Source: Isoetes taiwanensis
Taxonomy: Eukaryota; Streptophyta; Lycopodiopsida; Isoetales; Isoetaceae
DNA length: 64,000 nucleotides
Assembly (NCBI GenBank): GCA_021234155.1
Contig: JAJEKV010000059.1
Location: 62,001 to 126,000 of the forward strand
Reading direction: 5' to 3'
Part shown: in pieces, positions 1 through 64,000 of the stretch
Layout of the letters: each line of letters opens with the position of its first letter
Numbering within the stretch: the first letter of the stretch is position 1
Program-made: the position numbers and the translations under genes
The notes under the pieces: generated by a model
Database searches by the model: none
The model's input: the letters and a program-made list of their open reading frames with translations, nothing else
What the model was told of the DNA's origin: nothing

Positions 1-3000
1 TGAATGTTGGATGTATTATGTTGTGGACAGTACGGAGATGTTCGAAGCTTGTAGCACCTGGTATGTTACTTAGGAGGAGGCGTAGGTAGAACCTTTCTCC
101 TTCGTTTGGATTGGAGAAGTACATGCGTCCAATTGTTGGCATGCGTTGATGGTTTTCTCTTGCTGTCCAAGTTTTACTGGCTTTTTGCCAAGTATATGAT
201 GATGGGAAATCTTGGTATAGAAGGTGGCGTGTGTCCTGTATTTCAGCATTTTTTTGGAAGTATCTTGTGAGTGTTGTGTGTGTGCCTCGTTGGAATGTGC
301 TGTTAAGGTCGTCAGCGTCTCTAAAGTGGAGGACGTTCTGGTTAGGTAGATGTATGGCGAGTCTGACAACATGGGGTTCTTGTTCTTGTAAATCGTAGGA
401 TAGTACTCTCCATGAAGCCTCTATTGCGGAGAAGTATCTAGCGTTTAGGTAGTGGGCGATTTCATCTTGGTTTGTTCCTACAGGAGTTCTATTTATTGGG
501 AGGTTTTGGTATTCTAAGGTTGCTGAGATCATGTCTGGACCTTTGTATATGTATTTGTACAGGTATTTGATCGATTGGATGTGGGCGCATATTTCTACAT
601 TGATATGGCATTTAAAGTATGAAGAAAGCCATGTATTGTGTGGTACAACCCATCTGTTGTCAATACGATGTCCATTGCGTATTATATGTCGTCCATTATC
701 GCGGCGTCTGTATTTGACTTGGCCTTGGTGCAGAGTGGTTTCATTTTGGAATTCCTTTGGATAATGCTTTGTGCATCTTCCATCCTTCATGCATGGTGAT
801 GATGGATTTAAAGCTCCGCATGGTCCGTGTATCATGCTATTTGTGACAATATTGTATAGCTCTGGGTTTATGTGCGGGTCTGGGATTTCTGCAGAGACAA
901 CTTTGTCATAATCTGCGGCAGTTTGTGGTTTGTCACTGTGATGAACGATTAGGAGTAGGTGCGCATGTGGGAGGCCTCGCTTTTGGAATTCTATCACGTA
1001 GACTTTTCCGATTATTGTGCCTAGGATTTGTTTGTTTATCAATAAAGTTAATAGTTCCCTGAGTTTCATTTGGAATACGCGTGCGATAAGGTCAGGTCGG
1101 TCAGATGGTGTTTGTCTTTGGAGCAGTTCTCTTGTGATTTCTATCCAGTTTGGGTTTGCGGTCATGGTAATGAAGTAATCTGGTTTACCTAGTGTTCGTA
1201 CGATTGCCATTGCGTCATGGTATAGTTGGTTTGTATGTCTTGGCGAGCCAATATGGCTTGATGGGAGGATGACACGGCGTCCTATATTTGATGCTGTGGT
1301 TGCTGGTTGGCCGATTGCATCCTCTATGCCTTGGCGTATTTCACATCGGAATCTTTGTTGATTCATTCTGACATAGGTGAGTCGGGCTTGCTCTATTTTT
1401 GCAAAGGCAGTGCATATGTATTCTTGGAATAATCGCCCAGCATGATGGATGGGAGAAATGTGGTGTAGATGTGCGTGTATATGGTAGCTATAAAATTGGA
1501 GGGCCGTAACATTTCTTTGGGTTTGGTTTTGTTGAAGTGCTGTCTGTGGAATGTTGATATGCCAACCATCTGTTCCATATGGGAAGATCAAGACAAAGTG
1601 TAAAGGATCATACGATGCATGGCATTCATTTATGGATTGAAGTGTGCCATCTCTTGAGTGTAGAATGATGTTTTGATGGCCTACTATAGGGTCTGCCTCA
1701 TTTGGCATGAGTATTGCGATTTCATTGGATGTAGGCGCATTGTATTGTCTATTTCTTGCATCTGGAGTAGCTGGTGATTGGATGCGTAGTCTGATATCTA
1801 TAGCTGGATGAGTGCGGATGATGTCTGCTGTGGTACGTATAGCATGTGCAAATGGGTTGTTAAGATTGATTAGTTGCTGGAGGTCACGAAGTGTGTCTCT
1901 TCTAAGGTCATGTACATAATCTTGTCTCGTATCTAGTTGTTGTTCCTCATTGTCCAAGATATATATTTGCGCGTACATTGGTTGGCTGTCTGGTTGAGAT
2001 TGTAGTGTGCCCATAATGTGCGACATTCGACCATTGACTCTTAGTGTGTATGGGCCGCCTGGCATGTTAGTAATCCGATGATCTGTCTTGATGGCTAGGG
2101 ATCCAAAAGCTAGTGCGTTGTTGTATTTTCTAATATTCTGTCGGAAATCTCTACTTTCTGCTCCTGGAGATGTGTATAGGTATAGTAGCAGAGGTGGTGG
2201 TGCTGGCATCAACGGGAGGTTGATTTTGCCGTTGTAGCAACATTTCGATGATTGTTCAATTGGCCATAGGAGGGCGTTACAATGTGGGCATGTGGTTTGC
2301 ATGGTGCCAAGGTCATGTGGGGATGGAATTGTTGCTGTCCATGCTATTTTGCGAGTATCTGGGGTGCTTTGATTTTGGTGTTGGGTTTGAGACGCTACTC
2401 CATCATTTGCTGTATTTGTATGCACTGTTCTAGCAAGTCTTCTAGCTGCTCTTAGTGTTACTATTGATGTAGGTAGGTTTGTTGTTGCGTTGGTGTCAGG
2501 TATCTGTGTTATAAGCAGCGGAGGGAGTTGTGGAATGTCTGGAGTTGATGGATTTCGAGCATTGCGTCTTGCCTGTCTGCAAGAGTAACTGTGTGCTTGT
2601 TGTCGATGGGTTTCATTAGTTGAAGTGGTTGGTTCGAGTGTGTATGGAGTAGGTGGATCATGGAATGTAGTGGCATATAGCAACGGTGGTTCTTGGGAGG
2701 ACGATGGGGCAAATTGGTCAATGAGCACTGGTGTAAGTAGGTTCTGTATATTGTTCGCAGCAGGTGTCTCTGTTGAAACTGCTGTGGTTAGATCTTGAGC
2801 GTGTGGATTTGTTGGCTTTTGAGTAGTTCGTCGAGCAGTTCGTCTTGCGTCTCTACAGGACGTAATCTGGTTTTCTTGGGCTTGGCCATGATCAGCTGGC
2901 ATTTGTGTTGTTGGTGCTCTTGGAAAGAGGGGCTGCATAGCAGGGAAATGTTGAGAGATGTTGTAGGCTGTGAATGTTGGTTGTTGAGAGGACGATGGTG

Positions 3001-3147
3001 CAAATTGGTCAATGCGCATTCTTTTTGAGTTGGATGGACCTCCCTCTGTCTCTTGTTGTCTCTGCATTGCGGTAGCAGTCTGGTTTGTACGATGGTTTTT
3101 GCTCCTAGGAACAATTGAGCTGGTTGTATGAACTGTTTGCAGGAACT
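1..3147 (-). CDS. Helitron Rep/helicase, N-terminal part (runs off the left edge)
   Basis: This is the rolling-circle replication initiator of an autonomous Helitron, which nicks and transfers the transposon strand. One frame was read on the minus strand from about 3147 to base 1 with no stop seen. The first in-frame ATG is at 3067. A likely splice acceptor (TCTTTCAG) lies just upstream at 3148-3150, so earlier exons are possible. The N-terminal ~220 residues are Gln/Pro/Ser rich with a repeated DQFAPSSSQ motif. A Cys module follows (CPHCNALLWP, then KCCYNGK) near 2230-2300. The catalytic Rep region shows DYFITMTANPNW (about 1150-1190), the HUH motif in GLPHAHLLLI (946-972), HGPCG and SPCM (about 780-830), and the two-tyrosine motif KYLYKYIYKG (about 541-570). 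The last residues, GATSFEHLRTVHN, normally precede the helicase domain, which lies outside the window. The frame looks intact. An RPA-like gene lies upstream on the same strand. Confidence 0.93.
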
Positions 3148-4071
3148 CTGAAAGAGGACAGAATAATATGGTTCAGTATATTGGATTGTTTGAATGTGTG
3201 GAAGAGTTTAAGAGGTGTCAAGGATAATATGAAGCCTCGGATGGCTAAGGCGTAGAATATTGGCTTTAAATGGATGGAATTTACTGGGTAAATGTCATAT
3301 TATAAGGAAATTCTGTAGCTGTGATATAACGTTGCAACTCTTGCAAAGTTTCCTATGCGACGGGAGGAATAACTTAACTCATCATAAATTTGCCTGGATC
3401 CAAGAAGAACGTAGTGGATGTAGGATGTTTAACCTAGCTATTCAAAACTCTCAGATACGTATAACGTAGATACTAAAAGTGAAGGATCGGGCAATTCATT
3501 AAAGCCGAACGATATTCTGGCTGCAATCGTTTCGAAATATATGAATAGACATACAATTTTACAATTTGAGACTATGAAGTAGGAAGCGAAATGAACATAT
3601 TTAAAGCAGAAAAGAAATATGCAAGTATAGAATGTGACCTCTGGGTTAGGTTGTTCGAATCGCTTGTTGATTTGCGTCGTGTGAATGCTACCAGATTTTA
3701 TGTTGTTGTTGTAATTTTCCTGCAGTTTGAAGATACTGTAGGTATTAGACGGAAGATACAGTTTGTTAGCACAAAATGGACTGGATTTGCTAAGTGTAGA
3801 CATTGCTATTGCTATAGTCTATATCTGTTTATAGAAGACTTTGTAGAAACATGATTATAAGAAAGAATAATAGAAAGAAGACGGATTTTATCAAAGTAAT
3901 ATTTATAAAATATTTTGTAGAAACAACATGAACAATCTGAACTACACTATCCTAACTTTCTTTAATTTTAGAATACTTCATATACATATGTTGCTTTTGT
4001 AGCGGAACTAATTTCTATAGGAACACCAGAAGGACCATGCAAAAAGGAAAGAGGTAGAGGAACATTTATTA

Positions 4072-5334
4072 TTTACTCATTGAGCTACATTATTATTTAC
4101 TCATTGACCTGCCAAAGTTAGAGTCTGTTGGCGATTTGTAACCATTGCAAAGCTCTATTGGAAACTTTGTATTCTGGAATCTCATGATCTACCTAGCTAT
4201 CTAAGTAATAAAAGAGATGATTGCAGGTTTTACTCACTGAGCTACATTATTATTTACTCACTGACCTGCCAAAGTTAGAGTGTCTTGGCGATTTGTAACC
4301 ATTGGAAAGCTCTATTGGAAACTTTGTATTCTGGAATCTCATGATCTACCTGGCTATCTAAGTAATAAAAGACATCGCATTTGCATCTGCTGTAACCTGT
4401 GGCATTTCAACCATGAAGATGAGCCATAGTAATCCACATATGGACATGGAAAACAGAGAACCTATTTGTGATGATAAGAAAAGCACTGATTTATGGTAAA
4501 AAAATGAGGTAGAAATGCATGTATACAGGGAAAATGATAAAGAATAGCAAGTATTTTGTTCTTAACCGGCTCTGCCTCTGACCCAAATCCTCAAAACATT
4601 TTATAAACTATAACATCTATGCTCACGATAAAAAGAGGTCTCTGGATGCATGGGTTCACAGAACATACCTATTTAGAATATAAAATGATGCTCATTCCAG
4701 GGATTTCTTCCTGCCAAAAGAAAGATGCAGATAACAACAAAAGAACCTGGGTATCCACGACATCACAGCAAAAATTAATCTGTATCTACGATTTATAGCT
4801 CTGGCATTTTGCCCAAATGTATACAGCTTAAATTCCATATCCTATATGCATTTAGCACTGGAAAAATGCTTCAGATGCAAACATATATAGATAATATCTT
4901 TTACATATTTTTTGCCTACCCGGCTTGCATAATGAATTTGTAACGTCGCATTTGCATCTGCTGTAACCTGTGGCATTTCAACCATGAAGATGAGCCATAG
5001 TAATCCACATATGGACATGGAAAACAGAGAACCTATTTGTGATGATAAGAAAAGCACTGATTTATGGTAAAAAAATGAGGTAGAAATGCATGTATACAGG
5101 GAAAATGATAAAGAATAGCAAGTATTTTGTTCTTAACTGGCTCTGCCTCTGACCCAAATCCTCAAAACATTTTATAAACTATAACATCTATGCTCACGAT
5201 AAAAAGAGGTCTCTGGATGCATGGGTTCACAGAACATACCTATTTAGAATATAAAATGATGCTCATTCCAGGGATTTCTTCCTGCCAAAAGAAAGATGTA
5301 GATAACAACAAAAGAACCTGGGTATCCACGACAT
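4072..5334. repeat. Local duplications between Helitron Rep and RPA genes
   Basis: Two sets of direct repeats are visible. A ~157-bp unit beginning TTTACTCA (4072) is repeated from 4229. A 389-bp unit at 4375-4763 recurs at 4946-5334 (offset 571 bp) with very few differences. No convincing coding sequence was seen between 3.15 and 7.69 kb. This is the spacer or intronic region inside the left-hand Helitron, and the repeats look like recent segmental duplications. Confidence 0.8.
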
Positions 5335-5640
5335 AAATGATGCGACCAAAGTAGAGTTGCAGCCAGACTTCCTGCTAAATAAAAATTCCCGCCGTTACCA
5401 TCACTTAGCAATTTCATCTACAAAGGAAAACAATGGAGTGTGCTTCCTAAACAGTAGCACCTCATGGAGGCATCGTAATGTTTTTGTGAGAAGCGAGTGT
5501 TTGTTAATTGTTGAAGCTAATTGTTCAGAACTAATTAATGCATAATAAACAAAGTACAAAGTTCCAGTTCATGGATTGTTGCCAGGTTTTCAAAAGTTGG
5601 ATTATTTGTCGAGAAGATATTCTGGGAGGAGGTGGAGAAG

Positions 5641-6915
5641 TTACTGGATGAATATAAGAGTGAGCCAAGGAAAACCAAGTAGGCAGAGAATCTACATTTA
5701 CTGGATGAATATAAGAGTGAGCCAAGGAAAACCAAGCAGGCAGAGAATCTACATTTTCAGGGAAACGAAGTACGCAGAGAATTTACAGCTGCTTGTGGCT
5801 ATTTCGTAGATAGAAATAGCTTAGTTGTATTGTTGTTTATCCAATTGTGCGGGAAAGTCATCTTAGAAAATTTGAGTTTACCTGTACTCATACAACCCTT
5901 GAGCATGCACTGCATGCTGGCTAACTGAAAATTTTCATAATCATAACTGTATGTTCAGTCAAGTTGTTTGCATCATGGTGGTAATGTGCCATAGCATCAA
6001 CTTTTATCATGTCCTAGGGCGCAAGAACTCAACAGAACTTATTTCAAAGTTGAAACTCTGACTCAAGAGTAGGAGTGGCACTGCCAAATCTATGGAATAT
6101 GGTGGCAGCAAATCAGACTGATGGCTTTTTGACCCTAGTAGATGATGGTGGCAATGGATATAAAAGCCTATCATCTTCTTGGATTTTCTAGAAGGGCAGT
6201 CACCAGAACAGTCAACAGTGCTACTGGAAGTCTTCTCACATCTGGCACGTTCCTCAAGCTACAGGATGGTTATTTTGATGGTTTAGACAATGATGCACAT
6301 AATCAATCTTTCGTAGATAGAAATATCTTAGTTGTATTGTTGTTTAGCCAATTGTGCGGGAACCCTTGAGCATGCACTGCATGCTGGCTAACTGAAAATT
6401 TTCATAATCATAACTGTATCTTCAGTCAACTTCTTTGCATGATGGTGATAATGTGCGTCCTCAAGGACCACTGATTTCGCAGTTGGTCAGAATGCATTTC
6501 TTCAAAGTACTTAAGTTTATAGGATGTAACAGCTGATGGCGCAAGGGAAGAATTCAACAGAACTTATTTCAAATTTGAAAGTCTGACTCAAAAGTAGGAG
6601 TGGCACTGCCAAATGTATGAAATATGGTGGCAGCAAATCAGACTGGTGGCTATTTGAATAATTGCTTTTTGACCCTAGTAGATGATGGTGGCAATGGATA
6701 TAAAAGCCTATCATGTTCTTGGATTTTCTAGAAGGTTTAATGCATTATGCACACTGCCATACACAACGGTCGCCCGAGCGATTACTCTTGGAAGCCTTCT
6801 CACATCCGCACGCGCCTCAAGCTTCTGGGATGGTTATTTTGATGGTTTAGACAATGGAGAAACTAATAGTCAATTCGCCAGTTGTGGCTCATTGAATCTA
6901 ACATGTCAACAATGA
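5641..6915. repeat. Further direct repeats in the Helitron spacer
   Basis: A ~57-bp unit (GGATGAATATAAGAGTGAGCC) occurs twice back to back at about 5641-5757. A longer, more diverged unit follows: GATGATGGTGGCAATGGAT at about 6141 recurs at about 6681, and TTGTATTGTTGTTTA with the flanking GAGCATGCACTGCATGCTGG recurs with an offset near 500 bp. The short reading frames here are by-products of the repeats. No gene was recognised. Confidence 0.65.
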
Positions 6916-7687
6916 TGCACATAATTAATCTTTCTCACTTGATAATAAATTTAATGTTTATGTTGTATCCTTGAGGATTTTAGCTGAATTGCTACAATAT
7001 TTTACTTTTGTTATGAAGATGGCTATGGCTGTGGCGAATGCAAAGCCTAAGTGCATGCTTGGTCGAAGCACAATATTGCACTTAACATTTTTGCGTACAG
7101 TGCAATGAAGATCCTCACCACTAAGTACAGCTTCAAGATCTTCGAATTTACTGCAATCTAGAACATCGAATCTCACAAAAACAGAGGTATTTTAATTACT
7201 TTTTAACAGTTATTCTTTGCCTCATTCATCCACATGTATTCATCAATAGTGATAAGTATGCTAATCATAGTAAGGATCTATATGTACAGTAGAAGTTAGA
7301 AATTAATATTTGCTGTAGAAGTGAGGCATACCTCTGGAATGCAAGAAACCCAAAACTGAAATGGAAAGCAAGTCCTTCTGCTAACTGAGTGTTATTGTTG
7401 CTGCAAGAATAGAAGGGATTCATCAAACTTGCCATGCACATGCAAAGCTGTAATTCTGCTATTCACGTTTCATTCAACAGATCTGGCTTCAATTCTCGAG
7501 ATTCAAAAGAGGATAATAATACTAACACTGATGGACTATCTTTGATGAAGAAACTTATTTACAATGTTGCTAATATGTACAGCACTCACTAATCAAACTT
7601 ATTTACAATGTTGCTAATATGTACAGCACTCACTAATCCAGACCATGATGAGACAAATTCACAATTAGCTAATAATTACAATCAAGT

Positions 7688-9242
7688 TTACGACAACTTC
7701 TGTATTGCGGCCAGCAACTGCACACATCCCATTGAATAATTCACCTCGTCCACTTTTTCAACAATGTACCTGTTTCTCTCCACATCATTATATGTTTCTT
7801 CCTTTATTTTGATTCTGAATAGCAAGGTTTTAAAGAAGGATCCCTGCACAATCTTATTGAACTTTTTAATGTCTGTAAGCTTCCAAACATCCATTTGCTT
7901 TGCTGTACAACCAAATAGCTGCTCACCTATGTCTTGAAAAGCTGTCACCCATAAGCTTCCAGTGTGGTCTGATAGCTGCAGTGAAATCACATACCTGTAA
8001 GAGCACTCTTTCACACGGACATTACAACTACTACAATGCCACAACCCATCTTCTGTAGCTGTCACCTTCTTGAAACATTGACGGTTCCCACATTTCAATG
8101 GGCATGCTGCATAATACAATACATCATGCTTCATATTGATTATGGTTCCCTTTAACTCAACTAACATCGGCTTCTCCACATCTCTAAGCGCTGCTTCGGA
8201 TAGCTCAGACACAAATTTCAGAGAATCACCTATAGTTAAAGGTTGCGAAGACATCGTCAGAGAAATAGAAACACTCTTTTTTCCTTCTTTCACAAACCAT
8301 GCTCTCAGGGCCCTAGCCTCTGGAATAAAAGGGTTTATTTGGACCTGGCTTGATTGAAGAGTGACTAAAGATCTAGTTGCATAATCGCTCACCCTCGCCC
8401 CCCTTATTGCAACAACAGGCTCCCTATTCGCACGCATAGCCTCTTCAATTTCACATTTCCCTCTCCTCGAAATGACACCCCCACATAGTAATTTCAATTT
8501 GCTTACCAGATACATCTTTCATATGGATAATCCTACGATCAACGGGGCTTCCGTTCTTTCGATGCACACGTGATGCCTCCTCTACTGCACTGATAACACC
8601 AATCACATCCACTATAGAATCCTTTTCCTTGAATTCTAAGTCTGCAATGGATACAAATTTATACAAATGATGGACAATATTCTTATCATCATCACATTCT
8701 TCAACTATCGAAGCATCTTGCAAATATAATTCCCATGCATGACTCAACTGATTAAAGATCTTATTTGCTGGCTTCAACATGCCTCTCGATATATTGAAAA
8801 CCTTACCGATTCGGATATGCTTATCAAATTTTACGGCAAGGGCATTAAAACATACCACTCTAATCTCAGATGATTCAAAATCAATCACGTCAAAATGGAA
8901 TAGACTTCCAGCCGTCCTGGACGAAGCGAACTTCTTCAGAGACACCCTCGCTGTCACTCTACATTTAATCTTCCAATTAAAGAGGTAAGGACTTAAACTA
9001 CGAATAGGAACAATCCCAGACTCTCTACTACTTGAAAATGAACATGGAACATCAGAGCATGGAGAATCACATGGAACAGTAGAGGGCACATTAGAAGGAA
9101 CATCAGAACTGGGAAAATTACATGGAACAGAAGATGGCACATTAGAAGAACATGAACCATCGAATCCACCAGAACATGGAACCTCAGAGCATATGGCATC
9201 GGATACAGAAGAACAGGAACTACCAGCCATTCCAAAACCCAA
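7688..9242 (-). pseudogene. Helitron-borne RPA1-like protein, frameshifted
   Basis: This resembles the large subunit of replication protein A, a single-stranded DNA binding protein often carried by plant Helitrons. It runs on the minus strand in two overlapping frames, 9242-8451 then 8515-7688. The first has a Ser/Cys/Pro-rich leader (repeated VPSxVP), then OB folds A and B (IPIRSLSPYLFNWKIKCRVT; later IVDVIGVISAVEEASRV and KQIEITMWG). The second covers the end of fold B and fold C, with a zinc ribbon (CPLKCGNRQC, then WHCSSC) and a normal C-terminus (VNYSMGCVQLLAAIQKLS). The two frames join near 8462-8475 by one extra base, next to a G run in TGTGGGGGTG and a GGGAAA. No plausible intron fixes this, so this copy is probably broken, or the assembly has an indel. 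It lies upstream of the Helitron Rep gene on the same strand, so both probably belong to one element. Confidence 0.85.
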
Positions 9243-9249
9243 AAACTAT

Positions 9250-10300
9250 CTAACAAACACTAAACACTAACCTGGAATCTGAAGCTATCATGCCACCAGC
9301 TGCGACGTCTGCTTTTATCCAATCGCCCACTCCAAATCCACATCCACGATTCAATTGCATGGCAAGAAGCGGACACCTAGAACCTCCAACTTGCAATCTC
9401 GGATAGAAATCGGTCATCATGGAAGCACCGTGCATGCAGGGAAACCATAAACCCTGGAATAATGTCCAAGACCATTGCTCTCGATTTCTGAACAACCGTA
9501 AAATATTCCGGGCATCAGAAAAAACAATAATCTTAGGAAATCAAGCAAAAAAAAATTCCAAAAAACTTTTCTGCCACACCGGAAACTTTCAAATTAACAA
9601 GATGGATATGCATGCTTTGTGAATGTGGTGTGGTATGGTGGTAATAAGACGTGGTTTAATATATTGTTATATATACGTGGTTTTTAGAATGCTAAAATAG
9701 CATGACTTATTGATGTGATAAATTTATATGGTTCTCCTTGTGTTTACATGTCATAGGTCATGATTGTTTAATGGCCTAAAGCCTTGCATGTTTATGCATC
9801 AAACCCGTAATGCTTTTAGTATGGGACGATGGTTTAGTAAGTTTTTTATGGAGTGGTTAAAGGTCATAAATCACTAGTGTTTTATTTTTGAAAGCAAATT
9901 AAGATACTTTATATAATAACACCATATAATTTTATTTTATTTTCTTTAACTTGTAGTGGTTTCTTTGTTCAAACCCTTCATAATTGGTGTGTTATCTGAA
10001 GCATATATCACTACCGTCTTGTTTTCCAAAGCCTAGGTGTATATGACTAGTGGTTTCTAAAAGATAGTCCCAAATTCCATAAGCTTGCAAGATCAAAAAT
10101 AATAAAAACAAATAAATCAAAGCCATGAGGATTTGAACCCCATTTTAACCATATATATATTGTGCATTATACCCAAAGTGGATAATTTAGTCATGCACTA
10201 AATCACTTTCTTCATATCTGACTTATCCTCCGCACATTTTATTCAAAAAAAATGACCTACGATAATTTATTAAATAAAAAACTACTTGTATATGTATACA
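9250..10300. other. No gene seen; AT-rich Helitron flank
   Basis: The first part (9250-9620) may be the 5' leader of the RPA gene, but the open frame on the minus strand at 9250-9495 resembles nothing I know. From 9640 to 10240 the DNA is AT-rich, with recurring GTGGTTT/AAACCA words and no coding sign. I could not find the 5' TC end of the left-hand Helitron here. Confidence 0.4.
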
Positions 10301-10307
10301 AGCAGAC

Positions 10308-11117
10308 CTGCTCTGCCGGAAGGAGCAAGAATTTCGACTGCAGGACCACTTCCTATAATAGGAGGGGCTCGGATGAACACAGCATGAAAGCTTGGACGAC
10401 CACCTTCAGTTGCTTCCAATGCAGGCACAAAAAGCTCCGTCTCAAAGCTATTAATCTGAAAAAGAGCTGGTTAATTAATGCTGCAAGACAACATACTCGA
10501 AAATGTTAATAACACCAGAAATGCAATAGGCTTCTACAGATCTAAGATGCAAAATAATGGAAAAATTAATGTTTGCAAGCCAAAACATGTGCTTAGAATG
10601 AAATGAACTCCTAGGTATTTAATCCATTTTGACTAAGAGGAACTAAAACATCAACCTGCCTCCTAAAAGCTCCTGACCTCCAGCTTTCTGTCCTGCATAG
10701 TACGATGAGCAAACCAGCTGAGAACTTACTCACCAACAGCTCTATCTGCAAGGACTATAAGCCCTGCACATGTACCCCATATAGGCTTTCCTAGTTTTGT
10801 GAATTTTCTAAGCGCAGGAAACTGCAAAACAGTACATGATAAATACTCCAGAGGCTCAGTTCTCTTTTACTGATGTTACGGCACCTGCTCTATATTGCGG
10901 GATTATTATGAACAACATAACTCCTGGTTTGAAGTCCATAGTCTTTAATGACGGTGGGCATTTACTGAAAAGTTATCAACTAAACTTACGATATTGTAAC
11001 TTTCTGCAAGTTTGGCCATTGTGGTACTTTCGCCACCAGGAATGATTAGACCAGAGAGACCTTCTAGTTGTTCAGGCTTCCGGACTTCAGTGGCATCCAT
11101 TCCAAGTTTATTAAGAG
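10308..11117 (-). pseudogene. PDX2: PDX2 (pyridoxal 5'-phosphate synthase glutaminase) fragment, three exons
   Basis: PDX2 is the class I glutaminase that feeds ammonia to PDX1 in vitamin B6 synthesis. Three consecutive exons are visible on the minus strand with proper splice sites. 11117-10990 gives KPEQLEGLSGLIIPGGESTT. 10821-10734 gives [20 protein letters not shown] and includes the catalytic Cys. 10455-10308 gives INSFETELFVPALEATEGG and then FHAVFIRAPP. The normal N-terminal exon is reduced to a doubtful scrap near 11210. The last exons, with the catalytic His-Pro-Glu region (FHPEL in the family), are missing from the DNA to the left. Introns are kept, so it was copied as DNA rather than from mRNA. 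It is probably a captured or duplicated fragment, consistent with nearby Helitrons, though no Helitron end was located around it. Confidence 0.87.
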
Positions 11118-11179
11118 CTGCAAAAAATATTCTAGAGGTAAACCAAGGACCCAATACAGATCTAAAGCACAAAGAAATC

Positions 11180-14100
11180 TAACCTGCGCTCCATGCCATT
11201 AGAGCCTGAGAGCAGCCATAGCCAGAAACAGACTGCATCGACGACTCCTGGCAATGCCGAAATGCAAGGAAACATATATATGCATATGGAAAGCTCCAAA
11301 TCAGCCAGAAACTATTATGTTTCATTTGTATGAACAGTGAGAAGATCGAATCGTGTAGCGTCCAGCAACTGCAAACAGATTCTATGGATTCCAGCACTTC
11401 TTAGTTAGATGCTCTCATGGCAATGGATGTGCAATCCTCCCTTCCTGCACAAATACACACAGCACAAATATATCTCAATTTTATACTTAGCTTACCTTCT
11501 CTTGCTAAATATATCCATGGTATATCTCCAGCACAAATCTGACAGATTTTAGTGTTGTTCACCAGACTGCCTACCCTTCATTCTCATGGAGTCCCCAAAG
11601 CACTATCAACCCGTTCCCATATACAATGAGCACCCTACAATATAATGAATAGCCTAAAGGATGCGTCTTAGTGGAAAGAAAAGACATTACGCACAAGTAA
11701 ATTCCTCAAATACATGAATTGAAAGGAAATAATGACAACAAATTTGCAGATGCAGCATGTGCACACATGCATACATTTCTGTTGCAACCATTTACTAAGC
11801 TATTTTCTGTTTCACCTCACTGAACAAGTCACTATTCTGTGTGGAATTACAAAGCTGCCCACTTGCTTGCTGTACACAGCATTAATATTGGGACGGAACA
11901 AAGAAGCCAAATGACCAAACAACAACTTTGCAAAGGGATCAATTCCCAAACCATTCTTCCTCACGACAAAATTCCACAACTAATTCTGTCAATGGATACT
12001 AGATTCAGGTTGAGCGCCACTGTGGCATTTCAGATAAAAAAAATTAGAATCAAAATACAACAATACAATGGAAATAGAACTTACATCCATTAATAAACCC
12101 ATAACTATGAGAAAGCCTGATTTCAGCAACTCAAATAAAGACATCTGAACCAAATCATTCTTTACCATGATGTGGTGCTCTTTGGTGCACTAAAGTGTAC
12201 TTCCTTCATAACTGGCCTGATTACTCCAAATGCACTGATAACCATTTAACGAGCTAGAGTCTTAAAGTCCACTTTTACAAACTCACAGCTTTGGACTCTT
12301 ATGTTGGGCACATACATGTTAGAGGAAGCTGCAACTTTTATAAAACTGTCCACAAATAGGTGCCTATGTTTAAAATGCGATAAGTTGAATTGTACTTACT
12401 GGAATTAAGCGATTTCAATTGCGTTAGAAACTAGACTTTCTGCTGATCATTTTTCGACTTTGAATTACAAAAATCAGAGCTCCATACAGGGAGAACTGTC
12501 CGTCCAAAGTTGACCAAATTCCTTCACACGATTTTGCCATATCAGAGAAGATTTTCAGCCAGTAAGCTCCTGATATGTGAACCTGCAAAATAGACATGCA
12601 TTATCAAAAAGAGAATCTCAAATAAAAAAGGAAAGTCGGACTTATGAATGCTAGAATCATCCACCAAGATCAACAAATTACCCAGGCAACCAGACAATAT
12701 GTATTTTTTCAAAATAAACCACTGCTAACCACAACCAAAACTTATGCATAATGATCATCTTTATCAGCAAACAGAAAATACTGTAACCCAAAACGATTTT
12801 CCAATGCTATTCAGAGCTATAAACGAGCATCTAGAGCCTGATGTTTTGGATCCAAATGCATCGCACAAACCTGAATGGGTTCACGCCTAATGCAAGCAGG
12901 ATCAAGCAGGATGTCGGTTGTTGTCGTTGCACAAAATCTTCCAGTTTGGCATGCATCAATCCAGTTAGCATCTCATGCTCAATAACAGAAAAAAAATGAT
13001 CTCAATGCACCAAGAGTGATTTGAATGAACCGGCCATATCTTCCCCGGCCATATCTTCCCCGGCCATATCTTCCCTGATTTGAGCATAGGCCATCCAAAT
13101 CCGGCAAGCTCTATTCTTTCTTCGAAGATTAGGGCATGGAGCTCTTACTCGCGCATCCATTAACATCGTCTCTATCACAATGGCCTTAGCTGCTCACGAA
13201 TTTTTGTCCAGAACGATGCTTTAAACTCATGCTCATTGCTGCCGGAATCTTCAACCGATCTTGGAGCACTCCAGAACATGCAGCGGCAAGGCCTCATGCT
13301 ACATGTGGAAACCTTGTTAGACGCCTTTTTGGCAAGAAACGCTTAGTTCTGGCTGCTAAAATTTTCGTAGTTCATAGGTCTATCTATCTTTTTCTTTTTT
13401 TTAAGCGTGTTTCCTGCTATTTAATAGGCTACACAACCCTAATGGCTACACTCTAATGGCCATACACTTGTCACCACCTAAAAGCAACAGCACTTTACAT
13501 TGGTGCTCTCATATATGTAACAGAGTGCAACATTCTTACTTTTAATATTTTACATTGCAAAACAGGTTACGTTGAACATTATTGCAGTATATGTGCCCAC
13601 AGACGATTATTGAGTGAAACCACAATGTAGATTCAATAGCCAACATTTGTGAGATGGAATCATAATCCGGATTCATAAGACAATACATATATAAACATTG
13701 CTTAACCAACAGGCAACAGGCAAAACGGAAGCTGCATGTTCATAATTTAGGTGCCATTGACAGTGTGTAAGCACCACTGGAGAGCATTCTTGTGAGCGTA
13801 TAGCCCAAGGCATAATCAACTGAACGGGTTCTTCATTACCTGATAATTTCTTGATGCGGGGATGCTTGCAGATTATGGTGCTATGCTGCATACGGATTAT
13901 GGTGATATGCTGCATAGCCCGACAAATAAAAAATAACAGTAAAACCTGGACACCACAATCAATATTTCTTGCCGCAAAGCAAGGTTTATCAAGTGGTCAA
14001 CACCATAAGATGTTCCAACGTAATAGAGTATTCCATTATGGTCGTCATCACAAATATACATCAATTTCTTCAAAAACGATGATCTCCTAGAAAGTTGCAG

Positions 14101-16400
14101 AAAACTCTTATGAGGAGTCACAAGTCTCCCCTAAGTCCTCATGTGAAATCTTTCTATGTACAGAAGGCTGCTAAATGTTAACAAAATGAGCTGCCACTTG
14201 CATTATGAAAAGCCTTTAACAATCTGATACCATGTCTCTAAGATGTTATGAAGCTCCTGAACATCCCCAAAACCGAGCATGCCAAAGCCGTTCTGGAAGA
14301 TAAAGCAGCTGCAGGATCTCACCTATACAAACCCTTATTTCTGAAACCCGGCATTCAGTTTTGCAAACCTAGCCGCGATGTCCGTCTCTGGATCGGAACT
14401 AGGGTTAGGGCGCCCTGATCGAGAAAACTTTCCTTGGTTCTCTAATAAAATTTTTTCAATAAAATGTTAACATATTCCTTAAATAAAATTTCATCTATGG
14501 CTCTAATAAACCACCGGCTAAGATTGACCTCAACTGTTGGATCACTATAAACTTGAGGGGCGGTGTGTTAAGGTAATTTCGATGGAAAGACGAGAGGGAC
14601 GTACAAATCCCTAGCAGATGGTTGCTTTTTTTTTCAATAACTATAATACGATCATAATCAGCATCATGAAGTGCTTGTGCACCATGTTTGCATCTATTTC
14701 TGCAAATGCTAAATCCAACAATAGATAGAGAAGGAGTTTCACACGCATTTCATAATGTTGAAACAACCTTAAAGATGGAGAATATGAAATGGTCAGTGTT
14801 AATGCCATGGAAGGCACATTTGACTCAAGTGTCCCGCCTCTGCATCTGTATCTGGCTTTTGGCTTGGAATTTCAAATAAGTTTGTCGTTCTTCCAAAAAA
14901 AAAAAAAAAAAAAAACTCAAGTGTCTTGATCAAAATATTTCCACACTCAAAGTGGGCCATTCATCCTTCAATATAATCATGAAACCTACCTTCAAATAGA
15001 TGCTCGAAAAAGGAATTCAATACTTCGATCATATTCCTCTGCTTTAAGGCAGTATATCCTAAATGCTTCAAGTGCCAAATTAATAAATCTTCAGTAAATT
15101 CTAGTCCCTCTGCCATAATTACTATTTATCCAAGCTCATTCTTGTGTATATGAAATGTTGCTATGATGTCTAAACTTGATACAATTCTCTTGGGTTACAA
15201 CGTTTGTTAGAACTGATGATCCAAATTAAAAAATCGTAAGCAATCGCCTGCTCATGGATGATCAGTCTAAGCTGAAAGCTTTGAAGACTGTTGCAACTTC
15301 TGTGTCTTCTAAATTTAAATCAGATATATGGTGTCTTTTGAGCTTTAATTACATTTTGCAAAAAAAAAAAGTTATATGGTCATAAAAGCGGGGATTCTAG
15401 CCAGCGCTGGAACTCCACAACATTTGGGTGATCCCCATTAATAACTCAATATGAATCGGGAATCAAGAGAATGTTCTTAGGTCCCCCACACAACACCATC
15501 AAACAAGGGTTTGCCCTTTCGAGCAACCCAAAAATAATTATACCTATAGTGGTCTGGTAACGATTAGTTATAATAGCTATTTCCTTTGGACTCTTGTGTT
15601 AATAGCCATCATGAAATGACGGCCCTTTTGAGTGAAACTTATGAGTAACCACTAAATTGACCATAATCCAGTTTTTAATAAATTAATGTTGTAATAGAAA
15701 AACCAACATGAATAATCACAATGAAATTTAAAATGTATTAAAAACTCCCATAATTGAAATTAATGTGAATAACCATCATCACATTGAAAACAATATTGAA
15801 AAACTCTTACGACAAGCCACTACCAATTCGATAAACCATGGTATATTAAAAAACCATAATGAATTACCACTATTGCATTAAAAACCATATCAAAAACCAT
15901 TATCAACTCAAATAAACCATGCTTCAACAAAAAAACAATATAATTAACTATGTACTAATTATAAAAACCACAATAATATGTGGTTTTTATTAAGGATAAA
16001 AAAATCTGCATAGAAAACCACACCAATAGTGGTTTTTTAATGGTAAATTATAGTAGTTAATTTTTTGGGTGCCTTGTGAGTAACATTGGAGGATTTTGTT
16101 GAGATACATGGTTTGTGAAATGATGGTCTGTAGCCCCATTTGAAGTACAATTGGCTAGCAACTCAAGTTACAAAGTAACAATAGGAATCCCTTTGGCAGA
16201 AACCCTTCAATTCAAAGGTCTGCAATCAAGATTCATTTTGTTCAAGCACATTTGAGGGAAAAATTGGAAAGCTTGTTGAGAGTGTTTTGCCCAGATGGCA
16301 TTTGTAACAACGAAGTAAGAAAATAGGTTGCTTATGCCTTTTCTTGGGAGAATTGCCCCAAAGGTCATAAGATAAATTGGGCTTCATTTGACGCTCAGGT
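11180..16400. other. Long stretch without a recognisable gene
   Basis: I found no protein family here. Small details: a 15-bp unit (CGGCCATATCTTCCC) repeated three times at 13031-13075; a short imperfect repeat (GATTATGGTG.TATGCTGCATA) at about 13872-13917; a poly-A run near 14897-14916; and from about 15540 to 16070 an AT-rich tract with many AAAACCAY/RTGGTTTT words in both orientations, including ACCACAATAATATGTGGT near 15970. This may be old transposon or satellite debris. Confidence 0.4.
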
Positions 16401-16433
16401 TATGATGTACAAATGCAGGTCGAGAAAAAAGAA

Positions 16434-16745
16434 TCAAAAGGCAAAAAACTGAAATTGATACCAAACCTGTCATTTCTGTTACAGAAATTCCTAAGCTTAT
16501 TCTAGATCAGACCAATTTGAAGCATAACCTGCAGTTAGTGACAGAAAATATAAGGAAGCTTGAGATAAAAAAGGTAGAGATGGGAAAGAAAATGCAAGAT
16601 ACTACTGTTAGTTAGCCTGGCTATGATGCAAAATCGAATGATACAATTTTGAAAAGGTTGACTGAAAAAAGAAGCAATATGGAAAAGCTAAAGTCTAGTA
16701 TTACTGAGAAGAAAGCTTTCGTCAGTAATAAAGTTGCATATTAAA
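16434..16745 (+). pseudogene. Decayed coding remnant, family unknown
   Basis: A plus-strand frame reads as Lys/Glu-rich helical protein (VTEIPKLILDQTNLKHNLQL, later NIRKLEIKKVEMGKKMQD) with one stop at about 16612, then continues (LKRLTEKRSNMEKLKSSITE) up to the palindrome at 16743. It looks like a coiled coil. I do not recognise it. It ends where the transposon-end sequence at 16733 begins, so it may be the sequence that element inserted into. Confidence 0.35.
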
Positions 16746-16874
16746 TGGGAGTGTTGCAACACTCCCATTTGAAGATTCCTTTCTAAAATCATATTATTTA
16801 TTTGAAATGGCCCTTTTTGGGGTTTAGTCCAAAAAATCATGGTGATTACAATTTAATATGTGCTATTTTAGCCC

Positions 16875-16912
<38 letters not shown>

Positions 16913-17460
16913 TACCATTGGGTCAACATGTCAACCACTTGAAATAGCAGTCTTAGGGTTTACGTTCAAAACATTATGGTGATTACGATTTTATATACGC
17001 TATTTTAACAACATTTATTTCTTTCGCCACTGATGAATTGTGAACACAAGACAAAAAGAGGTGATTTTGTAATAGATCACAAGTTAAATTACGAGCACTA
17101 AATAGAAAGTGCAAGGTGCATAAAAGTTGTAAAATTAAAGTTTTCTAATGTGAAGTGAAGTAAAAGCACCAGAGCATCCCAAATCTGTGTAGAGAAAACC
17201 TAATCAATGCTTTCAGAATTTCTATGCTATTTCAGAATAGGATTATCGGTTGCATATGCACTCTTACGCTATTCTGGAATAGGACCTTGCACTCTTATGC
17301 TATTCCAGAATACAGTGTGGTAAAACAAGGGTGAAATATTGCATTTACTAACCAAGACAAAGCGTGTTAGGGCATACATTAACCTTGGCCAAGCCTTCGT
17401 TGTATTATCCATCCATATCAAGCCTAGAAGACTTAAATGATGCTTTCTCATGTTCATGCT
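16733..17460. mobile_element. Remnant of the ParB-methyltransferase/DUF7869 element family
   Basis: The sequence from 16733 matches the left end of the large element at 31.58 kb: TTGCAWATTAAAYGGGAGTG, a hairpin, then GAAGATKCC. Here the hairpin is a perfect 28-bp palindrome (16743-16770) around GGGAGTGTTGCAACACTCCC. About 450 bp inward are three copies of the TATTCYRGAATA-type motif (17228-17239, slightly off; 17270-17281; 17301-17312), the same motif that fills the introns of the methyltransferase gene. A possible minus-strand exon (about 17460-17380, TTKAWPRLMYALTRFVL) lies just upstream of these motifs, with a GTTAGT donor. A ~33-bp poly-A tract sits at about 16876-16908. The right end was not found, so this is a partial copy. 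Confidence 0.55.
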
Positions 17461-17506
17461 CTATATATCTTTTTTTTTTATTTTGAAGTGGCATTGGTAT
17501 TTGCGC

Positions 17507-17532
17507 AGGGAACGCCGCATGCGGCGTTCCCT
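17507..17532. repeat. 26-bp perfect palindrome
   Basis: The two arms are AGGGAACGCCGCA and its exact reverse complement with no loop. It is GC-rich in an AT-rich neighbourhood and could extrude as a cruciform or form an RNA hairpin. It overlaps no recognised gene. Confidence 0.9.
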
Positions 17533-18074
17533 TTCCCCTGCGGACTTTTTCCAGTATGCGTCTGGTCTTACTTTTCCTATTTCAAATTCCAGAGGGAAGG
17601 GAGCGGCATAGGCCCTGGCCCATGCTTCTTTGCCGGAGATGATCTCCTTACGTTGGTGAGCCACTATTTTTTCCTTCGGCCCCATTCGAGGAAACTTTTT
17701 TGCACTTCCCTTTTGTCTCCATCTGCATTGAACTAGGTTCTGCAATCAACTAGGAAAATGTTGAACAAAAATAGTAGCTTTACCACCCAAGTGCCATGGC
17801 CTGTGCAAAAAAAAAAAAATGTAGCTTGGGTTGCGATCTATTTTTGCAACTAATTGTGGCCACTTTTGTTAGTAGAAAATGCTGATGTATCACAGAGAAT
17901 GCCATTTGCAGGTAAATGGAGCAGTCGTGCCATATGGCGTGGCTGCGCCATTTACAGTAAATGACGCGACTGCACCATTTCATAAGGCACCATTGGCCTA
18001 TGGTGTGTATTGTTTTTCCTGCTATTCTTTACTAAGTGTATGTCATCGAGGGTTGCATGTCTTTAACAAGTATG

Positions 18075-18345
18075 TGTGTGTATTAAATTTTATAGGTAAA
18101 GGACCTTGCATAACCTTCTCCATGGGGAAGTGGTTGTTGCCAGAGGACATGAATTGCATAGAGGCCACCTACATGGCAGGAACATTGCATTTAGCAATGT
18201 AGTCGTGGAGGTCACTGAAGCCATAGTGCCCTCCCATGTGCTCCCCTTTCCATGTGCGAGCGCAGATAATATTGTTGAAGCTGTGGGGATATTTATCGAA
18301 TGGCCTCAAAATGTCGTGAGAATATGTGAAAATGCCTCTCATTAG
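18075..18345 (+). pseudogene. CACTA (En/Spm) DUF8039-like domain fragment
   Basis: The frame gives VVARGHELHRGHLHGRNIAF, then VVVEVTEAIVPSHVLPFPC and ADNIVEAVGIFIEWPQNVV. This is the pattern of DUF8039, a domain found in plant CACTA transposase-associated proteins (A-x-G, L-H-G, V-x-V, L-P-x-P, D-x-[IV]-x-x-A-x-G, W-P). It starts after a possible acceptor (TTTTATAG near 18094) and stops at about 18343, soon after the domain. No transposase core or CACTA end was found, so it is a fragment. A sister fragment lies at 24.95 kb. Confidence 0.68.
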
Positions 18346-19151
18346 GGCGGATTTGGGGTCTCAAAATGGCCCATAACTTGGATGCCAGAATAATTCCACG
18401 TCATGTTTCTCGCGACCAATGATGTTTGCACATTTTTTTCCAAAGTCAGTATTAGTTGGCAAGTAAAAAGAGGAGCGCTTACTTGGCATCCACATGGCGA
18501 AATTTCATAGGACATGTTTGTGCATTCATTGCAACCACATTAATGGCCCGCATTTTTCGGAAATCGTATCGCGGACCAAAATAATGGCTACTTTTTCCGC
18601 CTACTGTGCACATGCCCACATGCACCAACCACCTTATCAAATTTTGGCACCAAGATTTCCATTGTTCACATTAATGCCGCTATGTGCATCCTCTCCGCCT
18701 TCACTCTTCATTTGGAATCCAAGTCTCTAATAGTGTCTGTGTTTTTGCCCCATTACTCAAGGTCAAGAAGTAGGAGGTTATGTCTCCAAAGGTTCATGGT
18801 GAGTATGTTATAGCATCGATGAGGGGCGAGCATAGAGTTAAGCGACAACGGCGAGGCAATGTGCGGACAAGCAAACGTACGTTACATGCCATGTTTTTAC
18901 TACCCAAATTTTCATTCTGAAGTTTTCCTACTTTTCAGCTCTTTCCATTCATCGTATTGCTCCCTGCCATTCATTCTTACAATTCAACGACCGATCTGTA
19001 TCTCTAATTGCATACATCATTGCTCCTAGTACTCCTACATTGCTTCTGCAGTTCATCACTTACAAAACAATAAAGGCATGACGGTGGAAGGATATCTATA
19101 TATCCATAGGCTCATGGGTGAGAATGCTATCCTTAACGAAGGGTGACTATG

Positions 19152-21676
19152 AACAAGGTGACCTAGCAAACGCACTAATGACCTGCGTTTGCACCACAAA
19201 AAGGAATCTTTCAAAGATTCCCTAAAATACCCTTAAATTCTGCCACTTTTGGGGGGTCAATTAAAAAAATGACCCTAAATTTACGAATTTGGTAGCTATT
19301 TTAGGGGTCAAAATTACCAAAAAGTTGGCGTCTTGTTAATTTGACATCCCCATTTTAGGTAGAAAAATAATAATCTAATTTAGTTGGTTTTGGGACACAC
19401 ACAGAAAGTGGCAAAATGAAAGAACTATCATATTCTTGACTAATGAAGACTGAAACATTGGAAAGAAGAAGTGTCTAAATAAAATCTCATTGCCCGTGTA
19501 TATGCGCGCATAGCAAAACATAATATTTTGTTGCACGCGTCTATACACGCATAGTATAACATAAAATCTTGTTGCCTCTGTCTATGCGCGCATAGCATAA
19601 AATAAAATATTGTTGCATGTGTCTACCCGCGCAGAGCATAAAATGTTTTGCTGAGGCCACACATAACATGTTAAATGCTTTTACACTAGTATATGGCGTT
19701 GGCTCCAAGTTTTCCTTGCAACCAAGTACAGGGTATTAGCCATAAACATTTTCAACACAAAATCAAACAAAAAGTTCCAATGGTGCAAAAATTTCCAAAG
19801 TTCCAATGGTGCAAATCCAATGGGCAGCCTCTAGGATAAAAAAAAAAATTCCAATGTAGCATCTGTGCCAGGGACCGACCAGAGGCACCAAATCCGACTG
19901 CCCTGCCACTCCTGCGATTTTTTAGCTTGGTAGCTTGCTTGCGCAGCCCAAGCAACTCGGCATCTGTTTAACGCTCACGAAGCTAAAGGACTGAAGGAAC
20001 CGGACCTTCAGGTACAGGTACAGTGGCCTCCCCAGAACCCCATCTACCTGCAAGAAACACAAAAAACAAAATAGAGCCCCATCGGAACCCCTCACCAGAA
20101 CCCCATCTACCCCTGCACAAAAGAATCTAGCTGAAGAAGAGAAATCGGTGGTGCTGAAACGAACGGCTTCCTTGGTTTATTATGGAGTGAATCAGACAAG
20201 AGAGATCTTGTCAAGAATCGCTGAACAGAGCCATTCAATAAAAGTTAGCAAAAAAAAAAAAAACACCTGAAACCTAAAACACCTGAGCAATCAAACACCC
20301 GAAACCTTCAAAAGCTTTTGAAATCAAGCAACCCAGAGCTCGAATTGAATCCTGGAGATGGATTCCGGAAATCTGGAGATGAATTGAAGGGAAATAATCC
20401 GGAAATATGGCAAAATATAGCTCCAATTTCGCAAAAATCTAAACCCAAAACTGCAAAATCTAACCCCAATCCAGGTTTTTTTACACAAATCAAGGCCACA
20501 AAAATTTCACAAAAGCCCCCTTTTTCACAGATCTTACCTCTTCTTTCTTCTTCGTGACTGCCAAGAATAGAACACAAAACACAAAAGCGGCCGAGAATTG
20601 ATGTGAAACTTGAAGATAGGAAGAAAAATCTGAGGAAGAATTTTTTTTTTTGCTATGCGCGCATAGACACTACCTACCAAGTGAAATTCTACCTACCCAT
20701 TTTTTTTAATAACCTACTCATTTTGTACTGGCCATGTCCTACCCATAATTTCCTACCTACATATTTTACTCCGAACCTGGTCAATGCATGCCATGTCCTT
20801 ATAATTTTGGTCCCAATTTGCCTAGGGCGTTTTGCATTACATTTAAATTATCTATTCTTTGCATTTATGGTTTGGAAAAGTTCTATTGGTTATGAGCACA
20901 TAGCTTGGCTATATTCTTTTCCACCTTGTAGGTTATGCACGCTTAGCTTGGCAATTTTTTTATCCTTATATAGAAATAGCATGACAACCTTTTTTTCTTC
21001 TAGTTGGCTCTATGTGCATAGCTCACCAATGTTTCCTTCTCAACAATAGTTAGCAACTTTTTTTGCCATGTCTTTGGTTGTATTGTGACTAATTAGTTTG
21101 TGGCTGTCGTTTCTTTCCACAAACATTTCATAAAGTATAATTCGTCGAGGGACCAGTGTTCAACTAGTTAAGCAACATTCAATTGGGTTTTGTAATGTTA
21201 CGACTACATGTTTAAGATGTTCTATAGCTAGTGCTTGCAATGTTTTGGCACTATATAATTTAAGTTATTACACCATTAAAGTATGCAGCTTGCAACAAGT
21301 CTACAATTGTTTCTCTTCAAAGTCTGCCAAAGGAACTTGGTGTTAAGGGAGCAAATGATCGTGCAAAATCACCTTCGGCGGGCAACACAAATGATCAGTT
21401 GATTTTGCGTAGCTATTCCTCTTGATGTCTATGCGCGCATAGACATTTTCCTTTTCTTTTGTATTTAAGCGCTCCCAAGAAGTAGTCTTTTTCAGTCTGA
21501 CAAAAACCAAAAAATGTCCTCCTCTTTAAAAATTGTCCATTTTGAACGGCAAATTTTTTTTTTGGTGCATGTGTTTTTAAAAACAAGCTACTAAAAGTGG
21601 CAAATTTTTGTGTTTTCAAAAAAGGAATCTGCAATTGCACCACAGGTCATTAGTGCGTTTGCTAGGTCACCTTGTT
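19152..21676. mobile_element. 2.5-kb unit bounded by a perfect 34-bp inverted repeat
   Basis: The left arm (19152-19185, beginning AACAAGGTGACCTAGCAAAC) is the exact reverse complement of 21643-21676. Similarity beyond the 34 bp is weak (both sides have GCACCACA and GGAATCT nearby). Inside are four diverged ~58-bp tandem units at about 19490-19640, two of them carrying the palindrome core TATGCGCGCATA, and two more copies of CTATGCGCGCATAG at 20653-20666 and 21429-21442. The last lies in a 22-bp perfect palindrome (21425-21446). No transposase was found and no clear target duplication, so it may be a non-autonomous DNA element or an inverted duplication. The left arm can also be read as coding (YEQGDLANALMTC), which favours the second view. 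Confidence 0.5.
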
Positions 21677-22559
21677 TATGGAGTTACATCGCCAGAGCGA
21701 CATTCATACGCAATGAATAGGTAGAACTATAGGGTTCAAAATAAATGCTATGGATAGTATATTGCAAAAAACAAAAGGGAAGGGAGGGGGGGAAGGGATT
21801 TGAAGAGGAGGATATTTGCAAATTTGCACCCTCAATAATACATGGATCACAACATGCGAAAATGCATATGCACTTTGTAAATGTGTAGTGAGATTTTGCG
21901 TTATGTGATCCTTGCTTCTTTTTTCTTCCCTCTTCTTGATTTATACACCCACTGAATCAAATATTTTTCTTTGGGCTATATTTATCAGATGTCAGGAATT
22001 TGAGACTAGGGAAAAGCATTACTAGCATCGTTGTTGTCTAACATATGGACATAAGAGACATGCTTTTCCAAGATATACATTCCGGGCAATGGGCATCTAG
22101 TTTTACGTTGTAAAGTTGTGGGAGCCGAGCTTGAAAGTCGTCCCATGACCTCTTTTAAGCGAATTGTGTAAGCCTCAAAGTTATGAGAATGGTGTCCTTG
22201 CAATGAATAAATGTTTTATAAGACGTGCATCCAGGGTTGTTGAAAAAATGAGTTACAAAATATTTGCTCCATTAGAGGTGTTTACTAATGCCACGACACA
22301 AAAGCTCCAAAGATATATTGTATAAAATGTCGCTTTCGTGAGCCTTTGGATCAGTTAACACAAAGTGGCACATATGAAAACATGGTTTGATAAAATAATA
22401 TAAAAATCTTATTTAATAAACCTTTGGTTGTTGGTAAAGTGTTGGCTTATTGATTAAGTGTTTGTATTTTGCTTTGGGACCCTCTTTGAAAAAGTGTTTA
22501 GTTCATAAAACATAATATGACTTGGAATGATACATATTTTATATGCAAATGGGAGGCTA

Positions 22560-23386
22560 TTGATGAGGGACTTGATGTTATTATCTATTGACAACAAACA
22601 AGAAAGTGGATCACACCATGCGAATTTAGTTTATTCCAACCTTTTAGCTTATACAAAATTCGCTTGGTGTGATCTTTTTGGAAAAAGATGACTTCCTATA
22701 GTAAAATTACTTTGATTATTTTTTAATAAAAGAAATATATATGTGTCTTATTTGAAGTTAAGTGTGGATATGTGACGTGCTCATTTATTGATAAAGTGTT
22801 TGCTTTTTGAAAAAGGCTAATAACTTTATGTACTAGTAGAGTTGGTAAAGTATTTTAGATGCAAATAGGAAGGGGTACTTGTGTTTAAGTTTAATTTGAC
22901 AACAAGCAAGAAAGCGTATCACACCATGCGAAATGATTGTGTTCTATTTTTTTTTTTTTTGCATTGTATTATTCGCTTGATGTGATCCTTCTTAAAAAAA
23001 GATATACTCTTTGAAAAGGACTAATAACTTTATGCACTTGGGGTGGTAAAATATTAAATGAGAAGCAGGGATAGGTTCAATCGTTAATGCGTTTTATCAC
23101 GAATCATTATGAATTGTATGTCTGACACATATTTCTTGCAGTATAAAGCGTAAAAATACGGCAAAAAAAAATTTAGGCGGAAGATTTTGACGTCTGTGAA
23201 ACCTTCTAATTCCAGCGTCTGTAAAGTTTTTTTCAGCGTCTGTGAAAGTGTAAAAACAGCGTCTGTGAAAAAAATTTTTTTTTTTTTTTTTTCGGCGTCG
23301 CTGAAAACCTTCTATTTTACGTCTGTGAAAAAAAATTCGCGTCTGTAAAGCGGAAGGTTTTCGTCTGTGAAATTTGAATTTTTTTA

Positions 23387-23417
<31 letters not shown>

Positions 23418-24240
23418 TTTGAAATTCAAATTTATCCTGTAAAATCATATAAACAACAGTCTGTGAAACTTTTTTCGTTCTAAGCGAAGGTTTAGCGTCT
23501 GTGACATCCCGAAAAAAATTTTTTTTTTTTCTTTTTTTTCGACGATTTTTTTCTTGGTTGGCGTCTGGACGAAAAAGTTCAGCGTCGCGGCTTTCCACGG
23601 CTTTTAAAGTCTGTGAATTTTTTTTCGGCGGCGGGGTTTTTTATCGTTAAATAATGTATTTTATTAAAAAATACGTATTTTTTGACTTTATACGTCAGGA
23701 ATTTTGATTTTGTACGTATAGAACCTATCCCTGAGAAGGGGTACTTGTGTTTAATTTTAATTTGACAACAAATAAGAAAGTGGATCACACGATGTGAATT
23801 TAGTGTGTTCCATTTTTGTTGCATATGTACTATTCGCTTGGTGTGATCCTTCTTGAAAAAGAATATGCTCTTTGAAAAGGGATAATGACTTATGTACTTA
23901 AGAGTGCTAAAGCATTTTAGATACAAATAGGAATGAGTACTTGTGTTTAATTTTAATTTGACAACAAATAAGAAAGTGGATTACACCATGCGAAATTAAT
24001 GTGTCCCTTTTTTTTTTTTTGCATATGTAATATTCGCTTGGTGTGATCCATCTTGAAAAAAAAATAGCTTTCGAGTAAAAGGAAAGAAAGAAATATCTTA
24101 TTTAAAGTGTAAAATGTTAGTATGTAAAGTGTTGGTTCATTAAAATACTATTTGTTTACGCTAAGTTGTAAGTTCAATATTTGTGTTTCTATTTACTTTT
24201 TTACGCAAGGATCACACCAGGCGAATTTCTTATATGTAAT
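22560..24240. repeat. Dispersed tandem family with hairpin-forming arms
   Basis: Four full units and one partial unit share GACAACAAAYAAGAAAGTGG, then GATCACACCATGCGAA, a T-rich loop of about 30-40 bases, and the inverted arm TTCGCTTGGTGTGATC. Hairpins lie at about 22615-22672, 22917-22997, 23783-23852 and 23977-24050, with a lone left arm at 24209. Units are about 200-300 bp apart and share GTACTTGTGTTTAA before the hairpin. Each could form a ~16-bp imperfect stem. This looks like an amplified MITE or satellite. No coding sequence was seen. Confidence 0.75.
23068..23731. mobile_element. 664-bp MULE-like MITE inserted in the hairpin-repeat family
   Basis: The ends are GGGATAGGTTC (23068-23078) and its reverse complement (23721-23731). 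The 9 bases on either side, TGAGAAGCA and TGAGAAGGG, match at 7 of 9, as for a Mutator-type target duplication. The sister repeat units at about 22862 (AAATAGGAAGGGGTACTTG) and 23926 run straight through this point, so they act as empty sites. The interior repeats GCGTCTGTGAAA-like words about ten times between poly-T/poly-A runs and has no coding capacity. Such subterminal iterations are typical of transposase binding sites, but no partner is visible. Confidence 0.65.
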
Positions 24241-24954
24241 TATTTCTGCGCATGAAGATTTCGCATATTTCTCTATGCCTTGTCCACTTCATAATTGTTC
24301 AATTTCTAACAAAACCAAGTGCATGCGCCCAGGCGGTGCATGCACCCATAGTATATGCATGTACTGAGTGCATCCATATGAGCTTAAATGATTTTGTTAG
24401 GGGCTTCCACAAACCTCTTTGCATCTTGTTCTTTGAGATGTATTCGCTATATATATGGGATCAAGTCCGATAGAGCATCTCAAGCTTGTTTCATTCTCAA
24501 TGAGGAATGGATATCATCAGCGCCCTCCTTTCAACATCAATCATCACTTTTTTATATTCAAAGTCCTTTGCCTCGTGAATGTCAATAAGCCATCGTTATT
24601 AGTCATAGTCGCGATGGTTTAATGCCATAAATATTTTTTATTTGTTTCTAATATGTGAAAATGGGACAATAAATGCACAATCTCTCGAAATCCGTGAGAA
24701 TCTATAATTATGAGGTGTAGGTAATCTACATGGCATTGGGGAGAAGAATAAGAAATCTGACGTGGAATGGCTCTTACGAGGCCATTTTGAGATCCCAAAT
24801 CCGCCCTAATGCCTGTGTCATCTGGAATGTCTGATACTGAAACCCCCAACTTGCCTGCTAGTCCCTCTACATCATCATCAGACTCGGTGTCAACTGCTCC
24901 TCTCGTTCAGACAATAAGCATCACAGAATATGGTGAACCTAGTCAGTAGTAATG

Positions 24955-25620
24955 TTGTGGTTGGTAAGGGTCGCTGGCTGAATAGAACTTGCATCCATGG
25001 AAGAATGTTGACGCACTGAACATAGCAGTGCAAGTTACCGAGGCTATAGTGTCCACCCACATCCTTCCGATTGCATGTGCAGGTGCAGACAACATTGCAG
25101 AGGCTGTGGGCACATTTATCGAATGGCCTCGGCAGGATATAAGATATCATGCCACTAATCTATCTCCTTCATCACTGAGCTCAAATATAGAATCTGTAAA
25201 GGCAATGTCAGATGCAGATGAAGAAATTGATCCTATAGTGGATCTAGCTACTCGGTTTCCTCGCAGGATAGCATCAGATGATGATGAACCACCACCCAAG
25301 AACTAATCTCTTGGACAAGCATTGCCACGTTCTTTATTCATGTGACAGAAGTAAATATACAGAGACCATAATTGTCTTCAGTGACCCCAGGATGTTGTTG
25401 ACGATGAATTTTTAGGAAACTAAAAGGTGGGCCTTTGTGTGAGAAAGGTGCTTCCTGAACTAATTACAGAGGATCTCAAATGTCATGCTTGTGCAGAAAG
25501 GCCAACAGAAAATGCACTTGTACAATGGAAAAATAGCGATGTGATGCTGCAGGATGGAAGGACTATCACACAATATCTGCAAGCTCGAGAAGCTAAAGAT
25601 AATGCCATCGATCTGAGCCA
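24955..25620 (+). pseudogene. Second CACTA DUF8039-like fragment with downstream remnants
   Basis: A DUF8039-like domain is readable across a frame change: GRWLNRTCIHGRM, then IAVQVTEAIVSTHILPIACA and NIAEAVGTFIEWPRQDI. An acidic tail follows (DADEEIDPIVDLATRFPRRI) to a stop at 25306. A separate plus-strand frame at 25427-25620 (LPELITEDLKCHACAERPTE, later LQDGRTITQYLQAREAKD) probably belongs to the same decayed element, but I cannot name it. The domain matches the fragment at 18.1 kb. Confidence 0.6.
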
Positions 25621-26320
25621 TCGGATTGGTATTCTCGAATGGGCGAGCATGCATCTCTCCCATGCATGCATGCATTGCATGCATTTTCTGGGGCTCTGGT
25701 TCATCCAGATATCGCTATTTCTTGCAGGCTCTTCATCGACTTCTCATCGGCATTTTCTCCTCTCTCAGCAGTTCCGTTAACTCTCTTTCTTTGATACCAT
25801 GCAGGGGAGGGACTTTTCCCTGCTTTGGTTTGATAGTTTGACGTCCTTTTCCATGTTGTGACATGTTCTTCCCCCATCTTGTCCCTTTTTTGTCATCCTT
25901 CAACCTTCTACCTCGATCCCGTTTTGATAAGGTTCTCTTTTTGTCGGGAGCTTTTGTCTGTTTTCATGCGAGCCCTTATTCGAGAATGCTATCGATCCGA
26001 GCCATCGGATCAGTATTCTCAAATGGGCGAACATGCATCTCTCCCATGCATGCATGCATTGCATGCATTTTCTGGGGCTTTGGTTCATCCAGGGATCGCT
26101 ATTTCTTGCAGGTTCTTCATCGACTTCTCATCGGCGTTTTCTCTTCTCTCAGCAGTTCCCTTGACTCCCACCCACCCTCCCTCCCTTAATGTGTATATTA
26201 TTGTAAATGTTATTTTTTGTCGCGTGGCACGCGTGACCAGCCCCTCGCTTTTTCGAGGTGTAAATGTTGTTTTTTGTCGCATGGCACACGTGACCAGCCC
26301 CTCGCTTTTTTCGAGGTTTT
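25608..26320. repeat. Direct repeats with CATGCATG (RY) tracts
   Basis: A ~170-bp unit containing CATGCATGCATGCATTGCAT and CTTCATCGACTTCTCATCGG occurs at about 25608-25785 and again at about 25985-26165 (offset about 378). A second pair follows: ~66 bp with ACGCGTGACCAGCCCCTCGC, about 26195-26260 and 26262-26325. Open frames across this segment on both strands are by-products. RY elements bind B3-domain factors in seed plants, but nothing here shows a linked gene. Confidence 0.65.
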
Positions 26321-26325
26321 TTCTC

Positions 26326-28920
26326 TATTGGTTTTTTGTTGATGATGTGCAGGTCTAGGGGTGATGCGTGACTTCGGTATTCTCTGTGGAACGTGGGTTT
26401 TTTTGTGGGATGTTTAGCAGCCCCTTGCCGAGATTTTATCGCTAGGGTTTTTCCTCGAAAACCTGAAAGGGCGGGGTTTTTTAATCCCAGCGGAGAGCTA
26501 ACCAACATCTGTAGCACACAATTTTATTTGGGGTCCAGATGTTATAACTAGATATTCCCTATGTTTTTCATTTTTTTGGGTAGCCTGCGATGTGCAGCTA
26601 CCCACTCTATACCATTGTAGAAAAACTGCTGAGATGAATGAAAAGCCTAGCTAGGGAGCTTTTGTCTATTTTCATGCGAGCCCTTATTCGAGAATGACAT
26701 TACAACCCCAACATTTGGTCTACGGCTGAAAACAACAGAAAAAATAAAATACAGGTTGTTTTTTTGAAGATTTGAAAAAAAATCTAAATGTAGTTATAAG
26801 GAGGTGCGGTTTTCCAAGGATATGATGTAGTTTTTGTTAAGGAGCCGTAGTTTTTTTTTTTTAAGAATGTGTTCTTAAGGAGGTGTAGTTTCTTTTTAAG
26901 GATGTGTTGTTTTCTCAGGCGGTATGGTTTTTTGAAGAGATGTTTTTTTTTTTAAGGTGGTGTTTTCTAAGGTAGTGTTTTTTTGAGGTGTGGTTTTTTT
27001 ATGGTTTTCTCAGAATCCATGTAAGACCAAGTTGCCCACATGCCATTACTGCCACAAAATGGCAGCATACAAGAGCTATATGCATGCTTGACACACTTCA
27101 CTAGCATTTGACTTCATACATGTGTGTGACTTGTAGAACGTGAAACTTGAAGACATCCATCACTTGGCAACTTATGGAAGACCCATTGATATGAAGAACC
27201 AAAGATGGACACTAGTTTAGCATCATATAGGCATTTCTTGAAGGACATTTGATCACCTAAGCATCTTGAACACTTGAACTCAAAGGCTGAAGACACCAAA
27301 GTTAAAATTTGGAAGACCACTCGAAAATCAATGGTACTTTGCATGATTCAAGGTTTTTCCATGATGTTACATCTTAAGGAATGATTTTCTATTTCCCAAG
27401 GCTTTGCTACCATCATTCCACCAAAAAAGATCATCTCTTATACATCATTTTCTCCCCTTTCATACAACATTGCCATTTGTCAAGACCAAAGTTAGCAAGA
27501 TCGTTTTTCCTAGTCAACATTCATCCATCACATATGACAAATAGCTAAACTTCCATCCAATTTAGCCATTTCTAAAGTCCAAAACCATATTCTCTCTCCA
27601 AAAAAACAAGATAGAGAGAGAAAGTATATCTTTAACATGACATTCCTAGAAAAGGCAAAAATTTGGCCTAAAAATCTCAAAATCCAAGCACCATTGTGCA
27701 TATATGTCAAAGGTTCCATTATATCACCCCCACATCATCACCATATCACAAAAAGTTTTTGACTAGGCGAAACTTTGTTTGCTAATTTTCTTGCCACATC
27801 ACCACCCTCACATTGCCATGTCACCCTTTGCTTGCCAAGTCATCACCTTTGTTGCCAAATCACTCATCCTTAGCCATTCTTGCCTTAAAAACAAAAAAAA
27901 ACTTATAATCCAAATTTTCTTATTCCAAAATGCAATGGCCTTTGAAAAAATTGAATTTGGCCAAATTTAGACTTTCAAAGTCGATTTCTTGGAATGCATG
28001 CAAAAGTAGGAAATGACAAAACTAGCATATCTACTCCAGTCCGGACTACACCTAGTTTCCTCTTATCCATTTCCGCCACAACCCATTTTAGAATAGAATA
28101 TAATAGAATATAATAGAGTTTTTATCGTCTAGTTCAAGAAACATCGTCAAAAAACTCAAAAATCTTAAGTTCTAGGTCATTGTTGCAAAGTGATAATCCG
28201 TCAACCGGAAGTCGATTTTTAAGGTCACATTTGCGTATTTCTTGTTGAGAGAACCTGATGCACTATGCTTGCAAGCGTGTCAAAGATATCTCTAGGTGTC
28301 AGAATTGAAAAAATATCTCATTTACGCATTCTGCAAAAATCTGAATTCTGTCAGGAGCATTGACTTTATTTTGACTTGGTCAAATTGTCAAAATTGAACA
28401 GGTTCTACATACGTGTTGGGGCTAGACTTTTGGTCATAGATTCTTTGCATTTTAAAGCACCTGTCTGAATTGAAATGACATCAAATTTCAAGATTGTTTG
28501 TGCATGGCATAAGTTTTGCTGAGAGTGCCTTTTCTTGGTTTTGGGAAATCACTTGAAACTTGAGTTCTTTGCATTATTTTGGCAAGTATCTTGCATAGAT
28601 TGGTTGCTTAAGCAACTTGGAGGTTCTAAACCACTGAGGTTGAAGGTTTGCCAGGAACACCTTCAAGAGCCATATGCTCGTCCTTGACATGCAACTCACC
28701 ACAACCTCATGACATGTACACATAGCCTTTCATGGCGCCGACTGGTTTTCTAGACTTCTCTTCACTGACTACAAGTGTGTTCGAGTTGAGGTCCTTTGGC
28801 ACTTTGGCCAAGGATTGGTCTTCTGCCCATAGAACTTATTTCCTAGAGTAATGTCAACATCTTGAGTCCATTGGCAAAGACGATTCGCAGTTCCGAGGTG
28901 GGTAAGTCACCCGTCCCTCG
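26326..28920. other. No gene recognised
   Basis: From 26760 to 27010 the DNA is low-complexity (TAAGGAGGTG and poly-T words). From 27010 to 28900 it is AT-rich with a short tandem (AGAATATAAT, about 28090-28118). I see no protein family, tRNA or element end here. Confidence 0.4.
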
Positions 28921-28924
28921 CATT

Positions 28925-30115
28925 TTGGCTTGCATTGAAACACGCCACCTAGGCTCCAACATGCCAAGGTGGCTCCAACATTCCAATTCAAACATTAATG
29001 GCCTAAAAATGCCATTTCTAATGAGATATTTTATAATGCTTTAATTGATTTCCTGTGTTGTTTTATGCCCCTAGGATCTACCATTTGGCTCCACACATGC
29101 CACGTGGGCTCCCGCATGCGAATGTGGATCAAACATGCCAAGGTGGCTCAAAATTGCGACGTGGGCTCCAACATGCCACGTAGGCTACAACATGCCAAGG
29201 TGGCTCGATCATGCGTGCCACGTGGGCTCCAACATGTCAAGGTAGCTCAAACATGCCACCTAGGCTCCAACATGCTATGGTGGCTCAAACATGCCAAGGT
29301 GGCTCAACCATGCGTGGGCTCCAACATGCCAAGGTGGCTCTAACATTCCAATTCAAACATTAATGGCCTAAAATGCCATTTCTAATAAAATAATTTTCAA
29401 TGGTTTAATTGATTTCATATGTTATTTTTTATGGTTCAAATATTGTACCCTAGGATCCACTATGCCAGTTGGCTCAAACATGCCACGCCCACTCTAACAT
29501 GCCATGTGGGCTCCAACGTGCCAAGGTGTCTCAAACATGCCACGTGGGCTCCAACATGCCACCTAGGCTCCAGCATGGCAAGGTGGCTCAAACATGCCAC
29601 GTGGGCTCCGACATGCCACCTAAGCTCCAACATGCCAAGGTGGATCCAACATGCCACCCAGGCTCCAACATGCGAAGGTGGCTCAACCATGCCACGTGGG
29701 CTCCAACATGCCAAGGTGGCTCAAACACGCCACCTTGGTTCCAACATGCCAAGGTGGCTCTAACATTCCAATTCAAACATTAATGGCCTAAGATGCCATT
29801 TCTAATGAAATAATTTTCAACGGTCTAATTGATTTCATATGTTATTTCGTATGGTTCAAACGTTGTACCCCTAGGATCCACCATGCCAGTTGGCTCAAAC
29901 ATGCCACACCCACTCTAACATGCCACGTGGGCTCCAACGTGCTAAGGTGTCTCAAACATGCCACGTGGGCTACAACATGCCACATGGCAAGGTGGCTCAA
30001 ACATGCCACGTGGGCTCCAACATGCCACCTAAGCTCCAATATGCCAAGGTAGCTCCAATATGGCACCTAGGCTCCAACATGCCAAGGTGGCTCCAACATA
30101 CCACCTAGTCTCTAA
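28925..30115. repeat. 19-bp minisatellite with CACGTG core, in a higher-order array
   Basis: The unit is GGCTCMAACATGCCAMGKK (19 bp), alternating versions with CCACGTGG, CCAAGGTGG and CCACCTAGG. Three blocks (about 28930-28980, 29085-29345, 29465-29765) and a fourth (29885-30110) are separated by near-identical ~120-bp spacers starting TTCCAATTCAAACATTAATG, giving a higher-order period of about 420 bp. Because 19 is not a multiple of 3, three units make a 19-codon repeat, which explains the long repetitive open frames on both strands. These are not genes. CACGTG is the G-box core bound by plant bZIP and bHLH factors. Confidence 0.88.
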
Positions 30116-30119
30116 CATG

Positions 30120-30152
30120 CTCTCTCTCTCTCTCTCCCTCCCTCCCTCCCCC
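30120..30152. repeat. Pyrimidine microsatellite
   Basis: A run of CT dinucleotides grades into CCCT units and a C run. It lies exactly between the minisatellite and the 5'-truncated LINE. Confidence 0.85.
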
Positions 30153-30169
30153 CTCCCAATTCAAAAGTG

Positions 30170-31384
30170 AGATACCAGATACAGTTGAAAGTAACATTGG
30201 AGTTAAACAAGGATGCCCCTTGTCTCCTACTATATTTGGTCTCTTTATTGACAGCCTGGAAGAATAGTTACATAATAACTGTGATGGAGGAACTGAGATT
30301 CAAGGACATGTGATCCAATTGCTCTGATATGCTGATGATATGGAGCTATTTGCACGATCCCAGGTACACATGCAGCAATTACTTGATCAATTGGCTGCTT
30401 TCTGTAACGAAACGGGGATGCAAGTAAATCTAGAGAAGACTAAAACCATGACAGTAGGTGCGCTCAAGCAGGAACAAGGGTTTCTCTATTTGGGTGAAAA
30501 AGTTGAGATATGCAAGACATATAAATATCTGGGACTTACTATTAGCAGGAATCATAAACGGCATCAATGCATACAACAAAGAATTGAAAGCGGGCAAAAG
30601 GCACTGTATTCTATGCAAAGCATGTGCAGGAAAACCCACATATGGGCATGGCCACTAAAGAAAAAACTATATGAATCTCTAGTCCAAAGCATAGTCTCAT
30701 GGGGCTGAAATTTGGGGACCAGGGCTGCCACAAGGCTCTTGGGATGATATTGAACAGGTACACAAGAAGCTTCTCAGGCTGGAATTGGGCGTAAAGGCGC
30801 AAACCCCATATCCGATGATGCTAGCCGAATGCGGCACTATGCCACTTAAAGGGGAAGCTTTACTCAAATGCATTACTTACCTTGCTAAAATAAAAAAGAT
30901 GGATGCCACACGCATTCCTTATTATGCTTGCCTGAACACTGAACATAAAGGATGGTTTGCTGATGTCAAGACATGGCTTGAAAGATGGGATATCATGTGG
31001 GAAGAGGCAATTTCCATTGACAACCTGAGAACAGGGGTCTATGAAAAGGTTAGAAGAAAAATGTGGATGAGCCCAAAGACTAAGATGATATTGTACAAGA
31101 TGCATATGAATCCTACATTGGATGAGTCAATACATCTAAAGGAGAACTTATCGATAAAGAAGAGGCACAATATCAGTAGAATCCGGCTCAGTTCGCACCA
31201 TCTAGGTGTGGAGGTTGGGAGATGGGGTACTACTCCGAGAACCATGAGATGCTGCAAAGTATGCGACAAAGATGAGATAGAAGACGAAGACCATGTCATA
31301 CTTAAGTGCCCAGCCTATAGTATAATACGAGACAGATATGGCATCAACGTGCCTGATTTCAGAGGGGGAGATGGGCGCTCGTGA
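30170..31384 (+). pseudogene. LINE reverse transcriptase, C-terminal part with zf-RVT (5'-truncated)
   Basis: This encodes the end of a non-LTR retrotransposon polymerase. Visible motifs: GVKQGCPLSPTIFGLFID (about 30200), YADDMELFARSQVHMQQLLD with the catalytic YADD (about 30330), GMQVNLEKTKTM, and YKYLGLTISRNHKRH. After a frame change at about 30705 come AEIWGPGLPQGSWDDIEQ and a long intact frame (30785-31384) ending in the zf-RVT zinc finger (CCKVC, then HVILKC). At least two stops (about 30268 and 30328, the latter right before YADD) and one frameshift make it inactive. The upstream endonuclease and ORF1 are missing, as expected of a 5'-truncated copy. Confidence 0.88.
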
Positions 31385-31581
31385 GTATGGCGCTTATCTT
31401 GCCAGCGTCTGTTCTTGTAACTTGAGCATCAGGACTCCGTTTTCGATGATCTTCAGTTTGTTGGAAAGCTTATTCCGAGAGCTTTCTATCAGTATAAATT
31501 TTATTAGGGTTTGCAATTAGGTTGGTGGCTGGATTTGGGCCTGTGTGATTTCGGCCACTTTTCGTAGAGATGGGGAAGAAA
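31385..31581 (+). other. Probable 5' UTR and start codon of a second LINE, cut by the large element
   Basis: This stretch follows the first LINE and ends in GTAGAG ATG GGG AAG AAA (ATG at 31570-31572), immediately before the terminal sequence of the large element at 31582. On the far side, at 51561, the same frame resumes as VKTDIALAFKAAAKRR. I infer that both sides are one LINE ORF1 split right after codon 4. Confidence 0.5.
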
Positions 31582-34480
31582 CATGATTGCAAATTAAACG
31601 GGAGTGTTGCAGCACTCCCGTTTCGAAGATGCCCTTGAAAAAAACAGCTTGCTCTAGAAAATGACACTTTTTTCCTTCTAATTGGGAATTCCAGTAGGCT
31701 TAATTTTTTTTACCTCCTTTTTGGCCCCTTAGTGCAAAAGAACTTGGATTTTGCTAGAAGCAGCACTTGAAAAGGGAAGAATTTAGACATGCTTTTGTAT
31801 TCTCAAAAAGTATTTTCTTGAAAACACCAGAATGCAGTGAATAAAATAATTATTATATAACTAGTAATGGTGCCCAGCGTTGCTGGGCATAAGTCCAGAG
31901 CTCGCAAATGTTTTGGCCACAATAAGAAAAGCGCGCATCCTGTTAAAATAACGGTTGCGATCTTTTGATGCGATCTTTTGTTGGTTCTCACCACATAACC
32001 GATGTGGTCTTTTGTTAATTCTTACTGCATTTGAGAATAAATCGGTATGTGTCTGACGTATTTCAACATGAGATTAGTTGTATTATGGATACCAATATGT
32101 TGCAATATGTATGTTGAATGAGGCATATGTTGTTAATAGGAAATGTGTAAAATGTTCTAAGACTTTAATTGTATATTTGCTTGCAACTTTTATCAATGTC
32201 AAATGTAATTTGATTAGTCTTTGCTTTATCTTAATCAATGGAATTGCTCTTAAAAAACATATTCACACAAATGTTTCATGTTTATTGTTATCTTTAATGA
32301 GTTTATAACTGGTTTCCAACTTTTTGGTAAATGCGTGCAATGCAGAGTTATCCAAGGCCGTTGGAACTTGGGGTTCCTTTATAAACCTTAAATCTTTTTC
32401 AAAGATAGTCACTTTGCATCATGCAAAAGCAACAAAAATTCTATTTGCAAAGGACATAAGTTTAAGAAAGTCTAAAAGTCCACAACAATGAACTAAAAAC
32501 AGCCCGTCCACAATAACCACCAATATAACATAACAAACACATCAAAGAAACAAACAAAACCCCTTTCAGTAGGTTCCCCAATGACGCATCTTGCAGTTTT
32601 GTTGGCTTTTGTTTTTATTGAAATTATTTGGGCCATTCGATAGGGCATTTTTCTCCCAAGGTTTATGCCTGCGGCGGTTTGAGGCAGCCGGAGTTGGGAT
32701 GTCCGAAAAAGGGGGAGTCTGAACGTGTGATTGTCTATGATTGTCTTTCGTTTCTAGAGCTGGACGATTTTTGGTGGAGGCCATGCCTTTTTATTCGTTT
32801 ATCTCTTGTTCATTCTTTGTTCTAGGGCCCAGGTAGCTTGCGAGGTAGGTTCGGCAGTCCGTGATCAATTTTTAGCCCTCTTTTCGGTTAAACTTCTTCC
32901 ACGGCTATTCGGAAGCAATCATTGGCCATTTCTGATTGGGTTTTATTTCTCAAGGATGGAATTTTTCCCGGAGGAATTTTTGCTTGTGTTGATCGAGTTT
33001 TTCTTCTTGTTGTTCTCCTCTCTTTTGGGATTGGTGTGCTTGTGCCGATCAAAGGGTTTTCTTTGCTATTGTTAAGCCCCTCTTCATCATTGGATTTTGG
33101 AACACGGTGTTTTGCCCGTGGGGTCCAATTCCCCTACCGGTTCAATGTTCATACCTTATTGTTGTTTTGGTTGGCTATTTCTGTTCTTTTGCTTCTAATG
33201 TTCAATGTTCATACCTTATTGTTGTTTTGGTTGGCTATTTCTGTTCTTTTGCTTCTAATGTATGGCTCTTTTGCTTCTAATGTTTGGCTGATGCCACTTG
33301 TTCACATCTCTGTATTGTGCATCTGTTCTTTTGCTACTAATCTGGGGTTGATGCCACTTGTATCTGGCTAATGCCACATGTACGAACCAGATTTGTTGTG
33401 AATTGCCAATGATCATTGGCATAGAAGGCTAGGATTTTTTTTAATTCATGGAGGGACCAAAATACACAAAAAGGGTAGCATCTATATCAGCAACCAAGAA
33501 ATATACCTACATTTTATGCAGCCTTTGACAAAAGTTGAGCTAAGCTCATTGTTGCGGAAGACATATAAGCGCCCACGAATTTAAGCAAAAAAACCCACAA
33601 ATTTATCTCGAACCCACAGATTTATATTTCATGTAGGCTTCAAGGATGCTAGGTCGGCTGTCACCAAATTTTGGCCACTGGACTCCAATTCCAAAAGAAC
33701 CACCTACGTATTTGGATGGGCCAAGCTCATATCGGAGGATGCAAAGCTAAGCTTATCCATGCCGCTTTTATCTTTGCAGTAAAAAAGGATAGCAGCATTG
33801 CTTGGCAATTAACAAACAGGCCGCTGCTGCTCAAGGGTTTTGCCCTTAAAGGTACAGTAGAACATTAGATACACACAGAAACCCAGACATCAACATTTGT
33901 AACTGGACACAAGCGGTTTTTGTTGGAACAGCCTTATTGTCCACCTTGATGTCCACGTACATCAAGGTCAGGTTAATATCCTGACATGTTAAATATGATT
34001 GCGCAGTCCTTTGGGCTAACCAAATTTCCAGTAGAATAGTTCATAGTGGCTCCAATACCCCTATTAAACACCCCAGTTAAATAATTAATCATTTTATACT
34101 TCTGAGGAATAAACCTGTGATCAGAAATGCTTGATATTATTTACATATATGATTCTCCTTTATCATTGGAGAGCAAAACAGATTTAAAACAACCACTTTA
34201 ACTTGTTAAAATGTAGGTCTGACAAAAAAAAGTATCTCTCAACTTCATATGCCTTATAGTCAATTCACATACCTTAGTATCACCTTGGCATATGCTAACT
34301 GTCTTCCACAGAGGAACAATTGGAACTTTGATCGTTCTCCTTGATCTTATAATTCGAAGAACACTTCCTCTCCACGGTCTTGGATATCTCTTCGGCTCTT
34401 TTCAATTTGTCACCTACAAACACTTCAAAACCTGTATACTTTATACTGCATTGTGCATCATTTTTGGAAGTCTCTGTGCC

Positions 34481-34738
34481 CTATATATGTGTTCCATACA
34501 CATCAACAACTTTAGCATCAATGTCGTCATCTAAGTAAGCCTGAAAGTCACCATTATCACAATCAATCCCATATTTGATTGCATCCACTGCAAACCTCTT
34601 TAAGGCTATGGTCTTATCTCCCTGAAAATCAGTGGGAAGCTTTCCACAATCATTTAAAGAAGTAGCATTGCTTAAAGCATCATTGTTGAAATGATGCACT
34701 CCATGGATCCAACAAAGGTAGAGAACTGGTGACATCAA
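34481..34738 (-). pseudogene. Possible captured gene fragment in Helitron A
   Basis: An 85-residue minus-strand frame contains GDKTIALKRFAVDAIKYGID and YLDDDIDAKVVDVYGTHI, with CAG steps before GDK and before AYLDD that could mark exon borders. It looks like real protein, but I do not recognise the family. Helitrons often carry exon pieces of host genes, which would explain it. Confidence 0.35.
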
Positions 34739-36638
34739 TTTCCTACAATTTCCTAACTTTGCAGCTCTTCCTTGCTTTTTGAGCTTTTATAATCTGTATT
34801 TTCATCATTCATTTGTAACGCCCTGTCTTTATTCATGGCAATAGCTTTGTTCTTGCTGCCAGAAAAGCTGCATAAGTTGTCATTTCAAACGCAATTCTGT
34901 TTTGCAGCATGTGAAATGCCACTTTAGTTCTCTATGAGTTCAGAATGTCTAGTTTGCTATATGCCACTCAACTTTATCTAGCCTTTCCTGTGATATTTGC
35001 GAGAGAAAATGTAAAATTGTTCCTGCTGTTTGCAGAGATCCAGCACATGCCTCACAAATCTTCAACCTTCAAAAAGCGAAAGAAATTACAAATATTCAAG
35101 ATACCAACAAAAAGGAATCAATCATGATCGCATGGCATGAGATTCAGCGGCTTACCTGAAGACCTCAGTCCTTGGTTGCGAATGTGAAAAAAATAAACTA
35201 AAATTTTGAGATGGTGATGCGACCCGGCAATAGGTGCGGGACTTGGCATTTAAAACGTAGTTATTTAATTTATAAGAACTTGCAATTCTCTCCAAAATAC
35301 AAACTTGAAAAACAGTTACATAAAGCTATAGGCCAAAACACCATTGAGAGTCCATAGGCCAAAACTACAAAAAGCCGACAAGTCATGCCAATTGGAGATG
35401 GGTGCGGGGAGTGACGGATCATCCTATGCCAATAAAAACCCGAACAATAAATTTATTTACACCTATATACATGTGCATGTGCTTTTGTTGGGCGTGGAGA
35501 AAAAAAATATTATCATGCCAACATCATTGATTCCCCAAATCCACAAAAATGCTCTAGATTCTTTATATACAACATGGTTTGAATTCACTATAAGCTATGA
35601 AGGAACCAACATGGGCAAATACAATAAAGCTAATAAAAAGATAACAAAGCGTAAGCGAAACCCGATCAAAGACCTTTGTATTTGTGATCTTGCCCACAAT
35701 GTGGCAACATTTCTTTGTTACAAAAGCTTGATCTTCTATGTGAATTCTGCTTTACCACATGCACGCTTTGCTCATCAAATGTCCAAATATCTCATGCAAA
35801 CCTCTAAATATCGCCATAAATAAACCAATTTAAATGATAAGCATTAAGATAATCAACCAATGCAAAACATAAGAGATTTTCAACATGTTAATCAATTCTT
35901 ACACGAATACTACGGTCCATTCCTAGCAAATCATTCACCCATAATCTCAACATGTTAATCAATTCTTACACGAACACTTACGGTCCATTCCTAGCAAATC
36001 ATTCACCCATGAGCGGCAGCTTGATGCTTGTGATAGTCAAAAGAAACACGAAGATAGCATAGGCGCAACCCGCCGGAAAAAGCGGCTTAGGGCTTCTAAA
36101 GGTCCATTCCTAGCAAATCATTCACCCATGAAGCGGCCTGATGATGACTACATTTGCGGCTTAAACTTTTCAGGGCTAGCAATCGGCCTATTCTTATCTT
36201 CCATTTTTTCTCCGAATCGTCTTTTCTAAGCTCTTTCCCGGGCTGGCAATCCGGCCCCCTTTTTCTCTGAATCATCTTACGCCCGGACATGTTTTTCACG
36301 TGATGGATAAGCAGTTTCGTATATATCCGACCCTATGCCTGCATATCCGGTTGTGAAGCGAATGATCGACTCTGCCATTCTTCCTTCAAAGTATCCGGCC
36401 CCCCTTTTTTCTCGAATCATCTTCTATTCTAACTATTTCCCTTTAAATCTTAGATATTTTTTATCTTTTAAGTGATGGATAAACAGTTTTATTTAAGCAT
36501 ATCCGCCCTATGCCTAAGCGTGTCATATCAAAAACAATTAGGGGCGTTGAAACTTCACGCGGAAAATATCCCATGACATAGAGCCAAGCATCAGCGGCCC
36601 TTCTATTCTAACTATTTCCTTTAATGCCATAGGATAAG

Positions 36639-36933
36639 CGCCTTCCCACGCCAACCAAGAATCTAACAAAAAAAACACAAAAAAAACATCTAAAGAAACT
36701 GACGTGGCATCATCTCCTCCATTGGCTTGATCAAATCTGGAGCGTCCAAATTAGGGCTGGGTCCAACACTTACACAATAACATTATCGCCTTCCTCGCCA
36801 ACCAAGAATCTAACAAAAAAAACACAAAAAAAACATCTAAAGAAACTGACGTGGCATCATCTCCTCCATTGGCTTGATCAAATCTGGAGCGTCCAAATTA
36901 GGGCTGGGTCCAACACTTACACAATAACATTAT
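36639..36933. repeat. Tandem duplication of the Helitron A 5' end
   Basis: A 147-148-bp unit starting CGCCTTCC and ending CAATAACATTAT occurs twice in a row (36639-36786 and 36787-36933). Only the outer copy continues into the TC terminus. The inner copy is cut 8-9 bases short of it. The unit also carries GGGCTGGGTCCAACACTTAC. Confidence 0.9.
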
Positions 36934-37110
36934 AATATAGGATAAAGAATGTTTCAATGACACAATTTGTAACAACACATGAAGGTGAGTAATAATTTTT
37001 TTTGTAAAAGACAGACTAAAGGTCCAAATCAAAGTCTTCGTCATTCTTTTTGCTTGTTTCTGCTGTGCCAGATTCTGTAGTCTGAACCTTTTCTTGTGCC
37101 TTACCCTTGT

Positions 37111-40100
37111 CTATTCTGCAGTGTCTTCAGGAATGGTAGCTAGTGCCACTTCTTTCAGCTCTGTAAAAGTAGCTTCATCCTCTAAAGAGCTAGTGAATGG
37201 AGGCTGTATCTCAGAAGGGGTCAGCTTGGCAAAATCGGACGAGGATTTGGCGCCTAACTCTTGGTGCTCATCTGGTAGAGTAGGCAAGGCTGCCAGTCTC
37301 ATCTTGATGAATTGCACAGCTTCTTTATCAATGTCCACTGCTAGACAATTCCGGCCCTTCTTAAGTGCACAAGCTATTGTTGTACCAGAGCCAGAGAAGG
37401 CATCAAGCACCCAATCTCCTGGACGTGAAAACATGTCTAGGAGATGGTTGATTAGCTTTTGAGACTTCTGATAGTGATTAACAATTCTACCTTGTGCACT
37501 AGGGTCTTGTAGCTTTTGAAGCACAGCTGGAAATTCCAAAACATTAGAAAAATTCTGGCATGTTGCTGTGTTAAAATGCTCCATGGTGCGTTTGCCATCG
37601 AAACTCCAGTAAGCAACATGGAGGTATTCAACCTTACTCAGCACCCTCGGCCAGCCGCCATGGTAGTTTATATTTGTTTTGTACCTGTAGAAATTAGAGT
37701 CGTGTCACTAACGAAAACAGAACAAAAAACAAACAAAGAGAACAAGTCAAAGACAATCTTATTCTGGAATAGAAAACTAAAACAGAAAGAAGAAAGAAGC
37801 CCAACGTATTCCAGAATAAGGTACTCGCCAAACCAAATTCTCATAACCAGCTTGCACTGGGGATCCGAAATGATTTTTGAACGTGGACTCCACAAGACGC
37901 CAGTGCTTGGCCGTTGTGACTTGTTTGATGCCGTCGACGAAAGCGTTAAACTCTGAAAATTTAAAAGGCTGACCGTCGTAACGGCTGTCTTTTAGTTTAA
38001 AGCCATAGGGAAGGTCTGCTATGACTAGTGTAAAATCATGTGGCTTTACTGTTCCAACCAGTTTAGTGCAGTCCCCGTGGATGATAGAAAACAAATTATT
38101 TTGGTCGTACAAACTAAACTTTTCATAATCAGAAGGCTCCACTTCTAGAGTCCTCCTATCTGCCAGTGTTCTTTCTTCTCGTGCCAGTCTCACGAGGTGC
38201 ATGAAACCTTCTGGCAGGTCCTTATTTTTCTTCTTGTCCTGCAAACAAAGGGGAGATTGAGACAGAGACAAGTCAAATATGACGTGTTTAGTCAGCGTAC
38301 CCATCCTTCAAAATTTGGTGCGTACTGAACAATACGCTCGTCGGATGTAGCTATGGGGTAAAGCTCCTTGCACCTCTCCCACGTTTCCACGTTAAGTTGC
38401 TCCATCAGAAGTCTGGCAGGTGATAACATTTTTTTGGCTTGAAAGAAAACCACAGCAGTTTTAGCAGTTGGAAAGTGAAAACGTAAAGTAAACTATCTTC
38501 CTGCCAAGTAAACTTATTCTAGAATACAAGTGCCTTAGACAACATTTTTGTTGTTGCAGTAGTGTATGCATTAGGAATTTTTTGAGATCATAAAAGGGCC
38601 TTCTAAGAACTGCTGACTAAGCTATATGAACTACCAATCAGAAAACAGAACTGGTAATCCAGTCAGCAAAACAATTATAACTAACTCACTGGATCACATT
38701 TTCTAGCATAAGTGTTGATAGGAAAGTCCAAATGAGCTCTTGTTTGGTGCAATAGATAGATCTCATTGAGATCTTTCCAAACTTCGGTGGTTTGCATATG
38801 TTTTAGCCCCGTACGATAGTAAAAAATGGTAAAAACCACATTTTTTGGAATTTTGACAATCATAAGTGGTTAAAATACATGTAAAGATCTCAACGAGATC
38901 TATCTATTGCACTAAACGAGAGCTCATTTGGACTTTTCTATCAATAGTTATGCTAGAAAATGTGATCCGATGAGAGTTAATTATAACGATTTTCTTGGAC
39001 CGGACCCAAATCGAACTCTAATTTCTGATTGGTAGTTCATTTATCTTCATTTGGCTTAGTTGGCATGTTTTGAAGGCCCCTTTTTAATCTCAAAAAAACC
39101 CTAATGTCCAGAATACACTTTAACTGCGGAGAAGGAGCGAAAGTGTATTCCGGAATACACTTCTACAACGCAACAAGTTAGAGTGTGTATTCCAGAATAC
39201 GTTTTCGCTGACTGAAAGGATCCGAAGTGTATTCCAGAATACACTTTAACTGCGGAGAAGGAGCGAAAGTGTATTCCGGAATACACTTCTACAACGCAAC
39301 AAGTTAGAGCCTGTATTCCAGAATAGGTTTTCGATGACTGAAAGGATCGGAAGTGTATTCTGGAATACACTTTTACACTACAGGAAAATGAAGATGTATT
39401 CTGGAATACACTTTCGATCCCTCGAGGGTGAGAAAGCATTTTGAGGAGTACCCGACTGCTGTTATCTTAAGGTAGTTGTAGAATTCTACAAGTGAAAAGG
39501 CAGCAATGATGGTAATGCTTACTTGTGCAACTCCTTCGACATTTCTTCGAGTGTGAACTCCTTGTCCACCACCTTCTGCAGAAGCCGTTCTAGTAACTTT
39601 CAGGTGTCGGTAAACCCCCGCATCTCTCCCTCCGGGCGTGAAGGTGATAGTAATTTCTTTCTTTGGCACGTCGGTGCCTTTCTTCTTCTCCGAGACCTTG
39701 CCTTTACTTTTTAGCTCACCATGCTCAAACATATTAAATATTTCATTTTGGAGCTCCCAGATCTACAAACAAAATAAGAAACTTAAAAGCTAGTTGCACA
39801 CTAAATTTTATTCTGGAATACGCTTGTAACATACCCGGCCATCCCTGAATGCTAGCTGAAACCAGTTGTCATGACCATTGAGTGACGCCCGTTTGTTCGC
39901 CTCGTCGTATTTAAGGCAACACTCAATGGCACAAGCTTCTTTAAGTTCAAGGGAGTACTGTGGCTTCTTTAAATCCTCTCCGTACTTTTCCTTGAAGATG
40001 ACATATTCTCTGTGCATAAATCTAATTTTATCGACGAAGCTCATTTTTAACTTGTACTCGTTGTCAACGTTGTGAGTGTTGGCAACGATCTTGGCTTCTT

Positions 40101-41760
40101 CGTCGGTCAAACCACAGTAGACTGCACAGAGGACAGACAAGTACCTAGGATTGTTTTTTTCTTTGTATAATTGCCTCCTGGCCTTGAAGCTGTGGTTCCC
40201 ATCCAAAACATAATGCGTATATGTGTCCGCATTTTCTCTATCGTACTCTGCAGGAGTTTTGCACTGTTCTCTATCAACAAGAACAACAATAGGAGCAACA
40301 TGGGCGTTTGGATTGCTCTGAATTCTGTCCTTGAGGTTCCTTAGATGATCTGCATATATCTTTCGAACCTGCAGTGGTCGTTCTCCAGCTTCATTTTTTG
40401 GAGGAAGCTTCATTGATGTGACTGGCAAATAAATGAAACCTTGCACAAATTTGTGCAGGTTAATCTCTTCCATTTTCTCTGCTGTTTTATCAACCTTTTT
40501 TTCTTTAATGGCAACACCAGGTGCTTTGCCCTTCCCCTTCTTCTTCTTGTGTGCTTCCTGAGGAGCATCTTCTATTACAATTACAGCAGTTTTCCTTTTT
40601 TTAGGCTCTTTAGCAGCTATGGTTTGCCTCTGCTTCTTTGGCGGTGGTGATGGTGGCTGCTCTTCCGAATCTGATGGACTCCCTGATGGGCTCGCAGACC
40701 TTGATGGACTCCCTGATCCATTCCCTTGGTCTTCCTCTTCCCCCTGCTCTGACTCGCTGTGGGCGAAGTCTTCGCTTTGTGTGCTTCGAACGTCGTTGAT
40801 TATGGCACTGAGCGATCTCTTGTTGATATAGTGAGAAACATACTTGTAAAGTGCCAGTGGGTTTACTTTGACCAATCTAAAAAAGGCTTCATCTACATGA
40901 ATGAAACCTTGGGATGTTGCAAACGATAGTCTCCCTTGTTGTCCCGACTCCCCAGCTACTTCACTCACAGCTTGTATGGTGCCCATGCAGACAAATTCTC
41001 TGTCATCGTACCTTTTTGCACCAGGGCTCCGACAGACATGTAAGAAAGTAAGGGTACTGTACTTTCCAGCTGTACCCCTTGTAAAGAACCACTGAGTTTG
41101 AAAGTTCTCGTAAATCCCAGGCGCAATAGTATCATCAACCCGTTTCTTGCTGCCTTCTTGCCTGTACAAAATGTGAGTAAACACAATTTTTTTAGTGAAA
41201 ACACTGGCATAAAACTATTCCAGAATACACAATGTCTTAAACAAATGATAAAAAGAGTACAGAAAGAGGACAAAAAGGCCAAAACAACAATGCGCCCTTG
41301 ACAAAAAAACAGGCCCAAACAAGTCTAAAAAGCAGAAAAAACGCCTAAAATTGACGAGAAAATGCGAAAAAATTGTCCTTTTAAAATCAAAAGTCACGAA
41401 AGTGTATTCCAGAATATACTTCCACCTTCGCGAAGGTGTATTCTGGAATACACTTCAAAGTGTATTCCGGAATACACTTCAGCAGACACATTGAAGCAAA
41501 AGTGTATTCCGGAATACACTTTGGCTTCGCCTTCACGCGAAGGTGAAACTGTATTCCAGAATAAGAAACAAGCTTAAAAATGATTGTACGTTGTACTTTG
41601 TTGCTTACCTGTCCATGCCTTCTCTATGTGGATCGGAATACAGTCTCTGAATATTATATTCGAGGCGCTGGCGCTGGCGACTTGAGCTCAGAGACTGGAA
41701 TACGCAACTGAAGGCGCCAAAATTTCCTTTTAAAGGTATCCATTTCGTCTTGCTCGTTTT
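37111..41760 (-). CDS. ParB-like domain / beta-class DNA amino-methyltransferase, six exons
   Basis: Predicted DNA modification enzyme, methylating adenine-N6 or cytosine-N4. Exons on the minus strand: 41760-41609, 41161-39835, 39762-39523, 38412-38301, 38238-37829, 37684-37111. Exon 1 is open for 50 codons (KWIPLKGNFGAFSCVFQSL) and has no start of its own except ATG at 41616, so an upstream first exon is likely. Exon 2 has a Ser/Lys-rich, NLS-like linker (KKQR, KKRK, KKKKGKGK), then a ParB/Srx-like fold with VAPIVVLVD and YVLDGNHSFKARRQL. Exons 5-6 hold the catalytic domain: motif IV as ADLPYG (a DPPY variant), then WYKTNINYHGGWPRV, then motif I DAFSGSGTT and LAVDID. The order IV before I is the beta class of bacterial and phage enzymes. 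Exon 3 has a problem: the good C-terminal frame (KLLERLLQKVVDKEFTLEEM) is one base off from the N-terminal frame, with a TGA at 39600-39602. The copy may therefore be broken there. It diverges from the transposase gene. Confidence 0.82.
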
Positions 41761-41890
41761 CTATGTGAAGTGGAATACATTTAGCCTTACTGTTCTGCTC
41801 GAGTGTATTCCGGAATAGCTTTTAGTTTGCCTTTCACTTAATTGTTACATGAACTTCTTCTTGTACCAGGTGGGCTTGTATTCGGGAATA
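37760..41890. repeat. Cluster of about 18 TATTCYRGAATA palindromes in introns and flanks
   Basis: The 12-bp core TATTCYRGAATA (centre CG, CA, TG or TA) occurs at 37760, 37807, 38515, 39146, 39188, 39230, 39272, 39314, 39356, 39397, 39809, 41216, 41405, 41439, 41463, 41505, 41552 and 41806, with a variant (TATTCGGGAATA) at 41879. Several extend to 22-24-bp perfect palindromes: 39141-39162, 39267-39288, 41458-41479, 41499-41522. All lie in introns or the intergenic promoter region, and I saw no full copy in any exon. Part of the cluster is a ~126-bp tandem duplication (39109-39360). The core includes TTCNNGAA, so it also resembles a two-unit heat-shock element. Confidence 0.9.
38569..39106. mobile_element. 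538-bp foldback MITE in a methyltransferase intron
   Basis: Long inverted arms of about 215 bp: outer ends CATTAGG (38569) and CCTAATG (39106), then TTTTTTGAGAT..AAAAGGGCCTTC, GAACTACCAATCAGAAA, ATTTTCTAGCATAA and TGCAATAGATAGATCTC, all mirrored on the other side with scattered mismatches. The loop is about 95 bp. It has no coding capacity. It sits between exons 3 and 4 and could form a strong hairpin in the pre-mRNA. Confidence 0.85.
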
Positions 41891-41950
41891 AGAAAAGCTA
41901 TGCAGTAGAGAAAGTTTCTCATTTCCCTACACTGTTTTGCAGTTCTTAAG
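41761..41950. promoter_or_regulatory. Candidate bidirectional promoter of the large element
   Basis: This ~190-bp gap separates the first recognised methyltransferase exon (minus) from the transposase start codon (ATG at 41951, plus). It contains two copies of the TATTCYRGAATA-type motif (41806, 41879). The true 5' exon of the methyltransferase may also lie here. No clear TATA box was picked out. Confidence 0.4.
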
Positions 41951-44236
41951 ATGACAAACCGCTTCGTCAACAAACTTCCACCACCTTTCGTTGTCTCAAG
42001 CTCGTCTAGTTCTGAGGACACGCTCGGGAACAACTTCTTTTCTTCTGAAGACCGGTATTCTCCGACTCCTACCTCTACTTCATCGTTCTTGCTTCTCGAA
42101 GAGACACCGAGTCCAGCATGTAACAGACTTCCACCACCCTTCCAACCGTCACCAAGTCAAGTAGACATGACACTGGAATCTCCTTCCAAAGCATCACCAC
42201 CAGTTCGGAGCATGCTGCCACCACCCTTCGTTCCATCCCCCGGACCTACAGATGCTCCACAACAACGGGTGCTCAAGAACAAGATACCCCCCCCCCCCTT
42301 TTGTAGTTTTGCCCCCTTCGTGCAAACATACAAGGAACACAGAAAACACAGAAGACTGTGAGATTCACTATAATTTCTCTCACCAGGACTTCACTACAAA
42401 TGAGGACGATGCTGCAGCATGTACTCCTCTTCACACAACGGTTGTGACACATGGATTTGCAGAATTCTAGTCCGCTCTAAAGGACATGTTTGCAAGAACT
42501 CCTTTTCAAGATGGTACAAGAACAGCTGATGCCACAACCTCTTATGGGCCATCACCATCCTTTAACAACTGTACTACCGCCTTTTCCGGGAACAACTTCC
42601 ATTGGTCTGTTTTCCTCTACAAATACACCAATCGGAGACAGGAGGAGGTTACCCCTAGAGTAGAAGTTTCATCGAAGATGATGACACCAAACGGAACAAG
42701 GAGATTACATGTTCTCCAGCCAATCTTCAAAGAAATTCAAGGTGGATTTTAGTTTGAGAGCATGCTCTTCTGTAAGAAGAAGAAACCTTATGGATGAACA
42801 CAAAATGAGAAGACTCCTGAGAACTAAATGCTGCTCATTGGGTTGCATCAACAGATTTAACATGGCCAAACTACGAAAGATTTAGAGACAACTTCTGAGT
42901 TCAATGACATTGGCGCACTGAATGCCTACTTAGCTTATCATGTAAGACCAGACCGCAGCACCTTCTTGCACTACATTAACCGTGAACAAGTCTGCTAAAA
43001 ATGCTTCATGGTTGTCCACCGTCTAGGGCCCTGTGGACCAAGAAGAGTTGTAACTATGCATGCCCTGGCTGCTGTTACATGGATGGAGAAATATTTTAGA
43101 GAGACATGTGAGAAGTTGCCTAATAGCAACATGTATCATCTCACAGACAATATTACAAAAAAAGACAAGAATACAAAGAGACATGCATTCAGTTTCAGCA
43201 CATCTCTTACTCACACTTCACCAGACTGTGGAAAAGTGAATTTGGCCTTGTGAAAATTCCAAGGAGACATAGAATGTCTGTTTGCTCGAGATGTGCAGAA
43301 TTAAAAAGTCAACGAGAAACTGCAAAGACAGAGGTCGAAAGAAGTAAGCTCATGTCCTCCATCCTATCACTTGCTTTGAAGAAAATTTTTTTAACCTGAT
43401 TTCTTTTACAGACATTGTGCAACAGAATCTTGCCAGACATCGTGAACAACAAGTAGCAGAGAGAAGAAAGCTCGCCAAACACAGAAAAAAAGCTCTTGAA
43501 CGTCCACTGCAATATATGTCCATTGTAATTGATGGAAAAAAAGACAACTCTACCCCATTTCCTAAATATTCCAAAAGATGTGCCAGAGGAATGTTTTGTT
43601 AAAGTCCACCTTGTAGGAGCCATGGTCTTTAAAGGAAGTCTAAAGTGCAAAGTATTTTTGACGTATCCAAACTTGCATGGTGACCCAAACCTGACAATTA
43701 CAATCCTTAATAAGGTCCTGTGCGAGCAAGAGCAACTACCACCTGTGCTCTACTTGCAACTTGACAATACTACAAGAGAGAACAAGAATCAAACACTCTT
43801 TGCTTATTGTGCTATGCTAGTGGAGCTAAGGATCTTCAGAAAAGTAAAGCTCGGATGTTCAACAGATTTTCTGTGCGCCTTAGAAGGAAGAAAGCTTTTT
43901 GTCTTCCTATTTTATTTCGAGTCATTGAAGATTCTTACACTCCTATTCCAGTGGTCGAGCTTCTTAAAGAGACTGCAGACTTTAGAGAGTTTGTTTTTCC
44001 TCAACGTTCAGATAGAGAACTGGCTGTGAACAAGTTGAATGATCTTACCTTTCAACATCACATCAAGTTCTACTTGAAGGATGGAGAAAGCTTCTTACAG
44101 GGGAAGAAGTACACCACAACTAAGGATTGGAGTCCAGCAGAGGGATTGCACTTCCTTAAATTTGTTCCAGACCATTGCCTCCAGGGAAAATTTTAAGGGA
44201 CCTATAATTTTGTATAAGTATAATGAATTGGCCATT
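41951..44236 (+). pseudogene. DUF7869-type transposase, 5' part, decayed
   Basis: Predicted DDE/RNase H-like transposase of the large element. The start (MTNRFVNKLPPPFVV) opens a low-complexity region in which PPPF is repeated four times. After frame changes near 42360 and stops in 42730-43000 come KCCSLGCINRFNMAKLRKI, DIGALNAYLAYHV, then KIPRRHRMSVCSRCAELKSQ, an intron (about 43345-43410), and HREQQVAERRKLAKHRKKAL. The core follows: YMSIVIDG, KKTTLPHFLNIPKDVPEECF, VHLVGAMVFKG, LYLQLDNTTRENKNQTLFAY (the conserved DN..ENKN motif), and MFNRFSVRLRRKKAF. Two parts of the family pattern are missing: the few residues after IDG, and the G-H-T-H-x-D-x-D stretch expected before MFNRF. Both losses coincide with frame shifts (about 43535 and 43840-43850). 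The frame then runs to PIILYKYNELAIP with a donor (CTTGTAAAA) at about 44240. The rest of the gene is at 50.2 kb. Confidence 0.75.
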
Positions 44237-45245
44237 CCTTGTAAAATATGCCCCCAAAAGTGTAGCTTGAACTGGCCATTTTTCCTATTTTTTTCTAATG
44301 CGGCTGCAACCCAATTGGCGATTTCTGAACCAAATCCTTTATTATAAAGTTTTAGTGTATGTCGTGCATAAAACCCTAAAACTTTCGACGGCGCAGATTT
44401 GATGAAATCAATGGATCGGACCGCTTGGATTTAATCTAAAGATTGGACGGTCCAATTTTTCCCTCCTAGCTCTCGCTCTCGCTCTTCCTTTCCTTTACAA
44501 TAGCCGGATTTGATCGATCGGTTACTTGAAGGTTCGATAGCCAGTGCTTGCCATGGTTTCCTTGCCCTTCTTCTTGCTCTATGCCGGATTTGATGTTTCG
44601 GTTGCTGAAGAAGCCAGTCTCTTGCCGATTTTCCTAAGAGGCTATGGATAGAACTCACAGATCTGCATCATCTCAGGAGCACATTGAATGGCATAGCCTT
44701 GAGCTGGTTCTCATTCCGGTGCACTGCCACCTGTGGAATACAGTCTGCTTGAGCAGTTTGGCTTGCCTTCTATCCACAAAAATGATAAGTGCAAACAGAG
44801 GATGGAGCCGTTCAAGCTTATCAGTTGGTGACTTAAACAACATATGCAATTCTCATTCCAATAATCTTCCTGCTCCTGGTGAGTGTATTGGAATATTTTC
44901 ATTGCATTGCTGCTTTTAGAAGAAAAAGGTGCAAATTTGTATGTTTGCTCTCTTTTAGTAGAAGGTTCTAGCTTTAGATTTTGAAGTAAGTTTTTTCCTT
45001 CTGTGATTCTTAGTTTCCAAGACAGACATAAGCATATTGTGATCGATAAAACAAAATGGGTATTGATTACATGGTGGGTATTTTATGTCTGATAAATCGG
45101 CCCTAGCCATTCATGTGAGGTGAATCGGTTAACCATTCTGGTGCATAAGGAAGACTAGATAAATTTTTATGTTGTTTGCTTATGTTGCATGCTGATGAAT
45201 GGGTTCCAACAGGCATAGTTCCGTTCAGCAACAAGGGCTGCTCAT

Positions 45246-45559
45246 TGTCAAGGTTGCACCAAGGAAGGGAGAGAAAGGGATGCACACTGAATTCCGAGAG
45301 CGCAAGCTCCCAAAACAAAGCAAAAAGGAATTGTATTCAATGCTATCAATACATGACATACAATGATATAAACACAACGGTGATACTAAGAATAGTCTTA
45401 GCCGTTCACCCACCGCCCACTAATAACAGTCGTTACTTAGTTAGGTCGGCGCTCAGTGCTGATAAGGTGCTTTGTCAGCACTTATGTGCTGAGTGCTGTC
45501 AGTGCTGTGACATCACGTCTAGCAGCAAGATGGTGATCTCGATATCATATATCTCGACA
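45246..45559 (-). repeat. 3' LTR of the copia element
   Basis: 314 bp, with TGTC/GACA ends and TSD CTCAT on its left. Because the element runs on the minus strand, this left copy is the 3' LTR. Confidence 0.93.
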
Positions 45560-46438
45560 CTCCTCCTTGATGAGAGATCGCCATCTCCATGCTCAGCCTC
45601 CTCCTCCTGGAGATAAGATCTGAATCTTGGTCAAGGCTTGCTTAATCAGGGTCATCCGAAAAGCTCAAAAACCAAGTTTGCATGAAGAGATCGGCTCTAT
45701 TCTCTCTGGTAGGTAAATAGACCTGCTGATCAACTACTGTATCAGGAACAGTAAGTCGAGAAGGATTGTCTTTGATATCCATAATTGTTTTGCCAAGAGG
45801 AGGATGAAAATTGTTTTCATGCATATCCTCGATGTAGGCAATAGAAGTATCAAAGATGATTACTCCGTTAAGGCTTGTGGATTCAATAACCACAAATGCA
45901 GCTACTCCAACAATGTTAGTTCGAAATTCTCCATGAAAATCAAACCTTAGTACCTTCGCTTGACCTTGATCAAGTGTTGCTAGAAGTAAAGAGTCAATTG
46001 CTCCTCCTTGCTTTAGAATCATGATCATATATGATGCATATTCAACTCCTCCTTGATCAGGATGATTAAAATCATCTCCTGGATCAGATGGGTCAAGATC
46101 TCCTCCTAGATCGGATGTGTCAAGATCTCAAGGCCGTGATCGTAAAACAACGGGGTCTTGTAAGCACCGGCAGTGCCGGAAGTGTTGGAAGTCTTTGTAA
46201 GTCTTTGGAAGTTTCGTAATCCCAACGTAAAAATCAGGTTGATCGGGTGTTAGACCCCTCGAGTGCCTCCTTGCATAAACGCTGCCAAAGTATCAGAAAT
46301 GAATGCCACTTGATGAAGTGTTGCTACATTGCCTGAAAATGGAGAGATGAAGGCCACATCAAGATATCCTAGCTCAATGGCTGAGGTATCTACTAATCCT
46401 TGCTTCAAGGTGCTGAAATATTAGAAATTGGCATCCAT

Positions 46439-47223
46439 TTATTGGGTGCTACCTTTGCATCGTCGATATCCGAAAGTAGAAGGATCTACATCCACTACTT
46501 CATGCTTAATAGGAAGAGATAATCTGCGGCCAATGTGCTTCTCCTCCTCATCATGCTCATCCCCATTCATGGTAGATTGAGTCTTTGAATGCCCTGCTGC
46601 AAAGAGAGTGGCATGATCATCTTTACCTGCATCTTGCCTCATCGTGGATCTCCTCCTTAATAGAAGTGATTGCTTGATGGAAGCCCATATCTTTGTCTTG
46701 CATGAAGCTGCCGCACAAAGAATCAAATGCATTAGGTAATGATCTGAGGAAGAAAAATAGTTGCATCGATTGTGAGATCGATGCTCTTCTCCAAAAGCTT
46801 CAATATCTTTGGAAGGCGTGCTTCATGCGATCTTGGTTAAGACTCTCTCTCTCTTCCCAATACGTGTTTGTTGCCTCAAAGATGCAAATGCCCAATAATG
46901 TGGGTCTTTTGGTCATGCTTCTCAATGAGAGCATGCCACAAATCATGGCTATTCTCTTGCTGGAACTCATCAAGGATAGAGTCAGCTAAAGAGAACCCGA
47001 TATATGCCATCGCCTTGTCATCTCGGCGCTGCCAAACATGCAAATCAGCAATATTCTTGGCATCCGGTGCAGGTTCTTGGCCATTGACAATTCCCCAAAC
47101 TCCTTCATCTTTGAGAATGAAGATCATTCCGCTTTTCCATTGCTGGAAACCTGTGCCGTCAAAGATTTGAATCGCATGACCGCCAGGGAAGGTAATCTGG
47201 TTGTAGCTTGCATCCTTCTCCAT
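46439..47223 (-). pseudogene. Copia gag (UBN2/DUF4219-like), interrupted
   Basis: It starts at ATG 47223, about 40 bp after the primer site. The first frame (47223-46876) gives the capsid pattern FDGTGFQQWKSGMIFILKDE, VWGIVNGQEPAPD, VWQRRDDKAMAYIGFSLADS and LWHALIEKHD. It then breaks, and a later frame (46732-46439) gives a basic and acidic tail (HDEEEKHIGRRLSLPIKHEV). No CCHC knuckle was recognised. A further minus-strand frame at 46028-45642 has no family I know. Confidence 0.8.
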
Positions 47224-47273
47224 TGCTGTGTTGATCTTGAATCAATCTCAGCACACCTAATGCTCTGATACCA

Positions 47274-47587
47274 TGTCAAGGTTGCACCAAGAAAGGGAGA
47301 GAAAGGGATGCACACTGAATTCCGAGAGCGCAAGCTCCCAAAACAAAGCAAAAAGGAATTGTATTCAATGCTATCAATACATGACATACAATGATATAAA
47401 CACAACGGTGATACTAAGAAGAGTCTTAGCCGTTCACCCACCGCCCACTAATAACAGTCGTTACTTAGTTAGGTCGGCGCTCAGTGCTGATAAGGTGCTT
47501 TGTCAGCACTTATGTGCTGAGTGCTGTCAGTGCTGTGACATCACGTCTAGCAGCAAGATGGTGATCTCGATATCATATATCTCGACA
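47274..47587 (-). repeat. 5' LTR of the copia element
   Basis: 314 bp, followed on the minus strand by the primer binding site. Its few differences from the other LTR include AAGAAAGGG versus AAGGAAGGG and AAGAAGAGTC versus AAGAATAGTC. Confidence 0.93.
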
Positions 47588-47592
47588 CTCAT

Positions 47593-49600
47593 GGCTGTAC
47601 TTAACTCCTGCATAAATTTTTAACTGCATGGAAGTACAATGAAGAAAGTCAAGAACCTCGAGTTGTTATTATAGGTACAAAAGCTTTTGCTTTGCATATT
47701 AGACATGATTGAATAACATTTGTGTTTTTTACTTGCAAAAAAATGCAAAGCAGTTCCTTACTTATGTGCATGTTCTTGCACAGCTTGGCCAATAGAACAA
47801 GCTTTTGCTTTGCATATTAGACACGATTGAATAACATTTGTTTTTTTTATTTGCAAAAAAATGCACAGTTCCTTACTTCTCTTCCTTCCCTTCTCAACAA
47901 GGGGCCATGGCCATGGCCATGTAAAAAAAAAAAAAAAAAAGAAGGGAACCACCACACCAAATAGGGTCTGCATGGCTTTTCCGGGGAGGTTTCATTGATG
48001 TTTTCAAAGACGATTTTAAAAAATTGAAAATAAGTTAATGGCATCGAATCGGGCGAGGTCCCCATAGGATTGAGGTTCTTGCATCTATAGTGGCGAAATA
48101 TCAATACTATAGCCAAAGCCGATAACCCCAACCGGATTGTAACTCTTATCGATGCAACAGAGGAGGAATGCTTTGCTTTATACTGGTATGTCTTAAATCA
48201 TGACAAAATAAATTGCTTTGGACATCATGCTTTTTTTGTGCCCTTTTTCTAGACTATGCACGAGGATTGCACTATTTACGCTCATTTATACATCCTCATG
48301 GTGATGGAAGATTTGAATTTCTTTTCAGTCTATGCTACTACGATTATTGTAAATTGTACATACTCGACTAAACTTTATGAAATATAACATGCAAATGTTG
48401 TTGCAACTATGCGAAACAACTCGTTGGTTATGCAGACCAAACGATTCTTATGCATAATATAGCCTATACTTGATATTAGTTACCGGCGGCATGATGTAGA
48501 CCCGGTTAAAAGTTGAACATGAATCGGATATATTATGGAATTATTTGCTTTCGAAAAATTGGCATCTCGGTTTTGCGAGTTGACTAAACTGTTCCAAACC
48601 AAATCATTTCATGTTATACATGTTGCTCTTCATACATATTGCTCTTCATAATTCATCCACCGTGGCTTCATAATCCAAGGCTAGACCAGATCATGCGTTC
48701 ATGGTTGGTTGTGCCTGTTCGATCAAAGATGCGAGGTAAAATGATTGGACGAGAACAATGTTCATGTTGTGCTCTGTAAAGTTATCTTAAAACACGAGGC
48801 ATAATATTAATATGCATGACTTTGCTCTCAAATTTATATTTAATACAACATTAGCTTTTGGTTGATAATGAAGTCGCATCAGCTCGCAAACTTCACAGTT
48901 GGACATGGCCAAACTAGGTTTTTAATGAACCCGTAATGTCTTTCAACAAATGTGTTGTAACTACATTAAACTCAACGGCCTTACATCACTCTTAGAACAG
49001 TCATTTCAGATTATTGCCATTAGCATAACCACCATAGTTAAAATGTGCATCGATACGAGACTCATCAGATAGATTGCAATTTCTCCCCACATATTTATGG
49101 TAGATACCATTGTTAGAAAAGCTCCCGGTGATCGCTTCATTGAATAAATCTCTTACAATAGGCGCAAGTGTCTCCATTTCATGTATAAACATTTCAACTT
49201 TAAGAGGCTCACAGTCTTTAGTTTTTTTGAACACAGTTGTTTTATGATTCCGTGAATAAGAGAAGCAAAGGAGCAATCTACTACGGTTTTGGGAGCAGCA
49301 TCAGGCAACTTCAAATGCTGCATCTTGGGACATATCTGAATAGCAAGAATTGTGGTGATTCAAAAGCTACACGTAAATTTGCTTGGCCTTTTTTTTTTCC
49401 GAAGAAACTACATTTCCCATAAGTTCTCTAGCACCCGTCTTTTATGTTTAGGGTCCTTGCAGTTGCAACCCCTCAACACAACATTAAACCCATGGTATTG
49501 TGTAATGTTGAAAATCCTTTATAGGTTCAAACTACTTTTCCACTGCATTCGGCCAAAATTCGGCTTGGTTACAAAAGTTGGATTATTACTACACGCTTTT
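47593..49600. other. Helitron C interior without a recognised gene
   Basis: AT-rich. A ~100-bp repeat (ACAAAAGCTTTTGCTTTGCATATTAGACA..GATTGAATAACATTTGT) occurs at about 47680-47750 and again at about 47796-47880. A poly-A/GCCATGGCCATGGCCATG stretch lies near 47905. No coding family was seen. Confidence 0.4.
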
Positions 49601-50239
49601 CTCATTTTAGCCAAAACATTTACAAGCTCTCAACTTATGCCCAGCAACGCTGGGCACCATTACTAGTATCTAATAATGTGTAGCTCAAATGGCAATTTTT
49701 AGCTAGATAAATATAGAGCTAGTTGCCCGAACATAAAAAAGTCGCTACCCTATCTAAATGTATTTAAGTTACATGTTGTATGAATTTTAATTCATACCCC
49801 ATATATTTCAATAATGCACATATTACTAGTAGGGAGAATCAGAAAACAAATGCCAGAGTCTTCGTAAAGAGGATTGAAAAGTGCCTCGACATTTGATTTT
49901 CCAAAAGAGCGGGATTATTCTTAGTTGGTAGAGATATTTAGGAATAAAAATTTCTAATAATGTTAGCCCCCCATAAGTGACGAATTTATGAGGGGGCTGT
50001 TAATAAGTTAAGACTTGGCGAACTTAAGGCATTACAGGATTTGGCCAAGTGGCCTAAATGGCCATTCCATAAGTATATCTAGTTCTCACTTGGGACTAAA
50101 TTGGCCCCAAAGTCAATACCACTCTAATTAGCAAACATCTAATTGGCCATTCTAATAGCGTAATAGGCAATAAAGTGCCACGAAATGGCGAATCTGCAGG
50201 TAGTCCGTAGGTAAGGCATCCTACTCAAGCTGGCCGTCG

Positions 50240-51189
50240 CATTTTGCATGAACCTGTAATTTGTGGCCAAATGGCCCACCGGGGCCACTAAATTTTTTGC
50301 TGATTGCCTCATAGAGCATGCTGAGCAACTTCCTCTCAAAAATCCTAAGGAGTCCAAGCAGAAGAAAAGTACCCCATTGACATCCCTAAAAGCCATTGAA
50401 AATGGCATTTCCTCAAGCTTCAAGTACTTCTCAGAAGAAGATCAATTGTGGTGGACAAATTTCTTTCTTGACCAGAAAGAGGTCTTGCAAAATCTAGCTC
50501 TAAGACAGTTTCAAGAACCGTTTCAATGGCCTGACACCTTCCATCAACCCCAGAACCAAACAGGTCCAAGCAATGCTACAATAGCACCTGCAGCAGAGGA
50601 AGACGAGGATCGAGTCATGTACCTTGGACCAAGACGTAGGAATGAGCCTCGAGGCAATATCACAGAAATTGCCAAAGGTATGCTGATTGCTCTTCCAACT
50701 GAGGAAGATGACAAAGGTCGACCCTTTTGAATAGCAAAAGTTCTTGACACAGTCAAGGAGGAAGGCTTAGTAACTAAACTCAAGATTCACTGGCTGGTGA
50801 CACGTTCAGAAAATGCTTTTGAAGGTAGGTATGAATTAGAAATGAGAAGTCAAAGAAAAGGGAAGAAGTCTAAGAAAGTGGGTTGTAGAGATGAGCTGAA
50901 CTTGAATGATGTGACTATATTATGCTATGCTTTTAAATTGAAATCAGACAATCGTCTGCGCCAAAAAACTGTTAATTTGCTTAAAAAGGCTTGTAATTAC
51001 AAGAAAGAGGATGAAGAAGGGAGTGGTGGTGGCAATGCTTCACCATCTGTTGATAGTGATGAGGAAGACAACTCAAGCATTTCCTCCAGTGACAGTGAAA
51101 GAAGTGAAGGAGATGAGGATGGCATAAATGAACATGATGACGTCCTCGATCCCTCCTTCATCACTCCTCACACTTTTGCACATAACTGA
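50240..51189 (+). pseudogene. DUF7869-type transposase, 3' part
   Basis: A single frame with one in-frame TGA at 50728 continues the transposase. It gives ATKFFADCLIEHAEQL, FSEEDQLWWTNFF, then the C-terminal pattern seen in this family (KGMLIALPTEEDDKGRPF, stop, IAKVLDTVKEEGLVTKLKIHW). The TGA stands where the family usually has Trp (PFW), so it is a single TGG to TGA change. LNLNDVTILCYAFKLKSDNR and an acidic, Ser-rich tail (about 51000-51180) follow to the stop at 51187-51189. Start of this exon is uncertain. Confidence 0.65.
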
Positions 51190-51561
51190 GTCTTAGAAAA
51201 AGACTGTAAATTTTGCATGTGAATATGAAGATTTTATCTTCAAATTTTTAGAATACTACAGTATCAGTTACAGACTTTACTTCAATTTTTTGTTAAATAT
51301 TTTATCCTTTGAAATTAGAGTTTCTGTCTAAAAACATAGACAAGAACATTCTATTTGCTCTGAAAAGTGTCACTTTAAAAAAATCAATTCTTTCATTCCA
51401 CAAAAAAACTAGTCATTTGGAGGGGGGTCAAAATTGAATTTGATGCAACTTTTTTTTTTAACCTCATTTTACCCCCTTTTTCGTAAAAAAAAAGGAATCT
51501 TTTAAGAATATTCCTTTTGCTCTCGTTTCGATGATTTGCTCCCGTTTAATATGCAATCTTG
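51190..51561. other. Right terminal region of the large element
   Basis: Non-coding, AT-rich, ending with the inverted copy of the left terminus (51539-51561). Just before it is an imperfect hairpin (GGAATCTTTTAAGAATATTCC, 51494-51514) in place of the GGGAGTG hairpin seen at the left end. Confidence 0.5.
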
Positions 51562-53143
51562 TTAAGACAGATATTGCTCTAGCTTTTAAGGCTGCGGCAA
51601 AACGGCGTGAAGCTACCGCCAGTTTGGTGATACGTGATCCCCTAGATACGGTGCAAAAAGAGGTAAATAATTCAATTGAAAGTTCTTTGCCATCGTTGGT
51701 GATTGCTCCAGGGGTTCTTGAAGAAAGGGATTTTCCTTCCTTGCAAGGCGCTGCAAGTAAGGGAGTGGAAGTTAATGGGAATTTGCATCAAACAGGTACA
51801 GAATCCAGTCCTAATGTAGATGCTCAGCCCTAGGCAAATGATAGTGCTTGAAAGTCATCTAATTCTGTTACAAAAGTTTCATATCAAAGATTTAGTGATT
51901 GGCTTTGTAAAGATATATCTAGTGCATCTAGAAAGGCAAGGGTAGCAGCTGCTTTACAGGTATTGTCTGAAGGGAGTAAGGATGAGTTGTCCGCAATCTT
52001 GGACATATTGAAAGCTCGACAGATTCAGCTTCAACAACAATTGCCTCCAAATGATATATTTTACCAGTCTGACTGTCAGGATGTAGTTGAAGGTTCTGGT
52101 ATTCCTGTGGTTGAGGTGGACCATCAAGCTCATATTAAGTGTGCTGAGAACCTATCCTCTGTGCAGTCCTTGGTTATTTTACTGGTGGCTATTTGGATTT
52201 TTCACGGTTCAGAGTATTTGGTTATCTCGGCTTTTGAGAAGCCTTCCTTCCTCCTTTTAGGTCCATCAAGTTGTTGGCGAAAAACTTTGTTCTTATTATG
52301 TTTGAAAGTAGTGATGCGATGGACTCTTTGGTATCAAGAGGGATTGATCCACTTAGTGGGGGTATATGATGTATCGATATTACTCTCACGGTTTTACACC
52401 AGATATGGTTCGCATTAAAGATGCCTTGTTGGTTCTCGATACCTAATCTTCCTCCCGATCTAATGGCCCATCAATTTCTAGTTGCAATTGCAACCGGTCT
52501 TGGGGTTCATTTCTCACATTCCATCATGAGCGGTCCGAGGATTTGTGTCTCAATGCCGGTGGACTCGGCTTTACCGGTTGTATAGTGGTGAAAAGTGGGC
52601 CTTGGTATAAGAAGTTGGATCTTAAGCTTCGAATGGTCCAGTTAGCCCGTCTGTTTCGACAAGGAGGCTTTTGCTAGCTTTCATCGAGACACTCGTGCAT
52701 CTCAGGCATCTGTTCAACCTTCTTCTCAGGCTCAAGCTCCCGTTGTTACTTCTTCATCTATTCATGATCAACCTTTACCAGTTGTGTTGCACTCCTCATC
52801 CATGGAAGATGCTCTAATTCCAGTTCCAACAGTGTCGTCTTTAGCGCCATCATCTGTACCTGTAGTGCATTCTTCTCTCCATGTTGATGCTTCTTCCTCT
52901 CATATTTCTGAGGTTCTTATGGCTGATGGTCCTAATCTTCTGTGCACAAAAGAGTCATGGCAGCAGGTCAATTGGAAGAAGGCGGCAAGGAAGAAATCTG
53001 TTAGGTCATCTCACGAGGTTATCCCGCCTCGTTCTATTCAGTGGCATGATAATTTGATGTCTGTTGATGATCATCTCGATGTGGTAGATCATGTTGATTG
53101 TGATGAGGCCATTAAACGCCTCAAGGTGGCACAAGGAGTGTGA
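51561..53143 (+). pseudogene. LINE ORF1 (gag-like, DUF4283-type), decayed
   Basis: It resumes in frame with MGKK at 31570-31581 across the large element: VKTDIALAFKAAAKRREATA, then VLEERDFPSLQG, with a stop at 51831. Further frames give FSDWLCKDISSASRKARVAA, KDELSAILDILKARQIQLQQ, LLAKNFVLIMFESSDAMDSL and IPNLPPDLMAHQFLVAIATG with MSGPRICVSMPVDSALP, like the DUF4283 region of plant LINE ORF1. The Ser/Val-rich tail ends at 53143 (SWQQVNWKKAARKKSVRSSH). Several frameshifts and stops make it dead. No ORF2 follows. Confidence 0.55.
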
Positions 53144-53229
53144 GTATATACTGTGTATGGGTGGTTTTGCTTAGTGGACTATAACCATCATTCAATTATT
53201 TTAAGAATATGTCTTAATTTTGGGAGATT

Positions 53230-53620
53230 TTTTTGTGCGCAGCTTCCGTCGCTTTTAGGCGTTTTTTTCTTCCAGTCGCTTTTTCTCTTTTTCCGTCCGC
53301 ACCCGTCACTTTCTTGAAAACTTCCCCCCTAATTTATTCACTTTCCCCCCTCTTCGTCGTTTTTTTTTCCTTACAGTCCCTTTTTTCAGTTTTTTATAGG
53401 CCCCACGCCCAATTTTTTTTTCCAGTTTTTTTTCCTTCTCTTTCTCTGCGTCCTGCCCCTCGTCCAGCGGCGCCTTCGGGCTATGGCGCCGTTTCTTCAG
53501 GCTATGGCGCCTATTCTTCAGGCTACGGCCTCTTCATGCTATGGCGCCTACTTAGCCCATTTCGACTGAGGCAAGAAGGGAGATACATAGCTGAGGATGA
53601 CTGAGCCCATTCTGGTGACC
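53230..53620. other. Pyrimidine-rich tract with Gly-Tyr-coding repeats
   Basis: A T/C-rich strand (53240-53470) is followed by a ~24-bp repeat, GGCTATGGCGCC..TCTTCA, three to four times (53478-53555), which would encode SSGYGA units. It may be a promoter-like or 5' UTR-like tract, or an old tandem repeat. No gene could be joined to it. Confidence 0.4.
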
Positions 53621-53765
53621 TAAGGTACAACTTATTCCGGTATCGAGGCAATAAAGAAGATGGAATACAAAGGAGATGGTCCAAATGTTGTCTGTTGGCT
53701 TGTTTAGCCATAGATTCGTGGCTTAGTTTCTTCCTGAGGCTTGTGCAGCTCTTAACTATTTCAGA

Positions 53766-54412
53766 TGCAGGATACAGAAGCAGCTCTATCCTATTTCGGT
53801 GCAAAACTGAAAAAGCAGTTAGATTTGACAGTTCAACAGAAACTTGGATTGGAATGGTGCTTTGAAGGAATGCATGAGGCAACTTCGGTATGTCAGGGAG
53901 GAGCAAGAGCAGAAAATTCATGAGGCAGTAGTAAGCAGAACAAGGGAATGGGACAAGGTTCGTTCAGAGTTTGAAGCGAAGTTGGAGGAAATGGGTATCA
54001 AGCTCATGGAGTCGCAAGCACAGAATGCTGTTTTCTCGAAGTCCCTTCAAGAACGTGCAAAAAGTCTTGCACACATTAGTGAAGAAAGAATGAAAGAGAG
54101 GCAGAGTCTCAGGTGTTTCAAGTCAAGTTAGAGAATGCCACAAGGGAAAATGCGAAGCTGACGTACGAGCTTCAAGTTTTAACTAAAGAGGTTGAGATTA
54201 AGAATGACGAAACAGAATACAGTAAAAGGGCTGCAGAAGCTACCAATAAACAACAACTTGACCATGTGAAAAAGATTGCCTGCCTTGAAGGCGAGTGCCA
54301 GAGGTTGAGGGCACTAGTCAGAAGGAAGTTACCACGTCCAGCAGCAGTTGCTCAAATGAAATTAGAGGTTGAAGCTAAAGAGGGAGGTGGGGAGACAAAG
54401 AGGAAAAGATCA
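53766..54412 (+). pseudogene. FPP (filament-like plant protein) gene fragment
   Basis: FPPs are plant-specific long coiled-coil proteins. Three frames in a row match one FPP segment: ALSYFGAKLKKQLDLTVQQK (53766-53850), GALKECMRQLRYVREEQEQK through EWDKVRSEFEAKLEEMG (53856-54110), and VFQVKLENATRENAKLTYEL through VKKIACLEGECQRLRALVRR and PAAVAQMKLEVEAKEGG (54113-54400). Frame changes at about 53850 and 54105 break it. The fragment covers only the N-terminal coiled coil and stops after the conserved MKLEVE. No intron is visible within it, so it could be a retrocopy or a piece of one exon. It is flanked by the LINE remnant and Helitron B. Confidence 0.88.
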
Positions 54413-54679
54413 CTTTCTAGTTGGATGCAAGGGAATCGATTATTGTGCATGCCTTTTCTTTGGGTCTTACTACAAGATTTATTGTTGCTTTCACTTCTAG
54501 GTTATTGAATTTGGCTTATTAGACATCGGAACAGCAAGGAGCTTCTCTTTTATTAGAACCCTGGAGTTATTTGGAGTTTTTGATGGGCATAACAGGACTG
54601 AGGCCTTGATGTGAATTCTTTTACAACAGGTTTCTTCAAAAGTTAAATTGCTGGTTGGAGTAGATTATCATGGAATTAT

Positions 54680-55120
54680 GAGAAAATGTTCTCTGTGGTT
54701 GCTAAATTGTGACAAAATGTTCTTTGTGATCTGCTAAATTGTAAACTGCTACTGCTTTAGTTCTTTGTGATCTGCTAAATTGTAAACTGCTACTGCTTTA
54801 GTTCTTTGGAAGGCCTTGGTAGAGTTATTAAACTAAAGCACATGCCTAGTATGTTGGCTGATAATTAAATGAAAATCAGATGTTGCAACTAGGAAACTAG
54901 CAAGAAACATCTGCAGCCAAAGATATTGGAGCCAAGCTTAGGAAGAAGCTGCCCAGTCGTGCAGATGGAGAATAACTTCGTGCAGATGGAAAATAACTGG
55001 AGATGCAGTTATGAGCTTTATTTGTAGCTTTATTTGTTGTCCACAGCTTTTGAAATCGCCCCAAGCGCGAGTTATGAGCTTTATTTGTTGTCCACAGCTT
55101 TTGAAATCCTCCCAAGCGCG
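54680..55120. repeat. Short tandem duplications
   Basis: A ~45-bp unit (TTCTTTGTGATCTGCTAAAT) is repeated at about 54715-54805. A ~50-bp unit (TTGTTGTCCACAGCTTTTGA) is repeated at about 55020-55115. No gene was seen in 54420-55366. Confidence 0.75.
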
Positions 55121-55366
55121 ATTTCACTTTGTCACACTTTTCTATTTCAAAGCATTTCAAAGCATTTTAGAGGACGTTTTCTTTATTAGTTGTATAGATA
55201 TCCACCTCTATTTGCCTAAAATATCATAACTCCAAATTTAAGATTGTTAAAATTATGTGAATATTTGGAGCAATTTTACTTTTACATATTGTTATATATG
55301 CTTGATTTCGATAAGTAAATGATTATTTATTATGTGATGTCAATAAAAAATTTATTATTTTAAGTA

Positions 55367-58097
55367 CTAGTAACGATTCCCAGCGTTGCTGGGCATAGGT
55401 TGGAAGCCTGTAAATGTTTCGACTGCAATGTGAAAAGCGTGTGGTGATAATGATGCTTCGCGTTCTTGGGCTTTACTTGGAACATGTAGATGATATGCAT
55501 GCATGCACTTATAGTCTACATTGCACGCACGTAAAACTGCAATGAACCTAAACCTTAAGCCTAACATAGAATCTTGGCCATCTTATGGCATCAAATTTCG
55601 ACCATTGGATCACTTTCGTAAAGACATGCATTATCGAACATTTTTTTGAATAAAGATGTCAATGCCTTTGCCTTAATGTAGGGCATAGGCTGTCTACGTT
55701 CAATACAAAGGAAATCATTACATGTATCAAGGACTAAGGACGTCTATTTATATTTCAAGTTGATTTTTAGATGTTCTTAAATTATAAGAGATTGCCCACC
55801 TTTTGTGGATAGATCAACGATTTGTCTTGTGTATGTCTAGGTATAAGTATGTCTAGGTATAAGGTTAGTTGTGGTTTATGTCTTGATATCCAGCTTTAGA
55901 AGAAGATTTTAAGTATATCTTAATTGTGGTTTATGTCTTGATATCCAGCTGGTATGCACATGTGTCTAAACTCTTGTAATCAATCTAGCAAGTAGCTTGA
56001 ATGGATTTCTTGAAAGCTAAGAAGGTTTAGAGCCATCGTGTCCATTTGTTTGGAGAAAAGGCTTGCATATTTCTTTGTTTACTTGTACATTAGATGATTT
56101 ACAGTATTGTCTCTATTTTCACCTTCTAATCCTTACATAAAGGTTGCTACACTTTATCTCATTCTTAAGAATTCATTGAGAACATGGTAGATGTTGTAGA
56201 AATCTTCACTCTAAATATATTCCATTTTCCATGAATGTGCTCAATTTTCCATGAATCTGTCTGTAGCAGAATGCAGCTTGTTCATTGAATTGTGCAGTAA
56301 GTTAAGTGACAAAATTTAATATAATTCCTTGACTTTTATTCTTCTTTGGCTTAAAGGCAAGGCATATCTGCTGGGCCATGTCTCTGCTTGCATACTGTTC
56401 GCTGTTCAGTATTGAATATCACATATGTAGCACATATAAATAAGTCAACTGAACGATTTTCTAAGTACTCAATAAAAACGTGAGCCAATTGTAACATGAA
56501 CATGGGGGAGTAATGAACATGAACTTGTAGGAGTAATGACAGGTTAACTTAAATTGGCACCAGTAGACATGCTTAGAGCTGTCTATCTCAGTAATTTTAT
56601 ACAATGATGTCCAGACCTGCTCTACAATCCTGCCGTTTTCTGGAATTACTTAAAGCCTCTACTTTTACAAAGTGATCTATCCAATCTGCATCCTAAATGT
56701 TTTGGCAGTGAGAACTTTTGGCTGAGATCTGACGAAACTTCAATTGAAGTCATCCTCGTAAGCTACCAGCCAACTGAAGCATCAATTTATGAGATATGTG
56801 CTCCAAAAGTACAAAATGAGTATGGTGTTAATCTTCTGTGCATATTTGGCAAGAACAGTAAGATATTGGTAATATCTTCATTATCATGCCATCAGAAAAG
56901 AGCTGAGGGATCCAGAGGAGATTTACTGGTTATTTTGGAACTGCTATCTGAAGGACTTACGCAAAATGGCCTTTTTCACATAAGGAACATGTCTTCTCTG
57001 CATGCTATGCAACTTAGAAGGCTTTAGGTTATTTTTTGGCTTTAAAGCTCTGCTGCTGGACAATGGTCTGAAGGAAGCTCTTAAAGATGAGCCATCTAAA
57101 CTCTGCACATAAGCAAAACAAAGATTAAGAGAGAACAAAACAAAACCAAAGAAAAAAAGGGAAGAAAATTCAAAAAACAAAGGGAACCGTACACAAATCT
57201 AGAATGTCATGGAAAAGGATGTATTGGAGAGTAGATGAAAAAGGATGTGCTTAAAACATAACTCGGATGACAGGTTACTGCAGACAACCCATTATTCCGC
57301 ACCAAATGAACTTTCCAGCTGACTGACTAAAGCTTCCCCTTTGCTCTTGTTACTATTCTTCTCTCTTAGATTTGGTGGTAATGTTTGCCATGACTGTGTA
57401 GCTATGTTAATTACTGTGTAGCTATGTTATTGAAGAATACCATAAGGAATGAAGCATATTATATAAGTATGTGGCATCATTTTTCAAGAATCTGATGGTT
57501 GATATTTCAAAATTAGAAGAAATATGGAAATCATTGTCATAGGCTGGGATGTTTTGTAGGAAAAGTACCTTGTCATGGATTGCTACAAATGCTTCGATTC
57601 TGATCCTCCATTCTGGTTATACTTCTGTTGCAAAGTTCCTCTGTTATCAATTAACAACCCATCTCTTCATTCTCTTTTCCGCATATCACGCCCATCTCCG
57701 GCATCATTTGTAGCCCAAATATGTTGTCTCTTGCTTAGAAATCTTCTATCTAAACCAGCTACATACTTACCCGGCTCAGAAATCTTCGATCAACACCAGC
57801 TACATCCTTGGCTCTGCATATCCGGCTGCAAAGGTTCTGATACGCTTATGATTCAGCTCTGCTTCTTCAAAAATCTTCTATTTTTCCTTACTTGTGTGGT
57901 CCTGGCCCTGCTACCCACCAAATAGCTTATGCAAATTGCCTGTGCAAATCACCGAATGATATCGCCTCTGCAAATCACCTACCAAAACTGCCCGATATAT
58001 CAGAAGCTGGGCCGGACATATGAGAACCCTAAATGTCGAAAATAGGGTTAGGGTTTCGTTGACGACATACTTACCCAATAACATTATAATATAAAGA
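55367..58097 (-). mobile_element. Helitron B, non-autonomous, 2731 bp
   Basis: On the minus strand it starts TCTTTATATTATAATGTTAT (58097, flanked by A) and ends with the hairpin CCCAGCAACGCTGGG and GTTACTAG at 55367, flanked by T. It shares the 3' ~75 bp with Helitrons A and C and the 5' AAACCCTAA region with C. No Rep gene lies inside. A minus-strand open frame at 56944-57180 and other short frames look incidental. Confidence 0.87.
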
Positions 58098-58660
58098 TAT
58101 TTGTTGTTTTAATGCTATATTATCTATCGATGTAATTTCAAGAAAACAAGTCCTTTTTGTGCCTTATTTAATGTAAATACAAATAATTAACCAAATATGC
58201 AACATACACTACACTTTTCTAAATGCAAAAAATAGAATTGAAAAACACTATATGCGCTAAAAATAACGCTTATTTGGCGCGATTTTGGAATAGACATAAT
58301 CCCAAAATAATTGAATGATGGTTCTATTTCGTCCTCTAGGTTTTGAGTCCCATGTCACAGGTCCCTTGTATGTATCTTGATTTTTCTTGATAATAGATTG
58401 TTGTCCTTCAAAGAAAAAAAATCAATGTGTCTGATTTACATACCTTTTTTGGATTGGAAGGAAATAGAATTGGATCACTTTTAATTGAGACTCTACAACA
58501 TACAGAGAGTTGTATTAAAAATGTAAATACCCTCATAGAAGAAGAGGATGCATTAAGTGAGAGTGAGGAATTGGATGAGGAATTGGAAACTCATCTAATT
58601 TTTTATGACTATGATATATAATAATGTCGTCTTATAGGCCTGGGAGGCCTCCCAAAAGAC
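58098..58660. other. AT-rich flank, no gene
   Basis: It contains a 64-codon frame (58427-58621) with an acidic end (EEEDALSESEELDEELETHL). I do not recognise it and the context gives no support, though an acidic tail of a decayed transposon protein is possible. Confidence 0.35.
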
Positions 58661-61600
58661 GTAATACACTTCACTTCTCTCTGTCTGTCTGTTTGAGTCT
58701 GATATAAGAGATGGCACCTTCTCCAAGTCGAATAAGGCCAGGACTTGACATGGCTAGCTCACCAGAGGGGAGAGGCCAAGCCCCAGGAGATGGACCCCAA
58801 AAAACATTCTCGAGGAAGCCTTTCCTGGCAGCGCTTCAACTGCAGATTCTCGACCACATCCCAAGTGCAAACGGCCAAAACTCGACCTCCACAACGTGAA
58901 CCCTACAATAACCTAGCAACACACAAGGTTTACATTTCGGAGCTCATGTCCAAGTCAGATTCGAACAGGATCTTGCGCCGTATCATCACATAGCAGGAGA
59001 GTGTTGATGCCATAAGAAGGATCCTTACAACCCCAGGAAACAACTCGCCCCAAAAGTCCTCTCCCAAAAGCCCCTGGCCATGGATGGGCAACTCTCCCAC
59101 TCTGGAACTATGAATTGGCTCTGTGAAAGGGCTCAGAACATCGACATTACCCTAGAGACCAAGTTTCATGGGCAGAAGACCACCATTTCTCCAAGAAGAG
59201 CCAATAGCTCATATCCAACAGATTCGTAGTCAATTGGCCTAGAGATGGCTGCGGAATACTGAAATGTAGAGTATTCGTATTTCTTTCGTTGCCAAAACTG
59301 GCTGTATAACTTGGTCCATTGGGTAACTTCGCCATTCTAGACAATTACCGAAGTCAAATCGCTATTCCGCAGCCCCTACACTGCCCGAACAACGAAACAC
59401 TTGGGTTTCTACACGGTCCCCTGCAGGACGCTTTGTGGTGGCACACTACAAGGGATAGTCGACGTCCAACGACGTCGCGACGTCGAAGAACGACGGGTCG
59501 TCGTCGAACATCGACGACATCGTCGTTCCAACGGCGATAACGCCGCGTTCGGCGCCGTTCAACGACGTTTCGGGGATGGCGTGTCGGATTAGCTGCGTGG
59601 CATGAATGCTGCTACGCCAAAGGCTGGCGGGCAGCTGCGTGTCAAAACATCGTCGGTGAACGTCGTTGAACGGCGCCTCACGTGTGAGCCGGCCGTGGCA
59701 CATCCGGCTGCGTGGCTTGCTGACATGCCAGGCTGGCACGCCACGGTGTTCTGCCACGTCGACATGACGTCGTTGAACGACGACTAAAAATCTGACGTGA
59801 CCGGTGAACCTTCGTGGCTTTGCCGACATGCCCGCCGGGTACGCCAAAGTGTCCTCGCCACGTCGACATGACGCCGTTAAACGACGCTGGAATATCGGCG
59901 TGGCGGCGGTTTTGCCAGGCGATGGCCGATCGTCATCGTCCGCATACGCCATTGTCGGCAGGCGCGCCACGTAAGCAACGTCGTTTAACGACGTCACTTT
60001 TTTTTTTTTTTTTTTTTTGGGAAAAAAAAAAACTGCGAAAAAAAAAAAAAATTTAATACTGACGTCGCTTATCGTTTGGAATGCCAAAATTACCCTATGG
60101 ACTAAGTTACACGGTCAGTTTTGCAAAAAAACGACACACACTTACCACATTGCAGTATTCAACAGCCACCTCCTAGGCCAATTGACTATGAGTGTGTTGC
60201 ACATGAGATAGTTTGGCGCTTCTTCGAGAAGGGGTGGCCTTCTGGCCACAAAACTTGGTCCCTAGGGCAATGTCGACGTTCTGCGTCCATTGGCAGAGCC
60301 GAATCACGGTTCCGGAGAGGGACTTTTGGGGCAAGGCGCTTCGGGTGGTTTTAGGGTCCGTACTCAAGGTCAACACCCCCCCTACGCCAAGACCGGGCGC
60401 AAAGGTCCTAGTCGAATCGACAAGGATAGAGCCTCCTCAAACGTAAACCCTATGAGTTGCCGAGGTTCTAGCGGGGTTTTGCGTTTTGGGTGCCGAAGTT
60501 TTGGATAAGGTTTAGATCAAATAGTTTGCACTAGAACGGTCCCGGACAGGCTGTTGTTGGGCAGTAGAGCCGCACACTTTCTGCAAGTCAAACAAGGCCA
60601 GGACCTTGCAAGGCCTCCTCATTAGAGGGGAGAGTCCGAACCCCTGGAGGCGAGCCCCACAAAGCTTCCCCGAGGCCTTTCTCAGCGGCCGCTCACGGGC
60701 GTGCGCTAAAGACCACACTCCCGGATCTCGGTTCCGTATCCGCCCGTTGAATCCTTTGTTCCGGGAACCTGGTCCGAGAAGGTCCAAAAAATCCAACATC
60801 CGGTCCCGAGAACATATCAAACCGCTGGGCCCCTGCGGCGACAAATACAGAAACCAAAGTGTTTTGTCGTTCGGACATTGCGGAGGTTCGAAATGCCGAT
60901 CCGACTTCGCCACATCGTCGTCGAATGCCAAAATTACCCTAGGGACCAAGTTATACGGTCAGTTTTGCAAAAGAAACAAACACTTACGCCCTACATTGCA
61001 GTATTCAGCAGCCACCTCCTAGGCCAATTGACTACGAGTGTGTTGCACATTAGATAGTTTGGCGCTTCTTCGAGAAGGGGTGGGCTTCTGGCCACAAAAC
61101 TTGGTCCCTAGGGCAATGTCGACGTTCTGAGTCCATTGGCGAGACGGATCCGGTTACCGGAGGAGGGAAGTTGCCCGTCCGTCGCCAGGGCCTTCGGGAG
61201 AGGAATTTTGGGGCAAGCTGCTTCCGGGTGGTTTTTAGGGTCCGTGCTCTGGCGTCAACACCCCCCCTCTACATCAAGACACGGCGCAAGGTCCTAGTCA
61301 AATCTGACAAGGATAGAGCCTCCGAAACGTAAACCCTATGAGTTGCCAGGTTCTAGCAGGGTTTGCGTTTTGGGTGCCGAGTTTTGGTCTTTTGCACTTG
61401 GGACGTGGCCGATCACATGCAGTTGAGAACGCGAAGCAAGGGGAACTGACGGAATGGAGTTTGGACCTGTACTCCTCCCGTTGTGGCAGTTAGAAGTCAA
61501 GGGCCGCTTTTGCAGTAGCAAGACATTCGTAAATTCGTAATTAATGCATAGTACGGACTTAAATTCTGATTTTTTGTCAGCTAGCTTCCTAAGTCATCGC

Positions 61601-62745
61601 CAACATACAGGCCAACTTTCAAAAATTTTGGATAAGGTTTAGATCAAATAGTTTGCACTAGAACAGTCCGGGCAGCCTGTTGTTGGGCAAACCGAGCCGG
61701 GCACACTTTGCCCAAGTCAAACAAGGCCAGGACCTTGCAAGGCCTCCTCATTAGAGGGGAGAGTCCGAACCCCAGGAGGCGAGCCCCAAAAAGCTTCCCG
61801 AGGCAGCCTTTCCTGGCAGCGCTCCGCCGGGGGGGTGTACGCTAAAGACCACACTCCCGGATCTCGGTTCCCGTATCCGACCGTTGAATCCTTTGTTCCA
61901 GGAACCTGGTCCGAGAAGGTTCAAAAAAATCCAACATCCATCCAGGAGAACATATCAAACCGCGAAGCGTCCTGCGGGCGACAGCGTAGAAACCAAAGTG
62001 TTTTGTCGTTCGGACATTGCGGAGGCTCCGAAATGCCGAACCGACTTCACCACATCGTCCGGAATGCCAAAATTACCCTAGGGACCAAGTTATACGGTCA
62101 GTTTTGCAAAAGAAACAAACACTTACGCCCTACATTGCGATCCACCTCCTAGGCCAATTGACTACGAGTGTGTTGCACATGAGATAGTTTTACGCTTCTT
62201 CGAGAAGGGGTGGGCTTCGGCCACAAAACTTGGTCCCTAGGGCAATGTCGGCGCTCTCGAGTCCATTGGCGAGACGGATCACGGTTCGAAGAGGGGAAGT
62301 TGCCCGTCCGGCCGCCAGGGGCCTTTGGGAGAGGACTTTTGGGGCAAGCCGCTTCGGGTGGTTTTAGGGTCCGTGCTCGTGTCAACACCCCCACTACGCC
62401 AAGATACTCGCCAAGGTCCTAGTCAAATCGACAAGAAGCATAGAGCCTCCAAAACGTAAACCCTATGAGTTGCCGTGTTCTAGCGGGGTTTTGCGTTTTG
62501 GGTGCCGAAGTTTTGGTCTTTTCCACTTGGGACCTGGCCAATCACATGCGCTTGAGAACGCGAAGCAAGGGAACTGACGGCGGATGGAGTTTGGACCAAT
62601 ACTCCCTCCGTTAGGCGCTTAGAAGTCAAGGCCCGCTTTTACATAGCAAGACATTAAGTAAATTAAGTAATTAATGCATAGTCTGGGACTTAAATTCTGA
62701 TTTTTGTCACTAGCATCCTAAGTCATCGCCAACATACAGGCATGT
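58660..62745. repeat. Tandem array of ~1.1-kb repeats
   Basis: Two near-full units (about 60503-61624 and 61625-62745) share GGATAAGGTTTAGATCAAAT, AGGCCAGGACCTTGCAAGGC, TCCTCATTAGAGGGGAGAGT, CCTAGGGACCAAGTTATACG and AACTTGGTCCCTAGGGCAAT. The last two form an internal inverted pair ~180 bp apart. Partial, more diverged units lie at 60075-60500 and, partly inverted, at 58680-59445. Open frames here shift between copies and encode nothing consistent. It may be a satellite or nested copies of an unidentified element. Confidence 0.72.
59454..60073. mobile_element. ~620-bp CG-rich insert with CGTCGTT/AACGACG palindromes
   Basis: It lies inside the tandem array. Possible ends are GATAGTCGACGTC (59454-59466) and GACGTCGCTTATC (60061-60073), inverted with two mismatches. 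The interior repeats CGTCGTTNAACGACG-like words and GACGTC many times and contains a T/A homopolymer stretch at about 60000-60052. No target duplication was found. A related cluster lies at about 63085-63180. Confidence 0.5.
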
Positions 62746-63039
62746 TGAGATAAACTACATCTTCGCATGTTGGTAGGGTATTAGTTCTCATAGCAGGGGA
62801 CAAAATTAAAAAAATATATATATATGTCGTCGTAACAAGCGAACACGTAGCTATTGGTAAGGTATTAGTTATCGTAAGGGGTAAGGTATTACTAGTTATC
62901 ATCATCATTATTATATACCTCATAGCTCAACGGATGTACCACAAAAACATTGAACATTTTCATGGTGGTATATTTCATAACTTTAACGGGTGTAGCAAGT
63001 CAAATAAACCCCTATCCATGTTAAATAAACCCATGCATT

Positions 63040-63180
63040 CTATACTATTTAAAAAAAAAAAAAAAAAAAAAAAAATTTTTTTTTTGGTCGTCGTAAAAAA
63101 AAAAAACGTCGTTACAAACGTCGTTCAACGACGGCGTTTTTTCGTTTAACGACGTCCACGACGTCGTTAAGCGGCGACGT
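63040..63180. repeat. Second CGTCGTT/AACGACG cluster next to poly-A/poly-T
   Basis: A ~28-base A run and T run are followed by GTCGTCGT, ACGTCGTTACAAACGTCGTT, CAACGACGGCG, TTTAACGACGTCCACGACGT and CGTTAAGCGGCGACG. The vocabulary and homopolymers match the insert at 59.45-60.07 kb, so this is probably one end of another copy. Confidence 0.6.
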
Positions 63181-64000
63181 GATTCATCGGCGGTGACAAT
63201 CCGCGCTTATTTTCGAGCAAGCAAAGCTTATGGAGGAGGCGTTTTTGAGGCGATTTTAGGCGGGATCTACTTTGGGGTCTATTCTAAGTGTAAGACAAGC
63301 TTCATAAAGGTATGTGCGGGATCAACCAACTTCGTTTTTGAATCTAAACTTGTTTTGGTAGATTTAGGGCTTTTGTATTTGTTGTTTGTTCTTCCTTCAA
63401 CCTTCATTCTTCTTCTTCCATTCTTGCATCCTTCTTCCATACATATTCTTCCATTCCCTTTGTCATCTTCTTCTTGATTCTTCCTCCTCTTATACTACTT
63501 CTTCCTCCTCTTATTCAAATTCTTACTCTTAATCCTCCTCTTGCGCTTCATCTTCTTAATTATTCTTCCTCCCCATTTTGGGTTCCTCCTCTTCTTCTTA
63601 GCCTTTTCTTCTTGAATTCTTCCATTCTTCTTCTAATTTTTTTTCCATCTAAGAAGGCGTCGTTAAAAGGCGAGACCCTTCTTCTTTCAAAATTTTCCTT
63701 ATTAGTTGTTTTATACTATTTCTTTCTAATCATTGAATTTTTTGTTTTGCATGTACACTCCTAGCAAAATGTGTTGTTCTTGCAAAACAAGTTGGCACCT
63801 CTTCCAGGTAAGGATTTAATTTTTTCAATAATGCTAATAAAATACTAATGCTTTATTTAGGTTAAATTGTTATCCAAGAAGGGGACGTCATTGAAACCAC
63901 CCTTCCCCCATTGATTTTCCATATTTTTTTTTCCTTTAAGTTGTTTATTTATACTAATATTTTACTAATCATTGAATTTATTGTTTTGCATGTACACTCC
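63181..64000. other. Pyrimidine-rich tract with a ~237-bp direct repeat; no gene identified
   Basis: From 63380 to 63650 the plus strand is rich in TTCTTC/CTTCCTCC. The stretch ending TTTTGTTTTGCATGTACACTCC occurs at about 63715-63762 and again at 63952-64000 (offset about 237), with a possible tandem unit running off the right edge. A GTATGTG after 63310 resembles a splice donor, so a 5' UTR exon of a gene beyond the window is possible. Confidence 0.4.

Follow-up and report, generated by a model that had tools for sequence, protein, structure and literature searches.

A DNA transposon family of Isoetes taiwanensis with an amino-methyltransferase gene, a DUF7869 gene and arrays of a 16-bp palindrome

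Our analysis supports the presence in Isoetes taiwanensis of a plant DNA transposon that carries an amino-methyltransferase gene beside a DUF7869 gene. The transposon forms a family with many copies in the 1.658-Gb assembly, one of them in the window (the whole stretch of 64,000 nucleotides that was analysed). Palindrome arrays accompany the methyltransferase gene. Judging from sequence, we see about an even prospect that these arrays are docking places for a protein of the element which also methylates the element, probably as 6mA, as a self-mark or a means to counter silencing.

Ends, copies and nested insertions

The preliminary description of the window had placed both genes between inverted ends and had set the limits of the conserved block at 31582 and 51561. 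Inverted repeats and 4-bp target duplications confirm this arrangement, with the true ends 2 bases further out on each side. The left terminal inverted repeat (31580..31604, plus strand) begins at the element start, which is the same in copies c1065 and c438, and the right one (51539..51563, minus strand) closes the element at 51563. In the window copy these repeats are 25 nt long and 92% complementary, and the target site duplication AAGA lies on either side of them (31576..31579 and 51564..51567). All three copies read at both ends have 4-bp target duplications, AAGA in the window and AGAA and TCAA in the two others. Of 1521 candidate right ends, 40 were scored, and 38 of these reach the last base. 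At 10 loci this boundary is sharp, with a majority base of 98% in the last 60 bp versus 43% in the next 60 bp outside. A 4-bp target duplication would suit the Sola superfamily; KDZ (Kyakuja-Dileera-Zisupton) transposons make 8-bp duplications, and a KDZ element was rejected on the 4-bp duplication of the three copies.

One uninterrupted copy measures 8.09 kb, and other copies are about 8.1 kb long. The window copy spans 20 kb because of nested insertions, which are not part of the element's own length. They lie at 31861..36922 (missing from c1065 and c438), in an intron at 38568..39106, where the insertion has a foldback with 95-nt arms, and at 44182..50302, where a copia-type gag stands between 300-bp direct repeats (these two missing from c1055, c1065 and c438). 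The window element is a real DNA transposon, a nested and partly broken member of an autonomous family.

The methyltransferase gene

In beta-class amino-methyltransferases, the FxGxG AdoMet motif follows a catalytic motif of the (D/N/S)PPY type. The multi-exon minus-strand gene that had been read as encoding such an enzyme shows this motif order and matches PF01555, in agreement with that reading. ADLPYG precedes DAFSGSGTT, both within columns invariant among five copies, and the second residue of the catalytic motif is L where the rule has P. The splice sites and exon limits given here are predictions from sequence. The last exon (37111..37684, minus strand) encodes the AdoMet-binding half with DAFSGSGTT, and in the window copy PF01555 matches at 37111-37704 on the minus strand (E 2.4e-16). 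Between the last two methyltransferase exons lies a predicted intron (37685..37828, minus strand) with two core palindromes and, in the window copy, a GC donor; the donor is GT in 29 of the 31 introns compared and AT in one. The catalytic exon with ADLPYG, predicted at 37829..38238 (minus strand), falls inside 37777-38307 and is missing 11 residues of the sister copies. Two smaller minus-strand exons with predicted limits follow, a short middle exon at 38301..38437, with homologues in L061, L063 and L065 and in the relics L066, L067 and L070, and a second one at 39523..39762. When the two methyltransferase exons of sister copy L021 are joined, PF01555 is matched at E 2.3e-19 (70.7 bits versus a cut-off of 26.7). 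A Dam-type enzyme (PF02086), the family that DIRS methyltransferases match, was rejected, with E 0.011 and 16 bits, under the cut-off of 22.

The likeness to phage and bacterial beta-class enzymes lies in DLPY followed by FSGSG and in profile matches to PHROG 67 (E 1.1e-20) and CcrM (E 1.4e-10). CcrM, matched over the whole domain, is the best relative among solved structures, followed by MboIIA, RsrI and DpnA, and all four are adenine enzymes. N4-cytosine enzymes match more weakly (E 0.006). Since adenine enzymes are closest, yet weaker N4-cytosine matches exist, 6mA over 4mC is a preference only. The methyltransferases of phages nevertheless differ, with 21.5-25% identity where at least 71% of the query is covered (19 of the 25 rows listed, from 72 records).

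The methyltransferase is under strong purifying selection. For its last exon, dN/dS is 0.020 between subfamilies (228 pairs), where synonymous sites are near-saturated, and 0.195 within them (42 pairs). Of 30 loci, 27 were used, since the other three offered no open exon that matched; of 351 pairs, 290 entered the comparison, dS being undefined or at most 0.02 in the rest. Each of the four subfamilies found has copies in which the gene is still open, and this, with the low dN/dS across near-saturated sites, disfavours the reading that the methyltransferase is captured cargo with no role for the element; captured host genes are common in transposons, but here we find that explanation scarcely credible.

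The large exon of the same gene (39835..41161, minus strand) encodes a ParB-like stretch (YVLDGNHSFKARR), an acidic and lysine-rich linker, and an N-terminal part without a Pfam match. A ParB-like fold had been proposed for it, which the searches do not bear out. ParB_N (PF02195) has no match at E 0.001 in the whole genome and does match in 10 of 14 control genomes; for the ParB-like part only DUF6551 is found, below its cut-off (E 8.8e-4 and 0.009-0.013), besides a TIGR03764 match at E 0.026. Profile searches gave no relative of this exon in phages or solved structures, and structure prediction without an alignment gave an unusable model (pLDDT 35.6). The N-terminal part of the methyltransferase protein may still contact DNA, possibly in a ParB-like way.

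The DUF7869 gene and its pairing with the methyltransferase

The first parts of the DUF7869 gene lie at 41909..44196 (plus strand), where the window copy lacks about 40 bp near 43855 that c1055 and c1065 have, and its 3' part lies beyond the nested insertion at 50323..51189 (plus strand). PF25273 (DUF7869) matches the window at 43529-44029 (E 2.4e-26) and the open exon of copy c1055 at E 5.2e-51 (173.4 bits versus a cut-off of 26). The protein is presumed to be a DDE-type transposase; it contains IDG, LDN and HTHDQI stretches, which may hold the three catalytic acidic residues. For the first DUF7869 exon, dS of 0.29-1.10 and dN of up to 0.49 were set aside because they are at odds with the 82-99% nucleotide identity over most of the stretch between c1061 and c1034. 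The discrepancy probably stems from pieces of decayed copies that are out of frame.

We compared the places of the listed matches, 150 to the methyltransferase and 150 to DUF7869. Among them are 40 pairs within 20 kb (chance expectation, 0.54), and in all 40 the genes are divergent with DUF7869 upstream, which bears out the divergent, co-occurring pair first read in the window. The spacing is 4.8-6.4 kb in 30 of these 40 listed pairs, and the count for the ParB-like exon with DUF7869 is 41 of 44 pairs among the matches listed. Methyltransferase homologues regularly found without the transposase would have spoken against the preliminary description, and this was checked in part, in five methyltransferase copies for which no DUF7869 match was listed; in 1.7 kb at the expected place, four have DUF7869-gene sequence (one partial, at the edge) and the fifth has none. 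Conversely, six DUF7869 copies had no listed methyltransferase or ParB-like match. The methyltransferase gene is present in three, two have nothing in the 2.5 kb read, and in the sixth DUF7869 sequence occupies the expected methyltransferase place, presumably through an insertion. Copies without the partner gene may thus exist. Taken together, the constant order and orientation, the shared ends, the target duplications and the purifying selection support the reading that the transposon carries the methyltransferase next to the DUF7869 gene.

Palindrome arrays

The palindrome TGTATTCYRGAATACA occurs 6,021 times genome-wide versus 2 times for the reversed word. In an unbiased count of 12-mer palindromes, TATTCCGGAATA ranked first, with 81 copies in 28 of 38 loci; the runner-up (11 loci) shows this core in variant form, and the highest-ranking palindrome unrelated to it was found in 10 loci. 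Half-sites number 623 versus 21 for the reversed control (55 loci), and 350 of them have a complete partner, whose positions agree at 63-90%. The constraint spans 16 bp, and of 173 neighbour distances no longer than 60 bp, 123 measure 41 or 42 bp. The counts of half-sites and spacing omit the window copy and the loci L010-L012, which repeat other copies; the 63-90% agreement and the 16-bp constraint come from earlier counts that contained L010-L012 and, in one of them, also the window copy.

In the window, one array with 41-42-bp spacing lies in an intron (39144..39410), and further sites lie upstream of the large exon (41405..41817), either between the divergent genes or inside a first intron that is not mapped. 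None of the 18 core sites in the window copy, or of the 13 in c1065, falls in a predicted exon; they occupy introns of the methyltransferase gene or sequence upstream of that gene. At the ends and within the DUF7869 gene or half, no array was seen in the copies read. Arrays run to as many as eight sites at 42-bp spacing, as in L055. Of 37 introns, 31 could be delimited, and the exact core is kept in 30 of these and two cores in 22. The introns have diverged between subfamilies and the retained sites are partly at different places, with the same motif across the subfamilies read. In comparisons between copies with halves of different age, the sites are on the methyltransferase side.

In the clusters sampled, the palindrome appears to belong to the element family. 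Element remains are present in 5 of 5 clusters read that lack a methyltransferase-motif match, which disfavours a separate repeat unrelated to the element; these five stood at the start of the place list and were not a random draw, and some remains are short (in L067 a match of 23 residues, in L068 one of 133 bp to the left end). Outside the element, the window contains two further core sites (17270 and 17301) in sequence without element homology.

A candidate self-marking system

The presence of the arrays lends indirect support to self-methylation. In the proposed mechanism, the methyltransferase protein, probably as a dimer, would bind the 16-bp palindromes in the introns and upstream region of the element, and the bound enzyme would methylate DNA at the arrays, more likely as 6mA than as 4mC. 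This mark, or the bound protein itself, would keep the element accessible for transcription despite host silencing and would confine the effect to the element's own family. From sequence features we infer the binding partner, the methylation activity, the methylated base and the anti-silencing purpose. A more specific version, in which the self-encoded amino-methyltransferase both reads and writes the arrays, thousands of element-private 6mA or 4mC islands counter silencing, and the halves are exchanged between subfamilies as modules, is a tentative reading to which we give somewhat less than an even prospect. The CpG observed/expected ratio of c1065 is 0.57 (halves 0.62 and 0.50) versus 0.62 in the window flanks; since the depletion is like that of the flanks, there is no sign that c1065 escaped cytosine methylation over evolutionary time.

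Part of this evidence would also suit an autoregulator. The methyltransferase protein could bind the arrays within its gene and promoter to tune transcription or splicing of both genes and so hold copy number at a tolerable level, with methylation as a switch of the kind that Dam provides in some bacterial transposons, not as protection from silencing. Such a regulator would act in the introns and upstream region of the methyltransferase gene, and this is where the arrays occur in the copies read; none was found at the ends or within the DUF7869 gene. However, a few sites would suffice for regulation, and the long, regularly spaced array of L055 looks more like spreading or cooperative loading. 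This is not decisive, and we regard autoregulation as unlikely but deserving attention.

The same arrays could instead serve the transposase or a host factor. If the transposase or another element protein bound them for transposition, in synapsis or end protection, the methyltransferase would have a separate role. Arrays of transposase sites do occur in some plant transposons, as in the subterminal repeats of Ac and En/Spm, but in the copies read those of Isoetes are internal, at neither end nor in the DUF7869 half, and go with the methyltransferase side where the halves differ in age, so that we judge this explanation improbable. Still less probable are host transcription-factor sites such as heat-shock elements (TTCNNGAA), which would make the element stress-inducible: the core TTCYRGAA fits two heat-shock units, but an in-register third unit is nearly absent (1 of 365 sites; 1 of 388 with overlapping loci included) and the constraint covers 16 bp.

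Known systems and significance

Transposon-borne DNA-modifying enzymes are already known; the combination of methyltransferase, DUF7869 and palindrome was not found in the literature searched. Neither a transposon with the methyltransferase-DUF7869 pair nor any mention of DUF7869 was found there, which is no proof of novelty, as subscription papers were mostly outside the scope. We searched viral contigs, prokaryote genomes, phages and solved structures for relatives, none of these collections consisting of eukaryotic genomes. The prokaryote genomes gave none; in the viral contigs, nothing was found for the ParB-like alignment, DUF7869, the palindrome pair or the methyltransferase as a single sequence, and an alignment search returned one weak methyltransferase match (31% over residues 169-277).

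VANDAL transposases are of another kind than DUF7869. The VANDAL21/VANC system resembles the Isoetes element as a transposon with a further gene and with short-motif arrays, often tandem, in introns and intergenic stretches (PMC5735166, PMC10398659). In the cited part of the Arabidopsis work, VANC21 of VANDAL21 binds short motifs in its own introns, intergenic stretches and terminal non-coding parts, and its targets are often tandem repeats (PMC5735166). The Isoetes element likewise has motif arrays in its own introns and intergenic stretches. VANC, however, causes loss of DNA methylation, whereas the Isoetes element encodes a predicted methyltransferase, and VANC motifs differ between related families, whereas the Isoetes palindrome is identical in the subfamilies read (PMC5735166, PMC10398659, cited sections).

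Other mobile elements also carry their own DNA methyltransferases: DIRS retrotransposons have Dam-like adenine enzymes or Dnmt3, LINEs have DNMT, self-methylation has been proposed, and DNMT-encoding DNA transposons occur in marine viruses (PMC5890265). DIRS and LINEs differ in being retrotransposons with Dam-like or C5 enzymes, and the cited part of that source describes no site arrays (PMC5890265). Fungal DNA transposons carry a DNA-modifying TET/JBP dioxygenase, a proposed aid to silencing escape; this enzyme oxidises 5-methylcytosine and adds no methyl group, and the portion of the source cited does not name DUF7869 among the transposase families (PMC12730594). The N4CMT of bdelloid rotifers is likewise a eukaryotic, intron-containing gene for a PF01555 methyltransferase of bacterial type, but, in the account cited, it belongs to the host, is fused to a chromodomain and marks transposons without being borne by one (PMC8885841).

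The gene pair and the palindrome clusters, perhaps docking sites of the enzyme, suggest that this mobile element marks itself. This touches on two open questions, whether 6mA or 4mC is functional in vascular plants and how transposons use self-encoded enzymes to escape silencing. If the enzyme reads the palindrome, it would be an unusual long-site DNA methyltransferase. As the family has many copies, its 16-bp candidate site is defined and its enzyme is conserved, nanopore reads could show an amino-methyl mark and whether it is confined to the element. The Isoetes assembly was built with nanopore reads.

Structure and copy number of the element

The terminal inverted repeats of the element lie at 31580-31604 and 51539-51563 (25 nt, 92% complementary). 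We compared these ends with those of three further copies found elsewhere in the genome (c1065, c438 and c1055). The copy c1065 extends over 8,090 bp without interruption and has the same first and last bases as the window copy, which measures 20 kb because of nested insertions. Both ends are also present in c438, and the right end alone was found in c1055. Target duplications of 4 bp (AAGA, AGAA and TCAA) accompany all three both-ended copies, window copy included. The right-end boundary is sharp, with the majority base at 98% inside versus 43% outside across 10 loci, and the last base is reached by 38 of the 40 scored matches to this end (out of 1521 candidates). Three more divergent copies (L056-L058) have the same right end, differing at 0 to 2 of 19 bases; the piece fetched for a fourth, L055, contains no end. 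Genome-wide counts refer to the Isoetes taiwanensis assembly of 1,658,258,908 bases in 1110 contigs, where the pattern of the catalytic methyltransferase motif ADLPYG has 497 matches versus 19 for the reversed control. This number suggests that the genome holds copies or relics in the several hundreds.

Within predicted exon limits, the minus strand encodes a multi-exon gene composed of a large exon (39835-41161) with a stretch labelled ParB-like, two small exons and two methyltransferase exons, and the plus strand encodes the DUF7869 gene, the presumed transposase. The ParB label, which the preliminary description had given to the stretch in the large exon, could not be secured. Compared with sister copies, the window copy is missing 11 residues of the catalytic methyltransferase exon. 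Its DUF7869 gene has lost about 40 bp near 43855 when set against c1055 and c1065, and one of its introns carries a GC donor (GT in 29 of 31 introns compared); this copy may be non-functional. Many exons among the matches listed are open and many contain stops.

Methyltransferase and DUF7869 genes co-occur in a divergent arrangement

Pairs were counted among the roughly 150 scored matches listed per gene. Methyltransferase and DUF7869 form 40 pairs within 20 kb, with 0.54 pairs expected by chance, and all 40 are divergent with DUF7869 upstream, 4.8-6.4 kb apart in 30 pairs and 8-19 kb in the others. Among the same listed matches, the ParB-like exon and DUF7869 show this divergent, DUF7869-upstream arrangement in 41 of 44 pairs, and the methyltransferase and ParB-like exons share a strand and have the expected order in 45 of 48.

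Of the 150 DUF7869 matches listed, 72 lie within 20 kb of a listed partner, which leaves 78 without one. We read six of these 78 to see whether the partner was truly absent. Three have the ParB-like gene together with at least one copy of a 16-bp palindromic word, a putative docking site, which forms arrays in two of them; one has DUF7869 sequence where the partner gene was expected, and two have no partner in the 2.5 kb read. Conversely, DUF7869 sequence was found in four of five methyltransferase copies without a listed DUF7869 (one partial, at the edge), and none was found in the 1.7 kb read for the fifth.

The methyltransferase is conserved and resembles N6-adenine enzymes

The last methyltransferase exon, compared across 27 copies, has a median dN of 0.034 and a median dS of 1.63, the latter a rough figure since synonymous sites are near saturation. 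These copies fall into four subfamilies with 79-85% nucleotide identity between them; identity within subfamilies reaches 99.8%, so some copies are young. For this exon, comparisons between subfamilies give a dN/dS of 0.020 (228 pairs, dS above 0.3) and those within them 0.195 (42 pairs, dS below 0.15). Whatever the exact dS, the methyltransferase is under strong purifying selection.

The methyltransferase profile aligned with CcrM over the whole domain (E 1.4e-10), followed by MboIIA, RsrI and DpnA; N4-cytosine enzymes are weaker matches (E 0.006). Because of the former matches and the D of DLPY, 6mA is favoured as the predicted product. Phage matches that span most of the domain show 21.5-25% identity, and no close relative was found in the prokaryotic genomes or viral sequences searched.

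A palindromic word recurs in the predicted non-coding parts of the element

The word TGTATTCYRGAATACA occurs at 6,021 places genome-wide versus 2 for the backwards word. When 12-mer palindromes were counted without bias across 38 loci, TATTCCGGAATA came first (28 loci, 81 copies) and TATTCTAGAATA, a variant of the TATTCCGGAATA core, second (11 loci); the first unrelated palindrome is found in 10 of the 38 loci. The centre dinucleotide of 250 cores is CG in 81, TG in 79, CA in 74, TA in 12 and another in 4. CpG decay of CCGG would largely yield these centres, or any YR step may be tolerated.

We counted the cores in 55 loci, leaving out the window copy and repeated copies. At least one core is present in 51 loci, for a total of 338, and 123 of the 173 distances between neighbours of up to 60 bp are 41 or 42 bp, or about four helical turns. 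Half-sites number 623 versus 21 in the reversed control, and 350 of them have a complete partner. Cores are absent from the other four loci, L060, L062, L064 and L003; the last is a chance pattern match with no recognisable methyltransferase. Five palindrome clusters that lack the ADLPYG pattern were read, and all contain remains of the element.

All 13 cores of c1065 lie outside predicted exons, within element bases 1101-4515, and neither the DUF7869 gene nor the ends of the element hold any; likewise, all 18 cores of the window copy are outside predicted exons. The intron between the methyltransferase exons could be delimited in 31 of the 37 loci tried, and 30 of these introns keep an exact core (two in 22; none in L004). 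Subfamilies A, B and C share a site about 10 bases into the intron (this site has often decayed in B), and the other site varies, being at about 58 in A, at 103 or at 28 and 53 in B, and at 50 in C. Subfamily D has sites at 85 and 106, without the one near base 10. That about two sites are upheld in partly changed places argues for selection acting on them.

The two halves of the element may have been exchanged

Between the copies c1061 and c1034, dS is 0.13 for the second DUF7869 exon, and synonymous sites in the methyltransferase exons have reached saturation (pS 0.75 and 0.91); values for the first DUF7869 exon are unreliable and were left out. In 200-column steps along their alignment (loci L025 and L057 versus L036 and L058), the methyltransferase side shows 56-80% identity and the DUF7869 gene 89-99% in most steps, with one step at 82%. 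Identity rises 0.7-1 kb past the final palindrome of c1061; in the comparison of c1034 with another copy, c1057, the rise is near the last sites. The simplest reading of these three copies would be an exchange of halves by recombination.

Relation to known systems

Transposon-borne DNA-modifying enzymes are already known: DIRS and LINE elements can encode methyltransferases (PMC5890265), and some fungal DNA transposons carry TET/JBP (PMC12730594). The closest working model for the Isoetes element is VANC of VANDAL21, which binds short motifs of its own element in introns and in intergenic and terminal non-coding parts (PMC5735166). Unlike VANC, the candidate binding protein of the Isoetes element bears a predicted DNA methyltransferase.

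Other features of the window

Within the nested insertion at 44182-50302, two 300-bp direct repeats (45246-45545 and 47274-47573, 2,028 bp apart) flank a copia-type gag (PF14223). An intron insertion that is absent from the three copies compared holds a foldback at 38685-38974 (95-nt arms, 91% complementary). Outside the element, two cores lie at 17270-17312 with no element homology around them. A 19-bp repeat forms a long array at 29058-30158. Beyond it lies a 229-aa open frame (30695-31384), which very weakly matches a reverse-transcriptase-linked zinc domain (E 0.46). Pieces of 18340-24812 recur as an insertion within the methyltransferase gene of c438; this region is therefore probably another mobile element. 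The replication-factor-A-like gene at 7688-9245 (PF08646, E 5.5e-43) is probably a host gene.
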